Shown here piece after piece: positions 1 to 64,000 of a stretch of 64,000 bases of DNA. The first letter of the stretch is position 1; every line of letters begins with the position of its first letter. The notes under the pieces were generated by a model. The model was not told the origin of the DNA. It did not search any database and worked only from the letters and a program-made list of their open reading frames with translations. Source of the DNA: Delphinus delphis (Eukaryota > Chordata > Mammalia > Artiodactyla > Delphinidae); contig NW_027192650.1 in assembly GCF_949987515.2 (NCBI RefSeq), forward strand, positions 4,898,001 to 4,962,000. The letters run 5' to 3'. The position numbers were made by a program, and so were the translations under genes.

Positions 1-428
1 TGGTGTTTCCAGAAACATCTAAAAAACAAAGCAACAGAGCCTAGGGCACTGCCACTTATGGTCCTATAGCTTAGGGAAATTAAAATCAAAAAGACACAGC
101 CACCCCAAAGTTTGGGATGCCTCTGTTTAGAAGAACCTCGTTTACAGTACAAGTTCAACATCGCAGAAAGTGAAAAATGGATAAAGAAGTTGTGGTATTT
201 ACTTACAAAGCAATATCACTCAGCAATGAAATCTATGTCATCAGGCCCTTAGCAGCACAATGAGTGGATTCAGGTATGATGATTCTAACTGAAATAAGTC
301 ACACAGAAAAAGAAACATCATAAGATATCAGTAATACACGGAATGTAAACTTGGCTACACAGGAACTGAATTACAGAACAGAACAGGGTCTCAAATTTAG
401 AAAACCAACTTATGCTTGCTTAAGGGTA

Positions 429-437
429 AAGGTGAGT
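429..437 (+). promoter_or_regulatory. Splice-donor-like site AAG|GTGAGT (unit 1; recurs in nearly every unit)
   Basis: The sequence aaggtgagt matches the mammalian 5' splice-site consensus, with the cut before 432. It lies inside a stretch that reads aaaggtgagttgggg in almost all copies; unit 32 has aaggcgagt and unit 30 aagatgagt. No transcript is known to me, so this is a cryptic site at most. Confidence 0.3.
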
Positions 438-1021
438 TGGGGTGCTGCATAAAACCAGAGATTGAAATGAGCACAGATAAAGTTCCTTAAGCCAAATATG
501 GAATAGACAAGAGCTACTCCTTGCTCAACAAAATGGACTCAACACCGCATATTAAACGCCAAAGAATGTACCTGACTAGTAAGTATCTCAAAACCTATAG
601 ATTGCTATGTCTCCGAAAGAGAATCAAGCATGTGTACAGGGGCATAAACGCAGCAGTGATAGGATTGGAGAGGTTCGGTGAGCAAATGAAGACCCTTTGA
701 AGTCATATTGCATGGTACCCATTCCACGGGTTTCAACTACCCAGGTTTTAGGTATTCTGCCTTCAGCTAAAACATGCATGTGGAACCCAGAGTATGATCA
801 ACCATGTGATCGGGAGACGTGTTCAAATATGTCTCAGGTTTCCTCCCCTGGTACTCGGGTGCAACATTCCAGACGCTTTACTAACACTCTCCCCACTTGG
901 AGAGTCAGCGCCTTTAACCTCCTGTTTGGCACAGTTTGCAATTTCTGCGGAAGATGAACAGGAATAGCGAGAACCAATGAGAGGCTAGCTGGAGGTGTCT
1001 GGATGGGCAAATTTAACTCTC

Positions 1022-1034
1022 ATTTCCCACCAGG
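1022..1034 (+). promoter_or_regulatory. Splice-acceptor-like site tttcccaccag|g (unit 1; recurs in nearly every unit)
   Basis: A pyrimidine-rich run (ctcatttcccac) ends in cag at 1031-1033 and is followed by gaagagg. A branch-point-like tttaact lies just upstream. It is about 600 bp downstream of the donor-like site, so each unit carries a plausible donor and acceptor in the right order on the + strand. Use in a transcript is unproven. Confidence 0.28.
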
Positions 1035-1330
1035 AAGAGGAAATAACCAAAAGCTCAGTGTGCCGTACCGGAACCAGATTAGGGCCTGAAGCCATTCTGC
1101 GGTGTTGCGGCCAGCTCAAAAGAAAGCGAGTTGAAGAAAGGAGCTCAGGGGCACTGTAATTCACAAACCTGCAGAGTTATAAATGACAGTTATCATCCAA
1201 AAATAGACTGAAGTAAGGCTGCCAAGAGGACTTAAATGCGGGGCAGAATTGCAGGAAACCGATTTCAGGAGGTAGACTGGAATTGCATTGAAAGCATAGG
1301 AAAAGAGGCAGAACGTCCACAATGATGCAC

Positions 1331-1402
1331 TTGGCCAAAAAGGGCGTATGCGTTTTTTCCTGAATATATTCAGGAAAAAACGCATACGCCCTTTTTGGCC
1401 AA
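1331..1402. repeat. 72-bp spacer-free perfect palindrome (unit 1; one per unit)
   Basis: Two 36-bp arms meet between 1366 and 1367 with no spacer. The outer ends are TTGGCC...GGCCAA and the core is CCTGAATATATTCAGG. Each arm holds an A5 or T5 tract, the block GGGCGTATGCG or its complement, and a T6 or A6 tract. One copy occurs in each of the 40 complete units; 22 are perfect by my reading. A single strand could fold as a long hairpin and the duplex could extrude a cruciform. A role as protein-binding site, origin-related element or recombination site is inference only. Confidence 0.95.
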
Positions 1403-1580
1403 CCAACCAAGCTTGCAAAGGAAATCTGCACTACAATGAAGTCTCACTTCCCCCCGGTCAAAAGGGCCATCTGAAAAAAGTGTAAAATCCAGAAAGGCAG
1501 GACAGGCCATGGAGAACTGGGAGCCTTGTTATGCTGATGGGCGGGATGTAAATTGCCAACAACCACTCGGGAGAAGTGTA

Positions 1581-3158
1581 TGGTGTTTCCTGAAACATCT
1601 AAAAAACAAAGCAACAGAGCCTAGGGCACTTCCACTTATGGTCCTATAGCTTAGGGAAATTAAAATCAAAAAGACACAGCCACCCCAAAGTTTGGGACGC
1701 CTCCGTTTACAAGAACCTCGTTTACAGTACAAGTTCAATATCACAGAAAGTGAAAAATGGATAAAGAACTTGTGGTACTTACGTACAATGCAGTATCACA
1801 CAGCAATGAAATCTATGTCATCAGGCCCGTAGCAGCATAATGAGTGGATTCAGGTATGATGATTCTAACTGAAATAAGTCACACAGAAAAAGAAACATCA
1901 TAAGATATCACTAATACACGGAATGTAAACTTGGCTACACAGGAACTGCATTCCAAAACAAAACAGGGTCTCAAATTTAGAAAACCAACTTAAGCTTGCT
2001 TAAGGAGAAAGGTGAGTTGGGGTGCTGCATAAAACCAGAGATTGAAATGAGCACAGATAAAGTTCCTTAAGCCAAATATGGAATAGACAAGAGCTACACC
2101 TTGCTCAACGAAATGGACTCAAAACCCCATATTAAACGCCTAAGAATGTACCTGACTAGGAAGTATCTTAAAACCTATGGATTGCTATGTCTCCAAAAGA
2201 GAATCAAGCGTGTGTACAGGGGCATAAACGCAGCAGTGATAGGATTGGAGAGGTTCGGTGAGCAAATGAAGACCCTTTGAAGTCATATTGCATGGTACCC
2301 ATTACACGGGTCTCAACTCTCCAGGTTTAAGGTATTCTTCCTTCAGCTGAAACATGCATGTGGAACCCAGAGTATGATCAACCATGTGAACGGGAGACGT
2401 GTTCAAATATGTCTCAGTTTTCCTCCCCTGGTACTCGGGTGCAACATTCCAGACACTTTACTAACACTCTCCCTACTTGGAGAGTCAGTCCCTTCAACCT
2501 CCTGTTTGGCCCAGTTTTCAATTTCTGCAGAAGATGAACAGGAATAGCGAGAACCAATGAGAGGCTAGCTGGAGGTGTCTGGACGGGCAAATTTAACTCT
2601 CATTTCCCACCAGGAAGAGGAATTAACCAAAGGCTCAGCATGCCGGGCCGTAACCAGATTAGGGCCTGAAGCCATCCTGCGGTGTTGCGGCCAGGTCACA
2701 AGAAAGCGAGTTGAAGAAAGGAGCTCAGGGGCACTGTAATTCACAAACCTGCAGAGTTATAAATGACAGCTATCGTCCAAAAATAGACTGAAGTAAGGCT
2801 GCCAAGAGGACTTGAAAGCGGGGCAGAATTGCAGGAAACCGATTTCAGGAGGTAGACTGGAATTGCATTGAAAGCATAGGAAAAGAGGCAGAACGTCCAC
2901 AATGATGCACTTGGCCAAAAAGGGCGTATGCGTGTTTTCCTGAATATATTCAGGAAAACACGCATACGCCCTTTTTGGCCAACCAAGCAAGCTTGCAAAG
3001 GAAATCTGCACTACAATGAAGTCTCACTTCCCCCCGGTCAAAAGGGCCATCTGAAAAAAGTGTAAAATCCAGAAAGGCAACAGGCCATGGAGAACTGGGA
3101 GCCTTGTTATGCTGATGGGCGGGATGTAAATTGCCAACAGCCACTCTGGAGAAGTGTA
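1581..3158. repeat. Satellite unit 2
   Basis: 1,578 bp. Class A start (gggacgcctccg, ttcaatatcac, aacttgtggtacttacgtac). It has an extra HindIII-type aagcttg near 1990 where other units read atgcttg. Middle marker cccagag. The palindrome at 2911-2982 carries the paired T/G and A/C change. Near the end, ggcaacaggcc is 2 bp shorter than the usual ggcaggacaggcc. Confidence 0.96.
2911..2982. repeat. Palindrome with a matched change in both arms (unit 2)
   Basis: This copy is still a perfect 72-bp palindrome, but it differs from the consensus at two symmetric positions. These are T to G at 2934 in the left arm and A to C at 2959 in the right arm. The two positions sum to 5893, as do the palindrome ends, so they pair with each other. 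The following unit carries only the right-arm change. Confidence 0.93.
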
Positions 3159-4738
3159 TGGTGTTTCCTGAAACATCTAAAAAACAAAGCAACAGAGCCT
3201 AGGGCACTTCCACTTATGCTCCTATAGCTTAGGGAAATTAAAATCAAAAAGACACAGCCACCTCAAAGTTTGGGACGCCTCTGTTTACAAGAACCTCGTT
3301 TACTGTACAAGTTCAATATCACAGAAAGTGAAAAATGGATAAAGAACTTGTGGTACTTACGTACAATGCAGTATCACTCAGCAATGAAATCTATGTCATC
3401 AGGCCCATATCAGCATAATGAGTGGATTCAGGTACGATGATTCTAACTGAAATAAGTCACACAGAAAAAGAAACATCATAAGATATCACTAATAAACGGA
3501 ATGTAAACTTGGCTACACAGGAACTGAATTCCAAAACAGAACAGGGTCTCAAATTTAGAAAACCAACTTATGCTTGCTTAAGGGTAAAGGTGAGTTGGGG
3601 TGCTGCATAAAACCAGAGATTGAAATGAGCACAGATAAAGTTCCTTAAGCCAAATATGGAATAGACAAGAGCTACTCCTTGCTCAACGAAATGGACTCAA
3701 CACCGCATATTAAACGCCTAAGAATGTACCTGACTAGTAAGTATCTTAAAACCTATGGATTGCTATGTCTCCGAAAGAGAATCAAGCATGTGTACAGGGG
3801 CATAAACGCAGCAGTGATAGGATTGGAGAGGTTCGGTGAGCAAATGAAGACCCTTTGAAGTCATATTGCATGGTACCCATTCCACGGCTTTCAACTACCC
3901 AGGTTTAAGGTATTCTTCCTTCAGCTAAAACATGCATGTGGAACCTAGAGTATGATCAACCATGTGATTGGGAGACGTGTTCAAATATGTCTCAGTTTTC
4001 GTACCCTGGTACTCGGGTGCAACATTCCAGACGCTTTACTAACACTCTCCCGACTTGGAGAGTCAGCGCCTTTAACCTCCTGTTTGGCCCAGTTTGCAAT
4101 TTCTGCGGAAGATGAACAGGAATAGCGAGAACCAATGAGAGACTAGCTGGAGGTTTCTGGACGGGCAAATTTAACTCTCATTTCCCACCAGAAAGAGGAA
4201 ATAACCAAAGGCTCAGCATGCCGTGCCGGAACCAGATTAGGGCCTGAAGCCATCCTGCGGTGTTGCGGCCAGGTCACAAGAAAGCGAATTGAAGAAAGGA
4301 GCTCAGGGGCACTGTAATTCACAAACCTGCAGAGTTATAAATGACAGCTATCGTCCAAAAATATACTGAAGTAAGGCTGCCAAGAGGACTTGAAAGCGGG
4401 GCAGAATTGCAGGAAACCGATTTCAGGAGGTAGACTGGAATTGCATTGAAAGCATAGGAAAAGAGGCAGAACGTCCACAATGATGCACTTGGCCAAAAAG
4501 GGCGTATGCGTTTTTTCCTGAATATATTCAGGAAAACACGCATACGCCCTTTTTGGCCAACCAAGCAAGCTTGCAAAGGAAATCTGCACTACAATGAAGT
4601 CTCACTTCCCCCCGGTCAAAAGGGCCATCTGAAAAAAGTGTAAAATCCAGAAAGGCAGGACAGGCCATGGAGAACTGGGAGCCTTGTTATGCTGATGGGC
4701 GGGATGTAAATTGCCAACAACCACTTGGGAGAAGTGTA
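3159..4738. repeat. Satellite unit 3
   Basis: 1,580 bp. Class A start with ctgtacaag in place of c(a/c)gtacaag. Middle marker ctagag. The palindrome at 4489-4560 has a single right-arm mismatch at 4537. Confidence 0.96.
4489..4560. repeat. Palindrome with only the right-arm half of the unit 2 change (unit 3)
   Basis: The right arm has C at 4537 where the consensus has A, the same change as position 2959 of unit 2. The pairing left-arm base at 4512 is still T, so this copy has one mismatch. It looks like an intermediate between the consensus and the unit 2 form. Confidence 0.93.
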
Positions 4739-6316
4739 TGGTGTTTCGTGAAACATCTAAAAAACAAAGCAACAGAACCTAGGGCACTTCCACTTATGGT
4801 CCTATAGCTTAGGGAAATTAAAATCAAAAAGACACAGCAACCCCAAAGATTGGAACGGCTCTGTTTACAAGAACCTCGTTTACAATACAAGTTCAACATC
4901 GCAGAAAGTGAAAAATGGATAAAGAAGTTGTGGTATTTACTTACAAAGCAATATCACTCAGCAATGAAATCTGTGTCATCAGGACTTTAGCAGCACAATG
5001 AGTGGATTCAGGTATGATGATTCTAACTGAAATAAGTCACACAGAAAAAGAAACATCATAAGATATCTGTAATACACGGAATGTAAACTTGGCTACACAG
5101 GAACTGAATTACAGAACAGAACAGGGTCTCAAATTTAGAAAACCAACTTATGCTTGCTTAACAGGAAAGGTGAGTTGGGGTGCTGCATAAAACCAGAGAT
5201 TGAAATGAGCACAGATAAAGTTCCTTAAGCCAAATATGGAATAGACAAGAGCTACTCCTTGCTCAACGAAATGGACTCAACACCACATATTAAACGCCTA
5301 AGAATGTACCTGACTAGTAAGTATCTTAAAACCTATAGATTGCTATGTCTCCGAAAGAGAATCAAGCATGTGTACAGGGGCATAAACGCAGCAGTGATAG
5401 GATTGGAGAGGTTTGGTGAGCAAATGTAGACCCTTTGAAGTCATATTGCATGGTACCCATTACACGGGTTTCACTACCCAGGTTTTAGGTATTCTTCCTT
5501 CAGCTAAAACATGCATGTGGAACCCAGAGTATGATCAACCATGTGAACGGGAGACGTGTTCCAATATGTCTCAGTTTTCCTCCCCTGGTACTCGGGTGCA
5601 ACATTCCAGACGCTTTACTAACACTCTCCCCACTTGGAGAGTCAGTGCCTTTAACCTCCTGTTTGGCCCAGTTTGCCATTCTGCGGAAGATGTACAGGAA
5701 TAGGGAGAACCAATGAGAGACAAGCGGGAGGTGTCTGGACGGGCAAATTTAACTCTAATTTCCCACCAGGATGAGGAATTAACCAAAGGCTCAGCGTGCC
5801 GTGCCGGAACCAGATTAGGGCCTGAAGCCATCCTGCGGTGTTGCGGCCAGGTCACAAGAAAGCGAGTTGAAGAAAGGAGCTCAGGGGCACTGTAATTCAC
5901 AAACCTGCAGAGTTATAAATGACAGCTATCGTCCAAAAATAGACTGAAGTAAGGCTGCCAAGAGGCCTTGAAAGCGGGGCAGAATTGCAGGAAACCGATT
6001 TCAGGAGGTAGACTGGAATTGCATTGAAAGCATAGGAAAAGAGGCAGAACGTCCACAATGATGCACTTGGCCAAAAAGGGCGTATGCGTTTTTTCCTGAA
6101 TATATTCAGGAAAAAACGCATACGCCCTTTTTGGCCAACCAAGCAAGCTTGCAAAGGAAATCTGCACTACAATGAAGTCTCACTTCCCCCGGGTCAAAAG
6201 GGCCATCTGAAAAAATTGTAAAATCCAGAAAGGCAGGACAGGCCATGGAGAACTGGGAGCCTTGTTATGCTGATGGGCGGGATGTAAATTGCCAACAGCC
6301 ACTCTGGAGAAGTGTA
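4739..6316. repeat. Satellite unit 4
   Basis: 1,578 bp. Class B start with caatacaag. Middle marker cccagag. The later part has a rare haplotype: gatgtacaggaataggg, gagacaagcgggagg and accaggatgagg. It recurs only in unit 30. The palindrome at 6067-6138 is perfect. Confidence 0.96.
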
Positions 6317-7896
6317 TGGTGTTTCCTGAAACATCTAAAAAACAAAGCAACAGAGCCTAGGGCACTTCCACTTATGGTTCTATAGCTTAGGGAAATTAAA
6401 ATCAAAAAGACACAGCCACCCCAAAGTTTGGGACGCCTCTGTTTACAAGAACCTCGTTTACCGTACAAATTCAATATCACAGAAAGTGAAAAATGGATAA
6501 AGAACTTGTGGTACTTACGTACAATGCAGTATCACTCAGCCATGAAATCTATGTCATCAGGCCCGTAGCAGCATAATGAGTGGATTCAGGTACGATGATT
6601 CTAACTGAAATAAGTCACACAAAAAAAGAAACATCAAAAGATATCACTAATGCACGGAATGTAAACTTGGCTACACTGGAACTGAATTCCAAAACAGAAC
6701 AGGGTCTCACATTTAGAAAACCAACTTATGCTTGCTTAAGGGGAAAGGTGAGTTGGGGTGCTGCATAAAACCAGAGATTGAAATGAGCACAGATAAAGTT
6801 CCTTAAGCCAAATATGGAACAGACAAGAGCTACTCCTTGCTCAACGAAATGGACTCAACACCCCATATTAAACGCCTAAGAATGTACCTGACTAGTAAGT
6901 ATCTTAAAACCTAGGGATTGCTATGTCTCCGAAAGAGAATCAAGCGTGTGTACTGGGGCATAAATGCAGCAGTGATAGGATTGGAGAGGTTCGGTGAGCA
7001 AATGAAGACCCTTTGAAGTCATATTGCATGGTACACATTCCACGGGTCTCAACTGTCCAGGTTTAAGGTATTCTTCCTTCAGCTAAAACATGCATGTGGA
7101 ACCCAGAGTATGATCAACCGTGTGCTCGGGAGACGTGTTCAAATATGTCTCAGTTTTCATACCCTGGTACTCGGGTGCAACATTCCAGATGCTTTACTAA
7201 CACTCTCCCGACTTGGACAGTCAGTGCCTTTAACCTCCTGTTTGGCACAGTTTGCAATTTCTGCGGAAGATGAACAGGAATAGTGAGAACCAATGAGAGA
7301 CTAGCTGGAGGTGTCTGAACGGGCAAATTTAACTCTCATTTCCCACCAGGAAGAGGAATTAACCAAAGGCTCAGCGTGCCGTGCCGGAACCAGATTAGGG
7401 CCTGAAGCCATCCTGCGGTGTTGCGGCCAGGTCACAAGAAAGCGAGTTGAAGAAAGGAGCTCAGGGGCACTGTAATTCACAAACCTGCAGAGTTATAAAT
7501 GACAGCTATCGTCCAAAAATAGACTGAAGTAAGGCTGCCAAGAGGACTTGAAAGCGGGGCAGAATTGCAGGAAACCGATTTCAGGAGGTAGACTGGAATT
7601 GCATTGAAAGCATAGGAAAAGAGGCAGAACGTCCACAATGATGCACTTGGCCAAAAAGGGCGTATGCGTTTTTTCCTGAATATATTCAGGAAAAAACGCA
7701 TACGCCCTTTTTGGCCAACCAAGCAAGCTTGCAAAGGAAATCTGCACTACAATGAAGTCTCACTTCCCCCGGGTCAAAAGGGCCATCTGAAAAAAGTGTA
7801 AAATCCAGAAAGGCAGGACAGGCCATGGAGAACTGGGAGCCTTGTTATGCTGGTGAGCGGGATGTAAATTGCCAACAGACACTCGGGAGAAGTGTA
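6317..7896. repeat. Satellite unit 5
   Basis: 1,580 bp. Class A start with taccgtacaaattc. It carries acatcaaaagat, tacactggaac, cctagggattg and tactggggcataaatg, shared with units 6 and 31. Middle marker cccagag, with gtgtgctcggg. The palindrome at 7647-7718 is perfect. Confidence 0.96.
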
Positions 7897-9476
7897 TGGT
7901 GTTTCCTGAAACATCTAAAAAACAAAGCAACAGAGCCTAGGGCACTTCCACTTATGGTCCTATAGCTTAGGGAAATTAAAATCAAAAAGACACAGCCACC
8001 CCAAAGTTTGGGACGCCTCTGTTTACAAGAACCTCGTTTACCGTACAAGTTCAATATCACAGAAAGTGAAAAATGGATAAAGAACTTGTGGTACTTACGT
8101 ACAATGCAGTATCACTCAGCAATGAAATCTATGTCATCAGGCCCGTAGCAGCATAATGAGTGGATTCAGGTACGATGATTCTAACTGAAATAAGTCACAC
8201 AGAAAAAGAAACATCAAAAGATATCACTAATACACGGAATGTAAACTTGGCTACACTGGAACTGAATTCCAAAACAGAACAGGGTCTCAAATTTAGAAAA
8301 CCAACTTATGCTTGCTTAAGGGGAAAGGTGAGTTCGGGTGCTGCATAAAACCAGAGATTGAAATGAGCACAGATAAAGTTCCTTAAGCCAAATATGGAAC
8401 AGACAAGAGCTACTCCTTGCTCAACGAAATGGACTCAACACCCCATATTAAACGCCTAAGAATGTACCTGACTAGTAAGTATCTTAAAACCTAGGGATTG
8501 CTATGTCTCCGAAAGAGAATCAAGCGTGTGTACTGGGGCATAAATGCAGCAGTGATAGGATTGGAGAGGTTCGGAGAGCAAATGAAGACCCTTTGAAGTC
8601 ATATTGCATGGTACCCGTTCCACGGGTCTCAACTCTCCAGGTTTAAGGTATTCTTCCTTCAGCTAAAACATGCATGTGGAACCCAGAGTATGATCAACCG
8701 TGTGATCGGGAGACGTGTTCAAATATGTCTCAGTTTTCCTCCCCTGGTACTCGGATGCAACATTCCAGACGCTTTACTAACACTCTCCCGACTTGGAGAG
8801 TCAGTCCCTTTAACCTCCTGTTTGGCCCAGTTTGCAATTTCTGCGGAAGATGAACAGGAATAGCGAGAACCAATGAGAGACTAGCTGGAGGTGTCTGGAC
8901 GGGCAAATTTAACTCTCATTTCCCACCAGTAAGAAGAATTAACCAAAGGCTCAGCATGCCGGGCCAGAACCAGATTAGGGCCTGAAGCCATCCTGCGGTG
9001 TTGCGGCCAGGTCACAAGAAAGCGAGTTGAAGAAAGGAGCTCAGGGGCACTGTAATTCACAAACCTGCAGAGTTATAAATGACAGCTATCGTCCAAAAAT
9101 AGACTGAAGTAAGGCTGCCAAGAGGACTTGAAAGCGGGGCAGAATTGCAGGAAACCAATTTCAGGAGGTAGACTGGAATTGCATTGAAAACATAGCAAAA
9201 GAGGCAGAACGTCCACAATGATGCACTTGGCCAAAAAGGGCGTATGCGTTTTTTCCTGAATATATTCAGGAAAAAACGCATACGCCCTTTTTGGACAACC
9301 AAGCAAGCTTGCAAAGGAAATCTGCACTACAATGAAGTCTCACTTCCCCCCGGTCAAAAGGGCCATCTGAAAAAAGTGTAAAATCCAGAAAGGCAGGACA
9401 GGCCATGGAGAACTGGGAGCCTTTTTATGCTGATGGGCGGGATGTAAATTGCCAACAGACATTCGGGAGAGGTGTA
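7897..9476. repeat. Satellite unit 6
   Basis: 1,580 bp. Class A start, same haplotype as unit 5 (cctagggattg, tactggggcataaatg). The palindrome at 9227-9298 has a right-arm mismatch (ttggacaa for ttggccaa). Confidence 0.96.
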
Positions 9477-11055
9477 TGGTGTTTCCTGAAACATCTAAAA
9501 AACAAAGCAACAGAACCTAGGGCACTTCCACTTATGGTCCTATAGATTAGGGAATTTAAAATCAAAAAGACACAGCCACCCCAAAGTTTCGAACAGCTCT
9601 GTTTACAAGAACCTCGTTTACAGTACAAGTTCAACATCGCAGAAAGTGAAAAATGGATAAAGAAGTTGTGGTATTTACTTACAAAGCAATATCACTCAGC
9701 AATGAAATCTATGTCATCAGGCCCTTAGCATCACAATGAGTGGATTCAGGTATGATGATTCTAACTGAAATAAGTCACACAGAAAAAGAAACATCATAAG
9801 ATATCAATAATACACGGAATGTAAACTTGGCTACACAGGAACTGAATTACAGAACAGAACAGGGTCTCAAATTTAGAAAACCAACTTATGCTTGCTTAAG
9901 GCTAAAGGTGAGTTGGGGTGCTGCATAAAACCAGAGATTGAAATGAGCACAGATAAAGTTCCTTAAGTCAAATATGGAATAGAGAAGAGCTACTCCTTGG
10001 TCAACAAAATGGACTCAACACCGCATATTAAACGCCTAACTATGTACCTGACTAGTAAGTATCTTAAAACCTATGGATTGCTATGTCTCCGAAAGAGAAT
10101 CAAGCATGTGTACAGGGGCATAAACGCAGCAGTGATAGGATTGGAGAGGTTCGGTGAGCAAATGAAGACCCTTTGAAGTCATATTGCATGGTACCCATTA
10201 CACGGGTCTCAACTCTCCAGGTTTAAGGTATTCTTCCTTCAGCTAAAACATGCATGTGGAACCCAAGTATGATCAACCATGTGAACGGGAGACGTGTTCA
10301 AATATGTCTCAGTTTTCCTCCCCTGGTACTCGGGTGCAACATTCCAGACGCTTTACTAACACTCTCCCCACTTGGAGAGTCAGCGCCTTTAACCTCCTGT
10401 TTGGCCCTGTTTGCAATTTCTGCGGAAGGTGAACAGGAATAGCGAGAACCAATGAGAGACTAGCTGGAGGTGTCTGGACGGGCAAATTTAACTCTCATTT
10501 CCCACCAGGAAGAGGAATTAACCAAAGGCTCAGCGTGCCGTGCCGGAACCAGATTAGGGCCTGAAGCCATCCTGCGGTGTTGCGGCCAGGTCACAAGAAA
10601 GCGAGTTGAAGAAAGGAGCTCAGGGACACTGTAATTCACAAACCTGCAGAGTTATAAATGACAGCTATCGTCCAAAAATAGACTGAAGTAAGGCTGCCAA
10701 GAGGACTTGAAAGCGGGGCAGAATTGCAGGAAACCGATTTCAGGAGGTAGACTGGAATTGCATTGAAAGCATAGGAAAAGAGGCAGAACGTCCATAATGA
10801 TGCACTTGGCCAAAAAGGGCGTATGCGTTTTTTCCTGAATATATTCAGGAAAAAACGCATACGCCCTTTTTGGCCAACCAAGCAAGCTTGCAAAGGAAAT
10901 CTGCACTACAATGAAGTCTCACTTCCCCCCGGTCAAAAGGGCCATCTGCAAAAAGTGTAAAATCCAGAAAGGCAGGACAGGCCATGGAGAACTGGGAGCC
11001 TTGTTATGCTGATGGGCGGGATGTAAATTGGCAACAGACACTCGGGAGAAGTGTA
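9477..11055. repeat. Satellite unit 7
   Basis: 1,579 bp. Class B start with the variant tttcgaacagctctg, shared only with unit 10. Middle marker cccaag (1 bp shorter than cccagag). The palindrome at 10806-10877 is perfect. A private change gives gtccataatgatg just upstream of it. Confidence 0.96.
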
Positions 11056-12633
11056 TGGTGTTTCCTGAAACATATAAAAAGCAAAGCAACAGAGCCTAGG
11101 GCACTGCCACATATGGTCCTATAGCTTAGGGAAATTAAAATAAAAAAGACACAGCAACCCCAAAGTTTGGGACGCCTCTGTTTACAAGAACCTCGTTTAC
11201 AGTACAAGTTCAACATCGCAGAAAGTGAAAAATGGATAAAGAACTTGTGGTACTTACGTACAATGCAGTATCACTCAGCAATGAAATCTATGTCATCAGG
11301 CCCGTAGCAGCATAATGAGTGGATTCAGGTACGATGATTCTAACTGAAATAAGTCACACAGAAAAAGAAACATCATAAGATATCACTAATACACGGAATG
11401 TAAACTTGGCTACACAGGAACTGCATTCCAAAACAGAACAGGGTCTCAAATTTAGAAAACCAACTTATGCTTGCTTAAGGGGAAAGGTGAGTTGGGGTGC
11501 TGCATAAAACCAGAGATTGAAATGAGCACAGATAAAGTTCCTTAAGCCAAATATGGAATAGACAAGAGCTACTCCTTGGTCAACGAAATGGACTCAAAAC
11601 CCCATATTAAACCCCTAAGAATGTACCTGACTAGTAAGTATCTTAAAACCTATGGATTGCTATGTCTCCAAAAGAGAATCAAGCGTGTGTACAGGGGAAT
11701 GAACGCAGCAGTGATAGGATTGGAGAGGTTCGGTGAGCAAATGAAGACCCTTTGAAGTCATATTGCATGGTACCCATTACACGGGTCTCAACTCTCCAGG
11801 TTTAAGGTATTCTTCCTTCAGCTAAAACATGCATGAGGAACCCAAGTATGATCAACCATGTGAATGGGAGACGTGTTCAAATATGTCTCAGTTCTCCTCC
11901 CCTGGTACTCGGGTGTAACATTCCAGACGCTTTACTAACACTCTCCCCACTTGGAGAGTCAGCGCCTTTAACCTCCTGTTTGGCCCAGTTTGCAATTTCT
12001 GAGGAAGATGAACAGGAATAGCGAGAACCAATGAGAGACTAGCTGGAGGTGTCTGGACGGGCAAATTTAACTCTCATTTCCCACCAGGAAGAGGAAATAA
12101 CCAAAGGCTCAGCGTGCCGTACCGGAACCAGATTAGGGCCTGAAGCCATCCTGCGGTGTTGCGGCCAGGTCACAAGAAAGCGAGTTGAAGAAAGGAGCTC
12201 AGGGGCACTGTAATTCACAAACCTGCAGAGTTATAAATGACAGCTATCGTCCAAAAATAGACTGAAGTAAGTCTGCCAAGAGGACTTGAAAGCGGGGCAG
12301 AATTGCAGGAAACCGATTTCAGGAGGTAGACTGGAATTGCATTGAAAGCATAGGAAAAGAGGCAGAACGTCCACAATGATGCACTTGGCCAAAAAGGGCG
12401 TATGCGTTTTTTCCTGAATATATTCAGGAAAAAACGCATACGCCCATTTTGGCCAACCAAGCAAGCTTGCAAAGGAAATCTGCACTACAATGAAGTCTCA
12501 CTTCCCCCGGTCAAAAGGGGTATCTGAAAAAAGTGTAAAATCCAGAAAGGCAGGACAGGCCCTGGAGAACTGGGAGCCTTGTTATGCTGATGGGCGGGAT
12601 GTAAATTGCCAACAGACACTCCGGACAAGTGTA
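11056..12633. repeat. Satellite unit 8
   Basis: 1,578 bp. Mosaic start: gggacgcct with caacatcgc, then aacttgtggtacttacgtac of class A. Middle marker cccaag with gcatgaggaac. The palindrome at 12385-12456 has a right-arm mismatch (gcccattttgg). The C run after it is one base shorter. Confidence 0.96.
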
Positions 12634-14212
12634 TGGTGTTTCCTGAAACATCTAAAAAACAAAGCAACAGAGCCTAGGGCACTTCCACTTATGGTCCTAT
12701 AGCTTAGGGAAATTAAAATCGAAAAGACACAGCCACCCCAAAGTTTGGGACGCCTCTGTTTACAAGAACCTCGTTTACAGTACAAGTTCAACATTGCAGA
12801 AAGTGAAAAATGGATAAAGAAGTTTTGGTATTTACGTACAATGCAGTATCACTCAGCAATGAAATCTATGTCATCAGGCCCGTAGCAGCATAATGAGTGG
12901 ATTCAGGTACGATGATTCTAACTTGAATAAGTCACACAGAAAAAGAAACATCATAAGATATCAGTAATACACGGAATGTAAACTAGGCTACACAGGAACT
13001 GAATTACAGAACAGAACAGGGTCTCAAATTTAGAAAACCAACTTATGCTTGCTCAAGGGTAAAGGTGAGTTGGGGCGCTGCATAAAACCAGAGATTGAAA
13101 TGACCACAGATAAAGTTCCTTAATTCAAATATGGAATAGACAAGAGCTACTCCTTGCTCAACGAAATGGACTCAACACCGCATATTAAACGCCTAAGAGT
13201 GTACCTGACTAGTAAGTATCGTAAAACCTATGCATTGCTATGTCTCCAAAAGAGAATCAAGCGTGTGTACAGGGGCATAAACGCAGCAGTGATAGGATTG
13301 GAGAGGTTCGGTGAGCAAGTGAAGACCCTTTGAAGTCATATTGCATGGTACCCATTACACAGGTCTCAACTCTCCAGGTTTAAGGTATTCTTCCTTCAGC
13401 TAAAACATGCATGTGGAACCCAAGTATGATCAACCATGTGAACGGGAGACGTGTTCAAATATGTCTCAGTTTTCCTCCCCTGGTACTCGGGTGCAACATT
13501 CCAGACACTTTACTAACACTCTCCCCACTTGGAGAGTCAGCGCCTTTAACATCCTGTTTGGCTCAGTTTGCAATTTCTGCGGAAGATGAACAGGAATAGC
13601 GAGAACCAATGAGAGGCTAGCTGGAGGTGTCTGGACGGGCAAATTTAACTCTCATTTCCCACCAGGAAGAGGAAATAACCAAAGGCTCAGCGTGCCGTGC
13701 CGGAACCAGATTAGGGCCTGAAGCCATCCTGCGGTGTTGCGGCCAGCTCAAAAGAAAGCGAGTTGAAGAAAGGAGCTCAGGGGCACTGTAATTCACAAAC
13801 CTGCAGAGTTATAAATGACAGCTATCGTACAAAAATAGACTGAAGTAAGGCTGCCAAGAGGACTTGAAAGCGGGGCAGAATTGCAGGAAACCGATTTCAG
13901 GAGGTAGACTGGAATTGCATTGAAAGCATAGGAAAAGAGGCAGAACGTCCACAATGATGCACTTGGCCAAAAAGGGCGTATGCGTTTTTTCCTGAATATA
14001 TTCAGGAAAAAACGCATACGCCCTTTTTGGCCAACCAAGCAAGCTTGCAAAGGAAATCTGCTCTACAGTGAAGTCTCACTACCCCCCAGTCAAAAGGGGC
14101 ATCTGCAAAAAGTGTAAAATCCAGAAAGGCAGGGCAGGCCATGGAGAACTGGGAGCCTTGTTATGCTGAAGGGTGGGATGTAAATTGCCAACAACCACTC
14201 GGGAGATGTGTA
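12634..14212. repeat. Satellite unit 9
   Basis: 1,579 bp. Mosaic start: gggacgcct, caacattgc, then aagttttggtatttacgtacaatg, mixing class A and B bases within 40 bp. Middle marker cccaag. The palindrome at 13963-14034 is perfect. Confidence 0.96.
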
Positions 14213-15789
14213 TGGTGTTTCCTGAAACATCTAAAAAACAAAGCAACAGAGCCTAGGGCACTTCCACTTATGGTCCTATAGCTTAGGGAATTTAAAATCA
14301 AAAAGACACAGCCACCCCAAAGTTTCGAACAGCTCTGTTTACAAGAACCTCGTTTACAGTACAAGTTCAACATCGCAGAAAGTGAAAAATGGATAAAGAA
14401 GTTGTGGTATTTACTTACAAAGCAATATCAATCAGCAATGAAATCTGTGTCATCAGGCCCTTAGCAGCACAATGAGTGGATATAGGTATGATGATTCTAA
14501 CTGAAATAAGTCACACAGAAAAAGAAACATCATAAGATATCAATAATACACGGAATGTAAACTTGGCTACACAGGAACTGAATTACAGAACAGAACAGGG
14601 TCTCAAATTTAGAAAACCAACTTATGCTTGCTTAAGGGTAAAGGTGAGTTGGGGTGCTGCATAAAACCAGAGATTGAAATGAGCACAGATAAAGTTCCTT
14701 AAGTCAAATATGGAATAGACAAGAGCTACTCCTTGCTCAACGAAATGGACTCAACACCGCATATTAAACGCCTAAGAATGTACCTGACTAGTAAGTATCT
14801 TAAAACCTGTGGATTGCTATGTCTCTGAAAGAGAATCAAGCATGTGTACAGGGGCATAAACGCAGCAGTGATAGGATTGGAGAGGTTCGGTGAGCAAATG
14901 AAGACCCTTTGAAGTCATATTGCATGGTACCCATTACATGGGTCTCAACTCTCCAGGTTTAAGGTATTCTTCCTTCAGCTAAAACATGCATGTGGAACCC
15001 AAGTATGATCAACCATGTGAACGGGAGACGTGTTCAAATATGTCTCAGTTTTCCTCCCCTGGTACTCGGGTGCAACATTCCAGACGCTTTACTAACACTC
15101 TCCCCACTTGGAGAGTCAGCGCCTTTAACCTCCTGTTTGGCCCAGTTTGCAATTTCTGCGGAAGGTGAACAGGAATAGCGAGAACCAATGAGAGACTACC
15201 TGGAGGTGTCTGGACGGGCAAATTTAACTCTCATTTCCCACCAGGAAGAGGAATTAACCAAAGGCTCAGCGTGCCGTGCCGGAACCAGATTAGGGACTGA
15301 AGCCATCCTGCGGTGTTGCGGCCAGGTCACAAGAAAGCGAGTTGAAGAAAGGAGCTCAGGGGCACTGTAATTCACAAACCTGCAGAGTTATAAATGACAG
15401 CTATCGTCCAAAAATAGACTGAAGTAAGGCTGCCAAGAGGACTTGAAAGCGGGGCAGAATTGCAGGAAACCGATTTCAGGAGGTAGACTGGAATTGCATT
15501 GAAAGCATAGGAAAAGAGGCAGAACGTCCACAATGATGCACTTGGCCAAAAAGGGCGTATGCGTTTTTTCCTGAATATATTCAGGAAAAAACGCATACGC
15601 CCTTTTTGGCCAACCAAGCAAGCTTGCAAAGGAAATCTGCACTACAATGAAGTCTCACTTCCCCCCGGTCAAAAGGGCCATCTGCAAAAAGTGTAAAATC
15701 CAGAAAGGCAACAGGACATTGAGAACTGGGAGCCTTGTTATGCTGATGGGCGGGATGTAAATTGCCAACAGACACTTGGGAGAAGTGTA
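14213..15789. repeat. Satellite unit 10
   Basis: 1,577 bp. Class B start with tttcgaacagctctg as in unit 7. Middle marker cccaag. The palindrome at 15542-15613 is perfect. Near the end, ggcaacaggacattg carries the 2-bp deletion also seen in units 2, 18 and 31. Confidence 0.96.
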
Positions 15790-17367
15790 TGGTGTTTCCT
15801 GAAACATCTAAAAAACAAAGCAACAGAGCCTAGGGCACTTCCACTTATGGTCCTATAGCTTAGGGAAATTAAAATCAAAAAGACACAGCCACCCCAAAGT
15901 TTGGAACGGCTCTGTTTACAAGAACCTCGTTTACAGTACAAGTTCAACATCGCAGAAAGTGAAAAATGGATAAAGAACTTGTGGTACTTACGTACAATGC
16001 AGTATCACTCAGCAATGAAATCTATGTCATCAGGCCCGTAGCAGCATAATGAGTAGATTCAGGTACGATGATTCTAACTGAAATAAGTCACACAGAAAAA
16101 GAAACATCATAAGATATCACTAATACACGGAATGTAAACTTGACTACACAGGAACTGAATTCCAAAATAGAACAGGTTCTCAAATTTAGAAAACCAACTT
16201 AGCTTGCTTAAGGGGAAAGGTGAGTTGGGGTGCTGCATAAAACCAGAGATTGAAATGAGCACAGATAAAGTTCCTTAAGCCAAATATGGAATAGACAAGA
16301 GCTACTCCTTGCTCAACGAAATGGACTCAACACTGCATATTAAACGCCTAAGAATGTACCTGACTAGTAAGTATCTTAAAACCTATGGATTGCTATGTCT
16401 CCGAAAGAGAATCAAGCATGTGTACAGGGGCATAAACGCAGCAGTGATAGGATTGGAGAGGTTCGGTGAGCAAATGAAGACCCTTTGAAGTCATATTGCA
16501 TGGTACCCATTCCACGGGTCTCAACTCTCCAGGTTTAAGGTATTCTTCCTTCAGCTAAAACATGCATGTGGAACCCAAGTATGATCAACCATGTGAACGG
16601 GAGACGTGTTGAAATATGTCTCAGTTTTCCTCCCCTGGTACTCGGGTGCAACATTCCAGACGCTTTACTAACACTCTCCCCACTTGGAGAGTCAGCGCCT
16701 TTAACCTCCTGTTTGGCCCAGTTTGCAATTTCTGCGGAAGATGAACAGGAATAGCGAGAACCAATGAGAGGCTAGCTGGAGGTGTCTGGACGGGCAAATT
16801 TAACTCTCATTTCCCACCAGGAAGAGGAAATAACCAAAGGCTCAGCGTGCCGTACCGGAACCAGATTAGGGCCTGAAGCCATCCTGCGGTGTTGCGGCCA
16901 GCTCAAAAGAAAGCGAGTTGAAGAAAGGAGCTCAGGGGCACTGTAATTCACAAACCTGCAGAGTTATAAATGACAGCTATCGTCCAAAAATAGACTGAAG
17001 TAAGGCTGCCAAGAGGACTTGAAAGCGGGGCAGAATTGCAGGAAACCGATTTCAGGAGGTAGACTGGAATTGCATTGAAAGCATAGGAAAAGAGGCAGAA
17101 CGTCCACAATGATGCACTTGGCCAAAAAGGGCGTATGCGTTTTTTCCTGAATATATTCAGGAAAAAACGCATACGCCCTTTTTGGCCAACCAAGCAAGCT
17201 TGCAAAGGAAATCTGCACTACAATGAAGTCTCACTTCCCCCCGGTCAAAAGGGCCATCTGAAAAAAGTGTAAAATCCAGAAAGGCAGCACAGGCCATGGA
17301 GAAATGGGAGCCTTGTTATTCTGAAGGGCGGGATGTAAATTGCCAACAACCACTCGGGAGAAGTGTA
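15790..17367. repeat. Satellite unit 11
   Basis: 1,578 bp. Mosaic start: ggaacggct and caacatcgc (class B), then aacttgtggtacttacgtac (class A). A 1-bp loss gives acttagcttgc. Middle marker cccaag. The palindrome at 17118-17189 is perfect. The end reads gaaatgggag, leading into class C unit 12. Confidence 0.96.
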
Positions 17368-18946
17368 TGGTGTTTCCTGAAACATCTAAAAAACAAAGCA
17401 ACAGAGCCTAGGGCACTTCCACTTATGGTCCTATAGCTTAGGGAAATTAAAATCAAAAAGACACAGCCACCCCAAAATTTGAAACGGCTCCGTTTACAAG
17501 AACCTCCTTTACAGTACAAGTTCAACATCGCAGAAAGTGAAAAATGGATAAAGAAGTTGTGGTATTTACTTACAAAGCAATATCACTCAGCAATGAAATC
17601 TGTGTCATCAGGCCCTTAGCACCACAGTGAGTGGATTCAGGTATGATGATTCTAACTGAAATAAGTCACACAGAAAAAGAAACATCATAAGATATCAGTA
17701 ATACACAGAATGTAAACTTGGCTACACAGGAACTGAATTACAGAACAGAACAGGGTCTCAAATTTAGAAAACCAACTTATGCTTGCTTAAGGGTAAAGGT
17801 GAGTTGGGGTGCTGCATAAAACCAGAGATTGAAATGAGCACAGATAAAGTTCCTTAAGTCAAATATGGAATAGACAAGAGCTACTCCTTGCTCAACGAAA
17901 TGGACTCAACACCGCATATTAAACGCCTAAGAAGGTACCTGACTAGTAAGTATCTTAAAACCTATGGATTGCTATGTCTCTGAAAGAGAATCAAGCATGT
18001 GTACAGGGGCATAAACGCAGCAGTGATAGGATTGGAGAGGTTCGTGAGCAAATGAAGACCCTTTGAAGTCATATTGCATGATACCCATTCCACGGGTTTC
18101 AACTACCCAGGTTTAAGGTATTCTTCCTTCAGCTAAAACATGCATGTGGAACCTAGAGTATGATCAACCATGTGATCGGGAGACGTGTTCAAATATGTCT
18201 CAGTTTTCGTACCCTGGTACTCGGGTGCAACATTCCAGACGCTTTACTAACACTCTCCCCACTTGGAGAGTCAGTCCCTTTAACCTCCTGTTTGGCCCAG
18301 TTTGCAATTTCTGCGGAAGATGAACAGGAATAGCGAGAACCAATGAGAGACTAGCTGGAGGTGTCTGGACGGGCAAATTTAACTCTCATTTCCCACCAGG
18401 AAGAGGAATTAACCAAAGGCTCAGCATGCCGGGCCAGAACCAGATTAGGGCCTGAAGCCATCCTGCGGTGTTGCGGCCAGCTCACAAGAAAGCGAGTTGA
18501 AGAAAGGAGCTCAGGGGCACTGTAATTCACAAACCTGCAGAGTTATAAATGACAGCTATCGTCCAAAAATAGACTGAAGTAAGGCTGCCAAGAGGACTTG
18601 AAAGCGGGGCAGAATTGCAGGAAACCGATTTCAGGAGGTAGACTGGAATTGCATTGAAAGCATAGGAAAAGAGGCAGAACGTCCACAATGATGCACTTGG
18701 CCAAAAAGGGCGTATGCGTTTTTTCCTGAATATATTCAGGAAAAAACGCATACGCCCTTTTTGGCCAACCAAGCAAGCTTGCAAAGGAAATCTGCACTAC
18801 AATGAAGTCTCACTTCCCCCCGGTCAAAAGGGCCATCTGAAAAAAGTGTAAAATCCAGAAAGGCAGGACAGGCCATGGAGAACTGGGAGCCTTGTTATGC
18901 TGATGGGCGGGATGTAAATTGCCAACAGACACTCAGGAGAAGTGTA
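17368..18946. repeat. Satellite unit 12 (class C)
   Basis: 1,579 bp. Class C start (aaaatttgaaacggctccg, aacctcctttacag). It carries gaaggtacctgac and a 1-bp loss in ggttcgtgagc. Middle marker ctagag. The palindrome at 18697-18768 is perfect. Closely matched by units 15 and 18. Confidence 0.96.
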
Positions 18947-20526
18947 TGGTGTTTCCTGAAATATCTAAAAAACAAAGCAACAGAGCCTAGGGCACTTCCA
19001 CTTATGGTCCTATAGCTTAGGGAAATTAAAATCAAAAAGACACAGCCACCCCAAAGTTTGGGACGCCTCCGTTTACAAGAACCTCGTTTACCGTACAAGT
19101 TGAATATCACAGAAAGTGAAAAATGGATAAAGAACTTGTGGTACTTACGTACAATGCAGTATCACTCAGCAATGAAATCTATGTCATCAGGCCCGTAGCA
19201 GCATAATGAGTGGGTTCAGGTACGATGATTCTAACTGAAATAAGTCACACAGAAAAAGAAACATCATAAGATATCACTAATACACGGAATGTAAACTTGG
19301 CTACACAGGAACTGCATTCCAAAACAGAACAGGGTCTCAAATTTAGAAAACCAACTTATGCTTGCTTAAGGGGAAAGGTGAGTTGGGGTGCTGCATAAAA
19401 CCAGAGATTGAAATGAGCACAGATAAAGTTTCTTAAGCCAAATATGGAATAGACAAGAGCTACTCCTTGCTCAACGAAATGGACTCAAAACCCCATATTA
19501 AACGCCTAAGAATGTACCTGACTAGTAAGTATCTTAAAACCTATGGATTGCTATGTCTCTGAAAGAGAATCAAGTGTGTGTACAGGGGCATAAACGCAGC
19601 AGTGATAGGATTGGAGAGGTTCGGTGAGCAAATGAAGACCCTTTGAAGTCATATTGCATGGTACCCATTACACGGGTCTCAACTCTCCAGGTTTAAGGTA
19701 TTCTTCCTTCAGCTAAAACATGCATGTGGAACCCAGAGTATGATCAAACATGTGAACGGGAGACGTGTTCAAATATGTCTCAGTTTTCCTCCCCTGGTAC
19801 TCGGGTGCAACATTCCAGACGCTTTACTAACACTCTCCCCACTTGGAGAGTCAGTCCCTTTAACCTCCTGTTTGTCCCAGTTTGCAATTTCTGTGGAAGA
19901 TGAACAGGAATAGCGAGAACCAATGAGAGGCTATCTGGAGGTGTCTGGACGGGCAAATTTAACTCTCATTTCCCACCAGGAAGAGGAATTAACCAAAGGC
20001 TCAGCATGCCGGGCCGGAACCAGATTAGGGCCTGAAGCCATCCTGCGGTGTTGCGGCCAGGTCACAAGAAAGCGAGTTGAAGAAAGGAGCTCAGGGGCAC
20101 TGTAATTCACAAACCTGCAGAGTTATAAATGACAGCTATCGTCCAAAAATAGACTGAAGTAAGGCTGCCAAGAGGACTTGAAAGCGGGGCAGAATTGCAG
20201 GAAACCGATTTCAGGAGGTAGACTGGAATTGCATTGAAAGCATAGGAAAAGAGGCAGAACGTCCACAATGATGCACTTGGCCAAAAAGGGCGTATGCGTT
20301 TTTTCCTGAATATATTCAAGAAAAAACGCATACGCCCTTTTTGGCCAACCAAGCAAGCTTGCAAAGGAAATCTGCACTACAATGAAGTCTCACTTCCCCC
20401 CGGTCAAAAGGGCCATCTGAAAAAAGTGTAAAATCCAGAAAGGCAGGACAGGCCATGGAGAACTGGGAGCCTTGTTATGCTGATGGGCGGGATGTAAATT
20501 GCCAACAGCCACTCCGGAGAAGTGTA
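18947..20526. repeat. Satellite unit 13
   Basis: 1,580 bp. Class A start with ccg and gttgaatatcac. Middle marker cccagag with gatcaaacatg. The palindrome at 20277-20348 has a right-arm mismatch (attcaagaaa for attcaggaaa). Confidence 0.96.
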
Positions 20527-22103
20527 TGGTGTTTCCTGAAACATCTAAAAAACAAAGCAACAGAGCCTAGGGCACTTCCACTTATGGTCCTATAGCTTAG
20601 GGAAATTAAAATCAAAAAACACAGCCACCCCAAAGTTTGGAACGGCTCTGTTTACAAGAACCTCGTTTACAGTACAAGTTCAACATCGCAGAAAGTGAAA
20701 AATGGATAAAGAAGTTGTGGTATTTACTTACAAAGCAATATCACTCAGCAATGAAATCTGTCATCAGGCCCTTAGCAGCACAATGAGTGGATTCAGGTAT
20801 GATGATTCTAACTGAAATAAGTCACACAGAAAAAGAAACATCATAAGATATCAGTAATACACGGAATGTAAACTTGGCTACACAGGAACTGAATTACAGA
20901 ACAGAACAGGGTCTCAAATTTAGAAAACCAACTTATGCTTGCTTAAGGGTAAAGGTGAGTTGGGGTGCTGCATAAAACCAGAGATTGAAATGAGCACAGA
21001 TAAAGTTCCTTAAGCCAAATATGGAATAGACAAGAGCTACTCATTGCTCAACGAAATGGACTCAACACCGCATATTAAACGCCTAAGAATGTACCTGACT
21101 GGTAAGTATCTTAAAACCTATGGACTGCTATGTCTCCGAAAGAGAATCAAGCATGTGTACAGGGGCATAAACGCACCAGTGATAGGATTGGAGAGGTTCG
21201 GTGAGCAAATGAAGACCCTTTGAAGTCATATTGCATGGTACCCATTACACGGGTCTCAACTCTCCAGGTTTAAGGTATTCTTCCTTCAGCTAAAACATGC
21301 ATGTGGAACCCAAGTATGATCAACCATGTGAACGGGAGACGTGTTCAAATATGTCTCAGTTTTCCTCCCCTGGTACTCGGGTGCAACATTCCAGACGCTT
21401 TACTAACACTCTCCCCACTTGGAGAGTCAGTGCCTTTAACCTCCTGTTTGGCCCAGTTTGCAATTTCTGCGGAAGATGAACAGGAATAGCGAGAACCAAT
21501 GAGAGACTAGCTGGAGGTGTCTGGACGGGCAAATTTAACTCTCATTTCCCACCAGGAAGAGGAAATAACCAAAGGCTCAGCGTGCCGTGCCGGAACCAGA
21601 TTAGGGCCTGAAGCCATCCTGCGGTGTTGCGGCCAGCTCAAAAGAAAGCGAGTTGAAGAAAGGAGCTCAGGGGCACTGTAATTCACAAACCTGCAGAGTT
21701 ATAAATGACAGCTATCGTCCAAAAATAGACTGAAGTAAGGCTGCCAAGAGGACTTGAAAGCGGGGCAGAATTGCAGGAAACCGATTTCAGGAGGTAGACT
21801 GGAATTGCATTGAAAGCATAGGAAAAGAGGCAGAACGTCCACAATGATGCACTTGGCCAAAAAGGGCGTATGCGTTTTTTCCTGAATATATTCAGGAAAA
21901 AACGCATACGCCCTTTTTGGCCAACCAAGCAAGCTTGCAAAGGAAATCTGCACTACAATGAAGTCTCACTTCCCCCCCGGTCAAAAGGGCCATCTGAAAA
22001 AAGTGTAAAATCCAGAAAGGCAGTACAGGCCATGGAGAAATGGGAGCCTTGTTATGCTGAAGGGCGGGATGTAAATTGCCAACAACCACTCGGGAGAAGT
22101 GTA
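20527..22103. repeat. Satellite unit 14
   Basis: 1,577 bp. Class B start. It carries aaatctgtcatc (2-bp loss), tactcattgctc, cctgactggtaag, tggactgctatg and acgcaccagtg, all shared with unit 16. Middle marker cccaag. The palindrome at 21853-21924 is perfect. The C run after it is one base longer. Confidence 0.96.
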
Positions 22104-23682
22104 TGTTGTTTCCTGAAACATCTAAAAAACAAAGCAACAGAACCTAGGGCAATTCCACTTATGGTCCTATAGCTTAGGGCAATTAAAATCAAAAAGACAC
22201 AGCCACCCCAAAATTTGAAACGGCTCCGTTTACAAGAACCTCCTTTACAGTACAAGTTCAACATCGCAGAAAGTGAAAAATGGATAAAGAAGTTGTGGTA
22301 TTTACTTACAAAGCAATATCACTCAGCAATGAAATCTGTGTCATCAGGCCCTTAGCAGCACAATGAGTGGATTCAGGTATGATGATTCTAACTGAAATAA
22401 GTCACACAGAAAAAGAAACATCATAAGATATCAGTAATACACAGAATGTAAACTTGGCTACACAGGAACTGAATTACAGAACAGAACAGGGTCTCAAATT
22501 TAGAAAACCAACTTATGCTTGCTTAAGGGTAAAGGTGAGTTGGGGTGCTGCATAAAACCAGAGATTGAAATGAGCACAGATAAAGTTCCTTAAGTCAAAT
22601 ATGGAATAGACAAGAGCTACTCCTTGCTCAACGAAATGGACTCAACACCGCATATTAAACGCCTAAGAAGGTACCTGACTAGTAAGTATCTTAAAACCTA
22701 TGGATTGCTATGTCTCTGAAAGAGAATCAAGCATGTGTACAGGGGCATAAACGCAGCAGTGATAGGATTGGAGAGGTTCGTGAGCAAATGAAGACCCTTT
22801 GAAGTCATATTGCATGGTACCCATTCCACGGGTTTCAACTACCCAGGTTTAAGGTATTCTTCCTTCAGCTAAAACATGCATGTGGAACCTAGAGTATGAT
22901 CAACCATGTGATCGGGAGACGTGTTCAAATATGTCTCAGTTTTCGTACCCTGGTACTCGGGTGCAACATTCCAGACGCTTTACTAACACTCTCCCCACTT
23001 GGAGAGTCAGCGCCTTTAACCTCCTGTTTGGCCCAGTTTGCAATTTCTGCGGAAGATGAACAGGAATAGTGAGAACCAATGAGAGACTAGCTGGAGGTGT
23101 CTGGACGTGCAAATTTAACTCTCATTTCCCACCAGGAAGAGGAATTAACCAAAGGCTCAGCATGCCGGGCCAGAACCAGATTAGGGCCTGAAGCCATCCT
23201 GCGGTGTTGCGGCCAGCTCACAAGAAAGCGAGTTGAAGAAAGGAGCTCAGGGGCACTGTAATTCACAAACCTGCAGAGTTATAAATGACAGCTATCGTCC
23301 AAAAATAGACTGAAGTAAGGCTGCCAAGAGGACTTGAAAGCGGGGCAGACTTGCAGGAAACCGATTTCAGGAGGTAGACTGGAATTGCATTGAAAGCATA
23401 GGAAAAGAGGCAGAACGTCCACAATGATGCACTTGGCCAAAAAGGGCGTATGCGTTTTTTCCTGAATATATTCAGGAAAAAACGCATACGCCCTTTTTGG
23501 CCAACCAAGCAAGCTTGCAAAGGAAATCTGCACTACAATGAAGTCTCACTTCCCCCCGGTCCAAAGGGCCATCTGAAAAAAGTGTAAAATCCAGAAAGGC
23601 AGGACAGGCCATGGAGAACTGGGAGCCTTGTTATGCTGATGGGCGGGATGTAAATTGCCAACAGACACTCGGGAGAAGTGTA
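22104..23682. repeat. Satellite unit 15 (class C)
   Basis: 1,579 bp. Class C copy with tgttgtttcc at its start, shared with unit 18. It also has gaaggtacctgac and ggttcgtgagc. Middle marker ctagag. The palindrome at 23433-23504 is perfect. Confidence 0.96.
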
Positions 23683-25259
23683 TGGTGTTTCCTGAAACAT
23701 CTAAAAAACAAAGCAACAGAGCCTAGGGCACTTCCACTTATGGTCCTATAGCTTAGGGAAATTAAAATCAAAAAGACACAGCCACCCCAAAGTTTGGAAC
23801 GGCTCTGTTTACAAGAACCTCGTTTACAGTACAAGTTCAACATCGCAGAAAGTGAAAAATGGATAAAGAAGTTGTGGTATTTACTTACAAAGCAATATCA
23901 CTCAGCAATGAAATCTGTCATCAGGCCCTTAGCAGCACAATGAGTGGATTCAGGTATGATGATTCTAACTGAAATAAGTCACACAGAAAAAGAAACATCA
24001 TAAGATATCAGTAATACACGGAATGTAAACTTGGCTACACAGGAACTGAATTACAGAACAGAACAGGGTCTCAAATTTAGAAAACCAACTTATGCTTGCT
24101 TAAGGGTAAAGGTGAGTTGGGGTGCTGCATAAAACCAGAGATTGAAATGAGCACAGATAAAGTTCCTTAAGCCAAATATGGAATAGACAAGAGCTACTCA
24201 TTGCTCAACGAAATGGACTCAACACCGCATATTAAACGCCTAAGAATGTACCTGACTGGTAAGTATCTTAAAACCTATGGACTGCTATGTCTCCGAAAGA
24301 GAATCAAGCATGTGTACAGGGGCATAAACGCACCAGTGATAGGATTGGAGAGGTTCGGTGAGCAAATGAAGACCCTTTGAAGTCATATTGCATGGTACCC
24401 ATTACACGGGTCTTAACTCTCCAGGTTTAAGGTATTCTTCCTTCAGCTAAAACATGCATGTGGAACCCAAGTATGATCAACCATGTGAACGGGAGACGTG
24501 TTCAAATATGTCTCAGTTTTCCTCCCCTGGTACTCGGGTGCAACATTCCAGACGCTTTACTAACACTCTCCCCACTTGGAGAGTCAGCGCCTTTAACCTC
24601 CTGTTTGGCCCAGTTTGCAATTTCTGCGGAAGATGAACAGGAATAGCGAGAACCAATGAGAGGCTAGCTGGAGGTGTCTGGACGGGCAAATTTAACTCTC
24701 ATTTCCCACCAGGAAGAGGAATTAACCAAAGGCTCAGCATGCCGGGCCGGAACCAGATTAGGGCCTGAAGCCATCCTGCGGTGTTGCGGCCAGGTCACAA
24801 GAAAGCGAGTTGAAGAAAGGAGCTCAGGGGCACTGTAATTCACAAACCTGCAGAGTTATAAATGACAGCTATCGTCCAAAAATAGACTGAAGTAAGGCTG
24901 CCAAGAGGACTTGAAAGCGGGGCAGAATTGCAGGAAACCGATTTCAGGAGGTAGACTGGAATTGCATTGAAAGCATAGGAAAAGAGGCAGAACGTCCACA
25001 ATGATGCACTTGGCCAAAAAGGGCGTATGCGTTTTTTCCTGAATATATTCAGGAGAAAACGCATACGCCCTTTTTGGCCAACCAAGCAAGCTTGCAAAGG
25101 AAATCTGCACTACAATGAAGTCTCACTTCCCCCCGGTCAAAAGGGCCATCTGAAAAAAGTGTAAAATCCAGAAAGGCAGGACAGGCCATGGAGAACTGGG
25201 AGCCTTGTTATGCTGATGGGCGGGATGTAAATTGCCAACAACCACTCAGGAGAAGTGTA
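23683..25259. repeat. Satellite unit 16
   Basis: 1,577 bp. Class B start and the unit 14 haplotype (aaatctgtcatc, tactcattgctc, acgcaccagtg). Middle marker cccaag with gggtcttaactc. The palindrome at 25010-25081 has a right-arm mismatch (caggagaaaac), shared with unit 31. Confidence 0.96.
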
Positions 25260-26838
25260 TGGTGTTTCCTGAAACATCTAAAAAACAAAGCAACAGAACC
25301 TAGGGCACTTCCACTTATGGTCCTATAGCTTAGGGAAATTAAAATCAAAAAGACACAGCCACCCCAAAGTTTGGAACGGCTCTGTTTACAAGAACCTCGT
25401 TTACAGTACAAGTTCAACATCGCAGAAAGTGAAAAATGGATAAAGAACTTGTGGTATTTACTTACAAAGCAATATCACTCAGCAATGAAATCTGTGTCAT
25501 CAGGCCCTTAGCAGCACAATGAGTGGATTCAGGTATGATGATTCTAACTGAAATAAGTCACACAGAAAAAGAAACATCATAAGATATCAGTAATACACGG
25601 AATGTAAACTTGGCTACACAGGAACTGAATTACAGAACAGAACAGGGTCTCAAATTTAGAAAACCAACTTATGCTTGCTTAAGGGTAAAGGTGAGTTGGG
25701 GTGCTGCATAAAACCAGAGATTGAAATGAGCACAGATAAACTTCCTTAAGCCAAATATGGAATAGACAAGAGCTACTCCTTGCTCAACGAAATGGACTCA
25801 ACACCGCATATTAAACACCTAAGAATGTACCTGACTAGTAAGTATGTTAAAACCTATGGATTGCTATGTCTCCGAAAGAGAATCAAGCATGTGTACAGGG
25901 GCATAAACGCAGCAGTGATAGGATTGGAGAGGTTCGGTGAGCAAATGAAGACCCTTTGAAGTCATATTGCATGGTACCCATTCACGGGTTTCAACTACCC
26001 AGGTTTTAGGTATTCTTCCTTCAGCTAAAACATGCATGTGGAACCCAGAGTATGATCAACCATGTGATCGGGAGACGTGTTCAAATATGTCTCAGTTTTC
26101 CTCCCCTGGTACTCGGGTGCAACATTCCAGACGCTTTACTAACAGTCTCCCCACTTGGAGAGTCAGCGCCTTTAACCTCCTGTTTGGCCCAATTTGCAAT
26201 TTCTGCGGAAGATGAACAGGAATAGCGAGAACCAATGAGAGGCTAGCTGGAGGTGTCTGGACGGGCAAATTTAACTCTCATTTCCCACCAGGAAGAGGAA
26301 ATAACCAAAGGCTCAGCGTGCCGTACCGGAACCAGATTAGGGCATGAAGCCATCCTGCGGTGTTGCGGCCAGCTCAAAAGAAAGCGAGTTGAAGAAAGGA
26401 GCTCAGGGGCACTGTAATTCACAAACCTGCAGAGTTATAAATGACAGCTATCGTCCAAAAATAGACTGAAGTAAGGCTGCCAAGAGGACTTGAAAGCGGG
26501 GCAGAATTGCAGGAAACCGATTTCAGGAGGTAGACTGGAATTGCATTGAAAGCATAGGAAAAGAGGCAGAACGTCCACAATGATGCACTTGGCCAAAAAG
26601 GGTGTATGCGTTTTTTCCTGAATATATTCAGGAAAAAACGCATACGCCCTTTTTGGCCAACCAAGCAAGCTTGCAAAGGAAATCTGCACTACAATGAAGT
26701 CTCACTTCACCCCGGTCAAAAGGGCCATCTGAAAAAAGTGTAAAATCCAGAAAGGCAGTACAGGCCATGGAGAAATGGGAGCCTTGTTATGCTGAAGGGC
26801 GGGATGTAAATTGCCAACAACCACTCGGGAGAAGTGTA
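25260..26838. repeat. Satellite unit 17
   Basis: 1,579 bp. Class B start with aacttgtggtatttac. Middle marker cccagag, with a 1-bp loss in ccattcacgggt. The palindrome at 26589-26660 has a left-arm mismatch (gggtgtatgcg). Confidence 0.96.
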
Positions 26839-28415
26839 TGTTGTTTCCTGAAACATCTAAAAAACAAAGCAACAGAACCTAGGGCACTTCCACTTATGGT
26901 CCTATAGCTTAGGGCAATTAAAATCAAAAAGACACAGCCACCCCAAAATTTGAAACGGCTCCGTTTACAAGAACCTCCTTTACAGTACAAGTTCAACATC
27001 GCAGAAAGTGAAAAATGGATAAAGAAGTTGTGGTATTTACTTACAAAGCAATATCACTCAGCAATGAAATCTGTGTCATCAGGCCCTTAGCAGCACAATG
27101 AGTGGATTCAGGTATGATGATTCTAACTGAAATAAGTCACACAGAAAAAGAAACATCATAAGATATCAGTAATACACAGAATGTAAACTTGGCTACACAG
27201 GAACTGAATTACAGAACAGAACAGGGTCTCAAATTTAGAAAACCAACTTATGCTTGCTTAAGGGTAAAGGTGAGTTGGGGTGCTGCATAAAACCAGAGAT
27301 TGAAATGAGCACAGATAAAGTTCCTTAAGTCAAATATGGAATAGACAAGAGCTACTCCTTGCTCAACGAAATGGACTCAACACCGCATATTAAACGCCTA
27401 AGAAGGTACCTGACTAGTAAGTATCTTAAAACCTATGGATTGCTATGTCTCTGAAAGAGAATCAAGCATGTGTACAGGGGCATAAACGCAGCAGTGATAG
27501 GATTGGAGAGGTTCGTGAGCAAATGAAGACCCTTTGAAGTCATATTGCATGGTACCCATTCCACGGGTTTCAACTACCCAGGTTTAAGGTATTCTTCCTT
27601 CAGCTAAAACATGCATGTGGAACCTAGAGTATGATCAACCATGTGATCGGGAGACGTGTTCAAATATGTCTCAGTTTTCGTACCCTGGTACTCGGGTGCA
27701 ACATTCCAGATGCTTTACTAACTCTCTCCCCACTTGGAGAGTCAGTCCCTTTAACCTCCTGTTTGGCCCAGTTTGCAATTTCTGCGGAAGATGAACAGGA
27801 ATAGCGAGAACCAATGAGAGACTAGCTGGAGGTGTCTGGACGGGCAAATTTAACTCTCATTTCCCACCAGGAAGAGGAATTAACCAAAGGCTCAGCATGC
27901 CGGGCCAGAACCAGATTAGGGCCTGAAGCCATCCTGCGGTGTTGCGGCCAGCTCACAAGAAAGCGAGTTGAAGAAAGGAGCTCAGGGGCACTGTAATTCA
28001 CAAACCTGCAGAGTTATAAATGACAGCTATCGTCCAAAAATAGACTGAAGTAAGGCTGCCAAGAGGACTTGAAAGCAGGGCAGAATTGCAGGAAACCGAT
28101 TTCAGGAGGTAGACTGGAATTGCATTGAAAGCATAGGAAAAGAGGCAGAACGTCCACAATGATGCACTTGGCCAAAAAGGGCGTATGCGTTTTTTCCTGA
28201 ATATATTCAGGAAAAAACGCATACGCCCTTTTTGGCCAACCAAGCAAGCTTGCAAAGGAAATCTGCACTACAATGAAGTCTCACTTCCCCCCGGTCAAAA
28301 GGGCCATCTGAAAAAAGTGTAAAATCCAGAAAGGCAACAGGCCATTGAGAACTGGGAGCCTTGTTATGCTGATGGGCGGGATGTAAATTGCCAACAGACA
28401 CTTGGGAGAAGTGTA
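26839..28415. repeat. Satellite unit 18 (class C)
   Basis: 1,577 bp. Class C copy (tgttgtttcc start, aaaatttgaaacggctccg, gaaggtacctgac, ggttcgtgagc). Middle marker ctagag. The palindrome at 28168-28239 is perfect. The end has ggcaacaggccattg with the 2-bp deletion. Confidence 0.96.
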
Positions 28416-29990
28416 TGGTGTTTCCTGAAACATCTAAAAAACAAAGCAACAGAGCCTAGGGCACTTCCACTTATGGTCCTATAGCTTAGGGAAATTAAAA
28501 TCAAAAAGACACAGCCACCCCAAAGTTTGGAACGGCTCTGTTTACAAGAACCTCGTTTACAGTACAAGTTCAACATCGCAGAAAGTGAAAAATGGATAAA
28601 GAAGTTGTGGTATTTACTTACAAAGCAATATCACTCAGCAATGAAATCTGTCATCAGGCCCTTAGCAGCACAATGAGTGGATTCAGGTATGATGATTCTA
28701 ACTGAAATAAGTCACACAGAAAAAGAAACATCATAAGATATCAGTAATACACGGAATGTAAACTTGGCTACACAGGAACTGAATTACAGAACAGACAGGG
28801 TCTCAAATTTAGAAAACCAACTTATGCTTGCTTAAGGGTAAAGGTGAGTTGGGGTGCTGCATAAAACCAGAGATTGAAATGAGCACAGATAAAGTTCCTT
28901 AAGTCAAATATGGAATACACAAGAGCTACTCCTTGTTCAACGAAATGGACTCAAACCGCATATTAAACGCCTAAGAATGTACCTGACTAGTAAGTATCGT
29001 AAAACCTATGGATTGCTATGTCTCCAAAAGAGAATCAAGCATGTGTACAGGGGCATAAACGCAGCAGTGATAGGATTGGACAGGTTCGGTGAGCAAAGGA
29101 AGACCCTTTGAAGTCATATTGCATGGTACCCATTACACGGGTCTCAACTCTCCAGGTTTAAGGTATTCTTCCTTCAGCTAAAACATGCATGTGGAACCCA
29201 AGTATGATCAACCATGTGAACGGGAGACGTGTTCAAATATGTCTCAGTTTTCCTCCCCTGGTACTCGGGTGCAACATTCCAGACGCTTTACTAACACTCT
29301 CCCCACTTGGAGAGTCAGCGCCTTTAACCTCCTGTTTGGCCCAGTTTGCAATTTCTGCGGAAGATGAACAGGAATAGCGAGAACCAATGAGAGACTAGCT
29401 GGAGGTGTCTGGACGGGCAAATTTAACTCTCATTTCCCACCAGGAAGAGGAATTAACCAAAGGCTCAGCGTGCCGTGCCAGAAAAAGATTAGGGCCTGAA
29501 GCCATCCTGCGGTGTTGCGGCCAGGTCACAAGAAAGCGAGTTGAAGAAAGGAGCTCAGGGGCACTGTAATTCACAAACCTGCAGAGTTATAAATGACAGC
29601 TATCGTCCAAAAATAGACTGAAGTAAGGCTGCCAAGAGGACTTGAAAGCGGGACAGAATTGCAGGAAACCGATTTCAGGAGGTAGACTGGAATTGCATTG
29701 AAAGCATAGGAAAAGAGGCAGGACGTCCACAATGATGCACTTGGCCAAAAAGGGCGTATGCGTTTTTTCCTGAATATATTCAGGAAAAAACGCATACGCC
29801 CTTTTTGGCCAACCAATCAAGCTTGCAAAGGAAATCTGCACTACAATGAAGTCTCACTTCCCCCCGGTCAAAAGGGCCATCTGAAAAAAGTGTAAAATCC
29901 AGAAAGGCAGGACAGGCCATGGAGAACTGGCAGCCTTGTTATGCTGATGGGCGGGATGTAAATTGCCAACAACCACTCGGGAGAAGTGTA
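28416..29990. repeat. Satellite unit 19 (shortest copy)
   Basis: 1,575 bp, the shortest complete unit. Small losses are at aaatctgtcatc, cagaacagacaggg and gactcaaaccgc. Class B start. Middle marker cccaag. The palindrome at 29741-29812 is perfect; gcaggacgtcc lies just upstream. Confidence 0.96.
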
Positions 29991-31569
29991 TGGTGTTTCC
30001 TGAAACATCTAAAAAACAAAGCAACAGAACCTAGGGCACTTCCACTTATGGTCCTATAGCTTAGGGAAATTAAAATCAAAAAGACACAGCCACCCCAAAG
30101 TTTGGGATGGCTCTGTTTACAAGAACCTCGTTTACAGTACAAGTTCAACATCGCAGAAAGTGAAAAATGGATAAAGAAGTTGTGGTACTTACGTACAATG
30201 CAGTATCACTCAGCAATGAAATTGTGTCATCAGGCCCGTAGCAGCACAATGAGTGGATTCAGCTAAGATGATTCTAACTGAAATAAGTCACACAGAAAAA
30301 GAAACATCATAAGATATCACTAATACACGGAATGTAAACCTGGCTACACAGGAACTGCATTCCAAAACAGAACAGGGTCTCAAATTTAGAAAACCAACAT
30401 ATGCTTGCTTAAGGGGAAAGGTGAGTTGGGGTGCTGCATAAAACCAGAGATTGAAATGAGCACAGATAAAGTTCCTTAAGCCAAATATGGAATAGACAAG
30501 AGCTACTCCTTGCTCAACGAAATGGACTCAACACCGCATATTAAATGCCTAAGAATGTACCTGACTAGTAAGTATCTTAAAACCTATGGATTTTTGTGTA
30601 TCCAAAAGAGAATCAAGCGTGTGTACAGGGGCATAAACACAGCAGTGATAGGATTGGAGAGGTTCGGTGAGCAAATGAAGACACTTTGAAGTCATATTGC
30701 ATGGTACCCATTCCACGGGTCTCAACTCTCCAGGTTTAAGGTATTCTTCCTTCAGCTAAAACATGCATGTGGAACCCAGAGTATGATCAACCGTGTGAAC
30801 GGGAGACGTGTTCAAATATGTCTCAGTTTTCCTCCCCTGGTACTCGGGTGCAACATTCCAGATGCTTTACTAACACTCTCCCTACTTGGAGAGTCAGTGC
30901 CTTTAACCTCCTGTTCGCCCCAGTTTGCAATTTCTGCGGAAGATGAACAGGAATAGCGAGAACCAATGAGAGACTACCTGGAGGTGTCTGAACGGGCAAA
31001 TTTAACTCTCATTTCCCACCAGGAAGAGGAATTAACCAAAGGCTCAGCGTGACATACCAGAACCACATTAGGGCCTGAAGACATCCTTCGGTGTTGCGGT
31101 CACCTCACAAGAAAGCGAGTTGAAGAAAGGAGCTCAGGGGCACTGTAATTCACAAACCTGAAGAGTTATAAATGACAGCTATCGTCCAAAAATATACTGA
31201 AGTAAGGCTGCCAAGAGGACTTGAAAGAGGGGCAGAATTGCAGGAAACCGATTTCAGGAGGTAGACTGGAATTGCATTGAAAGCATAGGAAAAGAGGCAG
31301 AACGTCCACAATGATGCACTTGGCCAAAAAGGGCGTATGCGTTTTTTCCTGAATATATTCAGGAAAAAACGCATACGCCCTTTTTGGCCAACCAAGCAAA
31401 CTTGCAAAGGAAATCTGCACTACAATGAAGTCTCACTTCTCCCCGGTCAAAAGGGCCATCTGAAAAAAGTGTAAAATCCAGAAAGGCAGGATAGGCCATG
31501 GAGAACTGGGAGCCTTGTTATGCTGATGGGCGGGATGTAAATTGCCAACAGACACTCAGGAGAAGTGTA
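29991..31569. repeat. Satellite unit 20
   Basis: 1,579 bp. Mosaic start (gggatggctctg, caacatcgc, aagttgtggtacttacgtac). It has private ggatttttgtgtatcc. The later half has the haplotype ctgttcgccccag, gactacctgg, gaagacatccttcgg and gcaaacttgc, shared with unit 21. The palindrome at 31320-31391 is perfect. Confidence 0.96.
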
Positions 31570-33148
31570 TGGTGTTTCCTGAAACATCTAAAAAACAAAG
31601 CAACAGAGCCTAGGGCACTTCCACTTATGGTCCTATAGCTTAGGGAAATTAAAATCACAAAGACACAGCCACCCCAAAGTTTGGGACGCCTCCGTTTACA
31701 AGAACCTCGTTTACCGTACAAGTTCAATATCCAGAAAGTGAAAAATGGATAAAGATCTTGTGGTACTTACGTACAATGCAGTATCACTCAGCAATGAAAT
31801 GTATGTCATCAGGCCCGTAGCAGCATAATGAGTGGATTCAGGTACGATGATTCTAACTGAAATAAGTCACACAGAAAAAGAAACATCATAAGACATCACT
31901 AATACACGGAATGTAAACTTGGCTACACAGGAACTGAATTACAGAACAGAACATGGTCTCAAATTTAGAAAACCAACTTATGCTTGCTTAAGGGTAAAGG
32001 TGAGTTGGGGTGCTGCATAAAACAAGAGATTGAAATGAGCACAGATAAAGTTCCTTAAGCCAAATATGGAATAGACAAGAGCTACTACTTGCTCAACGAA
32101 ATGGACTCAACACCGCATATTAAACGCCTAAGAATGTACCTGACTAGTAAGTATCTTAAAACCTATGGATTGCTGTGTATCCAAAAGAGAATCAAGCGTG
32201 TGTACAGGGGCATAAATGCAGCAGTGATAGGATTGGAGAGGTTCGGTGAGCAAATGAAGACCCTTTGAAGTCATATTCCATGGTACCCATTACACGGGTC
32301 TCAACTCTCCAGGTTTAAGGTATTCTTCCTTCAGCTAAAACATGCATGTGGAACCCAGAGTATGATCAACCGTGTGAACGGGAGACGTGTTCAAATATGT
32401 CTCAGTTTTCCTCCCCTGATACTCGGGTGCAACATTCCAGATGCTTTACTAACACTCTCCCTACTTGGAGAGTCAGTGCCTTTAACCTCCTGTTCGCCCC
32501 AGTTTGCAATTTCTGCGGAAGATGAACAGGAATAGCGAGAACCAATGAGAGACTACCTGGAGGTGTCTGAATGGGCAAATTTAACTCTCATTTCCCACCA
32601 GGAAGAGGAATTAACCAAAGGCTCAGCGTGCCATACCAGAACCACATTAGGGCCTGAAGACATCCTTCGGTGTTGCGGCCACCTCACAAGAAAGCGAGTT
32701 GTAGAAAGGAGCTCAGGGGCACTGTAATTCACAAACCTGCAGAGTTATAAATGACAGCTATCGTCCAAAAATATACTGAAGTAAGGCTGCCAAGAGGACT
32801 TGAAAGAGGGGCAGAATTGCAGGAAACCGATTTCAGGAGGTAGACTGGAATTGCATTGAAAGCATAGGAAAAGAGGCAGAACGTCCACAATGATGCACTT
32901 GGCCAAAAAGGGCGTATGCGTTTTTTCCTGAATATATTCAGGAAAAAACGCATACGCCCTTTTTGGCCAACCAAGCAAACTTGCAAAGGAAATCTGCACT
33001 ACAATGAAGTCTCACTTCTCCCCGGTCAAAAGGGCCATCTGAAAAAAGTGTAAAATCCAGAAAGGCAGGATAGGCCATTGAGAACTGGGAGCCTTGTTAG
33101 GCTGATGGGCGGGATGTAAACTGCCAACAGACACTCAGGAGAAGTGTA
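31570..33148. repeat. Satellite unit 21
   Basis: 1,579 bp. Class A start. The later half is nearly the same as unit 20 (ctgttcgccccag, gaagacatccttcgg, gcaaacttgc). Middle marker cccagag. The palindrome at 32899-32970 is perfect. Confidence 0.96.
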
Positions 33149-34728
33149 TGGTGTTTCCTGAAACATCTAAAAAACAAAGCAACAGAGCCTTGGGCACTTC
33201 CACTTATGGTCCTATAGCTTAGGGAAATTAAAATCAAAAAGACACAGCCACCCCAAAGTTTGGGACGCCTCCGTTTACAAGAACCTCGTTTACCGTACAA
33301 GTTCAATATCACAGAAAGTGAAAAATGGATAAAGAACTTGTGGTACTTACGTACAATGCAGTATCACTCAGCAATGAAATCTATGTCATCAGGCCCGTAG
33401 CAGCATAATGAGTGGATTCAGGTACGATGATTCTAACTGAAATAAGTCACACAGAAAAAGAAACATCATAAGATATCACTAATAGACGGAATGTAAACTT
33501 GGCTACACAGGAACTGAATTACAGAACAGAACAGGGTCTCAAATTTAGAAAACCAACTTATGCTTGTTTAAGGGTAAAGGTGAGTTGGGGTGCTGCATAA
33601 AACCAGAGATTGAAATGAGCACAGATAAAGTTCCTTAAGCCAAATATGGAATAGACAAGAGCTACTCCTTGCTCAACGAAATGGACTCAAAACCCCATAT
33701 TAAACGCCTAAGAATGTACCTGACTAATAAGTATCTTAAAACCTATGGATTGCTATGTCTCCAAAAGAGAATCAAGCGTGTGTGCAGGGGCATAAACGCA
33801 GCAGTGATAGGATTGCAGACTTTCGGTGAGCAAATGAAGTCCCTTTGAAGTCATATTGCATGGTACCCATTCCACGGGTTTCAACTACCCAGGTTTAAGG
33901 TATTCTTCCTTCAGCTAAAACATGCATGTGGAACACAGAGTATGATCAACCGTGTGAACGGGAGACGTGTTCAAATATGTCTCAGTTTTCGGACCCTGGT
34001 ACTCGGGTGCAACATTCCATATGCTTTACTAACACTCTCCCGACTTGGACAGTCAGTCCCTTTAACCTCCTGTTTGGCCCAGTTTGCAATTTCTGTGGAA
34101 GATGAACAGGAATAGCGAGAACCAATGAGAGACTAGCTGGAGGTGTCTGGATGGGCAAATTTAACTCTCATTTCCCACCAGGAAGAGGAATTAACCAAAG
34201 GCTCAGCGTGCCGTGCCAGAACCAGATTAGGGCCTGAAGACATCCTGCGGTGTTGCGGCCAGGTCACAAGAAAGCGAGTTGAAGAAAGGAGCTCAGGGGC
34301 ACTGTAATTCACAAACCTGCAGAGTTATAAATGACAGCTATCGTCCAAAAGTAGACTGAAGTAAGGCTGCCAAGAGGACTTGAAAGCGGGGCAGAATTGC
34401 AGGAAACCGATTTCAGGAGGTAGACTGGAATTGCATTGAAAGCATAGGAAAAGAGGCAGAACGTCCACAATGATGCACTTGGCCAAAAAGGGCGTATGCG
34501 TTTTTTCCTGAATATATTCAGGAAAAAACGCATACGCCCTTTATGGCCAACCAAGCAAGCTTGCAAAGGAAATCTGCACTACAATGAAGTCTCACTTCCC
34601 CCCGGTCAAAAGGGCCATCTGAAAAAAGTGTAAAATCCAGAAAGGCAGGACAGGCCATGGAGAACTGGGAGCCTTGTTATGCTGATGGGCGGGATGTAAA
34701 TTGCCAATAACCACTCCGGAGAAGTGTA
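33149..34728. repeat. Satellite unit 22
   Basis: 1,580 bp. Class A start. It has private ggattgcagactttcgg and ttccatatgc. The middle marker is acacagag. The palindrome at 34479-34550 has a right-arm mismatch (tttatggcc), shared with unit 28. Confidence 0.96.
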
Positions 34729-36308
34729 TGGTGTTTCCTGAAACATCTAAAAAACAAAGCAACAGAACCTATGGCACTTCCACTTATGGTCCTATAGCTT
34801 AGGGAAATTAAAATCAAAAAGACACAGCCACCCCAAAGTTTGGAACGGCTCTGTTTACAAGAACCTCGTTTACAGTACAAGTTCAACATCGCAGAAAGCG
34901 AAAAATGGATAAAGAAGTTGTGGTATTTACTTACAAAGCAATATCACTCAGCAATGAAATCTGTGTCATCAGGCCCTTAGCAGCACAATGAGTGGATTCA
35001 GGTATGATGATTCTAACTGAAATAAGTCACACAGAAAAAGAAACATCATAAGATATCAGTAATACACGGAATGTAAACTTGGCTACACAGGAACTGAATT
35101 ATAGAACAGAACAGGGTCTCAAATTTAGAAAACCAACTTATGCTTGCTTAAGGGTAAAGGTGAGTTGGGGTGCTGCATAAAACCAGAGATTGAAATGAGC
35201 ACAGATAAAGTTCCTTAAGCCAAATATGGAATAGACAAGAGCTACTCCTTGCTCAACGAAATGGACTCAACACCGCATATTAAACGCCTAAGAATGTACC
35301 TGACTAGTAAGTATCTTAAAACCTATGGATTGCTATGTCTCCGAAAGAGAATCAAGCATGTGTACAGGGGCATAAACGCAGCAGTGATAGGATTGGAGAG
35401 GTTCGGTGAGCAAATGAAGACCCTTTGAAGTCATATTGCATGGTACCCATTACACGGGTCTCAACTCTCCAGGTTTAAGGTATTCTTCCTTCAGCTAAAA
35501 CCTGCATGTGGAACCCAGAGTATGATCAACCATGTGATCGGGAGACGTGTTCAAATATGTCTCAGTTTTCGTACCCTGGTACTCGGGTGCAACATTCCAG
35601 ACGCTTTACTAACACTCTCCCGACTGGGAGAGTCAGTCCCTTTAACCTCCTGTTTGGCCCAGTTTGCAATTTCTGTGGAAGATGAACAGGAATAGCGAGA
35701 ACCAATGAGAGGCTAGCTGGAGGTGTCTGGACGGGCAAATTTAACTCTCATTTCCCACCAGGAAGAGGAATTAACCAAAGGCTCAGCGTGCCATGCCATA
35801 ACCAGATTAGGGCCTGAAGCCATCCTGCGGTGTTGCGGCCAGCTCACAAGAAAGAGAGTTGAAGAAAGGAGCTCAGGGGCACTGTAATTCACAAACCTGC
35901 AGAGTTATAAATGACAGCTATCGTCCAAAAATAGACTGAAGTAAGGCTGCCAAGAGGACTTGAAAGCGGGGCAGAATTGCAGGAAACCGATTTCAGGAGG
36001 TAGACTGGAATTGCATTGAAAGCATAGGAAAAGAGGCAGAACGTCCACAATGATGCACTTGGCCAAAAAGGGCGTATGCGTTTTTTCCTGAATATATTCA
36101 GGAAAAAACACATACGCCCTTTTTGGCCAACCAAGCAAGCTTGCAAAGGAAATCTGCACTACAATGAAGTCTCACTTCCCCCCGGTCAAAAGGGCCATCT
36201 GAAAAAAGTGTAAAATCCAGAAAGGCAGGACAGGCCATGGAGAACTGGGAGCCTTGTTATGCTGATGGGCGGGATGTAAATTGCCAACAGACACTCGGGA
36301 GAAGTGTA
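34729..36308. repeat. Satellite unit 23
   Basis: 1,580 bp. Class B start. Middle marker cccagag with aaacctgcatg. The palindrome at 36059-36130 has a right-arm mismatch (aaaacacatacg), shared with unit 30. Confidence 0.96.
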
Positions 36309-37888
36309 TGGTGTTTCCTGAAACATCTAAAAAACAAAGCAACAGAGCCTAGGGCACTGCCACTTATGGTCCTATAGCTTAGGGAAATTAAAATCAAAAA
36401 GACACAGCCACCCCAATGTTTGGGACGCCTCTGTTTACAAGAACCTCGTTTACCCTACAAGTTCAATATCACAGAAAGTGAAAAATCGATAAAGAACTTG
36501 TGGTACTTACGTACAATGCAGTATCACTCAGCAATGAAATCTATGTCATCAGGCCCGTAGCAGCATAATGAGTGGATTCAGGTACGATGATTCTAACTGA
36601 AATAAGTCACACAGAAAAAGAAACATAATAAGATATCACTAATACATAGAATGTAAACTTGGCTACACAGGACCTGAATTCCAAAAGAGAACAGGGTCTC
36701 AAATTTAGAAAAGCAACTTATGCTTGCTTAAGGGGAAAGGTGAGTTGGGGTGCTGCATAAAACCAGAGATTGAAATGAGCACAGATAAAGTTCCTTAAGC
36801 CAAATATGGAATAGACAAGAGCTACTCCTTGCTCAACGAAATGGACACAACACCACATATTAAACGCCTAAGAATGTACCTGACTAGTAAGTATCTTAAA
36901 ACCTATGGATTGCTATGTCTCCGAAAGAGAATCAAGCATGTGTACAGGGGCATAAACGCAGCAGTGATAGGATTGGAGAGGTTCGGTGAACAAATGAAGA
37001 CCCTTTGAAGTCATATTTCATGGTACCCATTCCACGGGTTTCAACTACCCAGGTTTAAGGTATTCTTCCCTCAGCTAAAACATGCATGTGGAACCCAGAG
37101 TATGATCAACCATGTGATCAGGAGACGTGTTCAAATATGTCTCAGTTTTCCTCCCCTGGTACTCGGGTGCAACATTCCAGACGCTTTACTAACACTCTCC
37201 CCACTTGGAGAGTCAGCGCCTTTAACCTCCTGTTTGACACAGTTTGCAATTTCTGCGGAAGATGAACAGGAATAGCGAGAACCAATGAGAGGCTAGCTGG
37301 AGGTTCCTGGACGGGCAAATTTAACTCTCATTTCCCACCAGGAAGAGGAATTAACCAAAGGCTCAGCGTGCCGTACCGGAACCAGATTAGGGCCTGAACC
37401 CATCCTGCGGTGTTGCGGCCAGCTCAAAAGAAAGCGAGTTGAAGAAAGGAGCTCAGGGGCACTGTAATTCACAAACCTGCAGAGTTATAAATGACAGCTA
37501 TCGTCCAAAAATAGACTGCAGTAAGGCTGCCAAGAGGACTTGAAAGCGGGGCAGAATTGCAGGAAACCGATTTCAGGAGGTAGACTGGAATTGCATTGAA
37601 AGCATAGGAAAAGAGGCAGAACGTCCACAATGATGCACTTGGCCAAAAAGGGCGTATGCGTTTTTTCCTGAATATATTCAGGAAAAAACGCATACGCCCT
37701 TTTTGGCCAACCAAGCAAGCTTGAAAAGGAAATCTGCACTACAATGAAGTCTCACTTCCCCCCGGTCAAAAGGGCCATCTGAAAAAAGTGTAAAATCCAG
37801 AAAAGCAGGACAGGCCATGGAGAAATGGGAGCCTTGTTATGCTGATGGGCGGGATGTAAATTGCCAACAACCACTCGGGAGAAGTGTA
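36309..37888. repeat. Satellite unit 24
   Basis: 1,580 bp. Class A start with accctacaagttc and a private gaaaaatcgataaag. Middle marker cccagag with gatcaggagac. The palindrome at 37639-37710 is perfect. Confidence 0.96.
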
Positions 37889-39467
37889 TGGTGTTTCCTG
37901 AAACATCTAAAAAACAAAGCAACAGAACCTAGGGCACTTCCACTTATGGTCCTATAGCTTAGGGAAATTAAAATCAAAAAGACACAGCCACCCCAAAGTT
38001 TGGAACGGCTCTGTTTACAAGAACCTCGTTTACAGTACAAGTTCAACATCGCAGAAAGTGAAAAATGGATAAAGAAGTTGTGGTATTTACTTACAAAGCA
38101 ATATCACTCAGCAATGAAATCTGTGTCATCAGGCCCTTAGCAGCACAATGAGTGGATTCAGGTATGATGATTCTAACTGAAATAAGTCACACAGAAAAAG
38201 AAACATCATAAGATATCAGTAATACACGGAATGTAAACTTGGCTACACAGGAACTGAATTACAGAACAGAACAGGGTCTCAAATTTAGAAAACCAACTTA
38301 TGCTTGCTTAAGGGTAAAGGTGAGTTGGGGTGCTGCATAAAACCAGAGATTGAAATGAGCACAGATAAAGTTCCTTAAGCCAAATATGGAATACACAAGA
38401 GCTACTCCTTGCTCAATGAAATGGACTCAACACCGCATATTAAACGCCTAAGAATGTACCTGACTAGTAAGTATCTTAAAACCTATGGATTGCTATGTCT
38501 CCGAAAGAGAATCAAGCATGTGTACAGGGGCCTAAACGCAGCAGTGATAGGATTGGAGAGGTTCGGTGAGCAAATGAATACCCTTTGAAGTCATATTGCA
38601 TGGTACCCATTCCACGGGTTTCAACTACCCATGTTTAAGGTATTCTTCCTTCAGCTAAAACTTGTATATGGAACCCAAGTATGATCGACCATGTGAACGG
38701 GAGACGTGTTCAAATATGTCTCAGTTTTCCTCCCCTGGTACTCGGGTGCAACATTCCAGACGCTTTACTAACACTCTCCCCACTTGGAGAGTCAGTCCCT
38801 TTAACCTCCTGTTTGGCCCAGTTTGCAATTTCTGCAGAAGATGAACAGGAATAGCGAGAACCAATGAGAGGCTAGCTGGAGGTGTCTGGACGGGCAAATT
38901 TAACTCTCATTTCCCACCAGGAAGAGGAAATAACCAAAGGCTCAGTGTGCCGTACCGGAACCAGATTAGGGCCTGAAGCCATCCTGCGGTGTTGCGGCCA
39001 GCTCAAAAGAAAGCGAGTTGAAGAAAGGAGCTCAGGGGCACTGTAATTCACAAACCTGCAGAGTTATAAATGACAGCTATCGTCCAAAAATATACTGAAG
39101 TAAGGCTGCCAAGAGGACTTGAAAGTGGGGCAGAATTGCAGGAAACCGATTTCAGGAGGTAGACTGGAATTGCATTGAAAGCATAGGAAAAGAGGCAGAA
39201 CGTCCACAATGATGCACTTGGCCAGAAAGGGCGTATGCGTTTTTTCCTGAATATATTCAGGAAAAAACGCATACGCCCTTTTTGGCCAACCAAGCAAGCT
39301 TGCAAAGGAAATCTGCACTACAATGAAGTCTCACTTCCCCCCGGTCAAAAGGGCCATCTGAAAAAAGTGTAAAATCCAGAAAGGCAGGACAGGCCATGGA
39401 GAACTGGGAGCCTTGTTATGCTGATGGGTGGGATGTAAATTGCCAACAGACACTCGGGAGAAGTGTA
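37889..39467. repeat. Satellite unit 25
   Basis: 1,579 bp. Class B start. The middle reads cttgtatatggaacccaag. It has gaaagtggggc. The palindrome at 39218-39289 has a left-arm mismatch (ggccagaaag), shared with unit 27. Confidence 0.96.
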
Positions 39468-41045
39468 TGGTGTTTCCTGAAACATCTAAAAAACAAAGCA
39501 ACAGAGCCTAGGGCACTTCCACTTATGGTCCTATAGCTTAGGGAAATTAAAATCAAAAAGACACAGCCACCCCAAAGTTTGGAACGGCTCTGTTTACAAG
39601 AACATCGTTTACAGTACAAGTTCAACATTGCAGAAAGTGAAAAATGGATAAAGAATTTGTGGTATTTACATACAGAGCAATATCACTCAGCAATGAAATC
39701 TGTGTCATCAGGCCCTTAGCAGCACAATGAGTGGATTCAGGTATGATGACTCTAACTGAAATAAGTCACACAGAAAAAGAAACATCATAAGATATCATTA
39801 ATACACGGAATGTAAACTTGGTTACACAGGAAGTGAATTACAGAACAGATCAGGGTCTCAAATTTAGAAAACCAACTTATTCTTGCTTAAGGGGAAAGGT
39901 GAGTTGGGGTGCTGCATAAAACCAGAGATTGAAATGAGCACAGATAAAGTTCCTTAAGCCAAATATGGAATAGACAAGAGCTACTCCTTGCTCAACGAAA
40001 TGGACTCAACACCGCATATTAAACGCCTAAGAATGTACCTGACTAGTAAGTATCTTAAAACCTATGGATTGCTATGTCTCCGAAAGAGAATCAAGCATGT
40101 ATACAGGGGCATAAACGCAGCAGTGATAGGATTGGGGAGGTTTGGTGAGCAAATGAAGACCCTTTGAAGTCATATTGCATGGTACCCATTACACGGGTCT
40201 CAACTCTCCACGTTTAAGGTATTCTTCCTTCAGCTAAGACATGCATGTGGAACCCAAGTATGATCAACCATGTGATCGGGAGACGTGTTCAAATATGTCT
40301 CAGTTTTCCTCCCCTGGTACTCGGGTGCAACATTCCAGACGCTTTACTAACACTCTCCTCACTTGGAGAGTCAGTCCCTTTAACCTCCTGTTTGGCCCAG
40401 TTTGCAATTTCTGTGGAAGATGAACAGGAATAGCGAGAACCAATGAGAGGCTAGCTGGAGGTGTCTGGACGGGCAAATTTAACTGTCATTTCCCACCAGG
40501 AAGAGGAATTAACCAAAGGCTCAGCGTGCCGTACCAGAACCAGATTAGGGCCTGAAGCCATCCTGCGGTGTTGCGGCCAGCTCAAAAGAAAGCGAGTTGA
40601 AGAAAGGAGCTCAGGGGCACTGTAATTCACAAACCTGCAGAGTTATAAATGACAGCTATCGTCCAAAAATATACTGAAGTAAGGCTGCCAAGAGGACTTG
40701 AAAGCGGGGCAGAATTGCAGGAAACCGATTTCAGGAGGTAGACTGGAATGCACTGAAAGCATAGGAAAAGAGGCAGAACGTCCACAATGATGCACTTGGC
40801 CAAAAAGGGCGTATGCGTTTTTTCCTGAATATATTCAGGAAAAAACGCATACGCCCTTTTTGACCAACCAAGCAAGCTTGCAAAGGAAATCTGCACTACA
40901 ATGAAGTCTCACTTCCCCCCGGTCAAAAGGGCCATCTGAAAAAAGTGTAAAATCCAGAAACGCAGGACAGGCCATGGAGAACTGGGAGCCTTGTTATGCT
41001 GATGGGCGGGATGTAAATTGCCAACAGACACTTGGGAGAAGTGTA
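39468..41045. repeat. Satellite unit 26
   Basis: 1,578 bp. Class B start with gaacatcgtttac and caacattgc, plus acttattcttgc, shared with unit 28. Middle marker cccaag. A T is lost near 40750 (ggaatgcactg for ggaattgcattg). The palindrome at 40796-40867 has a right-arm mismatch (ttgaccaa). Confidence 0.96.
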
Positions 41046-42624
41046 TGGTGTTTCCTGAAACATCTTAAAAACAAAGCAACAGAGCCTAGGGCACTTCCAC
41101 TTATGGTCCTATAACTTAGGCAAATTAAAATCAAAAAGACACAGCCACCCCAAAGTTTGGAACGGCTCTGTTTACAAGAACCTCGTTTACAGAACAAGTT
41201 CAACATCGCAGAAAGTGAAAAATGGATAAAGAAGTTGTGGTATTCACTTACAAAGCAATATCACTCAGCAATGAAATCTATGTCATCAGGCCCTTAGCAG
41301 CACAATGAGTGGATTCAGGTATGATGATTCTAACTGAAAGAAGTCACACAGAAAAAGAAACATCATAAGATATCAGTAATACACGGAATGGAAACTTGGC
41401 TACACAGGAACTGAATTACAGAACAGAACAGGGTCTCAAATTTAGAAAACCAACTTATGCTTGCTTAAGGGTAAAGGTGAGTTGGGGTGCTGCATAAAAC
41501 CAGAGATTGAAATGAGCACAGATAAAGTTCCTTAAGCCAAATATGGAATAGACAAGAGCTATTCCTTGCTCAACGAAATGGACTCAACACCGCATATTAA
41601 ACGCCTAAGAATGTACCTGACTAGTAAGTATCTTAAAACCTATGGATTGCTATGTCTCCAAAAGAGAATCAAGCATGTGTACAGGGGCATAAACGCAGCA
41701 GTGATAGGATTGGAGAGGTTCGGTGAGCAAATGAAGACCCTTTGAAGTCATATTGCATGGTACCCATTCCACGGGTTTCAACTACCCAGGTTTAAGGTAT
41801 TCTTCCTTCAGCTTAAACATGCATGGGGAACCTAGAGTTTGATCAACCATTTGATCGGGAGACGTGTTCAAATATGTCTCAGTTTTCCTCCCCTGGTACT
41901 CAGGTGCAACATTCCAGATGCTTTACTAACACCCACCCGACTTGGAGAGTCAGTCCCTTTAATCTCCTGTTTGGCCCAGTTTGCAATTTCTGCGGAAGAT
42001 GAACAGGAATAGCGAGAACCAATGAGAGACTAGCTGGAGGTGTCTGAACGGGCAAATTTAACTCTCATTTCCCACCAGGAAGAGGAATTAACCAAAGGCT
42101 CAGCGTGCCGTGCCGGAACCAGATTAGGGCCTGAAGCCATCCTGCGGTGTTGCGGCCAGGTCACAAGAAAGCGAGTTGAAGAAAGGAGCTCAGGGGCACT
42201 GTAATTCACAAACCTGCAGAGTTATAAATGACAGCTATCGTCCAAAAATATACTGAAGTAAGGCTGCCAAGAGGACTTGAAAGTGGGGCAGAATTGCAGG
42301 AAACCGATTTCAGGAGGTAGACTGGAATTGCATTGAAAGCATAGGAAAAGAGGCAGAACGTCCACAATGATGCACTTGGCCAGAAAGGGCGTATGCGTTT
42401 TTTCCTGAATATATTCAGGAAAAAACGCATACGCCCTTTTTGGCCAACCAAGCAAGCTTGCAAAGGAAATCTGCACTACAATGAAGTCTCACTTCCCCCG
42501 GTCAAAAGGGCCATCTGAAAAAAGTGTAAAATCCAGAAAGGCAGGACAGGCCATGGAGAACTGGGAGCCTTGTTATGCTGATGGGTGGGATGTAAATTGC
42601 CAACAGACACTTGGGAGAAGTGTA
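41046..42624. repeat. Satellite unit 27
   Basis: 1,579 bp. Class B start with cagaacaagttc and ataacttaggc. Middle marker ctagag followed by tttgatc. It has private aacacccacccg. The palindrome at 42376-42447 has the left-arm mismatch ggccagaaag. The C run after it is one base shorter. Confidence 0.96.
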
Positions 42625-44204
42625 TGGTGTTTCCTGAAACATCTAAAAAACAAAGCAACAGAGCCTAGGGCACTTCCACTTATGGTCCTATAGCTTAGGG
42701 AAATTAAAATCAAAAAGACACAGCCACCCCAAAGTTTGGAACGGCTCTGTTTACAAGAACATCGTTTACAGTACAAGTTCAACATTGCAGAAAGTGAAAA
42801 ATGGATAAAGAAGTTGTGGTATTTACATACAAAGCAATATCACTCAGCAATGAAATCTGTGTCATCAGGCCCTTAGCAGCACAATGAGTGGATTCAGGTA
42901 TGATGATTCTAACTGAAATAAGTCACACAGAAAAAGAAACATCATAAGATATCAGTAATACACGGAATGGAAACTTGGCTACACAGGAACTGAATTACAG
43001 AACAGAACAGGGTCTCAAATTTAGAAAACCAACTTATTCTTGCTTAAGGGTAAAGGTGAGTTGGGGTGCTGCATAGAACCAGAGATTGAAATGAGCACAG
43101 ATAAAGTTCCTTAAGCCAAATATGGAATAGACAAGAGCTACTCCTTGCTCAACGAAATGGACTCAACACCGCATATTAAACGCCTAAGAATCTACCTGAC
43201 TAGTAAGTATCTTAAAACCTATGGATTGCTATGTCTCCGAAACAGAATCAAGCATGTGTACAGGGGCATAAACGCAGCAGTGATAGGATTGGAGAGGTTC
43301 GGTGAGCAAATGAAGACCCTTTGAAGTCATATTGCATGGTACCCATTCCACGGGTTTCAACTACCCAGGTTTAAGGTATTCTTCCTTCAGCTAAAACATG
43401 CATGTGGAACCTAGAGTATGATCAACCATGTGATCGGGAGACATGTTCAAATATGTCTCAGTGTTCGTACCCTGGTACTCGGGTGCAACATTCCAGACGC
43501 TTTACTAATACTCTCCCCACATGGAGAGTCAGCGCCTTTAACCTCCTGTTTGGCCCAGTTTGCAATTTCTGTGCAAGATGAACAGGAATAGCGAGAACCA
43601 ATGAGAGACTAGCTAGAGGTGTCTGGATGGGCAAATTTAACTCTCATTTCCCACCAAGAAGAGGAATTAACCAAAGGCTCAGCGTGCCGTGCCGGAACCA
43701 GATTAGGGCCTGAAGACATCCTGCGGTGTTGCGAGCAGGTCACAAGAAAGCGAGTTGAAGAAAGGAGCTCAGGGGCACTGTAATTCACAAACCTGCAGAG
43801 TTATAAATGACAGCTATCGTCCAAAAATATACTGAAGTAAGGCTGCCAAGAGGACTTGAAAGTGGGGCAGAATTGCAGGAAACCGATTTCAGGAGGTAGA
43901 CTGGAATTGCATTGAAAGCATAGGAAAAGAGGCAGAACGTCCACAATGATGCACTTGGCCAAAAAGGGCGTATGCGTTTTTTCCTGAATATATTCAGGAA
44001 AAAACGCATACGCCCTTTATGGCCAACAAAGCAAACTTGCAAAGGAAATCTGCACTACAATGAAGTCTCACTTCTCCCCGGTCAAAAGGGCCATCTGAAA
44101 AAAGTGTTAAATCCAGAAAGGCAGGACAGGCCATGGAGAACTGGGAGCCTTGTTATGCTGATGGGCGGGATGTAAATTGCCAACAGACACTCAGGAGAAG
44201 TGTA
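42625..44204. repeat. Satellite unit 28
   Basis: 1,580 bp. Class B start with gaacatcgtttac and caacattgc as in unit 26. Middle marker ctagag. The palindrome at 43955-44026 has the right-arm mismatch tttatggcc, and gcaaacttgc follows. Confidence 0.96.
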
Positions 44205-45785
44205 TGGTGTTTCCTGAAACATCTAAAAAACAAAGCAACAGAGCCTAGGGCACTTCCACTTATGGTCCTATAGCTTAGGGAAATTAAAATCAAAAAGACA
44301 CAGCCACCCCAAAGTTTGGGACGCCTCCGTTTACAAGAACCTCGTTTACCGTACAAGTTCAATATCACAGAAAGTGAAAAATGGATAAAGAACTTGTGGT
44401 ACTTACGTACAATGCAGTATCACTCAGCAATGAAATCTATGTCATCAGGCCCGTAGCAGCACAATGAGTGGATTCAGGTACGATGATTCAAACTGAAATA
44501 AGTCACACAGAAAAAGAAACATCATAAGATATCACTAATACACGGAATGTAAACTTGGCTACACAGGAACTGCATTCCAAAACAGAACAGGGTCTCAAAT
44601 TTAGAAAACCAACTTATGCTTGCTTAAGGGTAAAGGTGAGTTGGGGTGCTGCATAAAACCAGAGATTGAAATGAGCACAGATAAAGTTCCTTAAGCCAAA
44701 TATGGAATAGACAAGAGCTACTCCTTGCTCAACGAAATGGACTCAACACCCCATATTAAACGCCTAAGAATGTACCTGACTAGTAAGTATCTTAAAACCT
44801 ATGGATTGCTATGTCTCCAAAAGAGAATCAAGCGTGTGTAAAGGGGCATAAACGCAGCACTGATAGGATTGGAGAGGTTCGGTGAGCAAATGAAGACCCT
44901 TTGAAGTCATATTGCATGGTACCCATTACACGGGTCTCAACTCTCCAGGTTTAAGGTATTCTTCCTTCAGCTAAAACATGCATGTGGAACCCAGAGTATG
45001 ATCAACCGTGTGAACGGGAGCCGTGTTCAAATATGTCTCAGTTTTCCTCCCCTGGTACTCGGGTGCAACATTCCAGATGCTTTACTAACACTCTCCCTAC
45101 TTGGAGAGTCAGTGCCTTTAACCTCCTGTTTGCCCCAGTTTGCAATTTCTGCGGAAGATGAACAGGAATAGCGAGAACCAATGAGAGACTACCTGGAGGT
45201 GTCTGAACGGGCAAATTTAACTCTCATTTCCCACCAGGAAGAGGAATTAACCAAAGGCTCAGCGTGCCATGCCAGAACCACATTAGGGCCTGAAGACATC
45301 CTGCGGTGTTGCGGCCAGCTCACAAGAAAGCGAGTTGAAGAAAGGAGCTCAGGGGCACTGTAATTCACAAACCTGCAGAGTTATAAATGACAGCTATCGT
45401 CCAAAAATATACTGAACTAAGGCTGCCAAGAGGACTTGAAAGCAGGGCAGAAATGCAGGAAACCAATTTCAGGAGGTAGACAGGAATTGCATTTCAAGCA
45501 TAGGAAAAGAGGCAGAACGTCCACAGTGATGCACTTGGCCAAAAAGGGCATATGCGTTTTTTCCTGAATATATTCAGGAAAAAACGCATACGCCCTTTTT
45601 GGCCAACCAAGCAAGCTTGCAAAGGAAATCTGCACTACAATGAAGTCTCACTTCCCCCCCGGTCAAAAGGGCCATCTGAAAAAAGTGTAAAATCCAGAAA
45701 GGCAGGACAGGCCATGGAGAACTGGGAGCCTTGTTATGCTGATGGGCGGGATGTAAATTGCCAACAACCACTCGGGAGAAGTGTA
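44205..45785. repeat. Satellite unit 29 (longest; uniform region unusually diverged)
   Basis: 1,581 bp, the longest complete unit. Class A start. The later half is related to units 20-21 (ttgccccag, gactacctgg, gaagacatcc). The normally uniform region has many changes between 45415 and 45530: gaactaagg, gcagaaatgc, accaatttc, gacaggaattg and atttcaagc. The palindrome at 45535-45606 has a left-arm mismatch (gggcatatgcg). Confidence 0.96.
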
Positions 45786-47365
45786 TGGTGTTTCCTGAAA
45801 CATCTAAAAAACAAAGCAACAGAGCCTAGGGCACTGCCACTTATGGTCCTATAGCTTAGGGAAATTAAAATCAAAAAGACACAGCCACCCCAAAGTTTGG
45901 GACGCCTCTGTTTACAAGAACCTCGTTTACCGTACAAGTTCAATATCACAGAAAGTGAAAAATGGATAAAGAAGTTGTGGTACTCATGTACAATGCAATA
46001 TCACTCAACAATGAAATCTATGTCACCAGGCCCGTAGCAGCATAATGAGTGGATTCGGGTATGGTGATTCTAACTGAAATAAGTCACACAGAAAAAGAAA
46101 CATCAAAAAATATCACTAATACATGGAATTTAAACTTGGCTACAGAGGAACTGAATTACAGAACAGAACAGGGTCTCAAATTTAGAAAACCACCTTATGC
46201 TTGCTTAAGTGGAAAGATGAGTTGGGGTGCTGCATAAAACCAGAGATTGAAATGAGCACAGATAAAGTTCCTTAAGCCAAATATGGAATAGACAAGAGCT
46301 ACTCCTTGCTCAACGAAATGGACTCAACACCCCATATTAAACGCCTAAGAATGTACCTGACTAGTAAGTATCTTAAAACCTATGGATTGCTATGTCTCCA
46401 AAAGAGAATCAAGCGTGTGTACAAGGGTCATAAACGCAGCAGTGATAGGATTTGAGAGATTCGGTGAGCAAATGAAGACCCTTTGAAGTCATATTGCATG
46501 GTACCCATTCCACTGGTCTCAACTCTCCAGGTTTAAGGTATTCTTTCTTCAGCTAAAACATGCATGTGGAACCCAGAGTATGATCAACCGTGTTATCGGG
46601 AGACGTGTTCAAATATGTCTCAGTTTTCGTCCCCTGGTACTTCGGTGCAACATTCCAGACGCTTTACTAACACTCTCCCCACTTGGAGAGTCAGTGCCTT
46701 TAATCTCCTGTTTGGCCCAGTTTGCAATTTCTGCGGAAGATGTACAGGAATAGGGAGAACCAATGAGAGACAAGCGCGAGGTGTCTGGACGGGCAAATTT
46801 AACTCTAATTTCCCACCAGGATGAGGAATTAACCAAAGGCTCAGCGTGCCGTGCCGGAACCAGTTTAGGGCCTGAAGCCATCCTGCGGTGTTGCGGCCAG
46901 GTCACAAGAAAGCGAGTTGAAGAAAGGAGCTCAGGGGCACTGTAATTCACAAACCTGCAGAGTTATAAATGACAGCTATCGTCCAAAAATATACTGAAGT
47001 AAGGCTGCCAAGAGGACTTGAAAGTGGGGCAGAATTGCAGGAAACCGATTTCAGGAGGTAGACTGGAATTGCATTGAAAGCGTAGGAAAAGAGGCAGAAC
47101 GTCCACAATGATGCACTTGACCAAAAGGGCGTATGCGTTTTTTCCTGAATATATTCAGGAAAAAACACATACGCCCTTTTTGGCCAACCAAGCAAGCTTG
47201 CAAAGGAAATCTGCACTACAATGAAGTCTCACTTCCCCCCGGTCAAAAGGGCCATCAGAATAAAGTGTAAAATCCAGAAAGGCAGGACAGGCCATGGAGA
47301 ACTGGGAGCCTTGTTATGCTGATGGGCGGGATGTAAATTGCCAACAGACACTTGGGACAAGTGTA
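45786..47365. repeat. Satellite unit 30
   Basis: 1,580 bp. Class A start with private changes (tactcatgtac, gattcgggtatgg, catcaaaaaat). The later half has gatgtacaggaataggg, gagacaagcgc and accaggatgagg, as in unit 4. The palindrome at 47117-47187 is 71 bp: one A is lost and it has two further mismatches. Confidence 0.96.
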
Positions 47366-48943
47366 TGGTGTTTCCTGAAACATCTAAAAAACAAAGCAAC
47401 AGAGCCTAGGGCACTTCCACTTATGGTCCTATAGCTTAGGGAAATTAATATCAAAAAGACACAGCCACCCCAAAGTTTGGGACGCCTCTGTTTACAAGAA
47501 CCTCGTTTACCGTACAAGTTCAATATCACAGAAAGTGAAAAATGGATAAAGAACTAGTGGTACTTACGTACAATGCAGTATCACTCAGCAATGAAATCTA
47601 TGTCATCAGGCCCGTAGCAGCATAATGAGTGGATTCAAGTACGATGATTCTAACTGAAATAATTCACACAGAAAAAGAAACATCAAAAGATATCACTAAT
47701 ACACGGAATGTAAACTTGGCTACACTGGAACTGCATTCCAAAACAGAACAGGGTCTCAAATTTAGAAAACCAACTTATGCTTGCTTAAGGGTAAAGGTGA
47801 GTTGGGGTGCTGCATAAAACCAGAGATTGAAATGAGCACAGATAAAGTTCCTTAAGCCAAATATGGAACAGACAAGAGCTACTCCTTGCTCAGTGAAATG
47901 GACTCAACACCCCATATTAAACGCCTAAGAATGTACCTGACTAGTAAGTATCTTAAAACCTAGGGATTGCTATGTCTCCAAAAGAGAATCAAGCGTGTGT
48001 ACTGGGGCATAAATGCAGCAGTGATAGGATTGGAGAGGTTCGGTGAGCAAATGAAGACCCTTTGAAGTCATATTGCATGGTACCCATTCCACGGGTCTCA
48101 ACTCTCCAGGTTTAAGGTATTCTTCCTTCAGCTAAAACATGCATGTGGAACCCAGAGTATGATCAACCGTGTGATCGGGAGACGTGTTCAAATATGTCTC
48201 AGTTTTCCTCCCCTGGTACTCGGGTGCAACATTCCAGACGCTTTACTAACACTCTCCGGACTTGGAGAGTCAGTCCCTTTAACCTCCTGTTTGGCCCAGT
48301 TTGCAATTTCTGCGGAAGATGAACAGGAATAGCGAGAACCAATGAGAGGCTAGCTGGAGGTGTCTGGACGGGCAAATTTAACTCTCATTTCCCACCAGGA
48401 AGAGGAATTAACCAAAGGCTCAGCATGCCGGGCCGGAACCAGATTAGGGCCTGAAGCCATCCTGCGGTGTTGCGGCCAGGTCACAAGAAAGCGAGTTGAA
48501 GAAAGGAGCTCAGGGGCACTGTAATTCACAAACCTGCAGAGTTATAAATGACAGCTATCGTCCAAAAATAGACTGAAGTAAGGCTGCCAAGAGGACTTGA
48601 AAGCGGGGCAGAATTGCAGGAAACCGATTTCAGGAGGTAGACTGGAATTGCATTGAAAGCATAGGAAAAGAGGCAGAACGTCCACAATGATGCACTTGGC
48701 CAAAAAGGGCGTATGCGTTTTTTCCTGAATATATTCAGGAGAAAACGCATACGCCCTTTTTGGCCAACCAAGCAAGCTTGCAAAGGAAATCTGCACTACA
48801 ATGAAGTCTCACTTCCCCCCGGTCAAAAGGGCCATCTGAAAAAAGTGTAAAATCCAGAAAGGCAACAGGCCATTGAGAACTGGGAGCCTTGTTATGCTGA
48901 TGGGCGGGATGTAAATTGACAACAGACACTTGGGAGAAGTGTA
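47366..48943. repeat. Satellite unit 31
   Basis: 1,578 bp. Class A start. It carries the unit 5/6 haplotype (acatcaaaagat, tacactggaac, cctagggattg, tactggggcataaatg). Middle marker cccagag. The palindrome at 48696-48767 has the right-arm mismatch caggagaaaac, as in unit 16. The end has the 2-bp deletion (ggcaacaggcc). Confidence 0.96.
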
Positions 48944-50522
48944 TGGTGTTTCTTGAAACATCTAAAAAACAAAGCAACAGAGCCTAGGGCACTTCCACTT
49001 ATGGTCCTATAGCTTAGGGAAATTAAAATCAAAAAGACACAGCAACCCCAAAGTTTGGAACGGCTCTGTTTACAAGAACCTCGTTTACAGTACAAGTTCA
49101 ACATCGCAGAAAGTGAAAAATGGATAAAGAAGTTGTGGTATTTACTTACAAAGCAATATCACTCAGCAATGAAATCTGTGTCATCAGGCCCTTAGCAGCA
49201 TAATGAGTGGATTCAGGTATGATGATTCTAACTGAAGTAGGTTACACAGAAAAAGAAACATCATAAGATATCAGTAATACACGGAATGTAAACTTGGCTA
49301 CACAGGAACTGAATTACAGAACAGAACAGGGTCTCAAATTTAGAAAACCAACTATGCTTGCTTAAGGGTAAAGGCGAGTTGGGGTGCTGCATAAAACCAG
49401 AGATTGAAATGAGCACAGATAAAGTTCCTTAAGTCAAATATGGAATAGACAAGAGCTACTCCTTGCTCAACGAAATGGACTCAACACCGCAGATTAAACG
49501 CCTAAGAATGTGCCTGACTAGTAAGTATCTTAAAACCTATGGATTGCTATGTCTCCGAAAGAGAATCAAGCATGTGGACAGGGGCATAAACGCAGCAGTG
49601 ATAGGATTGGAGAGGTTCAGTGAGCAAATGAAGACCCTTTGAAGTTATATTGCATGGTACCCATTCCACGGGTTTCAATTACCCAGATTTTAGGTATTCT
49701 TCCTTCAGCTAAAACATGCATGTGGAACCCAGAGTATGATCAACCATGTGATCGGGAGACGTGTTCAAATATGTCTCAGTTTTCCTCCCCTGGTACTCGG
49801 GTGCAACATTCCAGATGCTTTACTAACACTCTCCCCACTTGGAGAGTCAGCGCCTTTAACCTCCTGTTTGGCCCAGTTTGCAATTTCTGCGGAAGATGAA
49901 CAGGAATAGCGAGAACCAATGAGAGGCTAGCTGGAGGTGTCTGGATGGGCAAATTTAACTCTCATTTCCCACCAGGAAGAGGAATTAACCAAAGGCTCAG
50001 CGTGCCGTGCCAGAACCAGATTAGGGCCTGAAGCCATCCTGCGGTGTTGCGGCCAGGTCACAAGAAAGCGAGTTGAAGAAAGGAGCTCAGGGGCACTGTA
50101 ACTCACAAACCTGCAGAGTTATAAATGACAGCTATCGTCCAAAAATAGACTGAAGTAAGGCTGCCAAGAGGACTTGAATGCGGGGCAGAATTGCAGGAAA
50201 CCGATTTCAGGAGGTAGACTGGAATTGCATTGAAAGCATAGGAAAAGAGGCAGAACGTCCACAATGATGCACTTGGCCAAAAAGGGCGTATGCGTTTTTT
50301 CCTGAATATATTCAGGAAAAAACGCATACGCCCTTTTTGGCCAACCAAGCAAGCTTGCAAAGGAAATCTGCACTACAATGAAGTCTCACTTCCCCCCGGT
50401 CAAAAGGGCCATCTGAAAAAAGTGTAAAATCCAGAAAGGCAGGACAGGCCATGGAGAACTGGGAGCCTTGTTATGCTGATGGGCGGGATGTAAATTGCCA
50501 ACAGACACTCGGGAGAAGTGTA
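48944..50522. repeat. Satellite unit 32
   Basis: 1,579 bp. Class B start. It has ctgaagtaggttac, a 1-bp loss in ccaactatgc, and aaggcgagt at the donor-like site. Middle marker cccagag. The palindrome at 50273-50344 is perfect. Confidence 0.96.
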
Positions 50523-52101
50523 TGGTGTTTCCTGAAACATCTAAAAAACAAAGCAACAGAACCTAGGGCACTTCCACTTATGGTCCTATAGCTTAGGTAA
50601 ATTAAAATCAAAAAGACACAGCCACCCCAAAGTTTGGAACGGCTCTGTTTACAAGAACCTCGTTTACAGTACAAGTTCAACATCGCAGAAAGTGAAAAAT
50701 GGATAAAGAAGTTGTGGTATTTACTTACAAAGCAATATCACTCAGCAATGAAATCTGTGTCATCAGGCCCCTAGCAGCATAATGAGTGGATTCAGGTATG
50801 ATGATTCTAACTGAAGTAGGTCACACAGAAAAAGAAACATCATAAGATATCAGTAATACACGGAATGGAAACTTGGCTACACAGGAACTGAATTACAGAA
50901 CAGAACAGGGTCTCAAATTAAGAAAACCAACTTATGCTTGCTTAAGGGTAAAGGTGAGTTGGGGTGCTGCATAAAACCAGAGATTGAAATGAGCACAGAT
51001 AAAGTTCCTTAAGTCAAATATGGAATAGACAAGAGCTACTCCTTGCTCAACGAAATGGACTCAACACCGCATATTAAACGCCTAAGAATGTACCTGACTA
51101 GTAAGTATCTTAAAACCTATGGATTGCTATGTCTCCGAAAGAGAATCAAGCATGTGTACAGGGGCATAAACGCAGCAGTGATAGGATTGGAGAGGTTCGG
51201 TGAGCAAATGAAGACCCTTTGAAGTCATATTGCATGGTACCCATTCCACGGGTCTCAGCTCTCCAGGTTTAAGGTATTCTTCCTTCAGCTAAAACATGCA
51301 TGTGGAACCCAAGTATGATCAACCATGTGAACGGGAGACGTGTTCAAATATGTCTCAGTTTTCCTCCCCTGGTACTCAGGTGCAACATTCCAGACGCTTT
51401 ACTAACACTCTCCCCACTTGGAGAGTCAGCGCCTTTAACCTCCTGTTTGGCCCAGTTTGCAATTTCTGTGGAAGATGAACAGGAATAGCGAGAACCAATG
51501 AGAGGCTAGCTGGAGGTGTCTGGACGGGCAAATTTAACTCTCATTTCCCACCAGGAAGAGGAAATAACCAAAGGATCAGCGTGCCGTACCGGAACCAGAT
51601 TAGGGCCTGAAGCCATCCTGCGGTGTTGCGGCCAGCTCAAAAGAAAGCGAGTTGAAGAAAGGAGCTCAGGGGCACTGTAATTCACAAACCTGCAGAGTTA
51701 TAAATGACAGCTATCGTCCAAAAATAGACTGAAGTAAGGCTGCCAAGAGGACTTGAATGCGGGGCAGAATTGCAGGAAACCGATTTCAGGAGGTCGACTG
51801 GAATTGCATTGAAAGCATAGGAAAAGAGGCAGAACGTCCACAATGATGCACTTGGCCAAAAAGGGCGTATGCGTTTTTTCCTGAATATATTCAGGAAAAA
51901 ACGCATACGCCCTTTTTGGCCAACCAAGCAAGCTTGCAAAGGAAATCTGCACTACAATGAAGTCTCACTTCTCCCCGGTCAAAAGGGCCATCTGAAAAAA
52001 GTGTAAAATCCAGAAAGGCAGGACAGGCCATGGAGAACTGGGAGACTTGTTATGCTGATGGGCGGGATGTAAATTGCCAACAGACACTCGGGAGAAGTGT
52101 A
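50523..52101. repeat. Satellite unit 33
   Basis: 1,579 bp. Class B start with ctgaagtaggtcac, related to unit 32. Middle marker cccaag. The palindrome at 51852-51923 is perfect; ggaggtcgactgg lies upstream. Confidence 0.96.
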
Positions 52102-53680
52102 TGGTGTTTCCTGAAACATCTAAAAAACAAAGCAACAGAGCCTAGGGCACTGCCACTTATGGTCCTATAGCTTAGGGAAATTAAAATCAAAAAGACACAG
52201 CCACCCCAAAGTTTGGGACGCCTCTGTTTACAAGAACCTCGTTTACAGTACAAGTTCAACATCGCAGAAAGTGAAAAATGGATAAAGAAGTTGTGGTATT
52301 TACTTACAAAGCAATATCACTCAGCAATGAAATCTATGTCATCAGGCCCTTAGCATCACAATGAGTGGATTCAGGTATGATGATTCTAACTGAAATAAGT
52401 CACACAGAAAAAGAAACATCATAAGATATCAGTAATACACGGAATGTAAACTTGGCTACACAGGAACTGAATTACAGAACAGAACAGGGTCTCAAATTTA
52501 GAAAACCAACTTATGCTTGCTTAAGGGGAAAGGTGAGTTGGGGTGCTGCATAAAACCAGAGATTGAAATGAGCACAGATAAAGTTCCTTAAGTCAAATAT
52601 GGAATAGACAAGAGCTACTCCTTGCTCAACGAAATGGACTCAACACCGCATATTAAACGCCTAAGAATGTACCTGACTAGTAAGTATCGTAAAACCTATG
52701 GATTGCTATGTCTCCAAAAGAGAATCAAGCATGTGTACAGGGGCATAAACCCAGCAGTGATAGGATTGGAGAGGTTCGGTGAGCAAATGAAGACCCTTTG
52801 AAGTCATATTGCATGGTACCCATTAAACGGGTCTCAACTCTCCAGGTTTAAGGTATTCTTCCTTCAGCTAAAACATGCATGTGGAACTCAAGTATGATCA
52901 ACCATGTGAACGGGAGACGTGTTCAAATATGTCTCAGTTTTCCTCCCCTGGTACTCGGGTGCAACATTCCAGACGCTTTACTAACACTCTCCCCACTTGG
53001 AGAGTCAGCGCCTTTAACCTCCTGTTTGGCCCAGTTTGCAATTTCTGCGGAAGATGAACAGGAATAGCGAGAACCAATGAGAGGCTAGCTGGAGGTGTCT
53101 GGATGGGCAAATTTAACTCTCATTTCCCACCAGGAAGAGGAAATAACCAAAGGCTCATCGTGCCGTACCGGAACCAGATTAGGGCCTGAAGCCATCCTGC
53201 GGTGTTGCGGCCAGCTCAAAAGAAAGCGAGTTGAAGAAAGGAGCTCAGGGGCACTGTAATTCACAAACCTGCAGAGTTATAAATGACAGCTATCGTCCAA
53301 AAATAGACTGAAGTAAGGCTGCCAAGAGGACTTGAAAGCGGGGTAGAATTGCAGGAAACCGATTTCAGGAGGTAGACTGGAATTGCATTGAAAGCATAGG
53401 AAAAGAGGCAGAACGTCCACAATGATGCACTTGGCCAAAAAGGGCGTATGCGTTTTTTCCTGAATATATTCAGGAAAAAACGCATACGCCCTTTTTGGCC
53501 AACCAAGCAAGCTTGCAAAGGAAATCTGCACTACAATGAAGTCTCACTTCCCCCCGGTCAAAAGGGCCATCTGAAAAAAGTGTAAAATCCAGAAAGGCAG
53601 GACAGGCCATGGAGAACAGGGAGCCTTGTTATGCTGATGGGCGGGATGTAAATTGCCAACAACCACTCGGGAGAAGTGTA
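52102..53680. repeat. Satellite unit 34
   Basis: 1,579 bp. Mosaic start (gggacgcct of class A with caacatcgc and aagttgtggtatttac of class B), a form that dominates units 34-37. The middle marker reads aactcaag. The palindrome at 53431-53502 is perfect. Confidence 0.96.
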
Positions 53681-55258
53681 TGGTGTTTCCTGAAACATCT
53701 AAAAAACAAAGCAACAGAACCTAGGGCACTTCCACTTATGGTCCTATAGCTTAGGGAAATTAAAATCAAAAAGACACAGCCACCCCAAAGTTTGGGACGC
53801 CTCTGTTTACAAGAACCTCGTTTACAGTACAAGTTCAACATCACAGAAAGTGAAAAATGGATAAAGAAGTTGTGGTATTTACTTACAAAGCAATATCACT
53901 GAGCAATGAAATCTGTGTCATCAGGCCCTTAGCAGCACAATGAGTGGATTCAGGTATGATGATTCTAACTGAAGTAAGTCACACAGAAAAAGAAACATCA
54001 TAAGATATCAGTAATACACGGAATGTAAACTTGGCTACACAGGAACTGAATTACAGAACAGAACATGGTCTCAAATTTAGAAAAACAACTTATGCTTGCT
54101 TAAGGGTAAAGGTGAGTTGGGGTGCTGCATAAAACCAGAGATTGAAATGAGCACAGATAAAGTTCCTTAAGTCAAATATGGAATAGACAAGAGCTACTCC
54201 TTGCTCAACGAAATGGACTCAACACCGCATATTAAACGCCTAAGAATGTACCTGACTTGTAAGTATCTTAAAACCTATGGATTGCTATGTCTCCGAAAGA
54301 GAATCAAGCATGTGTACAGGGGCATAAACGCAGCAGTGATAGGATTGGAGAGGTTCGTGAGCAAATGAAGACCCTTTGAAGTCATATTGCATGGTACCCA
54401 TTACACGGGTCTTAACTCTCCAGGTTTAAGGTATTCTTCCTTCAGCTAAAACATGCATGTGGAACCCAAGTATGATCAACCATGTGAACGGGAGACGTTT
54501 TCAAATATGTCTCAGTTTTCCTCCCCTGGTACTCGGGTGCAACATTCCAGACGCTTTACTAACACTCTCCCCACTTGGAGAGTCAGCGCCTTTAACCTCC
54601 TGTTTGGCCCAGTTTGCAATTTCTGCGGAAGATGAACAGGAATAGCGAGAACCAATGAGAGACTAGCTGGAGGTGTCTGGACGGGCAAATTTAACTCTCA
54701 TTTCCCACCAGGAAGAGGAAATAACCAAAGGCTCAGCGTGCCGTGCCGGAACCAGATTAGGGCCTGAAGCCATCCTGCGGTGTTGCGGCCAGGTCACAAG
54801 AAAGCGAGTTGAAGAAAGGAGCTCAGGGGCACTGTAATTCACAAACCTGCAGAGTTATAAATGACAGCTATCGTCCAAAAATAGACTGAAGTAAGGCTGC
54901 CAAGAGGACTTGAAAGCGGGGCAGAATTGCAGGAAACCGATTTCAGGAGGTAGACTGGAATTGCATTGAAAGCATAGGAAAAGAGGCAGAACGTCCACAA
55001 TGATGCACTTGGCCAAAAAGGGCGTATGCGTTTTTTCCTGAATATATTCAGGAAAAAACGCATATGCCCTTTTTGGCCAACCAAGCAAGCTTGCAAAGGA
55101 AATCTGCACTACAATGAAGTCTCACTTCCCCCCGGTCAAAAGGGCCATCTGAAAAAAGTGTAAAATCCAGAAAGGCAGGACAGGCCATGGATTACTGGGA
55201 GCCTTGTTATGCTGATGGGCGGGATGTAAATTTCCAACAGACACTCGGGAGAAGTGTA
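53681..55258. repeat. Satellite unit 35
   Basis: 1,578 bp. Mosaic start as in unit 34, but caacatcac. It has acatggtctc, cctgacttgtaag and a 1-bp loss in ggttcgtgagc. Middle marker cccaag. The palindrome at 55009-55080 has a right-arm mismatch (gcatatgccc). Confidence 0.96.
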
Positions 55259-56837
55259 TGGTGTTTCCTGAAACATCTAAAAAACAAAGCAACAGAGCCT
55301 AGGGCACTTCCACTTATGGTCCTATAGCTTAGGGAAATTAATATCAAAAAGACACAGCCACCCCAAAGTTTGGGACGCCTCTGTTTACAAGAACCTCATT
55401 TACAGTACAAGTTCAACATCGCAGAAAGTGAAAAATGGATAAAGAAGTTGTGGTATTTACTTACAAAGCAATATCACTCAGCAATGAAATCTGTGTCATC
55501 AGGCCCTTAGCAGCACAATGAGTGGATTCAGGTATGATGATTGTAACTGAAGTAAGTCACACAGAAAAAGAAACATCATAAGATATCAGTAATACACGGA
55601 ATGTAAACTTGGCTACACAGGAACTGAATTACAGAACAGAACATGGTCTCAAATTTAGAAAACCAACTTATGCTTGCTTAAGGGTAAAGGTGAGTTGGGG
55701 TGCTGCATAAAACCAGAGATTGAAATGAGCACAGATAAAGTTCCTTAAGTCAAATATGGAATAGACAAGAGCTACTCCTTGCTCAACGAAATGGACTCAA
55801 CACCGCATATTAAACGCCTAAGAATGTACCTGACTAGTAAGTATGTTAAAACCTATGGATTGCTATGTCTCCGAAAGAGAATCAAGCATGTGTACAGGGG
55901 CATAAACACAACAGTGATAGGATTGGAGAGGTTCGGTGAGCAAATGAAGACCCTTTGAAGTCATATTGCATGGTACCCATTACACGGGTCTTAACTCTCC
56001 AGGTTTAAGGTATTCTTCCTTCAGCTAAAACATGCATGTGGAACCCAAGTATGATCAACCATGTGAACGGGAGACGTGTTCAAATATGTCTCAGTTTTCC
56101 TCCCCTGGTACTCGGGTGCAATATTCCAGACGCTTTACTAACACTCTCCCCACTTGGAGAGTCAGTCCCTTTAACCTCCTGTTTGGCCCAGTTTGCAATT
56201 TCTGCGGAAGATGAACAGGAATAGCGAGAACCAATGAGAGACTAGCTGGAGGTGTCTGGACGGGCAAATTTAACTCTCATTTCCCACCAGGAAGAGGAAT
56301 TAACCAAAGGCTCAGCGTGCCGTGCCGGAACCAGATTAGGGCCTGAAACCATCCTGCGGTGTTGCGGTCAGCTCAAAAGAAAGCAAGTTGAAGAAAGGAG
56401 CTCAGGGGCACTGTAATTCACAAACCTGCAGAGTTATAAATGACAGCTATCGTCCAAAAATAGACTGAAGTAAGGCTGCCAAGAGGACTTGAAAGCGGGG
56501 CAGAATTGCAGGAAACCGATTTCAGGAGGTAGACTGGAATTGCATTGAAAGCATAGGAAAAGAGGCAGAACGTCCACAATGATGCACTTGGCCAAAAAGG
56601 GCGTATGCGTTTTTTCCTGCATATATTCAGGAAAAAACGCATACGCCCTTTTTGGCCAACCAAGCAAGCTTGCAAAGGAAATCTGCACTACAATGAAGTC
56701 TCACTTCCCCCCGGTCAAAAGGGCCATCTGAAAAAAGTGTAAAATCCAGAAAGGCAGGACAGGCCATGGAGAACTGGGAGCCTTGTTATGCTGATGGGCG
56801 GGATGTAAATTGCCAACAGACACTCGGGAGAAGTGTA
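55259..56837. repeat. Satellite unit 36
   Basis: 1,579 bp. Mosaic start, with aattaatatc. It has acatggtctc and gtcttaactc as in unit 35. Middle marker cccaag. The palindrome at 56588-56659 has a mismatch near its centre (cctgcatatattcagg). Confidence 0.96.
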
Positions 56838-58415
56838 TGGTGTTTCCTGAAACATCTAAAAAACAAAGCAACAGAGCCTAGGGCACTTCCACTTATGGTC
56901 CTATAGCTTAGGGAAATTAAAATCAAAAAGACACAGCCACCCCAAAGTTTGGGACGCCTCTGTTTACAAGAACCTCGTTTACAGTACAAGTTCAACATCG
57001 CAGAAAGTGAAAAATGGATAAAGAAGTTGTGGTATTTACTTACAAAGCAATATCACTCAGCAATGAAATCTATGTCATCAGGCCCTTAGCAGCACAATGA
57101 GTGGATTCAGGTATGATGATTCTAACTGAAATAAGTCACACAGAAAAAGAAACATCATAAGATATCAGTAATACACGGAATGGAAACTTGGCTACACAGG
57201 AACTGAATTACAGAACAGAACAGGGTCTCAAATTTAGAAAACCAACTTATGCTTGCTTAAGGGTAAAGGTGAGTTGGGGTGCTGCATAAAACCAGAGATT
57301 GAAATGAGCACAGATAAAGTTCCTTAAGTCAAATATGGAATAGACAAGAGCTACTCCTTGCTCAACGAAATGGACTCAACACCGCATATTAAACGCCTAA
57401 GAATGTACCTGACTAGTAAGTATCTTAAACCTATGGATTGCTATGTCTCCGAAAGAGAATCAAGCATGTGTACAGGGGCATAAACGCAGCAGTGATAGGA
57501 TTGGAGAGGTTCGGTGAGCAAATGAAGACCCTTTGAAGTCATATTGCATGGTACCCATTACACGGGTCTTAACTCTCCAGGTTTAAGGTATTCTTCCTTC
57601 AGCTAAAACATGCATGTGGAACCCAAGTATGATCAACCATGTGAACGGGAGACGTGTTCAAATATGTCTCAGTTTTCCTCCCCTGGTACTCGGGTGCAAC
57701 ATTCCAGACGCTTTACTAACACTCTCCCCACTTGGAGAGTCAGCGCCTTTAACCTCCTGTTTGGCCCAGTTTGCAATTTCTGCGGAAGATGAACAGGAAT
57801 AGCGAGAACCAATGAGAGACTAGCTGGAGGTGTCTGGACGGGCAAATTTAACTCTCATTTCCCACCAGGAAGAGGAAATAACCAAAGGCTCAGCGTGCCG
57901 TGCCGGAACCAGATTAGGGCCTGAAGCCATCCTGCGGTGTTGCGGCCAGGTCACAAGAAAGCGAGTTGAAGAAAGGAGCTCAGGGGCACTGTAATTCACA
58001 AACCTGCAGAGTTATAAATGACAGCTATCGTCCAAAAATAGACTGAAGTAAGGCTGCCAAGAGGACTTGAAAGCGGGGCATAATTGCAGGAAACCGATTT
58101 CAGGAGGTAGACTGGAATTGCATTGAAAGCATAGGAAAAGAGGCAGAACGTCCACAATGATGCACTTGGCCAAAAAGGGCGTATGCGTTTTTTCCTGAAT
58201 ATATTCAGGAAAAAACGCATACGCCCTTTTTGGCCAACCAAGCAAGCTTGCAAAGGAAATCTGCACTACAATGAAGTCTCACTTCCCCCCGGTCAAAAGG
58301 GCCATCTGAAAAAAGTGTAAAATCCAGAAAGGCAGGACAGGCCATGGAGAACTGGGAGCCTTGTTATGCTGATGGGCGAGATGTAAGTTGCCAACAGACA
58401 CTTGGGAGAAGTGTA
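56838..58415. repeat. Satellite unit 37
   Basis: 1,578 bp. Mosaic start. A 1-bp loss gives atcttaaacc. Middle marker cccaag. The palindrome at 58166-58237 is perfect. Confidence 0.96.
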
Positions 58416-59995
58416 TGGTGTTTCCTGAAACATCTAAAAAACAAAGCAACAGAGCCTAGGGCACTTCCACTTATGGTCCTATAGCTTAGGGAAATTAAAA
58501 TCAAAAAGACACAGCCACCCCAAAGTTTGGGACGCCTCCGTTTACAAGAACCTCGATTACCGTACAAGTTCAACATCGCAGAAAGTGAAAAATGGATAAA
58601 GAACTTGTGGTACTTACGTACAATGCAGTATCACTCAGCAATGAAATCTATGTCATCAGTCCCGTAGCAGCATAATGAGTGGATTCAGGTATGATGATTC
58701 TAACTGAAATAAGTCACACAGAAAAAGAAACATCATAAGATATCAGTAATACACGGAATGGAAACTTGGCTACACAGGAACTGAATTACAGAACAGAACA
58801 GGGTCTCAAATTTAGAAAAACAACTTATGCTTGCTTAAGGGTAAAGGTGAGTTGGGGTGCTGCATAAAACCAGAGATTGAAATGAGCACAGATAAAGTTC
58901 CTTAAGCCAAATATGGAATAGACAAGAGCTACTCCTTGCTCAACGAAATGGACTCAACACCGCATATTAAACGCCTAAGAATGTACCTGACTTGTAAGTA
59001 TCTTAAAACCTATGGATTGCTATGTCTCCGAAAGAGAATCAAGCATGTGTACAGGGGCATAAACGCAGCAGTGATAGGATTGGAGAGGTTCGGTGAGCAA
59101 ATGAAGACCCTTTGAAGTCATATTGCATGGTACCCATTCCACGGGTTTCAACTACCCAGGTTTAAGGTATTCTTCCTTCAGCTAAAACATGCATGTGGAA
59201 CCTAGAGTATGATCAACCATGTGATCGGGAGACGTGTTCAAATATGTCTCAGTTTTCCTCCCCTGGTACTCGGGTGCAACATTCCAGATGCTTTACTAAC
59301 ACTCTCCCCACTTGGAGAGTCAGTCCCTTTAACCTCCTGTTTGGCCCAGTTTGCAATTTCTGCGGAAGATGAACAGGAATAGCGAGAACCAATGAGAGGC
59401 TAGCTGGAGGTGTCTGGACGGGCAAATTTAACTCTCATTTCCCACCAGGAAGAGGAATTAACCAAAGGCTCAGCATGCCGGGCCGGATCCAGATTAGGGC
59501 CTGAAGCCATCCTGCGGTGTTGCGGCCAGGTCACAAGAAAGCGAGTTGAAGAAAGGAGCTCAGGGGCACTGTAATTCACAAACCTGCAGAGTTATAAATG
59601 ACAGCCATCGTCCAAAAATAGACTGAAGTAAGGCTGCCAAGAGGACTTGAAAGCGGGGCAGAATTGCAGGAAACCGATTTCAGGAGGTAGACTGGAATTG
59701 CATTGAAAGCATAGGAAAAGAGGCAGAACGTCCACAATGATGCACTTGGCCAAAAAGGGCGTATGCGTTTTTTCCTGAATATATTCAGGAAAAAACGCAT
59801 ACGCACTTTTTGGCCAACCAAGCAAGCTTACAAAGGAAATCTGCACTACAATGAAGTCTCACTTCCCCCCGGTCAAAAGGGCCATCTGAAAAAAGTGTAA
59901 AATCCACAAAGGCAGGACAGGCCATGGAGAACTGGGAGCCTTGTTATGCTGATGGGCGGGATGTAAATTGCCAACAGACACTCGGGAGAAGTGTA
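58416..59995. repeat. Satellite unit 38
   Basis: 1,580 bp. Start mixes class A (ccg, taccg, aacttgtggtacttacgtac) with caacatcgc. It has aaaaacaactt and cctgacttgtaag, which continue to the end of the window. Middle marker ctagag. The palindrome at 59746-59817 has a right-arm mismatch (acgcacttt). Confidence 0.96.
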
Positions 59996-61574
59996 TGGTG
60001 TTTCCTGAAACATCTAAAAAACAAAGCAACAGAGCCTAGGGCACTGCCACTTATGGTCCTATAGCTTAGGGAAATTAAAATCAAAAAGACACAGCCACCC
60101 CAAAGTTTGGGACGCCTCTGTTTACAAGAACCTCGGTTACAGTACAAGTTCAACATCGCAGAAAGTGAAAAATGGATAAAGAAGTTGTGGTATTCACTTA
60201 CAAAGCAATATCACTCAGCAATGAAATCTGTGTCATCAGGCCCTTAGCAGCACAATGAGTGGATTCAGGTATGATGATTCTAACTGAAATAAGTCACACA
60301 GAAAAAGAAACATCATAAGATATCAGTAATACACGGAATGGAAACTTGGCTACACAGGAACTGAATTACAGAACAGAACAGGGTCTCAAATTTAGAAAAA
60401 CAACTTATGCTTGCTTAAGGGTAAAGGTGAGTTGGGGTGCTGCATAAAACCAGAGATTGAAATGAGCACAGATAAAGTTCCTTAAGCCAAATATGGAATA
60501 GACAAGAGCTACTCCTTGCTCAACGAAATGGACTCAACACCGCATATTAAACGCCTAAGAATGTACCTGACTTGTAAGTATCTTAAAACCTATGGATTGC
60601 TATGTCTCCGAAAGAGAATCAAGCATGTGTACAGGGGCATAAACGCAGCAGTGATAGGATTGGAGAGGTTCGGTGAGCAAATGAAGACCCTTTGAAGTCA
60701 TATTGCATGGTACCCATTCCACGGGTTTCAACTACCCAGGTTTAAGGTATTCTTCCTTCAGCTAAAACATGCATGTGGAACCCAAGTATGATCAACCATG
60801 TGAACGGGAGACGTGTTCAAATATGTCTCAGTTTTCCTCCCCTGGTACTCGGGTGCAACATTCCAGACGCTTTACTAACACTCTCCCCACTTGGAGAGTC
60901 AGTCCCTTTAACCTCCTGTTTGGCCCAGTTTGCAATTTCTGCGGAAGATGAACAGGAATAGCGAGAACCAATGAGAGGCTAGCTGGAGGTGTCTGGACGG
61001 GCAAATTTAACTCTCATTTCCCACCAGGAAGAGGAATTAACCAAAGGCTCAGCATGCCGGGCCGGAACCAGATTAGGGCCTGAAGCCATCCTGCGGTGTT
61101 GCGGCCAGGTCACAAGAAAGCGAGTTGAAGAAAGGAGCTCAGGGGCACTGTAATTCACAAACCTGCAGAGTTATAAATGACAGCTATCGTCCAAAAATAG
61201 ACTGAAGTAAGGCTGCCAAGAGGACTTGAAAGCAGGGCAGAATTGCAGGAAACCGATTTCAGGAGGTAGACTGGAATTGCATTGAAAGCATAGGAAAAGA
61301 GGCAGAACGTCCACAATGATGCACTTGGCCAAAAAGGGCGTATGCGTTTTTTCCTGAATATATTCAGGAAAAAACGCATACGCCCTTTTTGGCCAACCAA
61401 GCAAGCTTGCAAAGGAAATCTGCACTACAATGAAGTCTCACTTCCCCCCGGTCAAAAGGGCCATCTGAAAAAAGTGTAAAATCCAGAAAGGCAGGACAGG
61501 CCATGGAGAACTGGGAGCCTTGTTATGCTGATGGGCGGGATGTAAATTGCCAACAGACACTCGGGAGAAGTGTA
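59996..61574. repeat. Satellite unit 39
   Basis: 1,579 bp. Start gggacgcct, ctcggttacag, caacatcgc, with tattcacttac as in units 40-41. It has aaaaacaactt and cctgacttgtaag. Middle marker cccaag, unlike units 38 and 40. The palindrome at 61325-61396 is perfect. Confidence 0.96.
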
Positions 61575-63153
61575 TGGTGTTTCCTGAAACATCTAAAAAA
61601 CAAAGCAACAGAGCCTAGGGCACTGCCACTTATGGTCCTATAACTTAGGGAAATTAAATCAAAAAGACACAGCCACCCCAAAGTTTGGGACGCCTCTGTT
61701 TACAAGAACCTCGTTTACAGTACAAGTTCAACATCGCAGAAAGTGAAAAATGGATAAAGAAGTTGTGGTATTCACTTACAAAGCAATATCACTCAGCAAT
61801 GAAATCTATGTCATCAGGCCCTTAGCATCACAATGAGTGGATTCAGGTATGATGATTCTAACTGAAATAAGTCACACAGAAAAAGAAACATCATAAGATA
61901 TCAGTAATACACGGAATGGAAACTTGGCTACACAGGAACTGAATTACAGAACAGAACAGGGTCTCAAATTTAGAAAAACAACTTATGCTTGCTTAATGGT
62001 AAAGGTGAGTTGGGGTGCTGCATAAAACCAGAGATTGAAATGAGCACAGATAAAGTTCCTTAAGCCAAATATGGAATAGACAAGAGCTACTCCTTGCTCA
62101 ACGAAATGGACTCAACACCGCATATTAAACGCCTAAGAATGTACCTGACTTGTAAGTATCTTAAAACCTATGGATTGCTATGTCTCCGAAAGAGAATCAA
62201 GCATGTGTACAGGGGCATAAACGCAGCAGTGATAGGATTGGAGAGGTTCGGTGAGCAAATGAAGACCCTTTGAAGTCATATTGCATGGTACCCATTCCAC
62301 GGGTTTCAACTACCCAGGTTTAAGGTATTCTTCCTTCAGCTAAAACATGCATGTGGAACCTAGAGTATGATCAACCATGTGATCGGGAGACGTGTTCAAA
62401 TATGTCTCAGTTTTCCTCCCCTGGTACTCGGGTGCAACATTCCAGACGCTTTACTAACACTCTCCCCTCTTGGAGAGTCAGTCCCTTTAACCTCCTGTTT
62501 GGCCCAGTTTGCAATTTCTGCGGAAGATGAACAGGAATAGCGAGAACCAATGAGAGGCTAGCTGGAGGTGTCTGGACGGGCAAATTTAACTCTCATTTCC
62601 CACCAGGAAGAGGAATTAACCAAAGGCTCAGCATGCCGGGCCGGAACCAGATTAGGGCCTGAAGCCATCCTGCGGTGTTGCGGCCAGGTCACAAGAAAGC
62701 GAGTTGAAGAAAGGAGCTCAGGGGCACTGTAATTCACAAACCTGCAGAGTTATAAATGACAGCTATCGTCCAAAAATAGACTGAAGTAAGGCTGCCAAGA
62801 GGACTTGAAAGCGGGGCAGAATTGCAGGAAACCGATTTCAGGAGGTAGACTGGAATTGCATTGAAAGCATAGGAAAAGAGGCAGAACGTCCACAATGATG
62901 CACTTGGCCAAAAAGGGCGTATGCGTTTTTTCCTGAATATATTCAGGAAAAAACGCATACGCCCTTTTTGGCCAACCAAGCAAGCTTGCAAAGGAAATCT
63001 GCACTACAATGAAGTCTCACTTCCCCCCGGTCAAAAGGGCCATCTGAAAAAAGTGTAAAATCCAGAAAGGCAGGACAGGCCATGGAGAACTGGGAGCCTT
63101 GTTATGCTGATGGGCGGGATGTAAATTGCCAACAGACACTCGGGAGAAGTGTA
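61575..63153. repeat. Satellite unit 40
   Basis: 1,579 bp. It has ataacttaggg, a 2-bp loss in aaattaaatc, tattcacttac and cttaatggtaaag, all shared with unit 41. Middle marker ctagag. The palindrome at 62904-62975 is perfect. Confidence 0.96.
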
Positions 63154-64000
63154 TGGTGTTTCCTGAAACATCTAAAAAACAAAGCAACAGAGCCTAGGGC
63201 ACTGCCACTTATGGTCCTATAACTTAGGGAAATTAAATCAAAAAGACACAGCCACCCCAAAGTTTGGGACGCCTCTGTTTACAAGAACCTCGTTTACAGT
63301 ACAAGTTCAACATCGCAGAAAGTGAAAAATGGATAAAGAAGTTGTGGTATTCACTTACAAAGCAATATCACTCAGCAATGAAATCTATGTCATCAGGCCC
63401 TTAGCAGCACAATGAGTGGATTCAGGTATGATGATTCTAACTGAAATAAGTCACACAGAAAAAGAAACATCATAAGATATCAGTAATACACGGAATGGAA
63501 ACTTGGCTACACAGGAACTGAATTACAGAACAGAACAGGGTCTCAAATTTAGAAAAACAACTTATGCTTGCTTAATGGTAAAGGTGAGTTGGGGTGCTGC
63601 ATAAAACCAGAGATTGAAATGAGCAGAGATAAAGTTCCTTAAGCCAAATATGGAATAGACAAGAGCTACTCCTTGCTCAACGAAATGGACTCAACACCGC
63701 ATATTAAACGCCTAAGAATGTACCTGACTTGTAAGTATCTTAAAACCTATGGATTGCTATGTCTCCGAAAGAGAATCAAGCATGTGTACAGGGGCATAAA
63801 CGCAGCAGTGATAGGATTGGAGAGGTTCGGTGAGCAAATGAAGACCCTTTGAAGTCATATTGCATGGTACCCATTCCACGGGTTTCAACTACCCAGGTTT
63901 AAGGTATTCTTCCTTCAGCTAAAACATGCATGTGGAACCTAGAGTATGATCAACCATGTGATCAGGAGACGTGTTCAAATATGTCTCAGTTTTCCTCCCC
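63154..64000. repeat. Satellite unit 41 (cut by the window end)
   Basis: The first 847 bp of a further unit; the palindrome would lie beyond the window. It is almost identical to unit 40 over the shared length. The few differences I saw are agcagcaca for agcatcaca, gagcagagat for gagcacagat, and gatcagg for gatcggg. Confidence 0.96.

Follow-up and report, generated by a model that had tools for sequence, protein, structure and literature searches.

A 72-bp spacer-free palindrome in a cetacean satellite array appears unchanged between related satellites while its flanks diverge

The whole stretch of DNA analysed here, 64,000 bases in length and referred to as the window, is a satellite array (Table 1) in which one palindrome follows the next at a spacing of 1573-1581 bp. 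Tandem Repeats Finder reports nothing for this array because its period limit is 500. The satellite is already known, and its features are those of an L1-containing satellite of the common cetacean type. A 1,579-bp unit is the dolphin-family form of the common cetacean satellite. In the title of the original description, the common cetacean satellite is presented as a killer whale component of 1,579 bp (Widegren, Arnason and Akusjarvi 1985, cited in PMC7763226), and the head-to-tail consensus unit of the window has exactly this length. LINE-1 content of the common cetacean satellite is given in the available text of two reviews (PMC9659126, PMC6947457). The window unit likewise contains a likely LINE-1 3' coding remnant: the 26-residue translation of positions 172-249 matches the C-terminal end of solved LINE-1 ORF2p chains, with an E value of 0.077 that is weak when taken alone. 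Both unit length and L1 content agree with the common cetacean satellite. No tRNA gene was found. No description of the palindrome is apparent in the titles and opening lines of abstracts listed for the satellite literature.

Table 1. Positions of the array, its palindromes and the other features discussed (window coordinates)
Feature	Position	Strand	Remarks
Satellite array	1..64000	+	head-to-tail; consensus unit 1,579 bp; 40 palindrome copies
Likely LINE-1 ORF2 C-terminal coding-end remnant	172..249	+	E 0.077; the 4 listed matches are all to LINE-1 ORF2p
Low-variation block around the palindrome	1135..1494	+	first unit; consensus columns 504-864; ~360 bp
Second overlapping chance reading frame crossing the palindrome	1161..1418	-	also used as bait; without coding selection
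Chance reading frame crossing the palindrome	1177..1431	-	bait for relatives; without coding selection
Perfect spacer-free 72-bp palindrome, first of 40 copies	1331..1402		36-nt arms 1331-1366 and 1367-1402
Palindrome copy whose arms share a matched change	2911..2982		still perfect; differs from consensus
Neighbour copy of 2911	4489..4560		only one half of that matched change
Sole palindrome copy with more than one mismatch	47116..47187		five mismatches ungapped; two plus a one-base deletion once aligned

The closest pairs of units within the array include 11-14, 14-17, 13-16 and 15-18 (positions ~16418-29040 of the window). The members of these pairs lie three units from each other, as if a block of three units had recently been duplicated. 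Close similarity (0.4-0.9% apart) is also seen among units 38-40.

Among the 40 copies of the palindrome, 22 are perfect, 17 have one mismatch between the arms and one is worse. This recount reproduces exactly the figures of the original prediction, which had given 40 copies, 22 of them perfect, and a single mismatch in 17 of the 18 imperfect ones. A match of 36 pairs would arise by chance with a frequency of about 0.25^36 per position, as estimated from the base composition of the window. A scan for inverted repeats in a single unit (632-2210; seed 9, minimum 12) reported the palindrome and no other. The fold predicted for it consists of a 34-bp stem and a four-base loop, with z scores of -13.6 as RNA and -15.4 as DNA relative to shuffled sequences. 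According to this model it is possible that the palindrome forms a hairpin.

Two overlapping frames on the minus strand, both open over 84-85 codons, span the palindrome, and a protein encoded there could keep it. The changes observed in both frames are, however, those expected without selection, stops included. In frame 1177..1431 there are 24 synonymous, 53 non-synonymous and 2 stop changes (expected fractions 0.257, 0.703 and 0.041), while frame 1161..1418 has 21, 55 and 3 (expected fractions 0.249, 0.711 and 0.040); about three stop changes are expected in either case, and 35 of the 38 ungapped units are intact. Frameshifts are, furthermore, frequent in the relatives described below. The neutral counts in both frames refute coding as an explanation for the conservation of the palindrome, and the probability of a protein-coding frame is negligible.

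Inside the array, differences from the consensus affect 0.73% of the palindrome sites (21/2,880) as compared to 2.1% elsewhere in the unit. The 288 bp that surround the palindrome in consensus columns 504-864 are equally quiet, however (0.72%, compared to 2.4-2.5% in the remaining unit). The original point that the palindrome is kept inside the array is thus not specific to it, as its near flanks vary just as little. With regard to the rate of variation, the expected deficit thus exists relative to the unit average and vanishes relative to the immediate flanks.

Palindrome and near flanks together make up a block of about 360 bp, 72 bp of it the palindrome, that lies at the same place in every unit and shows about one third of the variability found in the remainder. 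The block is present in both halves of the array, and when all substitutions were considered, none of 2,000 CpG-stratified column shuffles produced an equally quiet 360-bp block. Singleton columns are fewer in the flank portion of the block (odds ratio 0.63), and the deficit is much larger for columns that vary in at least four units (0.17). Since singletons and especially common variants are both reduced, the block suggests recent local homogenisation. Against this stands the finding that the 360-bp window with the fewest singletons lies elsewhere, in columns 268-627 (scan P 0.06). As a random 360-bp block would contain the palindrome with an estimated chance of ~18%, the coincidence of block and palindrome proves little.

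Relatives of the unit in other arrays were obtained as translated matches in short ENA and JGI metagenome contigs and were compared at the protein level. Used as bait, the two chance frames yielded 28 and 8 matches, one of which is common to both. Because a word-based search may favour conserved stretches and thereby introduce ascertainment bias, a second bait consisted of the left flank alone (residues 1-64 of P0004); it yielded 58 matches. Both arms of the palindrome are retained in 49 of these translated contigs, part of the palindrome is deleted in two (P0042, P0060), one ends inside it (P0054) and six lose homology before it is reached. The palindrome is thus neither absent nor decayed among the relatives, in agreement with the original view of a sequence that is kept.

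For the comparison with the flanks, 32 of the 58 relatives were used, each with at least 40 aligned right-flank residues; the other 26 align fewer and were left out. Identity to the window amounts to 90% in the palindrome (662/736) and 60% in the right flank (948/1,580), and in 32/32 relatives covering both the palindrome is the closer of the two. When the consensus of these 32 is set against the window, 0/23 residues differ in the palindrome, 18/50 in the right flank and 4/8 in the left flank, where the eight residues are part of the bait. Six of the 17 right-flank residues nearest to the palindrome already belong to the consensus differences, that is, the palindrome has a sharp edge at the protein level.

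Single copies mutate about as much in the palindrome as in the flank. The mean minor fraction among the relatives is 10% in the palindrome and 13% in the right flank, 11 and 22 amino-acid variants, respectively, occur within the window (gapped units left out), and 48 of 54 translated copies deviate within the palindrome. An MK-like Fisher test for polymorphism without divergence in the palindrome yielded p = 0.0046 by variants and 0.0076 by columns. The palindrome consensus differs in its behaviour from its copies: between the two unit families it appears to be unchanged, with mutations apparently fixed in the flank, in a comparison of two consensus sequences at the protein level that draws on translations of short metagenome contigs. 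That the palindrome stays unchanged in related satellites while the adjoining DNA changes suggests that it is the hairpin itself that is being kept. What is new in our findings is this between-array evidence, according to which the palindrome appears to be kept while its flanks diverge.

A fairly unlikely alternative is that the palindrome is a functionless, passive fossil, which either entered after the flanks had diverged or was spread between the families by gene conversion. Variation within the array that resembles that of the flanks would agree with such a fossil, as would the quiet block with its suggestion of recent homogenisation at that place, and satellites built from fragments of dispersed elements are common according to the available text of two reviews (PMC9659126, PMC6947457). 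On the other hand, the conserved stretch stops sharply at the edge of the palindrome (0/23, then 6/17 and 4/8), and this counts against gene conversion because conversion tracts would take the flank along. Furthermore, the divergent single copies P0015, P0017 and P0020 keep 20 or 21 of the 23 palindrome residues, although the bait by which they were found held the palindrome.

The original prediction had also offered the palindrome as a site of breakage that drives the exchange of units, be it as a fragile site or as a cruciform promoting unequal exchange. The very stable predicted fold, the valley of diversity around the palindrome and the 2/58 relatives with a deletion inside it as well as the 1/58 ending there would be in line with fragility. 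Linkage disequilibrium was assessed for 79 sites by comparing pairs that span the palindrome with non-spanning pairs at matched distance. For distance bins of 400-800 bp, mean r2 is slightly lower across the palindrome (0.036-0.054) than elsewhere (0.044-0.057), but it is nearly unchanged and thus reveals no exchange hotspot, at a resolution where no common-site pair closer than 200 bp spans the palindrome and short conversion tracts would escape. The proposed link between breakage and unit exchange is not supported by this result. Hotspots of breakage are, moreover, subject to the hotspot paradox: broken intact copies get replaced by mutated ones. Breakage-driven conversion would consequently lose the palindrome rather than keep it, and we consider a fragile site very unlikely.

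The arms were also compared with each other. Of 72 proteins, 54 contain an ungapped palindrome stretch and 51 were used, P0054, P0056 and P0064 being left out because frame or homology is lost. In 5 of the 51 copies, two residues are altered in a way that complementary substitutions at mirrored bases could produce; these pairs are of four kinds. Column permutation gave a mean of 0.6 such rows and reached five rows in 1 of 3,000 and four kinds in 5 of 3,000 cases; with margin-preserving swaps, five rows were reached in 1 and four kinds in 9 of 1,500. Twelve false axes gave 0 to 3 rows, with axis 70 the highest. Two of the four kinds use residues that other base changes might give too, and a strict version of the test, limited to residue changes with one possible single-base cause, retained two rows (mean 0.08, reached in 6 of 3,000; 0 to 1 rows at false axes). 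Since a false axis reaches three rows as compared to five at the true axis, the apparent excess of changes fitting mirroring across the arms is suggestive only. The pair present in P0036 and P0038 fits the matched change of the window copy at 2911, and the copy at 4489 holds one half of it. Most changes in the palindrome are not mirrored. With so many copies present, selection can hardly act on each of them individually, and mirrored changes therefore point to a mutational process, for example template switching or hairpin repair between the arms. Such arm-to-arm correction would slow divergence but not stop it and cannot alone explain the 0/23 differences between the consensus sequences.

With regard to its origin, the palindrome resembles hairpins of ruminants. 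Six published sequences from cattle and goat, which belong to the miR-2284/2285 type or resemble it (PMC6203363, PMC4401794, PMC3498112, as far as their available text and tables go), were combined into a composite that matches the arm at 22 of 28 positions in one ungapped register and departs from it at the other 6. None of 20,000 mononucleotide shuffles did as well, a probability that is optimistic because the miR-2284/2285 family was picked from remembered likeness. The composite comprises five small RNAs and one primer for a goat small RNA, with some row labels in PMC6203363 that look shifted; it includes one added indicine sequence and, of the seven sequences that were also compared singly, omits the Hsmar1 core as well as goat PC-5p-203577_2, whose score in the palindrome is no better than outside. 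When the published sequences were taken singly and compared with dinucleotide shuffles over the whole unit, none was significant, as 57 to 500 of 500 shuffles reached the score. The miR-2284/2285 hairpins derive from a mariner MITE. In the available text of PMC6785219, a transposon origin is given for mir-548 and the mir-2284 family is named beside it; that of PMC3847189 describes the miR-2284 family as cattle-specific and contains neither transpos- nor mariner.

The human element MADE1, source of hsa-mir-548, is an 80-bp palindrome of two 37-bp repeats with 6 bp between them (PMC1784062, in part). The satellite palindrome is similarly near-complete over its 72 bp and is, as is typical of MITEs, short and non-coding. 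It differs from palindromic mariner MITEs such as MADE1 in having no spacer, in residing inside a tandem satellite and in lacking an adjoining TA; no TA target-site duplication is present in the consensus flanks directly adjoining the 72 bp. For the Hsmar1 end core, 489 of 500 shuffles score as well in the palindrome. The likeness of the arm to the ruminant hairpins renders a mariner-type miniature transposon the likely source, and the palindrome is probably descended from a miniature inverted-repeat element of the mariner type. We do not file it as a mariner MITE because a flanking TA is missing and the Hsmar1 core does not align better than shuffles. A DNA scan of viral contigs for the palindrome or the ruminant hairpin gave no matches. 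Among genome contigs the one match, in a Clostridiaceae MAG (L001), has no second arm beside it by eye and was taken as chance.

The same likeness bears on the idea that the palindrome is kept as a source of hairpin RNA, miRNA or siRNA, as similar ruminant hairpins are. Its arm resembles small RNAs of cattle and goat, and MADE1 has given rise to hsa-mir-548, as stated above. However, no Rfam family reached the gathering score over the 64,000 bases, and by our reasoning a perfect 34-bp stem favours siRNA over miRNA. Models of miRNAs gave several sub-threshold hairpin matches in positions 1-3600 (best E 3.8e-5), which may be what any strong hairpin could yield. A hairpin RNA is, all in all, a highly improbable reason for retention.

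It is also conceivable, but doubtful, that arrays need the palindrome as a binding site for a symmetric protein dimer, e.g. a transposase-derived or heterochromatin protein. The sequence and not symmetry alone is unchanged between the two consensus sequences, as would be expected of a binding site, and SETMAR binds mariner end repeats and MADE1 in vivo in human cells (PMC6326780, PMC8327481, available text). SETMAR is, however, described as a co-opted gene of primates (PMC8994322, by its title), the arm matches the Hsmar1 end core no better than shuffles do, and the core of the CENP-B box has no match in the 64-kb window even with one mismatch allowed.

The reading that we prefer, with a probability somewhat short of even, is that copies with an intact palindrome are favoured when arrays are seeded or spread. 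A mariner-type miniature inverted-repeat element would have entered the satellite unit; its single copies would mutate like their flanks, and those that go on to seed arrays or to spread through them would mostly be those in which the palindrome is intact. The palindrome would then be a cis-acting, hairpin-forming element of satellite turnover, whose arms might occasionally be copied onto each other by template switching or hairpin repair, leaving mirrored changes. We infer three of the components of this model, namely that the palindrome came from a transposon, that it forms a hairpin or cruciform in vivo and that it plays a part in spread. Within the array of the window, variation in the palindrome is as high as in its flanks, and this speaks against the spread of intact copies. 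We are more sceptical about the palindrome as a selfish licence, whereby only intact units could found or spread arrays, the sequence would be frozen between families and the arms would repair each other; this appears unlikely.

Why some units of a satellite spread through it and others fail to is an old open question. A short element that mutates at an ordinary rate within arrays and has the same consensus from family to family offers a candidate turnover signal acting in cis, and one that can be tested. For this mammalian repeat, long-read assemblies should now permit a direct test.

Some of the relatives are rearranged. In P0069, P0054 and P0050 the unit is joined to L1 ORF2-like or other sequence, and these are either real junctions or assembly chimeras; the break with the unit falls inside the palindrome in P0054 and shortly ahead of it in P0050. 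The deletions in P0042 and P0060 lie within the palindrome. P0042 has one arm, and in P0060 the A-tracts of both arms are seemingly joined, as in hairpin slippage.
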